A DNA stretch of 48,858 nucleotides from Chloroflexota bacterium (GTDB lineage Bacteria > Chloroflexota > Dehalococcoidia > SM23-28-2 > JACOUE01): NCBI GenBank assembly GCA_016178045.1, contig JACOUE010000038.1:1-48858 (forward strand), written 5' to 3'. Shown piece by piece: positions 1 through 48,858 of this stretch (its first letter is position 1; each line of letters begins with the position of its first letter). The notes under the pieces were generated by a model, which did no database searches, was not told where the DNA came from, and saw only the letters and a program-made list of their open reading frames with translations. The position numbers and the translations under genes are program-made.

Positions 1-2
1 GG

Positions 3-110
3 CACCGCGGTCATCTCGTCGCGCAACTCCCCCACGTCGACAAGGCCAGACTCCGCGATGCACCATTGACCGTGCAACAAGTGATAGAGGACATTCTACC
101 TGCGACGTAA
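3..110 (+). mobile_element. Possible 3' end of a transposase-like CDS with terminal repeats (window-edge fragment)
   Basis: Frame 3 is open from the window edge and ends ...LTVQQVIEDILPAT* at 108-110. It is followed by an imperfect direct repeat, gacattctacctgcgacg (90-107) and gtcattctagctgcgacg (116-133), with a 26-bp period. This resembles multi-repeat ends of IS21/IS481-like elements. Confidence 0.3.
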
Positions 111-164
111 AGGCGGTCATTCTAGCTGCGACGCGACAGTGGAGAGAGGGGGAGGAAGGCGGGC

Positions 165-1487
165 CTAGCTGGCGGCGATGTCGCTGGGGCCGCGGTGGCG
201 CGCCGGTTCAGCCTCTACGCCGGCGATGGCTCGCATTAGCTGGAGGTGGTCGCGCAGATAGCGGGTCACCAGGAAGTTGCCCCGCACGTGCTCGCGGCCC
301 GCCTCGCCCAGACGGCGGCCCAGCTCGGGCTGCCGCAGGAGCCGCAGCGTCCGCTCCGCCGCCTCGTCGATGCTGTTCACCAGGAAGCCGGTCTTCCCGT
401 CCAGGACCTGGAGGGGGATGCCGCCCACGTTCGCGGCCACGACCGGCCGCTCCTTCCACAGCGCCTCCGCTATCACCAGCCCGAACCCTTCGCGCACGGA
501 CTTCTGAATGACGACGCTCGCCGCCCGCTGGAAGGCGTTGACCTCCCTGTCGCCGACGCCGTTGACGTTGGAGAGGAGGTGGATGTCGTAGTCCTCGCCG
601 GCCTTGCGCGCCGTCCGCTCCAGGTAGGACCAGCCCTCGGGGTCGTCGTGGGCCATGGGGGCGATGAGGACCAGCTGCACCGAGGGTTCTTCTTCCTTCA
701 CACTCCGGTAGGCGTCGATGACGCCCAGGGGGTCCTTCCACGGGTCGAAGCGCGAGACCTGCAGGAGCAGCGGCCGGCCCGCGTCGATGCCGTACCGCGC
801 GAGCACCTCCGTCACGGTGCCGTTGGTCAGGGCGACGTTCTTCGGGCTCAGAGGGTCGATCCCGGGAGGTATGGCGAACACCTGCGGGCCCTTGAGCCCG
901 TTCTTGGCGAACTCCGGCAGGGTGAACACCACGCCGTCGTACTGCTCCACGTAAGGCCGCATGAACTCCCACAACTCCGACCGGGCCGTCGACAGGTCGA
1001 CGTGGCAGCGCCACACCCAGCGGCCGCGCTTACCGTGCTCCTCCGCCAGCACCGCCAGGAGGCCCAGCGGTTGCTGGTCGTGGACGTAGACGAAGTCGTA
1101 CTCCTGGTCGAAGAGGGCGGCGTTGAGGCGGCTGAAGCGGAGCCAGGTCTCCTTCATCTCGTTCGTCCAGGTGACGGGCATTCCCTGGAGGCCGTTGTGC
1201 ATGGACTTGGTGACGGCGAAGAGGTCCTGATCCCCGCGGATGACCTGCCACTCCGCCCTCAGGCCGAGGGTGTTGAGGAGAGGCACCAGCGCCGAGAGGA
1301 GCTCGGCGACGCCACCGCCGAAGGCGGTGGAGTTGAGGTGAAGGACGCGGGCGCCGCGGAGGGGCCGGGCCAGGGCGCGGATCTCCTCGAGGCGCTCCTC
1401 CCCGACGATTCGACGGTAATCGGACAGGCGTTTAGCGGGCAGGGGGACATTACCGAACATGAGGGGTGGCCCTTGGCAACACGGCAC
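165..1487 (-). CDS. treT: GT4-family glycosyltransferase, trehalose synthase (TreT)-like
   Basis: 440 aa; motifs HLNSTAFGGGVAELL, VYVHDQQPLGLL, REGFGLVIAEALWKERPVVAANVGGIPLQV, typical of TreT/trehalose phosphorylase-type GT4 enzymes. Confidence 0.8.
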   Translation of the reverse strand: MPCCQGPPLMFGNVPLPAKRLSDYRRIVGEERLEEIRALARPLRGARVLHLNSTAFGGGVAELLSALVPLLNTLGLRAEWQVIRGDQDLFAVTKSMHNGLQGMPVTWTNEMKETWLRFSRLNAALFDQEYDFVYVHDQQPLGLLAVLAEEHGKRGRWVWRCHVDLSTARSELWEFMRPYVEQYDGVVFTLPEFAKNGLKGPQVFAIPPGIDPLSPKNVALTNGTVTEVLARYGIDAGRPLLLQVSRFDPWKDPLGVIDAYRSVKEEEPSVQLVLIAPMAHDDPEGWSYLERTARKAGEDYDIHLLSNVNGVGDREVNAFQRAASVVIQKSVREGFGLVIAEALWKERPVVAANVGGIPLQVLDGKTGFLVNSIDEAAERTLRLLRQPELGRRLGEAGREHVRGNFLVTRYLRDHLQLMRAIAGVEAEPARHRGPSDIAAS

Positions 1488-1673
1488 TCATCGCATCACT
1501 GCTAACGCTCTATTTAGGCTAACGCCCCTGTTTCTTACACGTTAGTCCTTGGGGGGAAATTTACGGTGTAATTCTTGCGTTGTTATCTGGGCGAGCGCTT
1601 AGTTCGAGCCATCCAGAGTAACAGCCTTCGGCCAGCCTGCGTCTTGCTATGTGAAAGTCGGGAACACTGTTTC

Positions 1674-2918
1674 ATGGCCACCGCCGTCGAGGCTTACGAC
1701 ATTCCGGAACACCGCGAGGCGGCCACTGCCTCCGTGGATGCTCCCGTCTCCGTGCCCGATCCCCTGACCCAGGTGCGGACGCTGAAGCGCTGGACGCAGA
1801 TCGGCGTGTACGGCGCCATTACCGGCACTGTGCCGCTGTACCTGTTCGTGCTCGGGTTCACGCTCTGGCAGGAAACGGCGAGCTACATCACCGGACTCAT
1901 CATCGCCACGGCAGCTATTGAGGGTGCCTTCGCCCAGATGTACAGGCTGCGGAAGCGCAGCGCCTATCCGGGCCTCCTGGTGATGGAGCTGGGCGGGATG
2001 CAGAAAGTGTCCTCCGCCGTCGAGCGGAGCCTGCGGGTGATCCAGCACGTGATGAGGGTACGGGCCTCTTTCCTTGCCCTCCGTGTGGACGACGAGAACG
2101 TCAACCTGATCTCTGTTCTGGGGATGAGCCGGATCAACTCCGAGCGCTTCGTCCAGGTAGGAGCGCCGAACCTCCGTGAGGCGCTGGAGAGCGGGCAGCC
2201 GGCGGCGTTCCGGCCGGCCAGCGCCCTCCTGCTGGAGGCGATGGTCGGGCCCAAGGAGAGGATGATGTTCGTCCCGGTCCTGGCGTTGCAAAAGCCTATC
2301 GGCGTCCTTGGTCTGCTCGGCCACGAGGGCAACAGCGACATAAAGGACGTCCAGCTGCTGCGGACCATGGGCATCGCCCTGGGGCTTTCCCTGGAGAACC
2401 TGCGGCAGAAGGAAGAGCTGCGGGAGATGGCGGCCGTGGACGAGCTCACCCTGGTCTACAACCGCCGCTACTTCTTCGAGCAGATGGAACGGGAGATGGC
2501 GGCGGCCGAGCGCTACGCGACGCCCCTGGCCCTGCTGATCGTCGACATGGACGGCCTCAAGCACGTGAACGATACCTTCGGGCACGCCGCCGGCGACGCG
2601 GCGCTTCGCGCCCTGGCCCAGCGTCTCGTGCGCTTTTCTCGGGCCGCCGACATAGTCGCCCGCGTGGGCGGCGACGAGTTCGCCGTGATCCTGCCGCGGA
2701 CCAGCAAGGAAGCCGCGGGCGAGATCGCCGGTCGCATACGCGAGGCGGTAGCCCGTGAGGGCGTAGCGGCGGCGGAGGGCGTCTCCCTCCCGGTCAGCGT
2801 CTGCGCCGGCCACGCCGCCTTCCCGGACGACGCCGAGGACATGGAGAGCCTCCTGCGTCAGGCCGACGCGAGCATGTACTGCGCCAAGGCCGCCCTCCAG
2901 AGCGTCGTTCGCAGCTAG
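1674..2918 (+). CDS. GGDEF-domain diguanylate cyclase with N-terminal TM helices and a GAF-like region
   Basis: RVGGDEFAVILPRT motif; two hydrophobic segments at the N-terminus. The ORF opens at 1575, but ATG 1674 (MATAVEAYD) is a plausible start. Confidence 0.85.
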   Translation: MATAVEAYDIPEHREAATASVDAPVSVPDPLTQVRTLKRWTQIGVYGAITGTVPLYLFVLGFTLWQETASYITGLIIATAAIEGAFAQMYRLRKRSAYPGLLVMELGGMQKVSSAVERSLRVIQHVMRVRASFLALRVDDENVNLISVLGMSRINSERFVQVGAPNLREALESGQPAAFRPASALLLEAMVGPKERMMFVPVLALQKPIGVLGLLGHEGNSDIKDVQLLRTMGIALGLSLENLRQKEELREMAAVDELTLVYNRRYFFEQMEREMAAAERYATPLALLIVDMDGLKHVNDTFGHAAGDAALRALAQRLVRFSRAADIVARVGGDEFAVILPRTSKEAAGEIAGRIREAVAREGVAAAEGVSLPVSVCAGHAAFPDDAEDMESLLRQADASMYCAKAALQSVVRS

Positions 2919-2971
2919 CGCCTGCCGCCGTCCTAGGCCCGCCCGTAACAAAGCCACCTCTCATTTGTTTA

Positions 2972-3978
2972 ATGTCCAGGGAGGAGCACCCCGTGCAAGA
3001 CGCCAGCCGCACCCGGTTTCGCATTCTCGTCGTCGACCCTGAGCCGGACAGCCGGGCCGAGGTGCAGAACCTCCTCGTCCAATCGCGCCACATCGTCGTG
3101 GGCGGCATGGACTACGGTGACGAGACCGTCTCCCTGGCCCGGGAGTTCGCCCCCGAGGTCGTCCTCGTCAGCGTCGCCGACCCCACCGACGCTGCCCTGG
3201 AGGCTATCAGGACGGCAGGACCACCTTTGCCGCCGCCCTAGCCGCCGCCCTCGCGCGCCGCGACAGGCGGGCCGTGGCTCTCGTCGACCTGGACACCGTC
3301 TTCGGCAACGTGGCGGCGCTCATGGGAGTCGCCTGCCAGACAACTTTCTTCGATCTGATCCAGCGCGTGGATTCCCTGGACGAGAGCACCCTGGCCCAGC
3401 ACCTGGCCCCTCACCGCTCCGGCGTCAGGGTGCTACCGGCGTCCTCGCAGCCTTCCGACTGGCGCCGCCTTGACTCCGACGCCGTCGTGCGCCTGCTAAA
3501 GCTCCTGGCCCACGCCCACGACTTCGTCATCCTCGACGCCCCGGCCACCTTCACAGACACCGTGGCCGTGGCCCTGGAACACGCCAGCCACATCATCCTG
3601 GTCACCAGCCTCGACGCTACCAGCGTCCGGGCCACGCGCGACCTGCTCGCCTTTCTGGGCTCATCGCCCCCGACCAGTGACAAGGTCCGCATAGTGGTGA
3701 ACCACGACTCGCCGGTCGCCGCCGTGCGAGAACCGGAAGTGGCCGCGGCACTGGGACGCGAGATCTTCTGGTCCCTTCCCTACGATCAGCGGGTGCGGGC
3801 CTCCGCCCAGCTGGGGCAGGCCGAATCGGACGGCATCTTCGATGGCTCGCGCCTGGCCGAGTCGGTTTCCAATCTGGCCGACCAGTTCGACCGGCTGTAC
3901 ACGAGCCGCGGCCGGCCGGCGGCGCCGCCGGCCAAGCGGGGCCTGCGCAGCCTCCTCTTCGGCTCCGAAGACGAGTAG
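2972..3978 (+). pseudogene. CpaE/MinD-like ATPase with N-terminal receiver-like domain, internally deleted and out of frame
   Basis: 2972-3241 encodes a receiver-like N-terminus (FRILVVDPEPDSRAEVQNLL...VVLVSVADPTDAALEAIRTAG) that then goes out of frame. The 3274 frame, extended upstream, reads DGRTTFAAALAAALARRDRRAVALVDLDTVFGN, keeping only the tail of a Walker A region. The rest is CpaE-like (DFVILDAPATFTDT). Confidence 0.7.
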
Positions 3979-3998
3979 GTCACGCCCCGGCGGGGCTG

Positions 3999-4115
3999 GT
4001 CATCGCGAGCCTGCCTGCCGGCAGGCAGGCGGAGCGAAGCGATCTCACGTTACCAATGGGAGTCGGGCCTTCTGAGTCGGCAGATTGCTTCGGGGCTTTC
4101 GCCCCTGGCAATGAC
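3999..4115. repeat. MITE/REP-like imperfect inverted-repeat element
   Basis: Outer arms gtcatcgcgag (3999-4009) / ctggcaatgac (4105-4115), 9/11 complementary. Inner arms gaagcgatct (4036-4045) / agattgcttc (4082-4091), 9/10. It contains a perfect 22-bp palindrome gcctgcctgccggcaggcaggc (4009-4030). Confidence 0.65.
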
Positions 4116-4203
4116 GGCGGGCCGTGGTCCCATGATACCGTCGCTTTGACGGATTCCGCCGCCGGCGCTACACTGGCAGCGTCACGCCGAGGGGACGCCT
4201 TGC

Positions 4204-5588
4204 ATGGAACAGCAAATCCGCTTCTGCACCACCGCCGACGGCGTCCGCATCGCCTACGCGACCGTTGGTCAGGGGCCGCCGCTGGTTCGCGTGCTCGGCT
4301 GGTGTACTCACCTAGAGCTAGAGCAAGGGTTCCCCGACTGGCGGCGGTTCTTCACCGGTGGCCTGCTGGCCAGGAACCATCTCTTAGTGCGCTACGACGG
4401 TCGGGGCATGGGCCTCTCCGACCGTGATGTCCAGGACTTCAGCCTGGACGCGAAGGTGACGGACCTGGAAGCCGTGATCGATGCTCTCGAGCTGGAAAGG
4501 TGCGCCATTTTCGGTCTGTCTGAGGGCGGGCCGACCGCCATCGCCTATACTGCCCGGCATCCCGAGCGGGTTAGCCGCTTAGTCCTGTACGGCTCGTTCG
4601 CCCGCAACCCCGAGGATGCTGAGGGACGCCAGACGGTGGAGACGATGATCGCTCTGGTTCGGCAAGGCTGGGGTTCGGACCAGCCGGCCTGGCGAATGTT
4701 TTCCACCGGCTTGTTTATGCCCGACGCGAGCGGAGGTGCGATCCGCGGGTTCACCGAGTTTCAGCGTGTCGCCAGCTCGGGGGAAAACGTCGCCGCTATG
4801 CTGTCGGCGCTGCTCCAGTTCGACGTCACAGGGCTTCTTCCCCAGATTAAGGTTCCGACCCTGGTGATTCACAGGCGGAACGAGAGCGCGATACCCTTTG
4901 ATCGCGGCCGGGAGCTGGCCGCTCTCATACCTGGGGCTCGATTCCTGCCCCTAGAAGGCAGAAATCACATCATGCAGCCCGACGAACCGGAGAACGAGAT
5001 ATTCCGGAAGGCGGTTGAGGAGTTCCTCGCCGAGGACGGAACAGCCGCGAAGGGCAAAGCGCGAAAGTCGGCGCCGCCGTCCGGCCTTGTCACGCTCCTC
5101 TTCACGGACATGGAGGGCTCCACCGCCGTTACCCAGCGCCTGGGCGACGCCGGGGCGCAAGAGGTACTGCGCACCCACAACACGGTCATCCGCGATGCCC
5201 TCAAGGCCCACGCCGGCTCGCAGATCAAGCACACGGGCGACGGTGTGATGGCCTCCTTCCCCTCCGCCTCGCGCGCCTTAGAGTGCGCTATCGCCATTCA
5301 GCGGGCGTTCGCGGAGCACAACGAAGCTGGGTCCGAGACTCCCATTCGGGTGCGCATCGGGCTGAACGCGGGGGAGCCGGTGGCGGAGGACGCCGATCTG
5401 TTTGGGGCGCCGCCGTGCAACTGGCGGCCCGCATCTGCGCCCAGGCGCAGCCGGGGCAGATCCTGGCCGCCAACGTCGTGCGGGAGCTGTCGGCCGGTAA
5501 GGGCTTCCTCTTCTCCGACCAAGGGGACGTTGCCCTGCGCGGCTTCGAGGACCCGGTCCGCTTGTTCGACGTGCGCTGGGCCCCGTAG
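4204..5588 (+). pseudogene. Alpha/beta hydrolase fused to class III adenylate/guanylate cyclase; one apparent frameshift near 5404-5407
   Basis: Hydrolase: YDGRGMGLSD, FGLSEGGPTAIAY, GRNHIMQPDEP. Cyclase: VTLLFTDMEGSTAVTQRLGD, IKHTGDGVMASFPS, VRIGLNAGEPV. Homology then moves to the frame of ORF 5283-5588 (GAAVQLAARICAQAQPGQILAANVVREL). The junction lies in TTTGGGGCGCC. Confidence 0.75.
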
Positions 5589-5631
5589 AAGATTGCCCTC
5601 GCGCCGCGCTCCGTGCTACCCTGACCCCGCT

Positions 5632-7359
5632 ATGGCCATCGATTACGCGTCTCTCGACTCCGCCGTCGGCCTCAACTGGTACCTGACCGACCCCGACCTC
5701 CGCACTCTTATGGACCGCTACGTCCCGCCGGAGAGGCGGCAGTGGGCGGAGGGGCACCTGGTGCGCTGGGGCGAGTTGTGCGGCGGCCCCATCGCCCGCC
5801 GGGCCGAGATCATCGACAGGAACCCGCCCCGCCTCCGCCGCTATGACGAGTGGGGCAACGAGGTGTTCGAGGTGGTGCACCACCCGGACGCCGTCGCCGT
5901 CAAGCGCGACATCTGGGAGCAGGGGCCGCAGGCCCTCGAAAGCCGCGGCGAAGAGATGCCGACGGCCCTGGGCAGCGCCTTCACCTACCTCCTGAGCCAG
6001 GCGGACACCGGCATGGTCTGCGCCACCGGCATGACCGGCGGCGTCGCCGCCCTGGTCGACCGCTACGCCCCCCAGGGCCTGCGCGAGCTCCTCCTCGCCC
6101 GCCTGCGGGCCGCCGCCTTCGACGACGGCTGGGACGGCGCCATGTTCATGACCGAGATCCGCGGCGGCTCCGACCTGGCCCAGAGCGAGACCAAGGCGAC
6201 CCCGGACGGCGATACGTGGCGCCTCAACGGCTCCAAGTGGTTCTGCTCCAACGTCGACGCCGGGGCCATCGTCACGCTGGCCAGGCCCGAGGGAGCGCCC
6301 CCCGGCCTGGCCGGACTGGCGCTGTTCCTCGTCCCCGCCGCCCGCGCCGACGGCTCCCGCAACGGCATCGTCATCAAGCGAATCAAGGACAAGCTGGGCA
6401 CGCGCTCCGTCCCCACCGCCGAGGTGGACTTCGTGGATGCTGAGGCGCACGCCCTTAGCAGCCCCGGGGCCCAGGCCTCGGAGGCCCGCGGCCTCAACCG
6501 CATGATGAGCATGGTGAACGGCTCGCGGTTGGGGGTGGCGTTCATGGGGCTGGGGATAGCGCGACGCTCGTTCTTGGAGGCGGCCATGTACGCCGCCCGC
6601 CGCCAGGCCTTCGGCAGGCGCTTGGATGAGCTGCCGCTGGTGCGGCGGACGCTGGTGCAGATGGTGGTGGAGGTGGAGGCGGCCGCCGTCCTCTGCTTCG
6701 AGACGTCGTCCCTGGCGGCCGAGCGCGGCGACGAGGAATCGCGCCGTCTCTACCGCATCCTGGTGCCGGTCTCGAAGCTCCGCGCCGCCCGCGCCGGGCT
6801 GGAGCTGGCCAGCCAGGGCCTCGAGATCCTGGGCGGCAACGGCTACATCGAGGACTGGCCCACCGCCCGCCTCTTCCGCGACGCCCAGTGCCACACTATC
6901 TGGGAGGGGACGGAGAACATCATCTCCCTGGACGTGCTGCGGGCGATGCGTAAGGAGGACGCCCACGATGCCCTCCTCGCGCGCGTCGACGCCGCCCTCG
7001 AGCCCGCCGGCGGCCCACTGGCGCCGCTGCGGGAGGTGGTCCGCGGTGAGCGCGAGGAGGTCGGCCGGGCGGTCGCCTTCCTGGAGCAAGCCCCGGAAGA
7101 CGTCCGCCAGCTGCAGGCCCGCACTTTGGGGAGCTGGCTCGCCGACGTCACGCAGGCCGCCCTCCTGCTCGAGCAGGCGGCGGACGAGCTGAAGGGCGGT
7201 TCGGCGCGGAAGGCGGCCGTCGCGCGGTTCTTCGTGCAGGAGCACCTGGCGCCCAAAGACATGCGCGGCATCTCCGAGGACCGCTCGGCGCTGGCGCTGT
7301 TCGACGCCGTCACGCGCTACGAGCGGCTGGACCCGGCGGCGCTGCCCTCAGACCTGTGA
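5632..7359 (+). CDS. Acyl-CoA dehydrogenase family protein
   Basis: ATG 5632 (MAIDYASLDS). Motifs: FMTEIRGGSDLAQSETKA, WRLNGSKWFCSN, QGLEILGGNGYIEDWPTARLFRDAQCHTIWEGTENI. Confidence 0.9.
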   Translation: MAIDYASLDSAVGLNWYLTDPDLRTLMDRYVPPERRQWAEGHLVRWGELCGGPIARRAEIIDRNPPRLRRYDEWGNEVFEVVHHPDAVAVKRDIWEQGPQALESRGEEMPTALGSAFTYLLSQADTGMVCATGMTGGVAALVDRYAPQGLRELLLARLRAAAFDDGWDGAMFMTEIRGGSDLAQSETKATPDGDTWRLNGSKWFCSNVDAGAIVTLARPEGAPPGLAGLALFLVPAARADGSRNGIVIKRIKDKLGTRSVPTAEVDFVDAEAHALSSPGAQASEARGLNRMMSMVNGSRLGVAFMGLGIARRSFLEAAMYAARRQAFGRRLDELPLVRRTLVQMVVEVEAAAVLCFETSSLAAERGDEESRRLYRILVPVSKLRAARAGLELASQGLEILGGNGYIEDWPTARLFRDAQCHTIWEGTENIISLDVLRAMRKEDAHDALLARVDAALEPAGGPLAPLREVVRGEREEVGRAVAFLEQAPEDVRQLQARTLGSWLADVTQAALLLEQAADELKGGSARKAAVARFFVQEHLAPKDMRGISEDRSALALFDAVTRYERLDPAALPSDL

Positions 7360-7472
7360 CCTCCCTGCGTGACTTTTGTCCCATCCAGATCGGGACATAC
7401 GGCTCTTTCTCCAGATATGCGCCGGCCCCATGCTGATGTTAGGCTAGAACGTTCCGAAGAAAGGAGCGGGCC

Positions 7473-8006
7473 ATGGAGGTAAGCAACCGCGAGACCTGGG
7501 CGGCCCTTCACGGGATGTTCTTCGGCGCCATCTTCCTGATTGCGTTCGCGGGAGGGCTGGCGGGGCTGTGGAGCCTGCGACCGGAGTGGGTAACAGTCAA
7601 CGGGATCAGAGAGCGAATGTTCCGGCTTAAGGTCGGCGTGAGCGTGATGGCCGCCGTCGCCTGGGTGACGGTGGTAACCGGTACCTGGATCGTCTACCCC
7701 TGGTACAGGGCTGCACCGCCGGAGGATGCGACGGACCTCAGCAAGTACCCCAGAAGCCTGCTGCTTGAGACGCCGGGCAAGGAGCAGTGGCATACCTTCG
7801 GGATGGAATGGAAAGAGCACGTTGCCTGGATGTCTCCGATCCTGGCAACGGCTGTGGCGTTCATCGTCCTTTACTATGGAAACCAGCTCATCGTCGATAA
7901 GAAGCTGCGCTACGCCAGCATCGTGCTCTATATTCTCGCCTTCGCCGCGGCCGGCGTCGCCGGTGCCCTGGGCGCCTTCATCACGAAGGCGGCCCCGATC
8001 CTGTAG
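7473..8006 (+). CDS. Hypothetical multi-TM membrane protein
   Basis: 177 aa with about four hydrophobic helices; RBS gaaaggagcgggcc before ATG. Confidence 0.75.
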   Translation: MEVSNRETWAALHGMFFGAIFLIAFAGGLAGLWSLRPEWVTVNGIRERMFRLKVGVSVMAAVAWVTVVTGTWIVYPWYRAAPPEDATDLSKYPRSLLLETPGKEQWHTFGMEWKEHVAWMSPILATAVAFIVLYYGNQLIVDKKLRYASIVLYILAFAAAGVAGALGAFITKAAPIL

Positions 8007-8015
8007 GAGGAAGCC

Positions 8016-8414
8016 ATGGCAACGATTAGAGTCGAACGTGCGGATGGGCGGACCGTCGACGAAATCGAGTGGAAGGCCGAAGAGCTGGAGATCGTTGAGC
8101 GCCCCAACGGGGCGGCAGCGGCGGCCATCCTCTCGGCTGGTTTCGGCGCCCTCGTCCTGGGTCTTCTCGCCAGTCTCTCCGAGGCCAGCACCGCCGCCCA
8201 CGACTGGTTCGACTTTCAGGCGCGTGTGGGGCCCCTGAGCGGGAAGACTATCATGTCGGTCGTCGCCTACGTCGCGTCCTGGGCGGTGCTCGCTCCCGTG
8301 ATGTGGAAGCGGAGCTTCGCCCTCAATACGGTCTTCGTGATCGCGGCGGTCCTGATCGGCGCCGGACTGGTCGGCACCTTCCCCAAGTTCTTCGAACTGT
8401 TCGCCCCCGAATAG
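8016..8414 (+). CDS. Hypothetical membrane protein (about three TM)
   Basis: 132 aa; RBS aggagg before ATG 8016; 9 bp downstream of the previous gene. Confidence 0.75.
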   Translation: MATIRVERADGRTVDEIEWKAEELEIVERPNGAAAAAILSAGFGALVLGLLASLSEASTAAHDWFDFQARVGPLSGKTIMSVVAYVASWAVLAPVMWKRSFALNTVFVIAAVLIGAGLVGTFPKFFELFAPE

Positions 8415-8432
8415 ACGCCGCCGGCGGGACGA

Positions 8433-8645
8433 CTACGGGACGTCGAACTCGGTCTCTTCGCCGTCGAGCCCGACCTTGATGGTGATATTGCGGTCGTCGC
8501 CGGGGAACTCGTAGGCCACATTCCCCGTCCACTTGTTCCAGACGAGGGTACGCATGTCTTCGTCCAGAAGCACGTAGGCGGTGAAAGCTAAGGCGAAGAC
8601 GGTGATGATCGTCCCAATCGGCAGGAAGAAGCGAAACGGGATCAC
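8433..8645 (-). CDS. Hypothetical small single-TM protein
   Basis: GTG start at 8645 preceded by aaggaggtgg; VIPFRFFLPIGTIITVFALAFTAYVLLDEDMRTLVWNKWTGNVAYEFPGDDRNITIKVGLDGEETEFDVP. Confidence 0.65.
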   Translation of the reverse strand: MIPFRFFLPIGTIITVFALAFTAYVLLDEDMRTLVWNKWTGNVAYEFPGDDRNITIKVGLDGEETEFDVP

Positions 8646-8671
8646 GGCGTCCACCTCCTTCCGGCCCTGCG

Positions 8672-9796
8672 TCAGTCTCGAGGGCCAGGGTACTGAGGGT
8701 ATCCGGTTACCAGTATATCCTCCCCCAGCCGGCGGACGCTGACGTCGCGCAGGCGGAGGGCGTCGGCCATGCGGTAGGCGCCCCGGCCGGCCACGGCGGC
8801 GGGGGCATCGGCCGCGCCGATGATCGCCGGGCCGATGACGGCGTGCACTTTGTCCACCAGCCCCCGGTCGAAGAGGGACCCCAGGAGGACGCCGCCGCCT
8901 TCCACCAGCAGCGACACGACGCCCCGCTCGGCCAGGGCGACGAGGAGGGGGTAGGGGTCCACGTGCTCGCCCTCGCGCGGCAGCAGGAGCACCTCCGCCC
9001 CCGCCGCCTCGACCGAGGCGCGCCACGCCAACGAAGTGTCGTCCGCCGTAGCGACCAGGGTCGGCGCGGGGCCGGTCAGTATCTGGGCCATGGGCGGAGT
9101 GCGGCCGCGCGTGTCCACGACCACCCGCAGGGGCTGGCGCCGCGCCGTGCGGCCTCCCGGCCTCGCCGTCAGGAGCGGGTCGTCGATGACGACGGTGCCG
9201 GAGCCGACCATGATGGCGTCGATCCGCGTGCGCAGGCGGTGCGCCCAGGCCCGCGCCTGCGGCCCCGCCACCCAGCGGGAGTCGCCGCTGGCGGCGGCGA
9301 TGCGGCCGTCCAGGCTGGCCGCGAACTTGGCGATGACGAAGGGCAGGCGGGCGAGGCGGTGCTTCACGTACGCCTCCAGCAGCCGCCGCGCGGCTTCCTC
9401 GCCCTCACCCACGGTCACCTTGAGTCCGGCGGCCTCCAGGGCGGCGCGGCCGCCGCCGTTAACGCTGGGGTCGGGGTCGAGCATGGCGATGTGGACCTCG
9501 CTGACGCCGGCCTCGAGGATCGCGTCGACGCAGGGAGGGGTGCGGCCCTGGTGGCAGCACGGCTCCAGGCTGACGTAGAGGGCGCCGCCGCGGGCGGCCT
9601 CGCCCGCCCGCGACAGGGCGACGACCTCCGCGTGAGGGCCGGGCGGGGGCTGCGTGGCCCCTTCCCCCACGATGCGGCCGTCTCTGACCACGACAGCCCC
9701 GACCGCCGGGTTGGGGGACGTCGTCCCCAGGACGCGGCGGGCCAGGCGGAGGGCGCGCGCCATGTACGGGTTCACAGCGTGACTATCATATCGCAT
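8672..9796 (-). CDS. ribD: Bifunctional riboflavin biosynthesis deaminase/reductase
   Basis: HAEVVALSRAG and SLEPCCHQGRTPPC deaminase zinc motifs; TSPNPAVGAVVV; C-terminal reductase domain (ASLDGRIAAASGDSRWV). Confidence 0.93.
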   Translation of the reverse strand: MRYDSHAVNPYMARALRLARRVLGTTSPNPAVGAVVVRDGRIVGEGATQPPPGPHAEVVALSRAGEAARGGALYVSLEPCCHQGRTPPCVDAILEAGVSEVHIAMLDPDPSVNGGGRAALEAAGLKVTVGEGEEAARRLLEAYVKHRLARLPFVIAKFAASLDGRIAAASGDSRWVAGPQARAWAHRLRTRIDAIMVGSGTVVIDDPLLTARPGGRTARRQPLRVVVDTRGRTPPMAQILTGPAPTLVATADDTSLAWRASVEAAGAEVLLLPREGEHVDPYPLLVALAERGVVSLLVEGGGVLLGSLFDRGLVDKVHAVIGPAIIGAADAPAAVAGRGAYRMADALRLRDVSVRRLGEDILVTGYPQYPGPRD

Positions 9797-9849
9797 CGGC
9801 TGAGCGTCCCCCGCACTGGTATGCTAATATCGGCAGGGACTGACACGAA

Positions 9850-10548
9850 ATGAGCGAGCCTCAGGCAGACGCCCGTAGGGTCCGCGAGCTGATGGTGCGG
9901 GGGATCGTGGTGGGCATGTTCGCCGAGAACTGCTGGATCATCGGCTCCCGCCGCACCCGCGAAGGCATCGTGATCGATCCGGGCGACCAGGCGCAGGACA
10001 TCCTGAACCTGGCGAAAGACCTGGGGGTCAACGTCAAGCTGATCGCCAACTCCCACGGCCACCTCGACCACGTCATGGGCGTTCGAGGGGTGCAGGAGGC
10101 GACCGGCGCCGAGTTCCTGCTCCACCCCGAGGAGCTGGTCATCGCCCAGGGGTCGGCGCGGGCGGCGGCCATGTGGCTGGGCCGGTCGGTCGAGCCCCCG
10201 CCGGACCCCGACCACTTCATCGCCGACGGCGACGAAGTGGAGGTGGACGGGGTGAAGCTGAAGGTGATCCACACGCCCGGCCACACTCCCGGCAGCGTCT
10301 CCTTCTACACGGAGGGGATGCTGTTCAGCGGCGACACCCTCTTCCGCGGCTCCATCGGCCGCACGGACCTGCCCGGGGGCAGCTACGAACAGGAGATGGC
10401 CAGCATCGTCGACAAGCTGCTCCAACTGCCGGACGACACCATCGTCCTGCCGGGTCACATGCAGGAGACGAAGATCGCCATCGAGCGCCAGACCAACCCC
10501 TTCGTGCTCGACGAGATCAGCCGCCGGCGGGGCGAGGGCGGCCGCTGA
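9850..10548 (+). CDS. MBL-fold hydrolase (glyoxalase II-like)
   Basis: NSHGHLDHVMG, HTPGHTPGSVSF, FSGDTLFRGSIGRTDLPGG, VLPGHM. Confidence 0.92.
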   Translation: MSEPQADARRVRELMVRGIVVGMFAENCWIIGSRRTREGIVIDPGDQAQDILNLAKDLGVNVKLIANSHGHLDHVMGVRGVQEATGAEFLLHPEELVIAQGSARAAAMWLGRSVEPPPDPDHFIADGDEVEVDGVKLKVIHTPGHTPGSVSFYTEGMLFSGDTLFRGSIGRTDLPGGSYEQEMASIVDKLLQLPDDTIVLPGHMQETKIAIERQTNPFVLDEISRRRGEGGR

Positions 10549-11141
10549 TGGCCGGCGAAAGGGCCCAGCGGGTCATCGAGAGGCTGCGCGCCCACCGCGA
10601 GAGGTTCGAGGCGTTCTGCCGCTCGCTCTCGCCCGAGGAGCTGGAGCGGCCGGTGCCCAACAGCAGCTGGACGGTGAAGGACTTCGTGAGCCACCTCGTC
10701 TCCATGGACCCCCTCCTGGGCTACTGGTTTCGGGGCGTTGCGTCCGGCCGGCTCGACGAGCCCACCCGAGACGCCGACGGGAGCACCCTGGACGTCGACC
10801 GCTGGAACAATGCGGAGGTAGCCCGGCGCCGCGACTGGCCCCTGGAGCGCCTCTTGCAGGAGGGGTCGGGCAACCGCGAGGCCCTCGTCGCCGTGCTGGA
10901 AGGCATCAGCGATGAGGACACGAAGAAGACCGTGCGCTTTCCGGGCGACAGCAAGCGGCCGCCGACTGATATGCCCCTGGGGCTGTTCCTCTCCGGCTGG
11001 AGCCGTCACGATGCCATGCACGCCGCCGACATGTTGAAGGCCCTGCCGGAGCGGGCGTCCGACCCGGAGCTGGTGGCCTGGCTCGACGACCCCGCCGTCA
11101 AGTGGTACCAGGACACGATGGCCGGGCCGCCCCGGCGGTAG
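10548..11141 (+). CDS. DinB/maleylpyruvate isomerase N-terminal domain protein
   Basis: ATG 10548 overlaps the upstream TGA (TGATG). Reads MAGERAQRVIERLRAHRERFEAFCRSLSPEELERPVPNSSWTVKDFVSHLV...WSRHDAMHAADML. Confidence 0.75.
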   Translation: MAGERAQRVIERLRAHRERFEAFCRSLSPEELERPVPNSSWTVKDFVSHLVSMDPLLGYWFRGVASGRLDEPTRDADGSTLDVDRWNNAEVARRRDWPLERLLQEGSGNREALVAVLEGISDEDTKKTVRFPGDSKRPPTDMPLGLFLSGWSRHDAMHAADMLKALPERASDPELVAWLDDPAVKWYQDTMAGPPRR

Positions 11142-11154
11142 AGGGAGCACTGTC

Positions 11155-11580
11155 ATGGAGCCCAGCCTCATCAAATTCGTCTCCGCGCTGCACGTCTTCT
11201 GGTACCGCCTGACCGGGGGCCTCATCGGCGGGAGGGCGGCGGGGGGAAACCCCGTCCTTCTGCTCACCACCTCCGGCCGCCGCACCGGCAACGAGCGCAC
11301 CACGCCGCTCCTGTACCTCCAGGACGGGGAGAACTTCGTGGTGGTGGCCTCGTACGGGGGCTCGGACTATCATCCGGCGTGGTGGCTCAACCTGAAGGCG
11401 AACCCTGAGTCGGCCGTCCAGATCAGGGGCGAGCGGCTGCGGGCAAAGGCGGAAGAAGCCGGCCCGGAGGAGAAGGCGCGCCTCTGGCCCCTCCTCACGA
11501 AGATGTACCCCGGCTACGACGATTACCAGCGGCGGACGGAGCGCCAGATCCCCGTCGTCATCCTGCGGCCCCAGGGGTAG
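11155..11580 (+). CDS. Deazaflavin (F420)-dependent nitroreductase, Ddn family
   Basis: VLLLTTSGRRTGNERTTPLLYLQDGENFVVVASYGGSDYHPAWWLNLKANPE. Confidence 0.9.
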   Translation: MEPSLIKFVSALHVFWYRLTGGLIGGRAAGGNPVLLLTTSGRRTGNERTTPLLYLQDGENFVVVASYGGSDYHPAWWLNLKANPESAVQIRGERLRAKAEEAGPEEKARLWPLLTKMYPGYDDYQRRTERQIPVVILRPQG

Positions 11581-11583
11581 CGG

Positions 11584-12192
11584 CTAGGCCGCGGCCGCGT
11601 CCGCCTCCGGCCCGGTGTCCAGGGCGAACGGCGGGTACCGCTCGACCAGAGAGGCGTGGTAACCGAGAAGTCGCGCCTCCCAGCGCAGGAACCCTCTCTG
11701 GAAGTTGTATATCCCCGCCGGGTAGCTCTCCTGGATCAGCACCAGCACGGCGGCCACCAGCCAGAGGATGGCCGAGACGATCCCGACCAGCGCCAGGACG
11801 AGGGCGCTGGGGATGCTGTAGATGAGCCGCAGCAGCGCAGAGCCCACGGTCGGGCTGCCGCCGGGCTGTACCTCGAACCGCACAAACTGCTCGGGTTTCT
11901 CCGTGGGGAAGCGGTCGGTGACGATCGCCAGGTAGGCGAGCAAGGCCATCAGCCAGCGCAGCCAGGTGGTCAGCCGCGGCGCGTCTTCCTCCAGGAACCG
12001 CTGCGCCCCCTTCTGTGAGACGAAGATCGCCGCCAGCACGGGGAATACGAGGTAGGCCAGGCCGTACAGCAAGCCGAAGATGTTCCCCACGACTGAGAGG
12101 ATGATCAATGCCAGGATGCGGATGAACATTTGGGTCCGCTCGAACTTCTCGGGAGGGGTCACGTCGAAGATGACGGGATAGTCGGCTGGCAT
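11584..12192 (-). CDS. DUF4389-like membrane protein
   Basis: FDVTPPEKFERTQMFIRILALIIL... multi-TM pattern with YPAGIYNFQRGFLRWEARLLGY. Confidence 0.65.
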   Translation of the reverse strand: MPADYPVIFDVTPPEKFERTQMFIRILALIILSVVGNIFGLLYGLAYLVFPVLAAIFVSQKGAQRFLEEDAPRLTTWLRWLMALLAYLAIVTDRFPTEKPEQFVRFEVQPGGSPTVGSALLRLIYSIPSALVLALVGIVSAILWLVAAVLVLIQESYPAGIYNFQRGFLRWEARLLGYHASLVERYPPFALDTGPEADAAAA

Positions 12193-12207
12193 GGCGGCCT
12201 CCTTTCG

Positions 12208-12792
12208 CTAGTCCGAGTCGGCGCTACCGCGGAAGTCCTGGAAGGCGCGCGAGGGCGTCGGCTCGCTCTGGCCCTGGTACTTGCTCCCCAGCGCCGGCGA
12301 CCCGTATGGCCGCTCCACGGCGGTGGACATGCGCAGGAACGAGATCTGGGCGATCTTCATCGCGTAGTACAGGGCGATGGGCATCTGCGACTGGTTGGAC
12401 AGCTCCAGCGTCAGCTTACCCGTCCAGCCCGGGTCAACGTAGCCGGCGGTCGCGTGCACCAGGAGCCCCAGCCTCCCCAGCGACGACTTCCCGTCCACCC
12501 GGGCGACGATGTCGTCGGGCAGCGTCACGGACTCGATGGTGCCGCCCAGCACGAACGTCCCCGGCTGGACGACGAACGGCTCGTCGTCGGCGATGACGAC
12601 GCGCTCCGTCAGGTCGTCCATGGGCTGGCGGACATCGACGTAGGGCCGCCGGGTCACCCGGAAGACGCGGAAGATGCGGTCGAGGTGGAGGTCGACGCTG
12701 GCGGGCTGGAGGGCGTCTTCGCCGAAGGGATCGATGACGAGGCGGCCGGCTTCGATCTCCTGGCGGATGGACTTGTCGGAGAGGACGGTCAA
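12208..12792 (-). CDS. dcd: dCTP deaminase
   Basis: LQPASVDLHLD, VARVDGKSSLGRLGLLVHATAGYVDPGWTGKLTLELSN. Confidence 0.95.
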   Translation of the reverse strand: MTVLSDKSIRQEIEAGRLVIDPFGEDALQPASVDLHLDRIFRVFRVTRRPYVDVRQPMDDLTERVVIADDEPFVVQPGTFVLGGTIESVTLPDDIVARVDGKSSLGRLGLLVHATAGYVDPGWTGKLTLELSNQSQMPIALYYAMKIAQISFLRMSTAVERPYGSPALGSKYQGQSEPTPSRAFQDFRGSADSD

Positions 12793-12919
12793 ACGAGGCT
12801 GCCCCTTCGTGCCGGGTATGCTGGCGCCATTCTAGCACCCGCTTCTTCAGGGGGACAACCGCGACGAAGGGGGCGCCGGACCCCGGGGCGAGGGGCCCGG
12901 CGCCTGCGACCGAATGCTA

Positions 12920-13906
12920 TTAGATGCCGTAAGTGATGACCACGTTGGCGACGAGCTGCACGTCAGGCGACTGGCCCTCCGCGTAGGCGATGCCGCCCAG
13001 CGGGTAGGGACCGGTGACGCCGGAGTCGCAGGGGCTGCCGCCGAAGGGGGCGTACGAAGAGTTAGAAGCGCCCACCACGGCGCCCAGCGTCACGCCCAGC
13101 ACCTGTGCGAACCGGGTGGCCCGCTCGCCGGCGTCCTGGACGGCCGCCTCCATCGCGGCCCGCTCCAGGGCGGCGCAGTCGGCGATGGTGTAGGAGACGT
13201 TGGTGCCCTGGAGGCTGATCCCCGTCAGGTTGTTGGCGGCGTCGGTAGCCGCCTTCACAACGGCGTCGAGGTTGCCGAGGTTGCGCACCGTCGCCCGGAT
13301 GGTGGCGCTGCTGGAGTACGGGTCGTAGTAGGGGCTGATGATTACCTCAACGTCCTCGCGGGCCACACCGCTGGCGACGATGGCGTCCACCACCGGCTGG
13401 ACGTCGGCCTCCGTGATCTGCTTGACCTGGCCGGCGCTGTCCGCCTCCGGCTCGCTGGGAGCGACCCCGGGCTCCGTCCCGCCGCCCGCGGGCTCGATGC
13501 GGGTAGCATTGCTGCCCAAGTAGACCTCCAGGATGGCCCTGTCGGCCTGGACGGTGGCGGAACCGAAGCCCTGGACGGTGATGCCCGTCTGGCTTACCTG
13601 AAGCGCGGGGTACGGGAAGAAGTCGGGCGCGATCTCCCTGACTGCCGAATAGAAGCCCGGTGCGGCCGGAGCTCCGGGCGGTAGGGCCACTTGGCCCGCT
13701 TGGCCCGCTTGGCCCTCGTCCTTGGCGGCACTGCCTCCCCGGGTGACGTTCTGATCGGCCTCCAACGCGGCGACCGCGAGGCCACGGTTGGTGCGGATGC
13801 CCGCCTCCTCGCCTCCGCCGCCGGGGCCACCGCCCCCGCAGGCCACGGCCAGGAGGGCCAGCGCCGCCACCGTGACCGCGGCGAGCGCGAATCCCTTGCC
13901 TCTCAT
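12920..13906 (-). CDS. SIMPL (DUF541) domain lipoprotein
   Basis: Lipobox LLAVACGGGG; ITVQGFGSATVQADRAILEVYLGS...; ERATRFAQVLGVTLGAVVGASN. Confidence 0.85.
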   Translation of the reverse strand: MRGKGFALAAVTVAALALLAVACGGGGPGGGGEEAGIRTNRGLAVAALEADQNVTRGGSAAKDEGQAGQAGQVALPPGAPAAPGFYSAVREIAPDFFPYPALQVSQTGITVQGFGSATVQADRAILEVYLGSNATRIEPAGGGTEPGVAPSEPEADSAGQVKQITEADVQPVVDAIVASGVAREDVEVIISPYYDPYSSSATIRATVRNLGNLDAVVKAATDAANNLTGISLQGTNVSYTIADCAALERAAMEAAVQDAGERATRFAQVLGVTLGAVVGASNSSYAPFGGSPCDSGVTGPYPLGGIAYAEGQSPDVQLVANVVITYGI

Positions 13907-13940
13907 CTCTCTGTCTCCTTTCCGCTTCGCGGACGAAGCG

Positions 13941-14690
13941 CTATCTCAAGCCAGTTCGCCGGACGAGCACGACAGCCCCTGAGCCCAGCGCCAGGGCCCC
14001 CAGAGCAGCGGCCAGGGCGATCTCGGCGGCGCGCAGGGGGTCGATGCCGCCCTCGTCTTCCCCGGCGGCGGCGGTCTCGGCACCTTCCTCGGGGCCTGCC
14101 TCGGTGCGGTCCTCAGCCCGGGCGGCCGGCAGCGCAGGCGAGGGCGTCGCCTCGTCGCCGGTCGCCTCTTCGCCCGGTTCGGCTGCGCCCCCAGCTTCGT
14201 CTGGGGCGCCCAGGGGCGAAGCTTCCGGTTGCGCGGCCGGTGCTGCCGACTTCGGGGTGGGCGTGGGCGCAGGTACTTGCTCCGGCAACGCCTCGTCGGC
14301 GGCGAACATCTCGCTGGCTTTAGGAGCAGTTGCCTGTCGTCCCCCGCCCCCACCGGCGAAGTCGCCGACGTCCACCACCAGCACGGCGGCGAGGGCAACG
14401 GCGACGGCGGCGCCGCCAAGCCGCACGGACCAGGGGAACGCCCCGGCCAGGGGAGAGGGGCGCGGGTGGGTCACGTCCTCCGGCCGTACGGCGAAGGAGC
14501 GGGGGGCCCGTTCCTGGGGAAGGGTACGCAGCGCCTCGACGGTGAGGCGCAGCTCGTCCAGCTCACGACGGCAGGAGTCGCAGGCGGGGAGATGGCCCTC
14601 CACCTCCTCACGCTCGGCCTCGGTAAGACGCCCGTCCATATAGGCCGATATGAGGAGCCTTAGCCTCTCGTGACCTCTTCGCCACCACAT
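13941..14690 (-). CDS. Anti-sigma factor with zinc-finger (zf-HC2) domain
   Basis: RLRLLISAYMDGRLTEAEREEVEGHLPACDSCRRELDELR (Hx3Cx2C); central TM; long Ala/Pro-rich region. Confidence 0.85.
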   Translation of the reverse strand: MWWRRGHERLRLLISAYMDGRLTEAEREEVEGHLPACDSCRRELDELRLTVEALRTLPQERAPRSFAVRPEDVTHPRPSPLAGAFPWSVRLGGAAVAVALAAVLVVDVGDFAGGGGGRQATAPKASEMFAADEALPEQVPAPTPTPKSAAPAAQPEASPLGAPDEAGGAAEPGEEATGDEATPSPALPAARAEDRTEAGPEEGAETAAAGEDEGGIDPLRAAEIALAAALGALALGSGAVVLVRRTGLR

Positions 14691-14704
14691 AAGTCAGCTT
14701 CTCC

Positions 14705-15316
14705 TCAGGACGAATCCCTGACGTCGCTACTTAATTGACGGAACGGGTCCGGCAGAAGTTCCCGCTTCGTTAGCAGGATCAGCCGCAGCCGGCCCCGGCC
14801 GCGGCTGATGCGCGACTTGACCGTACCCAGCGCAGCCTTAGTGACCTCGGCGACCTCCTCGTAGCTCATGCCCTGCACGTCGCAGAGGACGACGGCCAGG
14901 CGCTGGTCGAAGGGGAGACGGGACAGGGCCTCCTGGAGGTAGGCGGCCAGCTCCAGCCGTTCGACCTGTTGCTCCGGCGAAGGCGCGCCCTCGGCCACCT
15001 CTACGGGGCGCTCGGAGGGGGTGGTCGCCTCCAGGGAGAGGCTGGGCCGGGCCTTGCGCCGGCGGAGCTCGTCGTAGCAGGCGTTGGCGGCGATGCGGAA
15101 GAGCCAGGCGCGGAAGCTGCCCCCCTTAAAGCGGTCCAGGTGACGGTAGGCGGCCAGGAACGCCTCCTGGGCGGCGTCCTCCGCCGCTTCACGCACGGCG
15201 AGGAGGCGGAGGCAGAGACTATAGAGGGGGGTCTGATAGCGGTGGACTAAGGTGTTGAAGGCGTCTAGGTCGCCAGCTTGCGCCCGGTGGAGGAGCTGGC
15301 TTTCGTCTGCTTCCAT
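14705..15316 (-). CDS. ECF RNA polymerase sigma factor
   Basis: AQAGDLDAFNTLVHRYQTPLYSLCLRLL...AAQEAFLAAYRHLDRFKGGSFRAWLFRIAANACYDELRRRKAR...LPFDQRLAVVLCDVQGMSYEEVAEV; start could also be 15343. Confidence 0.92.
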   Translation of the reverse strand: MEADESQLLHRAQAGDLDAFNTLVHRYQTPLYSLCLRLLAVREAAEDAAQEAFLAAYRHLDRFKGGSFRAWLFRIAANACYDELRRRKARPSLSLEATTPSERPVEVAEGAPSPEQQVERLELAAYLQEALSRLPFDQRLAVVLCDVQGMSYEEVAEVTKAALGTVKSRISRGRGRLRLILLTKRELLPDPFRQLSSDVRDSS

Positions 15317-15378
15317 GCAGTGAACTCTGGCAGGCAGGCCCATTCTATCAGAAGAGCGCGAAACCGTCGCCGCTGTTC

Positions 15379-15415
15379 GAGCGTCTAATATAACGTAGGG
15401 AGCGTCTGATATAAT
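15379..15415 (+). promoter_or_regulatory. Candidate lepB promoter with tandem operator-like repeats
   Basis: gagcgtctaatataa (15379-15393) and gagcgtctgatataa (15400-15414): 15-mers with one mismatch, 21 bp apart. The second overlaps TATAAT (15410-15415), 22 bp before ATG 15437. Confidence 0.5.
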
Positions 15416-15436
15416 CGCATTGCTACGTCCACAGCT

Positions 15437-16387
15437 ATGACTGGTTCCGAGGAAAGGGAAGAGGGGGGGCCGCCCGAGGGGAAGAGGGGGCCGGAAGAGA
15501 AGTACGACCCCTTTTCTACCGTCTGGTACGATCCTACCTATCCGCCCCGCTTTCAGTACTTGAACGTTCAGGAGAACCCGCAGGAACCCGAGCCGGCCCG
15601 AGAACAGGCGCCGCCGGCCCCGCGCGAGCCGGAGCCGGCCCGCGCCGGTCTATTCTCCCGGCCGGCCGCGCCTGAGCAGACTCCCTGGGAGGAGTACCGC
15701 CAGCTGTCGGAGGCGAGCGCGGCCGGGTACCAGGCTGCCCGCAGGAGTCGCTGGGCGGTCACCGTCCGCGAGATCATCGAGACGCTGCTGCTGGCGCTCC
15801 TCATCTTCCTGGCGGTGCGCGCCTCCCTCCAGAACTTCCGGGTGGAGGGCGCGAGCATGATGCCGGGCCTCCACACCGGACAGTACCTCATCGTCAACAA
15901 GCTGGCGTACGCTACCATCGACCTGGGGATGTTCGACTGGGTGCCCTTGTTTGACCCCGGGGAGGACTCCGTCCACCACCTCTTCTCGTCGCCCGCCCGC
16001 GGGGACGTCATCGTCTTCCGCGCCCCCCAGTCGCCGGAGCGTGACTTCATCAAGCGGGTCATCGGCGTTCCCGACGACGTCGTCCATATCGAGCCCGATG
16101 AGGGGATCGTTTACGTGAACGATAAGCCGCTGGAAGAGCCGTACGCCCTGGGGGGGACCACCTGTAGCGGCGGCACCGTCTCCTGCGGCCCCTGGACCGT
16201 CCCCGACGACTACTACTTCGTCCTGGGCGACAACCGCCAGAACAGCAGCGACTCCCGCGCCTTCGGCTTCGTGCCCGGGGAGAACATAATCGGCAAGGCG
16301 CTGATCTCGTACTGGCCTCTGGAGGACGCCGGCCTTGCCCCCAACCACTCCGTCTCCTTCGCCAAGTCCGCCCGTGCCGAGGAGTAG
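15437..16387 (+). CDS. lepB: Signal peptidase I
   Basis: FRVEGASMMPGLHTGQYLIVNKLAY; GDVIVFRAP; FIKRVIGVPDD; VLGDNRQNSSDSRAFGFV. Confidence 0.95.
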   Translation: MTGSEEREEGGPPEGKRGPEEKYDPFSTVWYDPTYPPRFQYLNVQENPQEPEPAREQAPPAPREPEPARAGLFSRPAAPEQTPWEEYRQLSEASAAGYQAARRSRWAVTVREIIETLLLALLIFLAVRASLQNFRVEGASMMPGLHTGQYLIVNKLAYATIDLGMFDWVPLFDPGEDSVHHLFSSPARGDVIVFRAPQSPERDFIKRVIGVPDDVVHIEPDEGIVYVNDKPLEEPYALGGTTCSGGTVSCGPWTVPDDYYFVLGDNRQNSSDSRAFGFVPGENIIGKALISYWPLEDAGLAPNHSVSFAKSARAEE

Positions 16388-16964
16388 CGACGAGCCTCCC
16401 GGCGCAAGGCCGTCCAGAGTCGAGCGCATCCTGCGCGACTGCGGAGCGTACCTCGAAGGGCACTTCCTGCTGACGTCCGGCCGGCACTCGCCGGCGTACG
16501 TCGAGAAATTCCGGCTTCTGGAGCAGCCTGCCTACACGCGGCGCCTCTGCCGTCTCATCGCCCGCCGGTTCAAGGACGACAACGTGCAGGTGGTGGCAGC
16601 GCCGACCACGGGGGGGATCATCCTCAGCTATGAGGTGGCCCGGCAGCTGGGGGTGCGCGGTATCTTCGCCGAAAAGGGCGAGGACGGTCGCAGGCGGTTC
16701 GGACGCGGCTTCCGCATCGAGCCCGGGCAGCGGGTACTGGTGGTGGACGACGTCCTCACTACCGGCGGTAGCGTTACCGAGGTGATCGAGGCGGTGCGGC
16801 AGGCGGGGGGAAAGCTGGTCGGCGTGGGCCTGCTGGTCGACCGGACGGGCGGCCGGGCCGATTTCGGCGTCCCCACGTTCGCCTGCCTGACGCTCGAGCT
16901 GCCGTCCTACGCGCCCGAGGCCTGCCCACTCTGCGCCCGCAACGTACCGCTGGTCGTCACCTAG
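16335..16964 (+). CDS. pyrE: Orotate phosphoribosyltransferase
   Basis: GHFLLTSGRHSPAYVEKF; VVAAPTTGGIILSYEVARQLG; RVLVVDDVLTTGGSVTEVIEAV (PRPP-binding). Start uncertain; the ORF overlaps lepB. Confidence 0.9.
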   Translation: MPPTTPSPSPSPPVPRSSDEPPGARPSRVERILRDCGAYLEGHFLLTSGRHSPAYVEKFRLLEQPAYTRRLCRLIARRFKDDNVQVVAAPTTGGIILSYEVARQLGVRGIFAEKGEDGRRRFGRGFRIEPGQRVLVVDDVLTTGGSVTEVIEAVRQAGGKLVGVGLLVDRTGGRADFGVPTFACLTLELPSYAPEACPLCARNVPLVVT

Positions 16965-16975
16965 CCTCCGAAGCC

Positions 16976-17395
16976 ATGGACCTCTCCCAGCGCCAGGCCG
17001 CCTTCGCCGCCCACCAGCGCGTCGCCCGTCTGGCCACCGCCGACGCCCAGGGCCGGCCCCACGCCGTCCCCGTCTGCTTCGTCTATCTGGACGGCCGCTT
17101 CTACACGCCGATCGACGAAAAGCCCAAGCGCTCGATGCGCCTCAAGCGCCTGCGCAACATCGAGGTTAACCCGCAGGTAGCGCTCGTATTCGACGAGTAC
17201 AGCGACGACTGGTCGCGGCTGGGCTGGGTGATGGTGCAGGGCCGCGCGGACGTGCTGGACGGCGGCGAGGAGCACGCTGCCGCAGTGCAGGCGCTGCGTC
17301 AGAAGTACGAGCAGTACCGGCCGATGGCGCTGGAAGGACGGCCGCTCATCCGGGTGCGGCCGGAGCGGGTGGCGAGCTGGGGGACGGCGGCGTGA
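16976..17395 (+). CDS. PPOX-class, putative F420-dependent oxidoreductase
   Basis: MDLSQRQAAFAAHQRVARLATADAQGRPHAVPVCFVYLDGRFYTPIDEKPK. Confidence 0.85.
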   Translation: MDLSQRQAAFAAHQRVARLATADAQGRPHAVPVCFVYLDGRFYTPIDEKPKRSMRLKRLRNIEVNPQVALVFDEYSDDWSRLGWVMVQGRADVLDGGEEHAAAVQALRQKYEQYRPMALEGRPLIRVRPERVASWGTAA

Positions 17396-18650
17396 CGGAC
17401 TGCGGCCGGCCCACGCTCAGGATCAGCGGCACCGCCATCGCTGTGCCGGAGGCGAGGATGAGGAAGGCCGGCCGGTAGCCGCCCGTCCAGTCGTATATGC
17501 CCCCGGCGATGACCGGGCCGGCCACTCCGCCCACGGTGGCGATGGTGAACACCAGCCCCTGGATCGCCCCGAAGGCGCGCAGCCCGAAGTACTCCGCCTG
17601 GAACGCTGGCCGCACCGGTATCGCCCCCCCGAACCCGATGGCGAACAGCGGCAGCACGAAGAATATCTGCCACGGCTCGTAGATGGCGGCGAAGAGGAAT
17701 ATGCCCAGCGCGCTGAGGGCGTAGCTGGCGGCGAGGACGAACCGCTTCTGGGCGAAATCAGCCAGCCAGCCGAAACAGAACCGGCCGATCAGGCTCAGCA
17801 GCGACATGGCCGTAAGCGACGCCGCCGCCACGCCGGAGGCGACACCGACGCCGCTGGTGAAGAACGGTATCTGGTGCACGATGATGGCCGTAGAGCCCAA
17901 GTTGGAGAGCGCGACCGCCAGCGATAGGCGCCAGAAAAAGCCTGACCGCACGGCCTCTCCCACCGTCAGGCCCTCGAGCGCTGCCGGCGCGGCTCCGCCG
18001 CTACCGGCGGTGCCGTCGGCAGCCGTCGGTTCGCCGTCCGCCACCAGTCCCAGGTCCGCGGGCCTGTTGCGCACGCTCAAGGCCAGCGGGATGGCTACCG
18101 CCCACTGGACGAGAGCCATGATCAGGAGCGCCGTCCTCCAGCCGAAGCCCGCGATCAGCGCCTCCAGCACCAGCACCATCACGCCGCTGGCCCCCGCTCC
18201 CATCGACATCAGAGCCAGGGCGCGGCCCCGCTTGCGCCGGAACCAGAGGGCGATGGCCGCCATGGCCACGGGCCCGCCGGCGGCGCTCATGCCGAAGGCG
18301 ATTACCATAACGGAGCCGTAGAACGCCCAGAGGGTCTCCATCCGGCTCATGAGCAGGAACCCCAGCCCTACCAAGAACACGCCGGCCGTGAGCAGCCGCC
18401 GCGCCCCGATGCGGTCGACCAGGTGGCCCACCAACGGCGCGGCGAGGCCGCCGACCTCCGTGCGTAAGGAGAAGGCGAAGGAGACCGCCGTCCGGCTCCA
18501 GCCAAACTCGGCGAGTATGGGGTTGAAGAGGGCGCCGAACCCGTAGAAGAACGTGCCGCCGGTCAGGAAAACGATGGCCGCCGAGGCGAAGACGACCCAC
18601 CAGCCGTAGAAGAGGCCAGTGCGGTCGGAGACCGCGGCGGCGATGCGCAT
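17346..18650 (-). CDS. MFS transporter
   Basis: 434 aa, about 12 TM; FGWSRTAVSFAFSLRTEVGGLAAPLVGHLVDRIGARRLLTAG; converges on and overlaps the 3' end of the upstream + strand gene. Confidence 0.88.
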   Translation of the reverse strand: MRIAAAVSDRTGLFYGWWVVFASAAIVFLTGGTFFYGFGALFNPILAEFGWSRTAVSFAFSLRTEVGGLAAPLVGHLVDRIGARRLLTAGVFLVGLGFLLMSRMETLWAFYGSVMVIAFGMSAAGGPVAMAAIALWFRRKRGRALALMSMGAGASGVMVLVLEALIAGFGWRTALLIMALVQWAVAIPLALSVRNRPADLGLVADGEPTAADGTAGSGGAAPAALEGLTVGEAVRSGFFWRLSLAVALSNLGSTAIIVHQIPFFTSGVGVASGVAAASLTAMSLLSLIGRFCFGWLADFAQKRFVLAASYALSALGIFLFAAIYEPWQIFFVLPLFAIGFGGAIPVRPAFQAEYFGLRAFGAIQGLVFTIATVGGVAGPVIAGGIYDWTGGYRPAFLILASGTAMAVPLILSVGRPQSVTPPSPSSPPAPAAPG

Positions 18651-18785
18651 GCAGGTGGGCTCCTTCGGTCAGGTGGTCGTACCGGCTGCGAGAAGGCGTT
18701 CGGAGGGAAGCAGTGTTCAGCCTACAATAACACGCGGCCGCCGTCTCTGTTTGACAGCGGTGACGGTGCCTGCAATATTAGCGAT

Positions 18786-18860
18786 GGGCCCGTAGCTCAG
18801 TGGCAGAGCAGGGGACTTTTAATCCCAAGGTCGTGGGTTCGAATCCCACCGGGCCCTCCA
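18786..18860 (+). tRNA. tRNA-Lys (anticodon TTT), CCA encoded
   Basis: Acceptor gggcccg/cgggccc, D arm gctcagtggcagagc, anticodon loop cTTTTaa, T arm gtgggttcgaatcccac, terminal CCA. Confidence 0.93.
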
Positions 18861-18978
18861 GAACGGCAGGTTCAACTAACCTCGGTTGCAGGAGCGGGCA
18901 AAGCTGCTCCGAGAGAACAGCGCGCAGCCTTAACGACCGCCGAGCAGGGGCAGGGCGGTGGAAGCGTGTGGTCCGGGG

Positions 18979-19351
18979 TTAGGCGTCCGGCGACTCGTTC
19001 TTCAGCATGAGGTCCCGGAGCTTGCGCAAAGCCCTGTAGATGATCACCCGTACGTTGCCCTCGCTGATGTCGAGGATTCGGGCGATCTGGGCCGTTGAGA
19101 GTTCGGCGTCAAACTTCAGGGCGATGATGTCCTGCTCGCGCTGGGACAGGTAGCTCAGCTGCTCCACCAGGGTTGCCAGCTCTTCCTGGTGGACGATCTC
19201 GCCCTCCACCGAGGGCCCGCCGTGGGCGACGAACTCCAGCAGAGGCGAAGACGCGGGGGAAATACTGGCGGTACTTCTCAGCGAAGCGGCTCAGTTTCAC
19301 CGCGTCGGGGGATTGTCTCAGGGGAGGGGAGACGTTACGGAGCTGTGTCAT
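18979..19351 (-). pseudogene. Sigma-70-family factor, internally deleted and frameshifted
   Basis: The N-terminal frame reads MTQLRNVSPPLRQSPDAVKLSRFAEKYRQYFPRVFAS (start of a region 2-like domain). The other frame gives a complete region 4, LSYLSQREQDIIALKFDAELSTAQIARILDISEGNVRVIIYRALRKLRDLM. The rest of region 2 is missing. Confidence 0.65.
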
Positions 19352-19535
19352 GGTCAACTCGGAGCGCGGCAAGTGCTGATGTTCATAAAAGTTTCCTCTT
19401 TGTTTCCGAAAGGCTGGACTTTCCCCCTGATGGTGTACATAATGTCACTTGAATCTTATCTCGATATAGCGTAAAGTAGTTTTCCCATTCGAGTTATTAG
19501 GATTTGAATATCGATGTTTAACATTCTAATATAGA

Positions 19536-19551
19536 ATTGTATTTCTACAAT
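19536..19551. promoter_or_regulatory. Inverted repeat, possible operator, in an AT-rich intergenic island
   Basis: attgta-tttc-tacaat perfect inverted repeat 20 bp upstream of ATG 19571; the flanks (about 19380-19575) are AT-rich against a GC-rich background. Confidence 0.35.
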
Positions 19552-19570
19552 CGATGGCACAAATATAAAT

Positions 19571-19951
19571 ATGGGGCGAAGGGCTGTCAAGGGTTTGCGT
19601 GACAATAACACGGGAAATTTGCCGCGGGGCAACTCGTTGGGCAGGAGCACCTTCCTGACGCACCACGGTCAGGTGCTGCTGCACATCGCCCAGAGCTCCA
19701 AGGCGACGCTCCGTGAGATCGCCAACAGCACGGAGCTGACGGAGCGAACGGTCTACAAGATCGTGCACGACCTCGAAGAGGACGAGTACGTGGTCAAGCG
19801 GAAAGACGGACGCCGAAACGTGTATCAACTAAACGAGGAGGTCACCCTCGGCCACCGCCTGTACGGCTCCCTGACCCTGGCCCAGCTGATAGAGACGCTG
19901 AGCGCCATGGTCAGCGCCATCCAGCGCAAGGGCCGAGCGGCCCCTTTGTAG
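19571..19951 (+). CDS. Winged-helix transcriptional regulator
   Basis: HHGQVLLHIAQSSKATLREIANSTELTERTVYKIVHDLEEDEYVVKRKDGRRNVYQLN. Confidence 0.85.
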   Translation: MGRRAVKGLRDNNTGNLPRGNSLGRSTFLTHHGQVLLHIAQSSKATLREIANSTELTERTVYKIVHDLEEDEYVVKRKDGRRNVYQLNEEVTLGHRLYGSLTLAQLIETLSAMVSAIQRKGRAAPL

Positions 19952-19969
19952 AAGGCTAGGTGATGCGAC

Positions 19970-20290
19970 ATGCCCAAGAAGTGGAACTTCCTCAGCAACT
20001 ACGGTCTGGTGACCACCCACATTGCCCAGAACCCCCGGGCGACGTTGCGGGAGATCGCCCGGGGGACCGACCTGACTGAGAGGGCGGTGTACCAGATCGT
20101 GCGGGACCTCGATCTGGGAGGGTTCATCCGCAAGAAGCGGGTCGGACGCCGGAACATCTATTCCCTCGAAGAGGAGAAGCTCCTCAGCTACCCGGTTTAT
20201 GGCGAGCTCAACGTGGCCCAGCTCACCACCGCCATCCGCCGCCTGGTCGAGGAGTCCCGCGACCGCAGAGCGGCGGTCACTGCCACATAG
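19970..20290 (+). CDS. Winged-helix transcriptional regulator, tandem paralog of the previous gene
   Basis: NYGLVTTHIAQNPRATLREIARGTDLTERAVYQIVRDLDLGGFIRKKRVGRRNIYSLEEE. Confidence 0.85.
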   Translation: MPKKWNFLSNYGLVTTHIAQNPRATLREIARGTDLTERAVYQIVRDLDLGGFIRKKRVGRRNIYSLEEEKLLSYPVYGELNVAQLTTAIRRLVEESRDRRAAVTAT

Positions 20291-20418
20291 AGACGGCTGC
20301 TCTTCACGCTCTTGGCGGCCGCAGGCGGCTTAGCCTAAGTAGCTTCGTGCCGCATCGGGCCGTGCGAAGCAGGGTATACTTGGCAGAGAGGCTTTCTTCG
20401 TAGCTGGAGGCAGGAAGG

Positions 20419-21228
20419 ATGATCCCAGGCGCCTGGAGCCCCGGCCTTCCCTGGCTGAAGGACCGCATCGCCGTGTTCGAGATCTACGGGGCGATTATGA
20501 GCAGCGCCCGAGTGGCCGAACAGGAGCGGATGCTCCACGCCCTGGCCGCTGACCGGCGGGTGAGGGCCGTGGTCATCGACGTCGATTCGCCGGGCGGCTC
20601 GGCCGTCCTCTCCCAGCACCTACACGGCGCCATCGTCAAAGTCGGGCAGGAGAAGCCGGTGGTGGCCCACATCCGCAACGTCGGCCTGTCCGGGGGCTAC
20701 ATGGTGGCGTCCGCCGCCCGGAAAATCGTGGCCCTGCCGACGGCGCTGGTCGGCTCTATCGGCGTGATCATCACCCGCCCGGTGGTCCGAGAGCTGATGG
20801 AGAAGGTGGGCGTGAGGATGTTCGTGTCGCGGGTGGGGCAGTACAAGGACATGATGCAGCCCTGGCGCGAGCCGACGGCGGAGGAAGAGGAGAAGCTGGC
20901 CGAGTTACGCGACGAGTACTACGACCGGTTCATCGAGCTGGTCGCCGGCGCCCGCAGCCTGGACCCGAAGCGGGTGCGGGAGTACGCCACCGGCGAGTTC
21001 TTCAGCGGCGCCACAGCCAAGGAGATGGGGCTCATCGATGAGCTGGGGGACATGGACGCGGCTCTGGACATGGCCAGCGAGATGGGGCGGGTGCCGCGCC
21101 AGGTGGCGTACATCCGCCCGCGGCGGGCCCTGCTGGAGCGGTTGCTCTCGCCGGTGGGCGGGGCCCTGGCCGAGAGGCTGCTGGCCGAGATCGAGTCTCG
21201 CCTCCACGGGAGCGTGCAGTACCGCTGA
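20419..21228 (+). CDS. sppA: Signal peptide peptidase SppA-type S49 serine protease
   Basis: VVIDVDSPGGSAVLSQHLH; VGLSGGYMVASAARKIVALPTALVGSIGVI; ATGEFFSGATAKEMGLIDELG. Confidence 0.92.
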   Translation: MIPGAWSPGLPWLKDRIAVFEIYGAIMSSARVAEQERMLHALAADRRVRAVVIDVDSPGGSAVLSQHLHGAIVKVGQEKPVVAHIRNVGLSGGYMVASAARKIVALPTALVGSIGVIITRPVVRELMEKVGVRMFVSRVGQYKDMMQPWREPTAEEEEKLAELRDEYYDRFIELVAGARSLDPKRVREYATGEFFSGATAKEMGLIDELGDMDAALDMASEMGRVPRQVAYIRPRRALLERLLSPVGGALAERLLAEIESRLHGSVQYR

Positions 21229-21251
21229 CCGGCTGAACGTCGCTATTCAGC

Positions 21252-21274
21252 GTGCCGCCTGATAGAGGCGGCAC
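21252..21274 (+). terminator. Hairpin downstream of sppA, terminator-like without a T tract
   Basis: gtgccgcct-gatag-aggcggcac, perfect 9-bp stem. Confidence 0.45.
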
Positions 21275-21282
21275 CCGTGTTG

Positions 21283-21304
21283 TAACACAAGGATTCTTGT
21301 GTTA
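21283..21304 (+). promoter_or_regulatory. Perfect inverted repeat upstream of the HTH gene
   Basis: taacacaag-gatt-cttgtgtta, 9-bp arms, 37 bp before ATG 21341. Confidence 0.45.
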
Positions 21305-21340
21305 GCCTTTTGGACGAGTCTTTCTTCAGGAGGAGGCATC

Positions 21341-21745
21341 ATGAAGGCGGCTGAGGTCCGGCGCAGGGTGGCCGAGAAGGTGCGGGATGCGGCGGCCGGC
21401 GGCGACGAGGAGACGGTGGCCAAGATAATGGACTACTCGCGGGCGGTGCTGCTGGCGCTGGCCGGCGTCCCCGACCACCAGGACGTGGGGCTGGAGGACG
21501 TGACCCTGGGGACCGGCACAGCGGCCCGCATCCTGGGCCTGCACGCCGAGTACGTGCGGGAGCTGATCCGCCGCGGCCACCTGCCGGCGCGAAAGGAAAA
21601 CGGTGAGTTCCGCGTGGTCCTGCCGGACGTGCTGGACTTCATGGTAAAGAGGGTGAGGTCCCCGCAGGGCCCACCCCAGGCGACGTGGAGGGCGCTCTTC
21701 GGCCGGTCGTACAGAGGGTTCCCCCTGTGGCGCCGGCCGGCTTAA
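21341..21745 (+). CDS. Excisionase/MerR-type helix-turn-helix DNA-binding protein
   Basis: ATG 21341 after caggaggagg; TLGTGTAARILGLHAEYVRELIRRGHLPARKENGEFRVVLPDVLDFM. Confidence 0.8.
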   Translation: MKAAEVRRRVAEKVRDAAAGGDEETVAKIMDYSRAVLLALAGVPDHQDVGLEDVTLGTGTAARILGLHAEYVRELIRRGHLPARKENGEFRVVLPDVLDFMVKRVRSPQGPPQATWRALFGRSYRGFPLWRRPA

Positions 21746-21762
21746 TCGGGCGTACGGCGGGC

Positions 21763-21798
21763 ATGAATAAACGGATGGCTTCCCATCCGTTTATTCAT
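21763..21798. terminator. Bidirectional terminator-like hairpin between convergent genes
   Basis: atgaataaacggatgg-cttc-ccatccgtttattcat, perfect 16-bp stem. Confidence 0.7.
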
Positions 21799-21814
21799 CC
21801 GGGCGCCTGGCGCG

Positions 21815-22270
21815 CTAGTTCGGGAACGTCGTTTCGATCTTGCTGGACAGGTCGAAGAAGTACTGGAACGACTGGTTGAAGCGGTAGAAGAGGTCCCGCT
21901 TGTAGCCGTCGCGGGAGCGGGCGAAACCCTGCGGGTCCTCCAGGTCGATGGTGTTGAGAGTGTGGTGGAGGTCCGCCTTTCCGTTGTCCTTGACGTTAGT
22001 AATGAGCTCCTTCCACTTCTCGAAAGGGGCCTCCAGCCAGAAGTCCGCGTTGTCGACCTCCTGCTCCGTGCTCTCCTTCACCTCCGAGCACTCGAACGCC
22101 TCGAAGGTGAGGAGGTAGTACTTCTGGCGGTCGGGGACCTTGACGCCCACGACGGCGTCACAGGTGCCGATGCGGCGGTACTGCTCGTCGCTGTTGACCA
22201 GGCTGCGGACCGCCTCAAACCACTCCGTCGAGGGGAAGCTGGCCCTAGTCTTCACTCCACCTTGCGTCAT
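21815..22270 (-). CDS. SCP2-sterol-transfer-like protein
   Basis: 151 aa; YYLLTFEAFECSEVKE...ADFWLEAPFEKWKELITNVKDNG resembles the SCP2-like fold pattern. Confidence 0.55.
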   Translation of the reverse strand: MTQGGVKTRASFPSTEWFEAVRSLVNSDEQYRRIGTCDAVVGVKVPDRQKYYLLTFEAFECSEVKESTEQEVDNADFWLEAPFEKWKELITNVKDNGKADLHHTLNTIDLEDPQGFARSRDGYKRDLFYRFNQSFQYFFDLSSKIETTFPN

Positions 22271-22308
22271 CTCGGGTCTCCTCCTTCTAGCGCCCTCGTT
22301 CGCCGGTC

Positions 22309-23781
22309 TCAGGCGGCCTGGGCCGCTACCGGCTCCTCCGCGTACTTCTTCAGCGAGTAGTGGAGGCGCTCACGCCGCTCGGGCAGGCCGGCAGACTCGA
22401 GCCGGGCCAGGTAGTCGCGGACCCAGCGGCGCTTGAAGTACTCCAGCTTGCGGTAGCCGTCCAGGATCTGCTCCTTGATCAGGCCGCCGCCCAGCAGAAT
22501 GATCAGCGCCTCGCGGAGGACGTTGTCGTTCTCGTCGTCGTAGACCATGACGGCTTCGGCCTTGTTGAAGTAGGTGTGCACCTCCTCACGGCGGTCGTGC
22601 TTGCGGATGAGGAAGTACTTCAGGTGGCCGAGGCCGAAGGCGAGCTGGCGGGCGGTGTCCTGAATGCAGAGGCGGAAGATGTTCGACTCCGCCTCGCTGT
22701 GGGCGACGTACTCGCCCAGCTGGTAAAGGCCCATGAGGAAGCTGTTCGAGAGGATGTGCAGGACGGCTGACGTCTCGGTCCAGGCGCGGGCGTCGATGAT
22801 GGCGCGGTGGAAGTAGCCCGGGCTCTGGATGCCCATGCCGCCGCCGTTGCAGAGGGCGCGCTTGCGGAATACCTCGAAGTGGCGGGCGGCGTCGAACTCG
22901 GCGGTGGCGAGGTAGAGCTTGACCTCGTGGTAGCCGTACGACATCTCGGGGAGCCACTTGCCGACGGTGTCGCCGGCGAGGAGCGCCTTCTCGCAGAAGA
23001 AGGTGCAGAGCTGGCACATGGCCCGCTCGATCTCATCCGGCAGCGGCTCGATGCTCTCCCAGGGGATGTCGGTGGCCGGACGCCAGCGGCGCTGGATCGC
23101 CTCCTCGTAGAGGTCGGCGGCGTTGTCGCTCCAAAGCTCCGCCTTCTCGTAGATGGTGTAGCCCATGGCGGGGACGCCGGGGATGGGGTAGGCGCCGCGG
23201 GGCATCTCGGTCTGGTAAGGCCAGTAATCCGGGATGTCGCCGTAGGTGCCGACGTTCAGGGCGCCGACGGTGAGGCCCTTCTTGCCCGGCCGCACCCGGA
23301 TGCCCCACTCCGTGGGGACCTTCATCCAGCTGAGGTCGAGGGCCTGCTCGCCGGCCTCGGCGCTTCGAGCGGCACCGGGCTGGGCGGCACCGCGCAGGCG
23401 CTCCTGCTGAGTGATGAACCGCTCGGCTTGGTCGGGGCGGAGGCCGGCGTCCATCTGGGAGATGAGCATCTCGGCCGTGGCGCCCAGGCGGAGGCCGCGC
23501 TTCACCAGCTCGTCCGGCCAGTCGTGCTTCTTCGCCGCCTCGGCCAGGTCGTCGGGGATGACGACTTCGCCGCCGGCGCGCATGGCTTCCTGCTGGGAGA
23601 TGAACTGCTCGGCGGCCTCGGCAGTAACGCCCGGCATCGCCAGCTGCTGCTTGACGGCCTCGGCCGGGAAGCCGAGGGCGAGGGCGCGGCGGACGAGGTC
23701 CAGGGGGATGTTGTTGTCCTGCGCGATCTTGACCAGGTCTTCGGGGATGTCAGGGCCTTGGGTCTGGGGCTCCTGGGCCAT
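22309..23781 (-). CDS. R2/ferritin-like superfamily protein lacking most diiron ligands, with two N-terminal helical repeats
   Basis: 490 aa. Clear paralog of the next two genes (LDLSW..., RAMCQLCTFFCEKALLAGDTVGKWLPEM..., FRKRAL.NGGG). At the ligand positions it has DAARH, LSNSF and QDTARQ in place of DEARH, (G/A)EGF and QDESRH. Confidence 0.8.
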   Translation of the reverse strand: MAQEPQTQGPDIPEDLVKIAQDNNIPLDLVRRALALGFPAEAVKQQLAMPGVTAEAAEQFISQQEAMRAGGEVVIPDDLAEAAKKHDWPDELVKRGLRLGATAEMLISQMDAGLRPDQAERFITQQERLRGAAQPGAARSAEAGEQALDLSWMKVPTEWGIRVRPGKKGLTVGALNVGTYGDIPDYWPYQTEMPRGAYPIPGVPAMGYTIYEKAELWSDNAADLYEEAIQRRWRPATDIPWESIEPLPDEIERAMCQLCTFFCEKALLAGDTVGKWLPEMSYGYHEVKLYLATAEFDAARHFEVFRKRALCNGGGMGIQSPGYFHRAIIDARAWTETSAVLHILSNSFLMGLYQLGEYVAHSEAESNIFRLCIQDTARQLAFGLGHLKYFLIRKHDRREEVHTYFNKAEAVMVYDDENDNVLREALIILLGGGLIKEQILDGYRKLEYFKRRWVRDYLARLESAGLPERRERLHYSLKKYAEEPVAAQAA

Positions 23782-23890
23782 GGGTCCTCCTTCTGAAAGG
23801 GGCCCTCTTTCGAGGGCTGATTGTCAGGATGCCATAACTACGGTTGGGGGTCAAGAGATTTTAGCGGGCGCTAAGGCGGGAGCGGTGGGC

Positions 23891-23920
23891 AAAAATCGGG
23901 CCGCGGCTCAGCCGCGGCCC
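23891..23920 (-). terminator. Rho-independent terminator downstream of the 23945-25036 gene
   Basis: Minus strand reads gggccgcgg-ctgag-ccgcggccc followed by gattttt. Confidence 0.7.
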
Positions 23921-23944
23921 TTACCTTTGGTCGTTAACCGGGCG

Positions 23945-25036
23945 TTAGTTCGCGGGCGGGTCAAGGAACGCCTTGAGGACAACGTTCATGCGGTCCCGGC
24001 GCTCCGGGAGGCCTGCGACGTCCAGGCGGTGCATGTACTCGTTTATTTGGCGGCGCCGGACCGCCAACAGCCTCTGCACGCCGACGTCGATGTTCTTGCG
24101 GCCGCCGCCGGCCAGGATGATGATCGCCTCGTCGAAGAAGGGGGTGGCAGCGGACGTGCCGAACTGGATGTCGAGGGAGAGGGGCCCTTCCACCTGGTCC
24201 AGGTAGTGGTGCAGCTCCTCCCGGCGCCAAGGCTGCGACTCCACGACGTACTTCAGGTGCATCACGCCGAACCCCAGGTGCCGCGACTCGTCCTGCGCGC
24301 AGAGGCGGTAGATGGTCTTCTCGGCCTCGTTCTGGCTGATGTACTCGCCGGTGCGGAAGAGGCTCTGGACGAATCCCTCCGCGAACACGTGCATGATGGC
24401 CGACATCTCGGTGAAGTCCTTGGCGTCGAGGATGGAGCGGAGGGCGGGCCCGGACTGGCCCTCGCTCAGGAGGCCGCCGCCGTTGGCCAGGGCGCGCTTG
24501 CGGAAGACGTCCAGGTGGCGGGCTTCGTCCATGATCTGGGTCAGGAGGAAGAGCTTGGTCTCGTAGTAGTCGGGGTTGATCTTCGGCAGCCACTGGCCGG
24601 GCGCATCGCCGGCGATGAACTCGACCTCGGTGAGGAAGGTGCAGAGCTGGCACATCGCCCGCTCGAGGTCGTCCGGCAGGGGCTCGATGGTGTTCCACGG
24701 TATGTCGGTGGCGGACGACCACTGGCGCTGGACGGCCTCTTCGTAGAGCAGGCGGGAGTTCTCGGACCAGGTGTCAGACTTGGACGGGTAGTACATGCCG
24801 GCCCGCGGGACGTTGTCGCGGCCGCGGGCGTCACGGGGCCTGAGGCTGTAGTTGATGCTGTGCTCCGGCACCTCGCGGCCCGCCTCGACCTCGTCGAGGG
24901 TGAGGCCGCGCCGTCCCGGCCGGACGCGCGTCGCCGTTACCTTGTGGCCGTCCTGGGGGTTCAGCCAGGAGAGGTCGAGCTCGGGGAGGTCCTCCTCGGT
25001 GGTGAGTTTCTCAAGGACGTCAGGACTAATGGCCAT
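23945..25036 (-). CDS. R2-like/ferritin-like diiron-carboxylate protein (ligand motifs intact)
   Basis: ATG 25036 (MAISPDVLEKL) with ggaggcg RBS; CTFLTEVEFIAGD, MDEARHLDVF, HVFAEGFVQSLF, QDESRHLGFGVMHL. Confidence 0.85.
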   Translation of the reverse strand: MAISPDVLEKLTTEEDLPELDLSWLNPQDGHKVTATRVRPGRRGLTLDEVEAGREVPEHSINYSLRPRDARGRDNVPRAGMYYPSKSDTWSENSRLLYEEAVQRQWSSATDIPWNTIEPLPDDLERAMCQLCTFLTEVEFIAGDAPGQWLPKINPDYYETKLFLLTQIMDEARHLDVFRKRALANGGGLLSEGQSGPALRSILDAKDFTEMSAIMHVFAEGFVQSLFRTGEYISQNEAEKTIYRLCAQDESRHLGFGVMHLKYVVESQPWRREELHHYLDQVEGPLSLDIQFGTSAATPFFDEAIIILAGGGRKNIDVGVQRLLAVRRRQINEYMHRLDVAGLPERRDRMNVVLKAFLDPPAN

Positions 25037-25092
25037 TGCCCGCCTCCATTGATTTAGCGACCGCTCAGTAACAGTGAGGTGAGGCAGCAATA

Positions 25093-25121
25093 GACTAAAC
25101 CCGCGGAGCGGGGGCTGTCAA
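25093..25121 (-). promoter_or_regulatory. Candidate promoter of the 23945-25036 gene
   Basis: Minus strand TTGACA (25116-25121), 17-bp spacer, TTAGTC (25093-25098); -10 is weak. Confidence 0.35.
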
Positions 25122-25219
25122 GGCGTGTGATGTGTCGGGAGGCTGCCCGCGGGCTGAAGCCCACGGCTACGTGAGTGAGGTGGGCGCGGGGGCTGTCAGG
25201 GAGCGCAGGGACGGCGGCG

Positions 25220-26290
25220 CTAGTTGGCCGGCGGGTCGAGGTACGGCTTGAGCCAGGGGCTCATGCGGTCGCGGCGGTCGCCAAGACCGGCCACCTCCAG
25301 GCGGTGCATGTATTCGTTCACCTGCTTGCGGAGGATCGCCTGGACGACCTCGACGCCTTTGTCGATGTCGCCGCGCCCGGCGAGCAGGGCGATGGCCTGG
25401 GTGGTGTACTGGGCGCCGGTGACGCCCTCGGTGCGCAGGATCGACTCGGCCTGGTCGTAGTACCAGTGCAGCTCTTCCCGCCGCCCCGGCTGCTCCTCCA
25501 CGATGTGCTTGAGGTGCATCACGCCGAAGGCGACGTGGCGCGACTCGTCCTGGGCAGCCAGGCGGTAGATCTTCTTCTCCGCCTCGTTCTGGGCGATGTA
25601 CTCGCCCATGCGGAACAAAGTCTGCACGAACCCCTCGCCCAGGATGTGGAGGACGGCGGACATCTCCGTGAAGTCCTGGGCCTCGATGATGCGGCGGAGG
25701 CCGTTCTCCGCTGTGGCCGACAGGAGGCCGCCGCCGTTGGCCAGGGCCCGCTTGCGGAAGACGTCCAGGTGGCGGGCCTCGTCCATGATCTGCGACAGGA
25801 GGAAGAGCTTGACCTCGTGGTAGTCGCTGTTGATCTTCGGCATCCACTGACCCGGTGTGTCGCCGGCGATGAACTCGACCTCGGTGAGGAAGGTGCAGAG
25901 CTGGCACATGGCCAGCTCCATGTTGTCGGGCAGGGGCTCGATGGTCTCCCAGGGGACGTCGGTGGCGGAGGACCACTGGCGCTGGACGGCCTCCTCGTAG
26001 AGGAGTCGTAAGTTGTCAGCGTAGACATCGGCCCGCTCCTGGTAGGGGAGCTTCACGCGGAGGGCCTCGGGCCGGGCGACGGCGCCGCGGGGCCGGAAGG
26101 TGGCGTTATCGCTGCGCTGGGGGACGTCGCCGTAGGGGCCGATCTCCACTTCGTCCAGGGTGAGGCCGCGCTTGCCGGGCTTCGCCCTGATCCCCCAGGC
26201 GTTGTCGAGGTTGAGCCAGCTCAGGTCTAGAGGCGCGACTTCGCTGGTTTCCGTACGTAGCTGCTCGAGGACTTCCGGGCTGATAGCCAT
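25220..26290 (-). CDS. R2-like/ferritin-like diiron-carboxylate protein (ligand motifs intact)
   Basis: ATG 26290 (MAISPEVLEQL); CTFLTEVEFIAGD, MDEARHLDVF, HILGEGFVQTLF, QDESRHVAFGVMHLKH. Confidence 0.85.
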   Translation of the reverse strand: MAISPEVLEQLRTETSEVAPLDLSWLNLDNAWGIRAKPGKRGLTLDEVEIGPYGDVPQRSDNATFRPRGAVARPEALRVKLPYQERADVYADNLRLLYEEAVQRQWSSATDVPWETIEPLPDNMELAMCQLCTFLTEVEFIAGDTPGQWMPKINSDYHEVKLFLLSQIMDEARHLDVFRKRALANGGGLLSATAENGLRRIIEAQDFTEMSAVLHILGEGFVQTLFRMGEYIAQNEAEKKIYRLAAQDESRHVAFGVMHLKHIVEEQPGRREELHWYYDQAESILRTEGVTGAQYTTQAIALLAGRGDIDKGVEVVQAILRKQVNEYMHRLEVAGLGDRRDRMSPWLKPYLDPPAN

Positions 26291-26322
26291 ATGTCCCCTC
26301 CCCAAAGGCTGGCTGCGAGGGC

Positions 26323-26352
26323 ACCATAACACCGCGGCAATAGCGCTGTCAA
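26323..26352 (-). promoter_or_regulatory. Candidate promoter of the 25220-26290 gene
   Basis: Minus strand TTGACA (26347-26352), 18-bp spacer, TATGGT (26323-26328). Confidence 0.4.
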
Positions 26353-27068
26353 TCTTCGAAGGTACGGCGCCGCACGGGGTGGCGGCGGCGGCGGCGGGCG
26401 TAGCGGCCCACGCTGGCGACGATGACGAGCCCGGTGAGGAAGCCGCCGACGTGGGCCCAGAAGGCGACGCCCGCGCTGACCCCCACGGCGTCGGCGCCCA
26501 GCGAGGCGATGCCGTTCAGGAGCTGCATGAAGAACCAGATGCCGATGAGGAGGACGGCCGGCACGGGGAAGGCGCCGAAGAACCAGAGCCACGGGATGAG
26601 GACGGCCACTGTGGCCCGCGGGTAGAGCACGGCGTAGGCGCCGAGCACGCCGGCGATGGCGCCGCTGGCCCCCACCATGGGGATGATCGCGTCCTGGTCG
26701 ACGAAGACCTGAAGGGCAACAGCGCCGATGCCGCTGAGGAGGTAAAACAGGAGGTAGCGGATGTGGCCGAAGGCGTCCTCCACGTTGTCGCCGAAGACCC
26801 ACAGGAAAAGCATGTTGCCAATGAGGTGGAACCAGCCGCCGTGGATGAACATGGCGGTGAAGACGCTGGCTGGCTCTTCCAGCCCGGAGGGGTACTGGAG
26901 CCAGTCGATGAGGTGGGCGGAGACGATGCCGTTCTCGCGGACGAAGCGGTCCAGATGGAGGGGGTCGAGGGTCAGCTCGTAGACGAAGACGGCGATGCTG
27001 GCGATTATCAGGGCGATGTTGACGAAGGGGAAGGTGCGGCTTCTGGGCGCGTCGGAGACGGGGATCAT
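26349..27068 (-). CDS. Rhomboid family intramembrane serine protease
   Basis: FIHGGWFHLIGNMLFLWVFGDNVEDAFGH; MVGASGAIAGVLGAY (GxSG); WAHVGGFLTGL. Confidence 0.93.
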   Translation of the reverse strand: MIPVSDAPRSRTFPFVNIALIIASIAVFVYELTLDPLHLDRFVRENGIVSAHLIDWLQYPSGLEEPASVFTAMFIHGGWFHLIGNMLFLWVFGDNVEDAFGHIRYLLFYLLSGIGAVALQVFVDQDAIIPMVGASGAIAGVLGAYAVLYPRATVAVLIPWLWFFGAFPVPAVLLIGIWFFMQLLNGIASLGADAVGVSAGVAFWAHVGGFLTGLVIVASVGRYARRRRRHPVRRRTFED

Positions 27069-27655
27069 GCGGTGGCGGCCAGGTGGCAGACGTCGTTCAG
27101 CCGTAGCAGGAGCGGCACCGGGTTGCCCGCGTCCACGACCGTGAGCGAGCAGTGGTCGATGGTGAAGGGGATGTGGCGGGGGTGGAAGGCCAGCCCCAGG
27201 GTGTGGCGGATGAAGGAGCCGATGGCGCCGCCGTGACTCATGATGAGGACGTCGCCCTCCGGATGGGCGGCGATGATATCGTCAGTCGCTGCCACCACAC
27301 GGCGCCGCAGTTCGGCCTCGGTCTCGCCGCCGGGCGGCCTGAAGGGTTCCCAGTGTTCCGGGTGTTTGGCCCTCATCTCGCCCTCCGGCTGGCCTTCCCA
27401 CTCCCCGGCGTGCCACTCGCGAAGGCGGGGCTCCACCCGCACCTCAAGGCCCACGTGCCGGGCGACGATCTCGGCCGTCTCCAGCGCCCGTCGCAGGGGG
27501 CTGCTGTACAGCGCGACGACGCCCTCTCCGGCCAGGCGGCGGCCCAGGGCCTCGGCCTGGCGGCGGCCGAGCTCGCTGAGGCCGTCATCGGCCGCGCCGA
27601 TGAGTCCGGTCCACTCGATGGCGCCGTGGCGGGCGAGGAGGAGACGGGTGGGCAT
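27065..27655 (-). CDS. Histidine phosphatase family protein
   Basis: ATG 27655; RLLLARHGAIEW (RHG), SSPLRRALETAEIV, LIMSHGGAIGSFI. Confidence 0.9.
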   Translation of the reverse strand: MPTRLLLARHGAIEWTGLIGAADDGLSELGRRQAEALGRRLAGEGVVALYSSPLRRALETAEIVARHVGLEVRVEPRLREWHAGEWEGQPEGEMRAKHPEHWEPFRPPGGETEAELRRRVVAATDDIIAAHPEGDVLIMSHGGAIGSFIRHTLGLAFHPRHIPFTIDHCSLTVVDAGNPVPLLLRLNDVCHLAATA

Positions 27656-27813
27656 ACCAGGATAAGGGTAGTGGGTCAGCGCCCGCTGAGGCCAGCCCCT
27701 TGCCCCACCCCAGAGCGTTGTTGGGCCCACCCACCCGCCGCTAAGGCTTCGCCTTAGAATCCGGGCTCCGATAACCGGCCTTATCTCAGATACCGAAGCG
27801 GCCGGGGTCGGCG

Positions 27814-28086
27814 CTAGTGCTTGGCCCGCACGCGTTCGCGATACTGCCGCAGGGCTTGCTCGCCCTTGCGCTGGAAGTGGCGACCCAATCGTAGGCCCAT
27901 GTAGAAAGCTAGCGAGCCGGAGACCACGAGGAAAAGGAGCATGGAGAGCCCTACGACAAAATTTTCACGGATGCCTGTGTAGAATAGCCAACCAAGGAGT
28001 GCCAAGCCCGAAAGAAGCACGGAGAGTCGGAGCATGAGAGCGACTTTCAGAGTGATCCGTACGGCGCGGGTGGGTTCGTCTTTCAT
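27814..28086 (-). CDS. Hypothetical two-TM protein
   Basis: 90 aa; two hydrophobic segments. Confidence 0.6.
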   Translation of the reverse strand: MKDEPTRAVRITLKVALMLRLSVLLSGLALLGWLFYTGIRENFVVGLSMLLFLVVSGSLAFYMGLRLGRHFQRKGEQALRQYRERVRAKH

Positions 28087-28089
28087 GGG

Positions 28090-28662
28090 TCAGTCCTTAC
28101 GCCAGGGCAGCTCTTTGTGCCGCTCCGCCTTGCTCACGTAGCGGGCCAGGGCGAAGAGGAGGTCGGAGAGGCGGTTGAGGTAGGCGGGAACGTTCGGGTT
28201 TACGCCCTCGGTCTCCTTCAGCCGGACCACGGCCCGCTCGGCCCGGCGGCAGACGGTGCGGGCCAGGTGGAGGTGGGCCGCGGCGGGCGGCCCCGACGGC
28301 AGGATGAACGTCTTCAGCGGCGGCACCTTCGCGTCGTACTCGTCGATGAGGCGCTCCAGGGCGGCGACACGGTCGGGCTCCAGCCGGAACGCCTGAGCGG
28401 CGGTGCCCTTCACCTCCTGCGCGCTCGCCAGCTCGGCGCCGACGTCGAACAGCTCGTTCTGGATCGACTGGATCACGCGGACGAGGCGTCGCTGCCGCAG
28501 AAGGGAGGCGGCGACGCCGAGGGTCGAATTCAGCTCGTCGACGCTGCCGTACGCCTCCACCCGCGGGTGGGTCTTCGCCAGCCGCTTCCCGCCGAACAGC
28601 GAAGTCTCGCCGCGGTCGCCGGCGCGGGTGTAGAGGGGAGACTTGCGAGGGGGGCGGGCCAT
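28090..28662 (-). CDS. pduO: Cob(I)alamin adenosyltransferase, PduO type
   Basis: LYTRAGDRGETSLFGGKRLAKTHPRVEAYGSVDELNSTLG; ILPSGPPAAAHLHLARTVCRRAERAVV. Confidence 0.92.
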   Translation of the reverse strand: MARPPRKSPLYTRAGDRGETSLFGGKRLAKTHPRVEAYGSVDELNSTLGVAASLLRQRRLVRVIQSIQNELFDVGAELASAQEVKGTAAQAFRLEPDRVAALERLIDEYDAKVPPLKTFILPSGPPAAAHLHLARTVCRRAERAVVRLKETEGVNPNVPAYLNRLSDLLFALARYVSKAERHKELPWRKD

Positions 28663-28694
28663 AGGCGTCGATCCTTCGACAGGGTCACGATGCA

Positions 28695-29510
28695 TTATAG
28701 CGGAGAGGGAACGGCAGTGCCCGCCACGTCCGGCACCACTACCGGCCGCCCCGTCAGCGGGTGGTCGAAGACGACGGCCTCGGCGCCGTAGACTTGGCGC
28801 AGGCGCTGGGGCGTCAGAACGTCGTGCGGGGGCCCTTCGGCAACGACGCGGCCCCGGTGCAGCATGACTAGGCGGTGGCAGGACTGGGCGGCCAGCGTCA
28901 GGTCGTGGACGGCGGCCAGGGCGCCGCGAGCGCCGTCGCGGCAGAGGGAGAGGATCAGCGCGAGCACCGCCGCCTGGTGGCCGATGTCCATGTGGGCCGT
29001 CGGCTCGTCCAGGAGGAGGAGCGGTGCCTCCTGGGCCAGCGCCCGCGCCACCACCACCCGCTGGCGCTCGCCGCCGGAGAGCTCGGCGATGCGGCGGGCG
29101 GCGAGGTCCCGGGCATCGGTGGCCTCCAGGGCCCGCCGCGCCGCCTCCAGGTCGGCGCCGCCTTCCGTCGCCAGCAGGCCAAGGTGGGGGGTGCGGCCCA
29201 TGAGCACGACCTGCAGGGCGGTGAAAGCTTCGGGGAGGAGCGGGTTCTGGGGGACGACGGCGGCGCGCAGGGCGACGTCCCGCTGCCCCAGCGAGGCAAG
29301 ATCCTCGCCGAGCAGACGCACGGTCCCCCGCTGGAGCCGCACGACTCTCGTCACGGCGCGGATGAGGGTGGACTTGCCGGAGCCATTGGGGCCGACGAGT
29401 CCCACGACTTCGCCCCGTGTGACGGAAAGCGACACGCCGTCCAGGGCGACCCGCGGCCCGTAAGCGACGGCCACGTCGCGCACGTCCAGGAGGCTATCCG
29501 GCTGCGACAT
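28695..29510 (-). CDS. btuD: Cobalamin/iron-siderophore-type ABC transporter ATP-binding protein
   Basis: GLVGPNGSGKSTLIRAVTR, ELSGGERQRVVVARALAQEAPLLLLDEPTAHMD. Confidence 0.92.
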   Translation of the reverse strand: MSQPDSLLDVRDVAVAYGPRVALDGVSLSVTRGEVVGLVGPNGSGKSTLIRAVTRVVRLQRGTVRLLGEDLASLGQRDVALRAAVVPQNPLLPEAFTALQVVLMGRTPHLGLLATEGGADLEAARRALEATDARDLAARRIAELSGGERQRVVVARALAQEAPLLLLDEPTAHMDIGHQAAVLALILSLCRDGARGALAAVHDLTLAAQSCHRLVMLHRGRVVAEGPPHDVLTPQRLRQVYGAEAVVFDHPLTGRPVVVPDVAGTAVPSPL

Positions 29511-30619
29511 CAGAAGACTCCCCGCTGGGCGCGGCGCAGCAGGTAGAGGAAGAACGGCACGCCGCAGAACGAGGTGATGATCCCCACCGGCACCTCCGAG
29601 GGCTGGAGGACCTCTCGCGCCAGGAGGTCGGCCAGGATGAGGAAGGTCGCTCCGACCAGCATCGACATGGGGAGAAGCTGACGGTGGTCGGGCCCCCAGA
29701 CCAGGCGGACGGCGTGGGGCACGATGAGCCCCACGAAGCCGATGATGCCGCTCACGGAGACGGCGGCCGCCGTGGCCAGGGAGGATGCGCCCAGGAGGAG
29801 CAGCTTCGTCCGCTCCACGTTTACGCCCAGCTGCTGGGCCTGCTCATCGTCTAGCTGGAGGACGTTCAGCGTGCGGCCGTACAGCAGGAGGACGGCCGCG
29901 GCGGGCACAGCGTAAGGCGCGACCCAAGCCAGGCGGTCCCAGGAGCTGAGGTTGAAGCCCCCGAGCACCCAGGCCAGGAGGTTGAACACGCGGTCGATGT
30001 CCAGCAGCATGAGGAACGAGGTCATTGAGGTGGCGATGGACGATATGGCGATACCCGCCAGGATCAGCGTCGTCGTCGGGACGGTGCGGCCGACGCGGGC
30101 TAGGAAGTAGGCGAGGGCGACGGCGGTCAGGCCGCCGGCGAAGGCGGCCAGCGGGAGGACGCTGAAGCCGCCGAAGGCGTACGGCACCGGCGACACCAGC
30201 ACCGCCGTGGCGGCCAGGGCGGCGCCTGGCGCCACCCCAATGAGGTACGGCTCGGCGAGGGGGTTGCGGAAGACGCCCTGGTAGGTGGCCCCCGCCAGGG
30301 CCAGGGTCGCCCCTACCAGCCCGGCCAGGAGCACCCGGGGCAGGCGCACCTCCCAGATAATGTCCCGCCACGCCTGCGGCAGCCCGTCCGCCAGATCAAC
30401 GCCCGGGAGGCGGGAGAGGACGATGCGGACCGTCGCGTCCAGCGGTATGTTCGCCGGGCCCACGGCGGCGGCGAGGACGGCCGCTGCCATCAGCGCTGCC
30501 AGCCCCAGGCCGAGGCGCCCCAGCGGCGGCCGCGCCAGCGGCAGCGCGGGCAGGGCCGGCGCCAGCGCCTCGCCGGCGACGGCTGGGTCGAAGGCCTGCG
30601 AGCGGCGGAGGATGTTCAC
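29510..30619 (-). CDS. btuC: FecCD-family ABC permease
   Basis: LPRVLLAGLVGATLALAGATYQGVFRNPLAEPYLIGVAPGAALAAT; GFVGLIVPHAVRLVWGPDHR. Confidence 0.93.
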   Translation of the reverse strand: MNILRRSQAFDPAVAGEALAPALPALPLARPPLGRLGLGLAALMAAAVLAAAVGPANIPLDATVRIVLSRLPGVDLADGLPQAWRDIIWEVRLPRVLLAGLVGATLALAGATYQGVFRNPLAEPYLIGVAPGAALAATAVLVSPVPYAFGGFSVLPLAAFAGGLTAVALAYFLARVGRTVPTTTLILAGIAISSIATSMTSFLMLLDIDRVFNLLAWVLGGFNLSSWDRLAWVAPYAVPAAAVLLLYGRTLNVLQLDDEQAQQLGVNVERTKLLLLGASSLATAAAVSVSGIIGFVGLIVPHAVRLVWGPDHRQLLPMSMLVGATFLILADLLAREVLQPSEVPVGIITSFCGVPFFLYLLRRAQRGVF

Positions 30620-31563
30620 GGGAACCTCTCCGGGTAAAGGAGCCGGGCCAGCTCCTCCAGCGCGTCGACGATGCGCGGGCCCGGCCGGCTGATGATATCG
30701 CCGTCCACGGCGTAGACGCGGTCGTTCTCGACGGCGGAGATGCTCCCCCAGCCGGCGCGGGCCTTGACCTCGGCCGGGGTGACGGCGGGCTCGTCGGCCA
30801 GGATGATCACCTCGGGATCGGCGGTGATGATCGCTTCGTTGTCGAGCTGGGGGAAGGCGCCGGTGGCGATGTTGTCTGCTTTGAGGAGCTTGTAGAGGTC
30901 GCCCACGAAGCTCCGCGGGCCCGCCGAGTAGAGGTCGGGACTGACCTCGTGGAAGACCCTCGGTCCCCTTTGGACACCGGCGAGCTTCGCCGTGACGTCG
31001 CCGATTCGCTCCCGCATCTGGCCGGTCAGAGCGATGGCCTTGTCGGCGCGGCCGGTGACCTGCCCCAGCAGGTTGATCTGCTCGATCACGCCCTCCAGCG
31101 AGTCGGGCGAGGCGAGAAGCAGCACCCTGGCGCCCAGCCGCTTCAGGGCGGCGCGCAGGCCGCCGGGGTCGAAGACGATGAGGACGAGGTCCGGCTCCAG
31201 GGCCCCGATCGCCTCCACGTTGGGCTCGAAGCCGCTGACCTTCTGGAGGTCTGCCGCTTCGGGCGGGAAGTCGGTGTTCTCGTCCACCGCCACCAGGGCG
31301 TCGCCGGCGCCGATGGCGAACAGGACCTCGACGAAGGACGGCGCCAGGGCGACGATGCGCCGGGGCGCGGAGTCGAAAGTCACCGACCTGCCCGCGCTGT
31401 CGGTGACAGTGACCGGGAAGTCGGACGGAGGCTGGGGCGAGGGGGTCAAGGTAGCGCCGGGTTGCTGTACCTGCGCCCCCCCGTTACAGGCGGCGGCGGC
31501 CACGAGGAGGGCCAGCAGGGCCGCCATGGGCAGCCAGAGCGGTGCGCGCAAGGGCCTCTTCAT
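30616..31563 (-). CDS. btuF: Cobalamin-type ABC substrate-binding lipoprotein
   Basis: ATG 31563 with agggaggtg RBS; lipobox AAACNGG; RRIVALAPSFVEVLFAIGAGDALVAVDENTDFPPEA. Confidence 0.9.
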   Translation of the reverse strand: MKRPLRAPLWLPMAALLALLVAAAACNGGAQVQQPGATLTPSPQPPSDFPVTVTDSAGRSVTFDSAPRRIVALAPSFVEVLFAIGAGDALVAVDENTDFPPEAADLQKVSGFEPNVEAIGALEPDLVLIVFDPGGLRAALKRLGARVLLLASPDSLEGVIEQINLLGQVTGRADKAIALTGQMRERIGDVTAKLAGVQRGPRVFHEVSPDLYSAGPRSFVGDLYKLLKADNIATGAFPQLDNEAIITADPEVIILADEPAVTPAEVKARAGWGSISAVENDRVYAVDGDIISRPGPRIVDALEELARLLYPERFP

Positions 31564-31602
31564 AGAAACACCTCCCTGAGTTCTCTTCGGGAGGCAGGGC
31601 AA

Positions 31603-31624
31603 GGCTGCCTACCGGCAGGCAGGC
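31603..31624. repeat. Degenerate copy of the GCCTGCCTGCCGGCAGGCAGGC palindrome
   Basis: ggctgcctaccggcaggcaggc; two mismatches to the perfect palindrome at 4009-4030. Confidence 0.55.
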
Positions 31625-31634
31625 TCGGCGGCAT

Positions 31635-31668
31635 AGAAAAACCCTTGCCCGAGCTTCAGACAAGGGTT
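31635..31668 (-). terminator. Rho-independent terminator between the B12 riboswitch and btuF (expression platform)
   Basis: Minus strand aacccttg-tctgaagctcggg-caagggtt followed by tttct. Confidence 0.75.
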
Positions 31669-31689
31669 GCGTTTCGTTAGCCGCTGCCC

Positions 31690-31900
31690 ATGCCTTTCCG
31701 CGAAGGCTGGAACGCCGACAGGGGCAGGCGGCCTGGCTCCCCCGGTACCCCTCGCGGGGCCCGAGGATACAGTTGCGGGACAGCGCCGGCCTTTCACCGG
31801 CTTCGCTTTTGACCCCTAGCCGCCCCCGGCGACCAGCCCTACGGCCAGCCACCGACGGCCAACTTCGGGGACTCCTGCCGTTCGCTTATTCGGTTGTGGC
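31690..31900 (-). ncRNA. Cobalamin (B12) riboswitch
   Basis: Minus-strand core agccggtgaaaggccggcgctgtcccgcaactgta (31768-31802) matches the conserved GGTGnAA...CC...GC.G.CCCGCnACTGT box; then gagccaggc; located upstream of btuFCD. Outer boundaries approximate. Confidence 0.88.
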
Positions 31901-32015
31901 AGGACTATAGCAAAGCATTTATCCTGGCGTCAAGCGGCTGGCTGACATGTGTGGTGGTTTGACAGTGGCGGGGGAACCGCTACGATACGGGGGAAACTGA
32001 CGACAGGAGTGAAGG

Positions 32016-32807
32016 ATGGACCTCGGGCTGCGCGGCAAAGCGGCGATCGTGGGCGGCTCCAGCAAGGGCATCGGCAGGGCCATCGCCATGGCGCTGGCCG
32101 GGGAGGGGTGCGACGTCACCATCTGCGCCCGCGGTGAGAAGGCGCTGGTCGCCGCCGCCGAGGAGATCCGCGACGCCGCCGGCGTCCGCGTCCACTCCGT
32201 GGTCTGCGACATGGCCCGCTACGACGACATCAAGCGCGTGGTCCGGGAGACAGTCGAGGCGTTAGGGCGGCTGGACATAGTGGTGAACAACGCCGGCGGC
32301 CCCCCCACCGGCTCCTTCGACGAGCTGAACGAGGAGGCCTGGCAGCGGGCCCTGGAGCAGAACCTGCTCTCGGCGGTGCGCATGGTCCGCGAGGCGCTGC
32401 CCCACCTGCGGCAGGCGGGCGGCGGGCGGATCATCAACGTCACCTCCATCGCCGTCAAGCAGCCGATCGACCGGCTGATGCTCTCCAACTCGGCGCGCCT
32501 GGGCGTCGTCGGTATGGCGAAAACGCTGTCGCGGGAGCTTGCGCCGTACGGGATAACGGTGAACAACGTGTGTCCCGGCAACATCGCCACGGAGCGGCTG
32601 GTGTCGCTCATGGAGGAAAGGGCGCAGCGGGAGGGCCGCTCGATGGAAGCAGTGGTGGAGGAGGAGGAGAGCCGGGTGCCCGCCGGCCTCCTGGGCGAGC
32701 CGGAGGACGTGGCGAACCTGGCCGTCTTCCTGGCCTCCGATAAGGCGCGCTACATCACCGGCACCACCATCCAGGTGGACGGCGGCAGCACCCAGGCCGT
32801 CTTCTAG
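32016..32807 (+). CDS. SDR family oxidoreductase
   Basis: AAIVGGSSKGIGRAIAMALAGEG, VNNAGG, YITGTTIQVDGGSTQAVF. Confidence 0.93.
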   Translation: MDLGLRGKAAIVGGSSKGIGRAIAMALAGEGCDVTICARGEKALVAAAEEIRDAAGVRVHSVVCDMARYDDIKRVVRETVEALGRLDIVVNNAGGPPTGSFDELNEEAWQRALEQNLLSAVRMVREALPHLRQAGGGRIINVTSIAVKQPIDRLMLSNSARLGVVGMAKTLSRELAPYGITVNNVCPGNIATERLVSLMEERAQREGRSMEAVVEEEESRVPAGLLGEPEDVANLAVFLASDKARYITGTTIQVDGGSTQAVF

Positions 32808-34603
32808 CTGGCACGTTCACGGTAATTGGGGTCGCTGCGGTCGATCCAGGCGTTGGCCAGCCAGAACGAGTTGCCGAAGAAGGGCGTGGGGCGGAAGTTG
32901 CGGTAGTAGGGCCAGGCGATCCACAGGATCGTCGGTGTGGCGTAGTCCAGCCGGGCCAGCACCTTGTTCAGCAGGTAGCGCTGGATCTCCCAGCCCAACG
33001 CCCGTCGCTGCTCGAAGTCGAACAGGCGGCGCTGGGCGTCCAGCATGCGGTCCAGCTGCGGGTCCTTGAGGTGGAAGGAGTTCTTGGTGCCGCGACTGTG
33101 GAAGAACGGATAGACCCAGTCGTCCAGGTCGATCCAGCCGTTGTCGTACTGCCAGGTGACGGGGATGGTCCCCAGCAGGAGCCCTTCCGCGAGTTGGACG
33201 TAGTCCCGCCGCCTCGTCTCAACCGTGGCGCCGAGCACCGTCTCCAGGTGCTGGCGGAACTGGGGCTCGAAGGCGGGGATGTAGCTGGGCTGGTCGGCGA
33301 AGGTGATGGAGAGGTCAGGGCTGCCGGCGGCGGTGTAGAGGCTTCGCGCCTCCTGGAGGTCCTGCCCGCGCTCGGCGCCCTGGCGGTAGCCGGGCAAGCC
33401 CGCCAGCTCCCCCTCGGGCAGGGCCCAGCGGAGAATGGGGCTGACCGGCCCGTGCATCTTCCCCCACCCCTGCCAGATGGTGTCGATGATCTGCTGGCGG
33501 TCCGCCGCCAGGTGGAGCGCCTTGCGGACGCGGAAGTCGCTGTACGGTGGCAGGTCGACCCTGAAGCGGGAGTTGAGCCAGGCCGAAAAGTTGGTGTCGA
33601 CGGCCTGGACATCGGGGTTGTCGTCGCGGATCTTGAGGACCCACTGGGGGTTGGTCACCTGGAGAGCGGAGTCGAGCCTCTTCTCCCGGAAGGTGGCCTC
33701 CAGGCTGGCGTCGTCGGCGATGAAGAGGGAGGCATAGCCGTCCACGTAGGGACGCTGTAGGTCCGGGTCGTCCCAGCCGAACCAGGCGGGGTTGCGGACG
33801 AAGCGCGACTCGTGCAGGAACTGGAGCCGGTCCCAGATGAAGGGCCCGGAGCCGATCATCGCCTCCTGGCGGTTGATCTCGTCGTTCTCGTCCACCGCTT
33901 CGGCCGGGACGATGAAGGCGTTGGTGTCGGCCAGGAAGTGGAGGAAGGGCGCGATCGGCTCCTTGGTGCGGAAGCGGACGGTGTACCGGTCGGGCGTCTG
34001 GACCTGGTCGATGGTGGCGTACTGGTAGGCGCGGTAGAAGAAGGGCCAGCGAGGGCTGTCCTCGTTCATCTGGCGCTCGAAGCTGTACTTGACGTCCGCC
34101 GACGTCAGCTCGCAGCCGTCGATGGCCTTCTCCTCGCGGGAGGCGGCCCGTCTCAGGACGGTGCTGGGACGCTGGAAGCGTACCCCCGGGCGGATCTTGA
34201 TGACGTAATCGAGGGGCCGGTCCCCGATGGCTTCCGGCATCCGCAGGGCCAGGTCGGTGCCGATTACCCCCGTTTGGACATCCAGGTAGCGAAGAAGTTT
34301 ACTGAAGACAGCAGAATGAGAGCTGTAGATCGGCCCAAACTGGGTCTGATGGGGGTCCAGCGTGTCCGCCACGAACGCCTCGAAGCCCGGTAGCCTCAGG
34401 ACGCCGCCGCGGCTGGAATCGGGAGCCGCTTCGTGGTCCAGCCCCGGCCGGCCCGGCGAGGGCGACCGCCGTGGCGGAGGGGCGCTGCCTCCGCCACACC
34501 CCACCATCGCCGCGGCCGTCAGCCCCCCGGCCCCGGCCACCGCCGCCCGCAAGAACCGGCGCCGCGAGACGGCGCGACGGCGCCAGTAGGCGGACTCTGC
34601 CAT
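32804..34603 (-). CDS. ABC transporter substrate-binding protein, family 5 (peptide/oligopeptide type)
   Basis: Tat-like SRRRFLRAAVAG with lipobox MVGC; LDPHQTQFGPIYSSHSAVFSKLLRY; VRKALHLAADRQQIIDTIWQG. Confidence 0.9.
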   Translation of the reverse strand: MAESAYWRRRAVSRRRFLRAAVAGAGGLTAAAMVGCGGGSAPPPRRSPSPGRPGLDHEAAPDSSRGGVLRLPGFEAFVADTLDPHQTQFGPIYSSHSAVFSKLLRYLDVQTGVIGTDLALRMPEAIGDRPLDYVIKIRPGVRFQRPSTVLRRAASREEKAIDGCELTSADVKYSFERQMNEDSPRWPFFYRAYQYATIDQVQTPDRYTVRFRTKEPIAPFLHFLADTNAFIVPAEAVDENDEINRQEAMIGSGPFIWDRLQFLHESRFVRNPAWFGWDDPDLQRPYVDGYASLFIADDASLEATFREKRLDSALQVTNPQWVLKIRDDNPDVQAVDTNFSAWLNSRFRVDLPPYSDFRVRKALHLAADRQQIIDTIWQGWGKMHGPVSPILRWALPEGELAGLPGYRQGAERGQDLQEARSLYTAAGSPDLSITFADQPSYIPAFEPQFRQHLETVLGATVETRRRDYVQLAEGLLLGTIPVTWQYDNGWIDLDDWVYPFFHSRGTKNSFHLKDPQLDRMLDAQRRLFDFEQRRALGWEIQRYLLNKVLARLDYATPTILWIAWPYYRNFRPTPFFGNSFWLANAWIDRSDPNYRERAS

Positions 34604-34675
34604 TGGCGTCACCTCCTTTCTGAGCAAGGCTCGCGCTGAGGTGCCTTCGCCAGGCGGAGGAAGGGACCAATTGAG

Positions 34676-34707
34676 ACAGGGCGTCCGCTGTACTGCGGAC
34701 GCCCTGT
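34676..34707. terminator. Perfect 13-bp hairpin between the two substrate-binding protein genes
   Basis: acagggcgtccgc-tgtact-gcggacgccctgt; no strong T tract. Confidence 0.5.
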
Positions 34708-34729
34708 TTACCGGACCGGGTCTTCTGGG

Positions 34730-36548
34730 TCACGGCCTTCCCTGGAAGGTGGGGTCGCTCTTGTCCAGCCACACGTTGGCCAGCCAGTGGTTATTGCCGA
34801 ACCAGGGCCAGGTGGTCCGGTTCTTGTAGTAGGGCCACGAGAGATCGGCGGTGATCAAGCTGGCATAGTCCACGCGGGCCAGGATCCCCGGCTTGTCGAT
34901 GAAGTTGCCGAACTTGTCGACGCCGAGGATGTAGCGCTGGATCCGGTAGCCCAGCTGCTGCCGCTTCTCCAGGTTGAACTCGGCCCGCTGGGCGTCGAGG
35001 AGATCGTCCAGCTCTGGGTCTTTGACCCGAAACGAGTTCTTGGAGCCGGTGCTGTGGAAGTAGGGGTAGACCCAGTCATCCAGGTCGATCCAGCCGTTAT
35101 CGAAGCCCCAGGTGAAGAACATCTCCTCGCAGCCCCGGAGCAGGCCCTCGGCGATGCGGGGGTAGGAGACCGCCGTGGCCGGCTTCTGCTCGATCTGGCC
35201 ACCGAGTATCGAGCGCAAGGTACCGATGAACTGGGGCGCGAAGGCGGGGATGTAGCTGGGCTGGTCGGCGAAGGTGATGGAGAGGTCAGGGCTGCCGGCG
35301 GCAGTATAGAGTCTGCGCGCCTCGGTCAGGTCGTCCTCCCGCTTGGCCCCCTGGCGGTAGCCGGGCAGGGTTTGGAGCTCCTCCGGAGGTAGGGCCCACT
35401 CCTTGATCACAAAGCCCACCGGGGGCTGCATCTGCGCCTCGCCCTGCCAGATGGTGTCGATGACCTGCTGGCGGTCGGCGGCCAGGTGGACGGCGCGTCT
35501 CACCCGAGGGTCGTTGTAGGGCGGGCATTCCACCTTGAAGCGGGAGTTTACCCAGCCGGATACCCCCTGCCGCAGGAGTTCCAGCTCCGGCATCTCGTCC
35601 TTGAGGTTGAAGACCCACTGGGGGTTGGAGGCGAACCCGCCCACGTCGATCTTCTTCTCCCGGAACTGGGGTTCCTCCTGCTCGTCGAGCACGGAGAAGA
35701 TGGCGACGTACTTGTCCACGTAGGGCCGGCCCCCGCCCAGGCCGTCCCTCCAGCCGAACCAGTTGGGGTTGCGGTTGAAGGTGATCTCCTGGAGGGCCTT
35801 GAGGTCTTCCCAGATGAAGGGCCCGGTGCCGATCATCTTGTCCTGCGAGTCCATGAGGTCGCGGGGACGGCCGTCTGAACTTGACGGTGAAGTCGTCCAC
35901 CTTCTCGATGCGGTCGATGGTGGCGTACTGGCTGGCCCGGTAGTAGAGGGAGCGACGTGGGCTGTTCTCGTTGGGCTGGCCGGGCCCCACCATCTGCCGC
36001 TCGAAGCTGAACTTGACGTCGTCGGCGGTCAGCTGGCGGCCCGCCAGCTCTGGATACCGGGAGCGGATCTTGGGCGTGTCGTGGAAGAAGACGTCGTCGC
36101 GGATCTTTACGATGTAGGTCAGCTGGTCAGGCGTCTCCGGCTGGGCGACGGCCAGGTCGGGGCTGAAGATCTGCCCCTCGTGGCTGTCGTATTTGTAGAG
36201 CTTGCTGAAGACGGCGGAGTGGCCGGAGTAGAGGGGGCCGAACTGCGTCTGGTGCGGGTCGAGGGTGTCGAAGACCAGGGCGTCGTAGCCGGAGAAGCGG
36301 AAGGTCCCTCCCCGCGAGTTCTCGGGCGCCGGTGTGAACTCGCGCCGGGCATCGGTGGGGGTGTAGTCGGAGGGGTGGGTTCCGCCGCCGGGTGGGGGCG
36401 TTTTCTGTCCGGGCCCCGCCTCTTCCTGCTGGCAGCCGACCGCCGCGGCAGCGGCCAGCCCAGCACCCCCGATAGCTGCACCCGCCAGAAGCCGGCGTCT
36501 GGTCAGTCTTCTGCGCCAGAACTTGCTCCAGTAGTCGGAGTCCGGCAT
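34730..36548 (-). pseudogene. Second family 5 substrate-binding protein, disrupted by an internal deletion/frameshift
   Basis: N-terminal ORF to DDFTVKFR, then a different frame DGRPRDLMDSQDKMIGTGPFIWEDL. Compared with the intact paralog, about 25 aa (TKEPIAPFLHFLADTNAFIVPAEAV) are missing near 35855-35885. Confidence 0.75.
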
Positions 36549-36587
36549 CTCAATCAGCTCCTTTCGATAGGCGACCGCATCGTTAGC

Positions 36588-37595
36588 TCACAACCTGAGG
36601 CGCGGGTCAAGCACGTCCCGCAGGGCGTCGCCGGCCAGGTTAAAGCCGGTAACCGTAAGGCTGATGGCCGCCGCGGAGACCAGGGCGGTCCAGGGGGAGT
36701 CCAGCATGAAGGCGCGGCCGTCGTCCAGCATCAGTCCCCACGACGCCCCCTGCGGCACCCTCTGCGGGGCGATGAAGGCCACCGCCGCTTCGGCCAGGAT
36801 CACCGCCCCCAGGCCGATGGAGAAGATGACGATGATCGCGCTCATGATGTTGGGCAGGATGTGGAAGACCATAGTACGCATATCCGTCGCGCCGATTACC
36901 CGCGCCGCCTCTACGTACGTTTGCTCTCGCGTCGATAACACTACGCTCCGGACAATGCGTTGAACGCTGGTAATACCGACGAAGCCCAGGCCGATAGCCA
37001 GGACCTGAAGCTCTGGATCGGTGATGGCCAGGATGAAGAGCAGAATGAGCAACGCCGGGAAGGACTGGACGGCGTCCATGACCCTCTGGATGAGGGTGTC
37101 CAGCCAGCCGCGGAAGTAAGCGGAGACTACACCGATCGCCGTCCCTGCCACGGTGGCCAGGGTCAGCGCCCAGAGCCCTACGAAGAGAGAGCGGCGGGCG
37201 CCCCATACCACCCGCGACCAGTTGTCGCGGCCGAAGCGGTCGGTGCCGAAGGGGTGCGCCAGGCTGGGCGCGGCGAAACTGGCGATGCGGCCGTCTTCAT
37301 TCCTGAAGTTCTGCTCCTGGTCATATACGGCGATCCAGGGTGCGCCCAGCTCGAAGCCGAGGGGCTGATGGGGAAGGGCGAGGCCGAACTCGGTCTTACC
37401 GTCGCCGTCGCCGTCGCTGAAGGGGGTGCCGAGGGTCATCGCCAGGAGGAAGATGACCAGGAGGAAGCCGAAGGCGCCCAGCGGCTTGCGGCGAATGAAC
37501 CGTCCTACCCAGACGAGGACGCCGACCTTGGGCGGGAGCACAAACTCCCGCTCAATGGCGATTACGCCGGGCTGCGCCTCCCCCTGTCCGAGCAT
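36588..37595 (-). CDS. dppC: Peptide-type ABC transporter permease (DppC-like)
   Basis: HPFGTDRFGRDNWSRVVWGARRSLFVGL; EQTYVEAARVIGATDMRTMVFHILPNI. Confidence 0.92.
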   Translation of the reverse strand: MLGQGEAQPGVIAIEREFVLPPKVGVLVWVGRFIRRKPLGAFGFLLVIFLLAMTLGTPFSDGDGDGKTEFGLALPHQPLGFELGAPWIAVYDQEQNFRNEDGRIASFAAPSLAHPFGTDRFGRDNWSRVVWGARRSLFVGLWALTLATVAGTAIGVVSAYFRGWLDTLIQRVMDAVQSFPALLILLFILAITDPELQVLAIGLGFVGITSVQRIVRSVVLSTREQTYVEAARVIGATDMRTMVFHILPNIMSAIIVIFSIGLGAVILAEAAVAFIAPQRVPQGASWGLMLDDGRAFMLDSPWTALVSAAAISLTVTGFNLAGDALRDVLDPRLRL

Positions 37596-37608
37596 TTAGT
37601 TCCCTTCC

Positions 37609-38589
37609 CTAGCCGTAGCGGATGCGTGGGTCAAGCCAGGCGTAGGCGATGTCCACCAGCAGGTTCACGAACACCAGGGTCACCGCCACCAGCAGGACCA
37701 CCCCCTGCACAACCGGGAAGTCTGATTGAGCGATTGCGTTCACGGCGAAGAAGCCGATGCCGGGGACGCGGAAGATTACCTCCAGGATCACGTTCCCGCT
37801 CACCACCGTCCCCAGCAGCAGGCCCACGACGGTCAGCACGGGGATGAGGGCGTTCTTCAGGGCGTGCCGGATCACCACGACCCGCTCCTTCAGCCCCTTG
37901 GCCCAGGCGGTGCGCACGTAGTCCTGGCGCAGCACCTCCAGCATCTGGGAGCGCAGGAAACGCATGATGATGGCGCCGGTGCCCAGCCCGCCGATGACGG
38001 CGGGCCCCAGCACCCGTTTCAGGTTCTCGATGGGGTTATCGAAGAAGTCGACCCAGGTGCTGTGGGGCGTAAGCCAATCGGGAAGGGGGGTACCGCCTAA
38101 GAAGCGGGACGTGCCCAGGATGACCAGCACCGCCAGCACGAACACGGGAATCCCCAGGAAGGCGATGGCGAAGAAGCGCAGGAAATAGTCCATCCAGGTG
38201 TCCTGCCGGATGGCGGAGATGATGCCGATGGGCGTGGCCACCAGGAGGGCGACGATGATCTGGAGAATCCCTAGCTCGATGGTTGGGCCCACGCGGTCCT
38301 TCAGCTCGTGGGAGACGGGCTTCTTGGACTGGAACGAATCCTTCAAGTCGAGCTGGGTAATGAGGCCGCCGAGGTATTCGCCGTACTGCTGGTAGAGCGG
38401 CTTGTCCAGGCCCAGGTCCTGCTTGATGACCTTCTTGGCCGCCTCGAAGTCTTCGATCTGGGTCTGCTGGGCCAGGCGGCTGATCACCACGTCCCCGGGG
38501 GCGAGGCGCAGGGCCAGGAAAACGCCGCTGATGACGAGGAAGATGACGAACAGGTTGAGAAGGGTGCGGCGCAGAATGTACTGCTGCAT
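37609..38589 (-). CDS. dppB: Peptide-type ABC transporter permease (DppB-like)
   Basis: MQQYILRRTLLNLFVIFLVISGVFLALRLAPGD; RQDYVRTAWAKGLKERVVVIRHALKNALIPVLTVVG. Confidence 0.93.
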   Translation of the reverse strand: MQQYILRRTLLNLFVIFLVISGVFLALRLAPGDVVISRLAQQTQIEDFEAAKKVIKQDLGLDKPLYQQYGEYLGGLITQLDLKDSFQSKKPVSHELKDRVGPTIELGILQIIVALLVATPIGIISAIRQDTWMDYFLRFFAIAFLGIPVFVLAVLVILGTSRFLGGTPLPDWLTPHSTWVDFFDNPIENLKRVLGPAVIGGLGTGAIIMRFLRSQMLEVLRQDYVRTAWAKGLKERVVVIRHALKNALIPVLTVVGLLLGTVVSGNVILEVIFRVPGIGFFAVNAIAQSDFPVVQGVVLLVAVTLVFVNLLVDIAYAWLDPRIRYG

Positions 38590-38780
38590 TTACGTGGCCC
38601 GCCCTTCACACACTACGGGATACAGTGTGCCCGTCTTCCGCTGGAAGCGCCGTTATCACCAGAGGGCCTTCTAAAATACGAATGAGGACAGGGCGTCCGA
38701 TTTCGCGGATAGAACGTAGCATCGCAATAGGCGGTTGTCAAGACTTGACGTTTTACCCGCTGGGCGGCGTGTGGCGCGGC

Positions 38781-40012
38781 TCAGAACGAGATGGGTAGCG
38801 CCTTCAGGCCGCGGATGATAAACGTGCCGCCCCACTGCACCTCGTCGCCGGCGAGGCGCGGGTCGGGGAACCGCTGGAGCAGGGTGCCGATGGCGGTCTG
38901 CGCCTCCGCGCGGGCCAGGGCAGCGCCCAGGCAGAAGTGGATGCCGTCGCCGAAGGCCACGTGAGGGTTGTCCTTCCGGCCTATGTCCAGCTCGTCCGGG
39001 TTCTCGAAGCGGGCGGGATCGTGGTCGGCTGCCCCAAGGAGCGTGAAGACCACTTGACCCGCCTCGACGTGCCGGCCGTCGATCTCCAGGTCCTCCCGGG
39101 CGACGCGGCCCGTGCCCTGGACCGGTCCATCGTAGCGGAGGAGCTCCTCGACGGCGCTCTGGATCAAAGACGGGTCGTCTCGCAGCCTCTCGAGCTGGTC
39201 GGGGTTGCGGAGCAGCGCCAGCATGCCGTTACCGATGAGGTTGGTGGTGGTCTCGTTGCCGGCGACGAGCAGCAGCATGGCGGTGGCCAGCATCTCGTCC
39301 TCGCTAAGGACCTGGCCCTGCTCCTCGGCGGCGATGAGGCCGCTCACCAGGTCGTCCTTCGGCTCCCGCCGCCGCTCGGCGATGACGCCCTGGAAGTAGC
39401 CGGCCAGCTCGAGCACGCTCTGGCGGCCGCGCTCCAGGACCTCGGGCGGGGCGAAGGCGCCGCCCAGGGTCGCCACGATTTCGTTGGACCACTGCTTGAA
39501 CCGGGCCCGCTCCTCCGGAGGGACGCCCAGCATCTCCGCGATGACGATTACCGGCAGGGGGTAGGCGAGGTCCTGGATGACGTCGAACCGGCCGTCCCCC
39601 CGGAGGGCGTCCAGGAGCTCGTCCACGATCTTCTGGATGCGGGGACGCAGGTTCTCCACCGTGCGGGCGGTGAAGGCCTTGCTCACCAGCTTGCGCAGGC
39701 GGGTGTGCTCGGGCGGGTCGGACGTCAGCATAGTCTGGGTGCGACCGAAGGGGCCGAACTCCTCCTCTATCCGCATCGCTTCCTGGGCGAAGCGGTTGCG
39801 GGCCTCGCGGCGGTTGGCGGAGAAGCGGGAGTCGGTCAGGACGGAGACGACGTCGTCGTAGCGGGTGAGGATCCACGCCTCCATGAGGTCGCTCCAGTGC
39901 ACGGGGTCCTCTTCCCGCATACGGCGGAACATCGGGTAGGGGTTGGCGTGGACCTTGGGATCGAGGGGGTTGTAGAAGAGGGTAGATGTTACAGGCTCGC
40001 CGGTGGCCTCGC

Positions 40013-40016
<4 letters not shown>
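38781..40016 (-). CDS. Cytochrome P450
   Basis: LLLVAGNETTTNLIGNG (I-helix), heme loop VAFGDGIHFCLGAALARAE. Confidence 0.95.
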
Positions 40017-40735
<719 letters not shown>

Positions 40736-40736
40736 T

Positions 40737-42224
40737 TCACCCCTCCAGACGCAAAACTTCGGCCGGCCTCAGACGGAGCACGGCCACGATGGGGACGAGG
40801 GCGCCCAGCAGCCCCAGGCCGACGGCGATGACCGCGGCCAGGGCGATGAGGTCCGAGCTGACGGAAGCGTTGACGTCTTTGAGGGCCGCTTCCACCTCTT
40901 CCGTGCGGACCGGGTCGTCGATGACGGGGGCGTCCGTCAGAGCCCGGGCCCCCGCTCCCAGGTTGGGCCCCTGCTGGTTATTGCTTTGCTGGCGCTCGTT
41001 CACCTCGGTGCTGCCGCGGAAGGCATCGGCGATCAGGCTGTTGGAGCCCAGGCTGATGGGCACGGCCACGAGCACCGCCACCACCGCCAGGCCGGTGGTC
41101 TCCAGGGCGAACTGGAGGATGACGTGACGGTTGCGGGCGCCCACCGCCTTGAGGATGCCGATCTCCCGCAGGCGTCCCCGAACGACCAGCGCCATCAGCA
41201 TCATCATGATCAGGCCCACCACGGTGAGGCCCGCCACCGTGCCGATGAAGCTGGTGTTGCGCATCCTGTCTACGGGGTTGGCGATATCCTGGAAGCGGTC
41301 CTCGGTGGTGGTGAGGACGAACAGGTCGGAGTCCAGCATGTTCAGGATGTCGCCCCGGAGGCGGTTGACGTTGTCCACGTTGTCGTAGGTAATGGCGATG
41401 GCGCTAAGGCTGTCGCGGTTTGCCGGCTGCTGGAGCTTTCGCACCGTGTCGATAGGCGCGTACCAGGCCTCGATGCGGGCGGGGCTGAAGCCGCCCAGGC
41501 TCGCCGTCTCCAGGTCGGCGTAGGTGCCGATGATCTCGGCCGTGGCCTTGCGGTACTGGGGCTTGGGCGGCGGCGCTTCACCCTCCGGCGGGATAATCAG
41601 CCCCTTCAGGACGAGCTTGTCGCCCACGGCGATGTTCTCGAAGGCGGCGGTCTCCTGGTCGATGACGATGACGTTCTTGCCCTTGTCCTCGGTCGTGAAG
41701 AGGCGGCCATCTTTCAGCTGCTTTACGCCGGTCTGGAAGTCGGCCAGGAAGGCCGCGTCCTGCGTCCCCGTGACCACGGCGTCTGGCAGGGCGATGTTTA
41801 ACGTGCCGAGCACCAGGTCATTCTCCCGCCCGGCCTTGCGGTTCAGGAGGTCGTACTCGACGGCGGCGATGGTGAAGGCCTGCACCTGCTTGACGTAGGG
41901 AAGGTCGGCGATCTGTTCGGCCTGTTTGCTGTTCAGGGGGGTGATGTGCTGGCCGACACGGGTGCTGTCGAACGGCTCGCCGGAGGCGGCGGAGCGCTGG
42001 AACTCGAGCTGGATCGCCTCCGCGAACTGGTCGGGGCTGAGGGATACGCCCGCCTGGACGCCGGTGGTCTGCTTGATCTTCTGGAGCTCGTCGTCGGCGG
42101 CGAAGGAGAGGGCGAGGGAGGTGAGGGCGAAGCTAAGGCCGGCGGCCAGGAGGAGCACGACCAGCAGGGTGCGAGCGGGACTGCGTACGGTACCTCTAAA
42201 CGCTCGCACCAGAGTATCGATCAT
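40737..42224 (-). CDS. FtsX/MacB-like ABC transporter permease
   Basis: C-terminal FtsX-type TM domain (LIMMMLMALVVRGRLREIGILKAVGARNRHVILQFALE) with large extracytoplasmic domain. Confidence 0.9.
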   Translation of the reverse strand: MIDTLVRAFRGTVRSPARTLLVVLLLAAGLSFALTSLALSFAADDELQKIKQTTGVQAGVSLSPDQFAEAIQLEFQRSAASGEPFDSTRVGQHITPLNSKQAEQIADLPYVKQVQAFTIAAVEYDLLNRKAGRENDLVLGTLNIALPDAVVTGTQDAAFLADFQTGVKQLKDGRLFTTEDKGKNVIVIDQETAAFENIAVGDKLVLKGLIIPPEGEAPPPKPQYRKATAEIIGTYADLETASLGGFSPARIEAWYAPIDTVRKLQQPANRDSLSAIAITYDNVDNVNRLRGDILNMLDSDLFVLTTTEDRFQDIANPVDRMRNTSFIGTVAGLTVVGLIMMMLMALVVRGRLREIGILKAVGARNRHVILQFALETTGLAVVAVLVAVPISLGSNSLIADAFRGSTEVNERQQSNNQQGPNLGAGARALTDAPVIDDPVRTEEVEAALKDVNASVSSDLIALAAVIAVGLGLLGALVPIVAVLRLRPAEVLRLEG

Positions 42225-42316
42225 TGGGCTGCCTCCCCGTTCTGTTTCTGGAGACGGATTATAACATACTGACTATTTAGTCACAGATCCTGCCGCTACG
42301 GTCTGTTTGCCTCAGC

Positions 42317-43402
42317 TCACTTGCCGGAGGCCGCGCTCCTCCCTGACGGCTGCTTCCGCTTCAGGAAGATGGAGCCGTTGTCCACCCGCACGGAGTAAAT
42401 GGCAACCGGTCGGGCGGCGGGCGCCCGCAGCGGTTTGCCGGTGGCCAGGTCGAACTGCGAGTCGTGCCAGGGGCAGGTGACGGCGGTCCCCTCCACGCTG
42501 CCTTCCGAGAGCGGCCCGTTAGCGTGCGAGCAACGGTCCCCCAGGGCGTAGACGCGACCGCCGACGTTGAACAGCGCCACCTGGTCCCCCGCGAAGTAGA
42601 CAACGGTACTCTCGCCTTCGGGGACATCGGCGAGCCTGGCGACGGGCACCCACGGCCCCGCGCGCTCGCCCTCGGCGGCCGCGGCGGTTTCGTCGCCGGG
42701 GGCGCCCAGGCTGTCCAGCGTCTCCGCAAGCCCCATCGCCGTGCAGGTGAAGATGGGAGTGTCCCGCAGCGTGTACTGGCTGGACTCCGCCTCCCGCAGC
42801 TCCATCACTAGGTCCAGGAAGTCCGACGGCTCGTCGGTCTCAAAGGCGACGACGAACTCCTGGTCGTCGAGGCCGAAGGAGTAGGTCGTGTTCAGCTTGA
42901 CCGAAGGGTACTTCCGCCCGACCGCGATATGCTCGTCCATAATGCGCTGGCGCTCCTCCAGGGGCAGCTTGTACCACGCTCGCGTCTTCACGAAGGGGTA
43001 GACGAACAGGTACTTCGATTCGGTTGGCCGGATGACGGTGCGGTCCTCCGGGGCCTCGGGCTGGTCCTTGGCGGCGTAGACGGAGCGGCGGGTCATCGCT
43101 AGGTAGGAGTAGGGAACGGTCAGGTAGGGGCCCGTCGCCGTGCTGAAGAGGGCGGTGGTCAGCTGCTGCACGTCCTCCAGGCGCTCGCCGATCTGCCAGA
43201 GGAGGAAGTCGGCGTCGCCGCGGGCCCCCATCAGGCTGTAGCTTCGAACCAGGAGGCGATCGCCGAACGACTCGACCGTCCGGCAGAACTGCCGCTTCGA
43301 CTCCTCCCGCTCGGCGGCGGACAGCCGGCGCCAGGCGGGGTCGACCTTGAAGAAGGTGAACTTGACGATCTGGCGGCGGCTGCGCTGGCTCTCCTGGGAC
43401 AT
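42317..43402 (-). CDS. Chlorite dismutase/HemQ-family domain fused to a C-terminal Rieske [2Fe-2S] domain
   Basis: Cld-like VYPFVKTRAWYKLPLEERQRIMDEHIAVGRKYPSVKLNTTYSFGLDDQEFVVAFE; Rieske CSHANGPLSEGSVEGTAVTCPWHDSQFDLATG. Confidence 0.9.
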   Translation of the reverse strand: MSQESQRSRRQIVKFTFFKVDPAWRRLSAAEREESKRQFCRTVESFGDRLLVRSYSLMGARGDADFLLWQIGERLEDVQQLTTALFSTATGPYLTVPYSYLAMTRRSVYAAKDQPEAPEDRTVIRPTESKYLFVYPFVKTRAWYKLPLEERQRIMDEHIAVGRKYPSVKLNTTYSFGLDDQEFVVAFETDEPSDFLDLVMELREAESSQYTLRDTPIFTCTAMGLAETLDSLGAPGDETAAAAEGERAGPWVPVARLADVPEGESTVVYFAGDQVALFNVGGRVYALGDRCSHANGPLSEGSVEGTAVTCPWHDSQFDLATGKPLRAPAARPVAIYSVRVDNGSIFLKRKQPSGRSAASGK

Positions 43403-43411
43403 GGGACCGGC

Positions 43412-44413
43412 TCAGGCCTGGGTGGATGCGGCCTCGGCCTCCGGGTAGAAGTCGTGCTCGTACAGGTCGGCGATGCGGGTCAGTTCGTCGGCGGTCAGGG
43501 GGGGCGTGTCGCTGGCGGCGGCGAACTCGCGCAGCTGCTCGGCGTCGTAGATGTTGGGGAGGACGGAGGCGACACCGGGCTCGGCCAGGACGTACTGGAT
43601 GGCGGCCTGGCCGATGGTGCGGCGGCCGTCCTCCGTGAGGAAGTCGAGCTTCTTCAGCTTCTTCAGCCCCTCCGTCAGCCACTCCCGGGGGCGGTGGCTA
43701 CGGTGGTCGGTCGTGGCGAAGGTGGTCGACTCGTCGTACTTGCCCTCCAGCAGGCCGGACGAGTGGGGCACCCGCACCAGCACCCCCACGCCCTGCTCGC
43801 GGGCCACCGGGAAGAAGTCCCGCCCCGGGTTCTGCTCGAGCAGGTTGTAGATGGTCTGGAGGCCGCCGATGCTCCGGCGGCGCATCGCCGCCAGCCCCTC
43901 GTCCCGCCAGCCGATGGCGGGGCCGAGAGCGACGCCGTAGTGGCGGATCTTGCCCTCGCGCTTCAGCTCCTCCAGGGTCGCGAAGAGGTCATCGCTCTCG
44001 ATGGCGGTCAGGCGGGGGTTGTGGAGCTGGTACAGGTCGATGTAGTCGGTCTGGAGCCGCTTCAGGCTCTCCTCCAGGGCGAACCGTATGAAGGCGGGCG
44101 AGAAGTCCTGCGGCAGCTCCCGCTGGCCGCGCCCTTCGCCGGCGTGGTGGTAGAAGTCGTACCCGAACTTGGTGGCGATGACGACGCGGTCCCGGACGTC
44201 GCCGAGGGCTTTGGCGAGCATCGTCTCGCCTTTGCCGTTGCCGTAGGTGTCGGCGGTGTCGAAGAAGGTGACGCCCAGGTCGTAGGCCCGGCGGAGCAGG
44301 CCGAGGCCGTACTCTTCATCGGTGATGCCCCACCAGGTGGTGCTCACTGTCCAGACGCCGAAGCCGACCGCCGAGGCGGTGAGGTCGCTATTGCCGAGCT
44401 TTCGGTACTGCAT
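43412..44413 (-). CDS. Aldo/keto reductase
   Basis: [52 protein letters not shown]. Confidence 0.94.
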
Positions 44414-44466
44414 TGCCGTCCTTCACGAGTATAGTGACGGGCACCGGCCAGTTCAACGATTGCTCT

Positions 44467-45393
44467 TTAGTCGGTCAGCCCCCGCAGCATCTCCAGATAG
44501 CGGAGGAAGTCGGCGGTACTCTTGACGTCGGGCATGAAGTTCGTCTCCAGGGCCAGCTCGGTGATTCCCGCCTCTTCTGCCTTCTTCGCATCCTCCTTCA
44601 TCTGCTCCAGCGAGCCCTGGAACGGCATGCGTCCGTCCTTGATCGGCCCGTCCGTCACCTGGAATATGTTGACGCGGGCCGGGAAGATCAGCGAGTTAGG
44701 GTCCCTGCCCGTCTCCTTGGCTGCCGACTTGACGGTCTGCACCCCCTGGGCCAGCGTCTCGAACGGCAGAAAGGCTATGGGGTGCCAGCCGTCGCAGAGA
44801 CGGCCGGCCCGCATTATGCCGGCCGGGACGAAGGAGGCGAGGACTATGGGCGGGTGCGGGCGCTGCAACGGCTTGGGCCCCACTTCCGACTTCGGCATTG
44901 TGTAGAACCGGCCCTTGAACTCAACAGGGTCGTCTCCCCACAGGGCCGTCACCGCGCGGATGAACTCCTCCTGTCGGGCGCCCCGGTTCCGGTAGGGCGC
45001 CCCGCTGGCGTCGAACTCGTCTTTGTTCCAGCCCAGGCCGAGGCCGAACACGACCCGGCCGCCGGACAGCACGTCCAGCGTCGCCACGCGCTTGGCCACA
45101 TCGGCGGGACTGTGGTAGGCGTAAACGATGATGCTGGTGCCAAGTCTAATACGGTTGGTTACGGCGGCAGCGTAGGTGAGGGTCTGGAAAGGGTCCAGCA
45201 CCCAGCGGTACTGGAGCGGCAAGGAACCGTCCGGGCTTCCCGGATAGGGTATCTGCGGTTGCAGCGGCCGGAGCAGGCGCTGCTGCACCCACAGGCTGTC
45301 GTATCCCAGCTCCTCGGCGCGCCTGGCGACCTCGCGAATGGCTTCCGGGGTAGCAGCGCGCCCCATCTGGGGCAGGCAGAATCCGAGCTTCAC
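44467..45393 (-). CDS. LLM-class F420-dependent oxidoreductase
   Basis: GTG start 45393 with aaggaggtg RBS; VKLGFCLPQMGRAATPEAIREVARRAEELGYDSLWV; RVVFGLGLGWNKDEFDASG. Confidence 0.9.
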   Translation of the reverse strand: MKLGFCLPQMGRAATPEAIREVARRAEELGYDSLWVQQRLLRPLQPQIPYPGSPDGSLPLQYRWVLDPFQTLTYAAAVTNRIRLGTSIIVYAYHSPADVAKRVATLDVLSGGRVVFGLGLGWNKDEFDASGAPYRNRGARQEEFIRAVTALWGDDPVEFKGRFYTMPKSEVGPKPLQRPHPPIVLASFVPAGIMRAGRLCDGWHPIAFLPFETLAQGVQTVKSAAKETGRDPNSLIFPARVNIFQVTDGPIKDGRMPFQGSLEQMKEDAKKAEEAGITELALETNFMPDVKSTADFLRYLEMLRGLTD

Positions 45394-45529
45394 CTGGGCA
45401 CCTCCTTCGGGGACGTTGGGACGGGCTTGCCTTTCATCGTAACGAGCGGGCGGAGTCGCTGGCAAGCCTGCCTGCTGTGCGTGGGCAACGGGTAGAATAA
45501 GATAGGGAGGCACGTATCCGGGAGGAGCC

Positions 45530-46753
45530 ATGGCGGCTACGCCTACCTTCGTTATCGTCGGGGCCAACCTTGCCGGCGGGCGGGCCGCCGAGGCGCTGCG
45601 CAAGGAAGGCTTCGGCGGCCGCGTCGTCCTTATCGGCGCGGAGCCAGACCCGCCTTACGAGCGCCCGCCCCTCTCCAAGGAGTACCTGCGCGGCGAGGAG
45701 GAGCGGGACAAGCTCTTCATCCTGCCTCAGCAGTTCTACCCTGAAAACGACGTTGACCTGCGTCTGGGCACGGCGGCCACGGCCCTGGACGTCAGGGAGC
45801 GCACCGTCGAATTGGACAAGGGGGTGCCCGTCAAGTACGACAAGCTACTCATCGCCACAGGGGGTAGAGTGCGCCGGCTCGCCGTCCCCGGCTCCGACCT
45901 GGAGGGGGTCTACTACCTGCGGACGGTGGCAGACTCCGAACGCATCGCGGCGGAGATGGCGCCGGGCCGGCGGTTGGTAGTCGCCGGGGCCGGGTTCATC
46001 GGCGCGGAGGTGGCGGCCTCGGCGCGGGTGAAGGGTCTGGAGGTAGCGGTGGTGGAGATGGAGACCGTCCCCCTCAAGCACGCCCTGGGCGAGGAGGTGG
46101 GCCGCGTTTACGCCGACATTCACCGCGACCAGGGCGTCGACCTCAGGCTGGGCGAGCCCGTCGCCCGCTTCGAGGGGTCGAGGCGCGTGGAGCGGGTCGT
46201 CTGCGCCTCCGGGGACGCCATTGACTGCGACTTCGTGGTCGTCGGCGTGGGCATCGAGCCGGAGACGTCGCTGGCCGAGGCCGCGGGCATCGAGGTCGGT
46301 AACGGCATCGTGGTCAACGAGTACTGCGAGACCAGCGTGCCGGACGTCTACGCGGCCGGGGACGTGGCCAACCACTACAACGCGCTCCTGGGGGAGCGCC
46401 TGCGGGTGGAGCACTGGCAGAACGCTCAGAACCAGGGCGCGGCCGCCGCCGTCAGCATGCTGCGGCGGGAGACGTTCGCCGAGGTCCCCTGGTTCTGGTC
46501 CGACCAGTACGACCTGAACATGCAGTACGCCGGCTACGCCAGCACCTGGGACGAAGTCGTCTTCCGGGGGAGCGTTGAAGAACGCCGCTTCACCGCCTTC
46601 TACCTCAGGGACGGCCGCATCCGGGCGGCGATGGCCATCGGTCGCGCCCGCGACATAAGGCCGGCGCGGGAGCTAATCGGCAGGGGCGTGGGGGTGGGCG
46701 CCGCCGCGCTGCGGGACGAAGAAGTCGACCTGCGGAGCCTCGTCCCTGACTAG
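45530..46753 (+). CDS. NAD(P)/FAD-dependent ferredoxin-reductase-like protein
   Basis: FVIVGANLAGGRAAEALRKEGFGGRVVLIG; ERPPLSKEYL; VVAGAGFIGAEVA; VYAAGDVANHYN. Confidence 0.93.
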   Translation: MAATPTFVIVGANLAGGRAAEALRKEGFGGRVVLIGAEPDPPYERPPLSKEYLRGEEERDKLFILPQQFYPENDVDLRLGTAATALDVRERTVELDKGVPVKYDKLLIATGGRVRRLAVPGSDLEGVYYLRTVADSERIAAEMAPGRRLVVAGAGFIGAEVAASARVKGLEVAVVEMETVPLKHALGEEVGRVYADIHRDQGVDLRLGEPVARFEGSRRVERVVCASGDAIDCDFVVVGVGIEPETSLAEAAGIEVGNGIVVNEYCETSVPDVYAAGDVANHYNALLGERLRVEHWQNAQNQGAAAAVSMLRRETFAEVPWFWSDQYDLNMQYAGYASTWDEVVFRGSVEERRFTAFYLRDGRIRAAMAIGRARDIRPARELIGRGVGVGAAALRDEEVDLRSLVPD

Positions 46754-46870
46754 CGGCGGGCTGATCCGCCTCACACACCGACGAAAACAGCGGCGCAGGC
46801 CCGATAAGCTGTAACAATGTCGCCTCTGAACGGGTCTTTCATTCTGGGTGACAGTTACAGGAGCGTGGTG

Positions 46871-47575
46871 ATGAAAGTACTCATTGTCGACGACGAACCG
46901 GACGTCATCGAGGTCGTAAACCTCTGTTTCAGCCTGCGCTGGCCCGAGGCGGAACTGATCGCCGCTAAGGACGGCCAGGAAGCCCTCAAGTTGATCGAGG
47001 AGCACCGCCCCGACCTCGTCCTCCTGGACCTCATGCTGCCCGACCTGGACGGCTTCCAGGTCTGCCAGGAGGTCCGCCGCTTTTCCGACGTGCCCATCGT
47101 CATGCTCACCGCCCGCGACACCGAAGTCGACAAGGTCCGCGGCCTGGAGATGGGCGCGGACGACTACGTAACCAAGCCGTTCAGCCACCTGGAGCTGCTG
47201 GCCCGCGTGCGCGCTGTCATGCGCCGCTACGAGAGCCAACTGCCCGCCGTGGGCGAGGTGTTCGAGTCCGGCGACCTGCGCATCGACTACTCCAGCCGCA
47301 CCGTCACCATCAAGGGGCAGCCGGTGAAGCTGACCCCCACGGAGTACACCCTCCTCTTCCACCTGACCCGCAACGCCGGGCGGGTCCTGCCCCACGACAT
47401 GCTCCTGGGTAAGGTGTGGGGCCGCGAATACCAGGAAGAGATCGACTACCTGAAGGTGTACGTGCGCCGCCTGCGCCAGAAGCTCGAGGGCGACGCCGAG
47501 ACCATCGGCGAAATCGTCAGCGAGCGCGGCGTCGGCTACAAGTTCGTGCAGGCTGTGGTCGCCCAGACCGCCTAG
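46871..47575 (+). CDS. OmpR-family response regulator
   Basis: KVLIVDDEPDVIEVV, DLVLLDLMLPDLDGFQVC, GADDYVTKPFSHLELLARV; winged-helix C-terminus YLKVYVRRLRQKLE. Confidence 0.94.
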   Translation: MKVLIVDDEPDVIEVVNLCFSLRWPEAELIAAKDGQEALKLIEEHRPDLVLLDLMLPDLDGFQVCQEVRRFSDVPIVMLTARDTEVDKVRGLEMGADDYVTKPFSHLELLARVRAVMRRYESQLPAVGEVFESGDLRIDYSSRTVTIKGQPVKLTPTEYTLLFHLTRNAGRVLPHDMLLGKVWGREYQEEIDYLKVYVRRLRQKLEGDAETIGEIVSERGVGYKFVQAVVAQTA

Positions 47576-47934
47576 CGGGTCGATAAGCGACGTCTCGTCA
47601 CGCAGGCACCTGTTATCCTTTTCGCCGGTCGCGGCCCTGAGCCTAATCCTCCGCACTTTCCCCGACAAAGTCTCCCCGAGCCGGCATTAACCCAACGTTA
47701 ACCTTCGTACGGTTGCGGTTAACCGTTGTGTTCACCTTCGTCCCTGACAATGAGGCTCAGTATGAGTGAGCCGCGCAGTGACGAGCCCAGCGTCAACGGC
47801 TTCAGCCATCAAGGTGGCGGGGGCGTCCCCTGTCGCGCAGGCGGGGTCCGGGGAGACGCCTCCCCGGTCCGGCAGGCAGTGGGGTTGAGGGGCCGCCCTC
47901 GCTCGGAGGGTTTCGCCGCCAGGGGCAGGCTCAA

Positions 47935-47968
47935 AACTGACCTTGTGTAATAGAACATAAGGTCAGTT
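47935..47968 (+). promoter_or_regulatory. Long hairpin in the leader of the downstream surface-protein gene
   Basis: aactgaccttgtgt-aataga-acataaggtcagtt, 14-bp stem with one G-U pair. Confidence 0.5.
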
Positions 47969-48133
47969 GTTTAAGGGAGTAGAAGCCAACCGGTGGGTGA
48001 GGCCGCCGGCGGGCTCTACTGTGAGGCCAACCGAATAGGGAGGGACCAAGCAATGAAGCCCAATCGGGACGGGTCTGGCTTCCGTCGCCAGCCCAACAGT
48101 CGCTTTGAGCGGCGCCGCCGCTACTGGCTGCGC

Positions 48134-48858
48134 GTGAGCTCGGCGAAGAGGAGCCTTCCTCGCTGGTCGACCGTTATCGCGGCGGCGTTTGTCTTTGCCC
48201 TCGTCGCTCTTGTCTGGGCCACCTTTGGCCGGGGGGAGGGCGGCGAACCTGCTTACGCCCTCAGCGATGGGGCGTGTCAAGGGACCTTCCACGGGAATCC
48301 GCCGGGGTCTCTGGCCAAGGAGACGATCCCCCCCAGCGGTACTCCAGTGGCCCCTGGAACCGAAGTGCAGGTCACCATTACCTGGGACCCAGCAGACTGG
48401 CTCAGCGTTTCTCGGCTACTCGATTGTGTTGAGGTGGGCGACGCTCTTCGGGAAGACCTGAGCTACGAAGAGAAGCCCCCCGTTAACGATGGTATCGCTA
48501 CCCACAGTTATACGATCCCCGCTGATACGCCTCCCGGAACCACCGTCTGCGACAGGGCCGACCTGGCTGGAGATCCGTCTGGTAGAGCTCCCACGCAGAA
48601 GAGCAACGTCGTGTGCTTCGTAGTCACGGGTCCTCCCCCAACACCTACGGCTACAGCGACCGCTACGGTCACGCCTACGGCGACCGCGACGGCGACGGTG
48701 ACGCCGACCGCGACGGCGACGGTGACGCCGACCGCGACGGCTACAGCTACCGCTACGGTCACGCCTACGGCGACCGCGACGGCGACGGTGACGCCGACCG
48801 CGACGGCTACAGCTACCGCTACGGTCACGCCTACGGCGACTGCGACGGCGACGGTGAC
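48134..48858 (+). CDS. Secreted/anchored surface protein with Thr-Ala-Pro-Val repeats (partial, runs off window)
   Basis: Frame 2 is open from after TGA 48053 to the window end, so it is absent from the ORF track. It encodes ...VSSAKRSLPRWSTVIAAAFVFALVALVWATFGRG...(signal/TM)...[31 protein letters not shown]... Start could be GTG 48134, or ATG 48052 if the C-run at 48058-48061 holds a 1-nt indel. Confidence 0.7.
   Translation, partial: MSSAKRSLPRWSTVIAAAFVFALVALVWATFGRGEGGEPAYALSDGACQGTFHGNPPGSLAKETIPPSGTPVAPGTEVQVTITWDPADWLSVSRLLDCVEVGDALREDLSYEEKPPVNDGIATHSYTIPADTPPGTTVCDRADLAGDPSGRAPTQKSNVVCFVVTGPPPTPTATATATVTPTATATATVTPTATATVTPTATATATATVTPTATATATVTPTATATATATVTPTATATATV
48640..48858 (+). 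repeat. Low-complexity tandem repeat encoding TPTATATV-type units
   Basis: 24/30/36-nt units such as acgccgaccgcgacggcgacggtg and acgccgaccgcgacggctacagctaccgctacggtc; continues past the window edge. Confidence 0.85.

What the first reader, a model, noticed from the sequence alone, without database searches (positions are those of the whole stretch)
21815..26290. Cluster of three R2/ferritin-like diiron paralogs plus an SCP2-like protein
Seen: three consecutive minus-strand genes share a distinctive N-terminal block (LDLSW...RxRPGKRGLTLDEVEIGPYGD) and a core RAMCQLCTF...GDTxGxWxPxI...RKRALxNGGG. They are followed by a 151-aa SCP2-like gene, then a perfect 16-bp hairpin. Established: ferritin-like/RNR R2-like proteins use Glu plus ExxH ligands for O2-activating diiron or Mn/Fe sites, and SCP2-type domains bind lipids. 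Inference: a multi-subunit lipid- or hydrophobe-oxidizing system with two intact and one degenerate subunit. I do not recognise a described pathway with this arrangement.
Basis: partly seen in the sequence, partly recalled or inferred. Interest (0 to 1): 0.78.

Follow-up and report, generated by a model that had tools for sequence, protein, structure and literature searches.

The report
Three-part lipid-linked metal oxidase operon
A little-studied group of aerobic Chloroflexota bacteria shares an uncharacterised set of genes that probably makes a metal-dependent oxygen-using enzyme from one working subunit, one metal-free look-alike subunit and one lipid-carrier-like protein, which nobody appears to have described as a unit.

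Summary
Window 21815-26290 (minus strand) holds three paralogous R2-like (ferritin-superfamily) proteins and an SCP2-fold protein. Two paralogs (alpha1, alpha2) keep all six predicted metal ligands (E153, E185, H188, E233, E263, H266). The third (beta) has lost five, yet is under purifying selection. No Pfam or NCBIfam model recognises any of them above cut-off. Structure prediction places alpha in the R2/R2lox fold and gamma in the SCP2 fold.

The arrangement is conserved: beta forms one ancient clade, alpha-beta(-gamma) operons occur across aerobic Dehalococcoidia and some Gammaproteobacteria, and gamma occurs in 94 of the 97 class genomes that have alpha, even where unlinked. The conserved unit is alpha2-beta-gamma; alpha1 is a second alpha from another subclade, not a core subunit. 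Acyl-CoA, thiolase/ChsH2, P450 and Rieske genes are frequent but not universal neighbours.

Best explanation: an O2-activating di-metal oxidase with a catalytic and a metal-free subunit, to which the SCP2-like protein brings a hydrophobic substrate. Fold, metal site and functional linkage are well supported; lipid substrate and chemistry are inferred. It is not R2lox (cross-link residues absent), RNR R2 or AurF. A new variant of a known kind.

The parts
25220..26290 (-). alpha1: R2-like dimetal-carboxylate protein, ligands E153,E185,H188,E233,E263,H266 intact (numbering of the 370-aa ORF that starts at 26332); second alpha, from the stand-alone alpha subclade
23945..25036 (-). alpha2: R2-like dimetal-carboxylate protein, all six ligands intact; ortholog of the alpha that precedes beta in other genomes
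22309..23781 (-). beta: metal-site-less paralog (A A H N T Q at the six ligand positions), under purifying selection
23341..23781 (-). N-terminal ~147-aa extension of beta with two similar helical-looking repeats; no Pfam match
   Evidence: repeats read by eye from the translation
21815..22270 (-). gamma: SCP2-fold protein (sterol carrier protein 2-like), 38 bp downstream of beta
21763..21798 (.). 16-bp perfect inverted repeat with 4-nt loop between convergent genes, probable bidirectional terminator

Best explanation
alpha2-beta-gamma is an uncharacterised, O2-dependent R2-like dimetal (Fe/Fe or Mn/Fe) oxidase or oxygenase. alpha carries the metal site and does the chemistry. beta is an old paralog that gave up the site and now serves as a non-catalytic partner subunit, as in other diiron oxygenases with a dead paralog. 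gamma, an SCP2-fold protein, binds a hydrophobic (acyl, isoprenoid or steroid-like) substrate or product and presents it to, or carries it from, alpha-beta. Shown computationally: the folds, the ligand pattern, the single origin of beta, operon conservation, alpha-gamma co-occurrence and the association with heme-copper oxidase genomes. Inferred: physical complex, metal identity, O2 chemistry and lipid-like substrate. alpha1 is probably a second catalytic subunit with a related or altered substrate range.
For: Fold: alpha model pLDDT 88.6; the top PDB matches are class I RNR R2, Chlamydia NrdB and R2lox, with VlmB lower in the list (E 1e-5 to 1e-4). Profile matches to GkR2loxI at E 2e-4 align both ExxH motifs. 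Ligands: 92 proteins have all six; 53 lack E153, E233 and E263 together; none is intermediate. beta is one clade (100* support, 38 of 39 metal-less rows), with dN/dS 0.24-0.31 against 0.15-0.21 for alpha. Operon: in the genome-collection loci 45 of 75 alphas with room downstream are followed by beta; 25 of 44 betas are followed by gamma. Gene gaps are as short as 2-4 bp. Co-occurrence: gamma in 94 of 97 alpha genomes and in 3 of 198 without alpha, including genomes where gamma is unlinked. gamma: pLDDT 95, best PDB hit SCP2 2cx7 E 2.6e-5, then UbiJ-SCP2. Aerobes: COX1 in 91 of 97 alpha genomes against 85 of 198 others. Context: alpha'-gamma'-acyl-CoA DH-thiolase-thiolase-ChsH2-like in the same genome; LLM monooxygenase, P450, Rieske ferredoxin, CaiB and enoyl-CoA hydratase near relatives.
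Against: No ferredoxin or reductase gene is consistently linked, so the electron source of a catalytic oxygenase is unidentified. Many alphas have no adjacent beta (30 of 75), so beta is not needed by every alpha. Several genomes have multiple alpha/beta copies and only one gamma, which fits a shared carrier better than a fixed subunit. No complex could be modelled and no ligand distances could be measured. Spacing between the first ExxH and E233 is 48 residues against about 65 in R2lox, so assignment of E233 rests on the alpha/beta contrast. Co-occurrence P values ignore shared ancestry.
Confidence: 0.55

Rival explanations
1. Housekeeping biosynthesis: the same alpha-beta-gamma catalytic unit, but it tailors an endogenous isoprenoid or membrane lipid (quinone, hopanoid-like or fatty acyl), with gamma acting as UbiJ does in the ubiquinone metabolon, instead of degrading external lipids.
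For: Kept in small genomes of 1.3-1.6 Mb; single alpha-beta-gamma(-gamma2) sets in complete genomes; in the window's relatives the operon sits beside rhomboid and cobalamin adenosyltransferase genes, not catabolic ones; UbiJ-SCP2 is among the top structural matches and UbiJ is proposed to hold ubiquinone intermediates for hydroxylases (PMC9499169).
Against: Other copies sit in acyl-CoA dehydrogenase/thiolase/ChsH2, P450 and Rieske contexts; about two thirds of the class lacks it.
Confidence: 0.2
2. alpha is a self-sufficient homodimeric oxidase (R2lox-like); beta and gamma form a separate regulatory or lipid-sensing module that is merely co-transcribed.
For: Many alphas stand alone; one paralog has gamma but no beta; in G251 alpha is unlinked from beta and gamma.
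Against: The alpha-then-beta order is recurrent, gene gaps are short, and alpha and gamma share nearly the same genome set.
Confidence: 0.12
3. An N-oxygenase, aldehyde-deformylating or azoxy-forming enzyme of the AurF/VlmB kind for a specialised metabolite.
For: VlmB and its homolog are among the structural and profile matches; one member touches the AurF model at E 0.0045.
Against: The extra AurF histidine four residues before the second ExxH is absent (C/A/S at 259); no biosynthetic cluster context; distribution is clade-wide and not sporadic.
Confidence: 0.08
4. An iron-storage, peroxidase or rubrerythrin-like protective protein.
For: Ferritin superfamily fold.
Against: R2-type fold matches best, not ferritin or rubrerythrin; an SCP2 partner and a dead paralog have no obvious role in storage.
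Confidence: 0.03

Closest known systems
R2-like ligand-binding oxidase (R2lox; GkR2loxI, PDB 4hr0)
   Same: R2 fold, four Glu and two His in two ExxH motifs, Phe at the radical-Tyr position, best profile match in PDB (E 2e-4); R2lox binds long-chain fatty acid at the metals (PMC6399176) and GkR2loxI is reported as an alkane hydroxylase (PMC10867098)
   Different: Val72/Tyr162 cross-link residues replaced by Ala156 and Met/Leu228; shorter spacing between helices; far below the NCBIfam R2lox cut-offs; paired with a dead paralog and an SCP2-fold protein
Bacterial multicomponent monooxygenases and phenylacetyl-CoA epoxidase (PaaA/PaaC)
   Same: Catalytic diiron subunit plus a paralogous subunit that has lost the metal site, plus small partners (family knowledge)
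   Different: No match to their Pfam models; no consistently linked reductase; SCP2-fold third component
Class I ribonucleotide reductase R2
   Same: Top structural matches, similar metal ligands
   Different: No radical Tyr (Phe192 in all alphas), no R1 neighbour in the window, own dead paralog
UbiJ SCP2 domain and Thermus SCP2 (2cx7)
   Same: gamma has the SCP2 fold; UbiJ is proposed to hold the hydrophobic tail of ubiquinone intermediates for hydroxylases (PMC9499169)
   Different: gamma is a single short domain that pairs with an R2-like oxidase; no Pfam or NCBIfam SCP2 match

Membership tests
R2lox | Four Glu and two His ligands in two ExxH motifs in the R2 fold | tested here: met
R2lox | Val (E1+3) and Tyr (E3-5) that form the ether cross-link | tested here: not met
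   Ala156 in 92/92 alphas; Met/Leu/Val at 228, never Tyr; the R2lox-like protein of L152 shows both residues
R2lox | Score above NCBIfam R2lox cut-off | tested here: not met
   28 bits against 194
R2lox | Bound fatty acid and Mn/Fe cofactor | not testable with these tools
   needs purified protein
Class I RNR R2 | Radical Tyr four residues after the first ExxH His (absent in class Ic) | tested here: not met
   Phe192 in 92/92 alphas
Class I RNR R2 | Pfam PF00268 above cut-off | tested here: not met
   about 17 bits against 33.6
AurF N-oxygenases | Extra His four residues before the second ExxH Glu | tested here: not met
   C/A/S at 259
Bacterial multicomponent monooxygenase / PaaA-PaaC | Match to Phenol_Hydrox or PaaA_PaaC Pfam models | tested here: not met
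   no hit in 67 members at E 0.01
Bacterial multicomponent monooxygenase / PaaA-PaaC | Catalytic subunit plus paralog without metal site | tested here: met
   (analogy in organisation only)
SCP2 | SCP2 fold | tested here: met
   2cx7 E 2.6e-5, TM 0.62/0.71, on a predicted model
SCP2 | Match to a Pfam or NCBIfam SCP2 model | tested here: not met
   0 of 33 members
SCP2 | Lipid binding | not testable with these tools
   needs assay

The most novel reading that the evidence does not exclude
A new class of multicomponent dimetal oxygenase in which an R2-type catalytic subunit works with a metal-free paralog and an SCP2 lipid carrier, defining a previously unrecognised O2-dependent lipid transformation that is core to aerobic Dehalococcoidia.
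Probability: 0.4. Interest if true: 0.82.

Novelty: new variant of a known kind. Interest (0 to 1): 0.62.

Why it matters
It joins two known building blocks, an R2-like oxidase and an SCP2 lipid carrier, in one conserved genetic unit. It provides a further ancient case of a metal enzyme keeping a dead twin. R2lox function has been a long-standing open question. A relative whose partner points directly at a hydrophobic substrate makes that question testable in a widespread and poorly known group of aerobic Chloroflexota, some of which have a proposed part in oxidising recalcitrant organic matter.

Tried and rejected
Ligand 1 was first taken as E151; nine alphas have Q151 while E153 is invariant in alpha and absent from every beta, so it was corrected to E153. 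Recent tandem duplication of alpha1/alpha2 was considered because of the high DNA similarity and rejected by the tree. A degenerate DNA pattern search of the genome found nothing. Single-sequence PDB search gave only chance hits. A plasmid search found only one remote hit. Paper searches for an SCP2-diiron or SCP2-R2lox pairing found none. The R2lox-like gene found in G003 (L152) aligns only weakly with the alpha profile, so it was used only to locate the R2lox cross-link residues.

Full report
WHAT IS THERE. The window region 21815-26290 carries, on the minus strand in transcription order, alpha1 (25220-26290), alpha2 (23945-25036), beta (22309-23781) and gamma (21815-22270), then a perfect 16-bp hairpin at 21763-21798. 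alpha2 and beta are 65% and 45% identical to alpha1. The hairpin is very stable (z -5.6), unique in the genome and lies between convergent genes, which fits a terminator. The host genome is a 2.0-Mb, 90%-complete assembly. Its nearest named matches are Chloroflexi/Dehalococcoidia metagenome assemblies.

FAMILIES. None of the four proteins reaches the cut-off of any Pfam or NCBIfam model. Scanning 67 alpha/beta members against Pfam and 33 gamma members against both libraries did not change this. The best weak hits for alpha are R2lox and the RNR small subunit. A family profile finds GkR2loxI in the PDB at E 2e-4 and aligns both ExxH motifs. The predicted alpha structure (pLDDT 88.6) matches class I RNR R2, Chlamydia NrdB and R2lox best, with VlmB lower in the list. 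The predicted gamma structure (pLDDT 95) matches sterol carrier protein 2 of Thermus (E 2.6e-5, TM 0.62/0.71), then UbiJ-SCP2.

METAL SITE. In an alignment of 145 distinct family members, 92 have Glu153, Glu185, His188, Glu233, Glu263 and His266 (alpha1 numbering). The other 53 all lack Glu153, Glu233 and Glu263, and nothing lies in between. The first ligand was corrected from 151 to 153, because nine alphas carry Gln151 but all carry Glu153. The window beta reads A A H N T Q. The residues around the sites (Asp184, Arg187, Asp262, Arg265 and the RKRA motif) are kept in both alpha and beta, so beta kept the scaffold and lost the metals. His229, one turn before Glu233, is invariant in alpha but not in beta; its role is unknown.

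EVOLUTION. A maximum-likelihood tree built without the ligand columns puts 38 of the 39 metal-less sequences in one fully supported clade (the exception is one very long branch, L130). The metal site was therefore most likely lost once, long ago, and the pair has been inherited since. beta is under purifying selection between close relatives (dN/dS 0.24-0.31, against 0.15-0.21 for alpha). In the same tree alpha2 groups with the alpha of the syntenic relative L026. alpha1 groups with stand-alone alphas, including the copy on contig C85. The local triplet is therefore one conserved operon (alpha2-beta-gamma) plus an extra alpha.

NEIGHBOURHOOD. In the genome-collection loci, 45 of 75 alphas with enough downstream sequence are followed by beta, and 25 of 44 such betas by gamma; every beta in those loci has an alpha in the same locus. 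Complete genomes typically hold one set. In the class, 97 of 295 genomes have alpha-family genes and 97 have gamma; 94 have both. This holds even in families where gamma lies elsewhere in the genome: nine sampled regions show gamma with no alpha or beta nearby (L118-L125 and L127). The nominal P value (3e-69) ignores shared ancestry, but unlinked co-retention is hard to explain without a functional link. Outside the class, Gammaproteobacteria hold the system rarely: 2 of 229 genomes sampled carry a gamma relative, one of them the genome on which the sample was centred. The genome-collection loci and the class genomes partly overlap, so the two counts are not independent.

FUNCTIONAL HINTS. 91 of 97 alpha genomes encode a heme-copper oxidase, against 85 of 198 others; the six exceptions are incomplete assemblies. 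That fits an O2-using enzyme. Elsewhere in the same genome a divergent alpha' and gamma' are followed by an acyl-CoA dehydrogenase, two thiolase-fold proteins and a ChsH2-like DUF35 protein. Thiolase-like aldolases with DUF35 partners cleave steroid side chains in other bacteria (PMC12329534). Relatives sit near luciferase-like monooxygenases, P450s, Rieske or 4Fe-4S ferredoxins, CaiB-type CoA transferases and enoyl-CoA hydratases (some of these names are read from the sequence and not from a model). No single electron-transfer partner is conserved. The operon is kept in genomes of 1.3-1.6 Mb, which suits a housekeeping role as well.

MECHANISM. Shown here by computation: an R2-type fold with a complete carboxylate/histidine site in alpha, a conserved metal-free paralog, an SCP2-fold partner and their genetic linkage. 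Inferred: alpha activates O2 at a two-metal site; beta forms a heteromeric partner that shapes or regulates alpha, as dead paralogs do in multicomponent monooxygenases and PaaA/PaaC (family knowledge); gamma delivers or removes a hydrophobic molecule, as proposed for UbiJ (PMC9499169). R2lox itself binds long-chain fatty acid at its metals (PMC6399176), and GkR2loxI is reported to hydroxylate alkanes (PMC10867098). These are analogies, not tests.

WHAT IT IS NOT. It is not R2lox proper: the cross-linking Val/Tyr pair is Ala156 and Met/Leu228, and scores are far below the family cut-off. It is not RNR R2 of the usual kind: Phe replaces the radical Tyr in every alpha and the Pfam score is below cut-off. 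It is not AurF: the extra His is missing. It matches none of the multicomponent monooxygenase or PaaA/PaaC models.

VERDICT. A real, conserved and uncatalogued system, best filed as a new variant of a known kind. The literature library gave no description of an SCP2-linked R2-like oxidase with a dead paralog, but that library does not hold most subscription journals.

Noticed in passing
window 42317-43402 (-): Chlorite dismutase/HemQ-like domain fused to a Rieske [2Fe-2S] domain in one 361-aa protein, an unusual combination.
   Followed up: no
window 38781-40016 (-) and 45530-46753 (+): A cytochrome P450 and a ferredoxin reductase-type flavoprotein within 25 kb of the operon; possible electron-transfer partners.
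   Followed up: no
L086 (own genome contig C29) 1444-7465: Divergent alpha'-gamma' pair followed by acyl-CoA dehydrogenase, two thiolase-fold proteins and a ChsH2-like DUF35 protein.
   Followed up: partly
L148 (G212) 3731-16308: Two complete alpha-beta-gamma sets within 13 kb, separated by P450-like, Rieske-like and 4Fe-4S ferredoxin genes.
   Followed up: partly
L069 and L080: MAG contigs titled Klebsiella pneumoniae whose alpha and beta cluster with uncultured Gammaproteobacteria; the record titles are probably wrong.
   Followed up: no
L144 (G251) 5496-7447: An FmdB-like zinc-ribbon gene sits between beta and gamma.
   Followed up: no
window 23341-23781 (-): The 147-aa N-terminal extension of beta has two similar repeats and is shorter in other betas; function unknown.
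   Followed up: no
alpha residue His229 (window alpha1 and alpha2): His four residues before Glu233 is invariant in 92 alphas and kept in only 10 of 53 betas; possibly an extra ligand or second-sphere residue.
   Followed up: no
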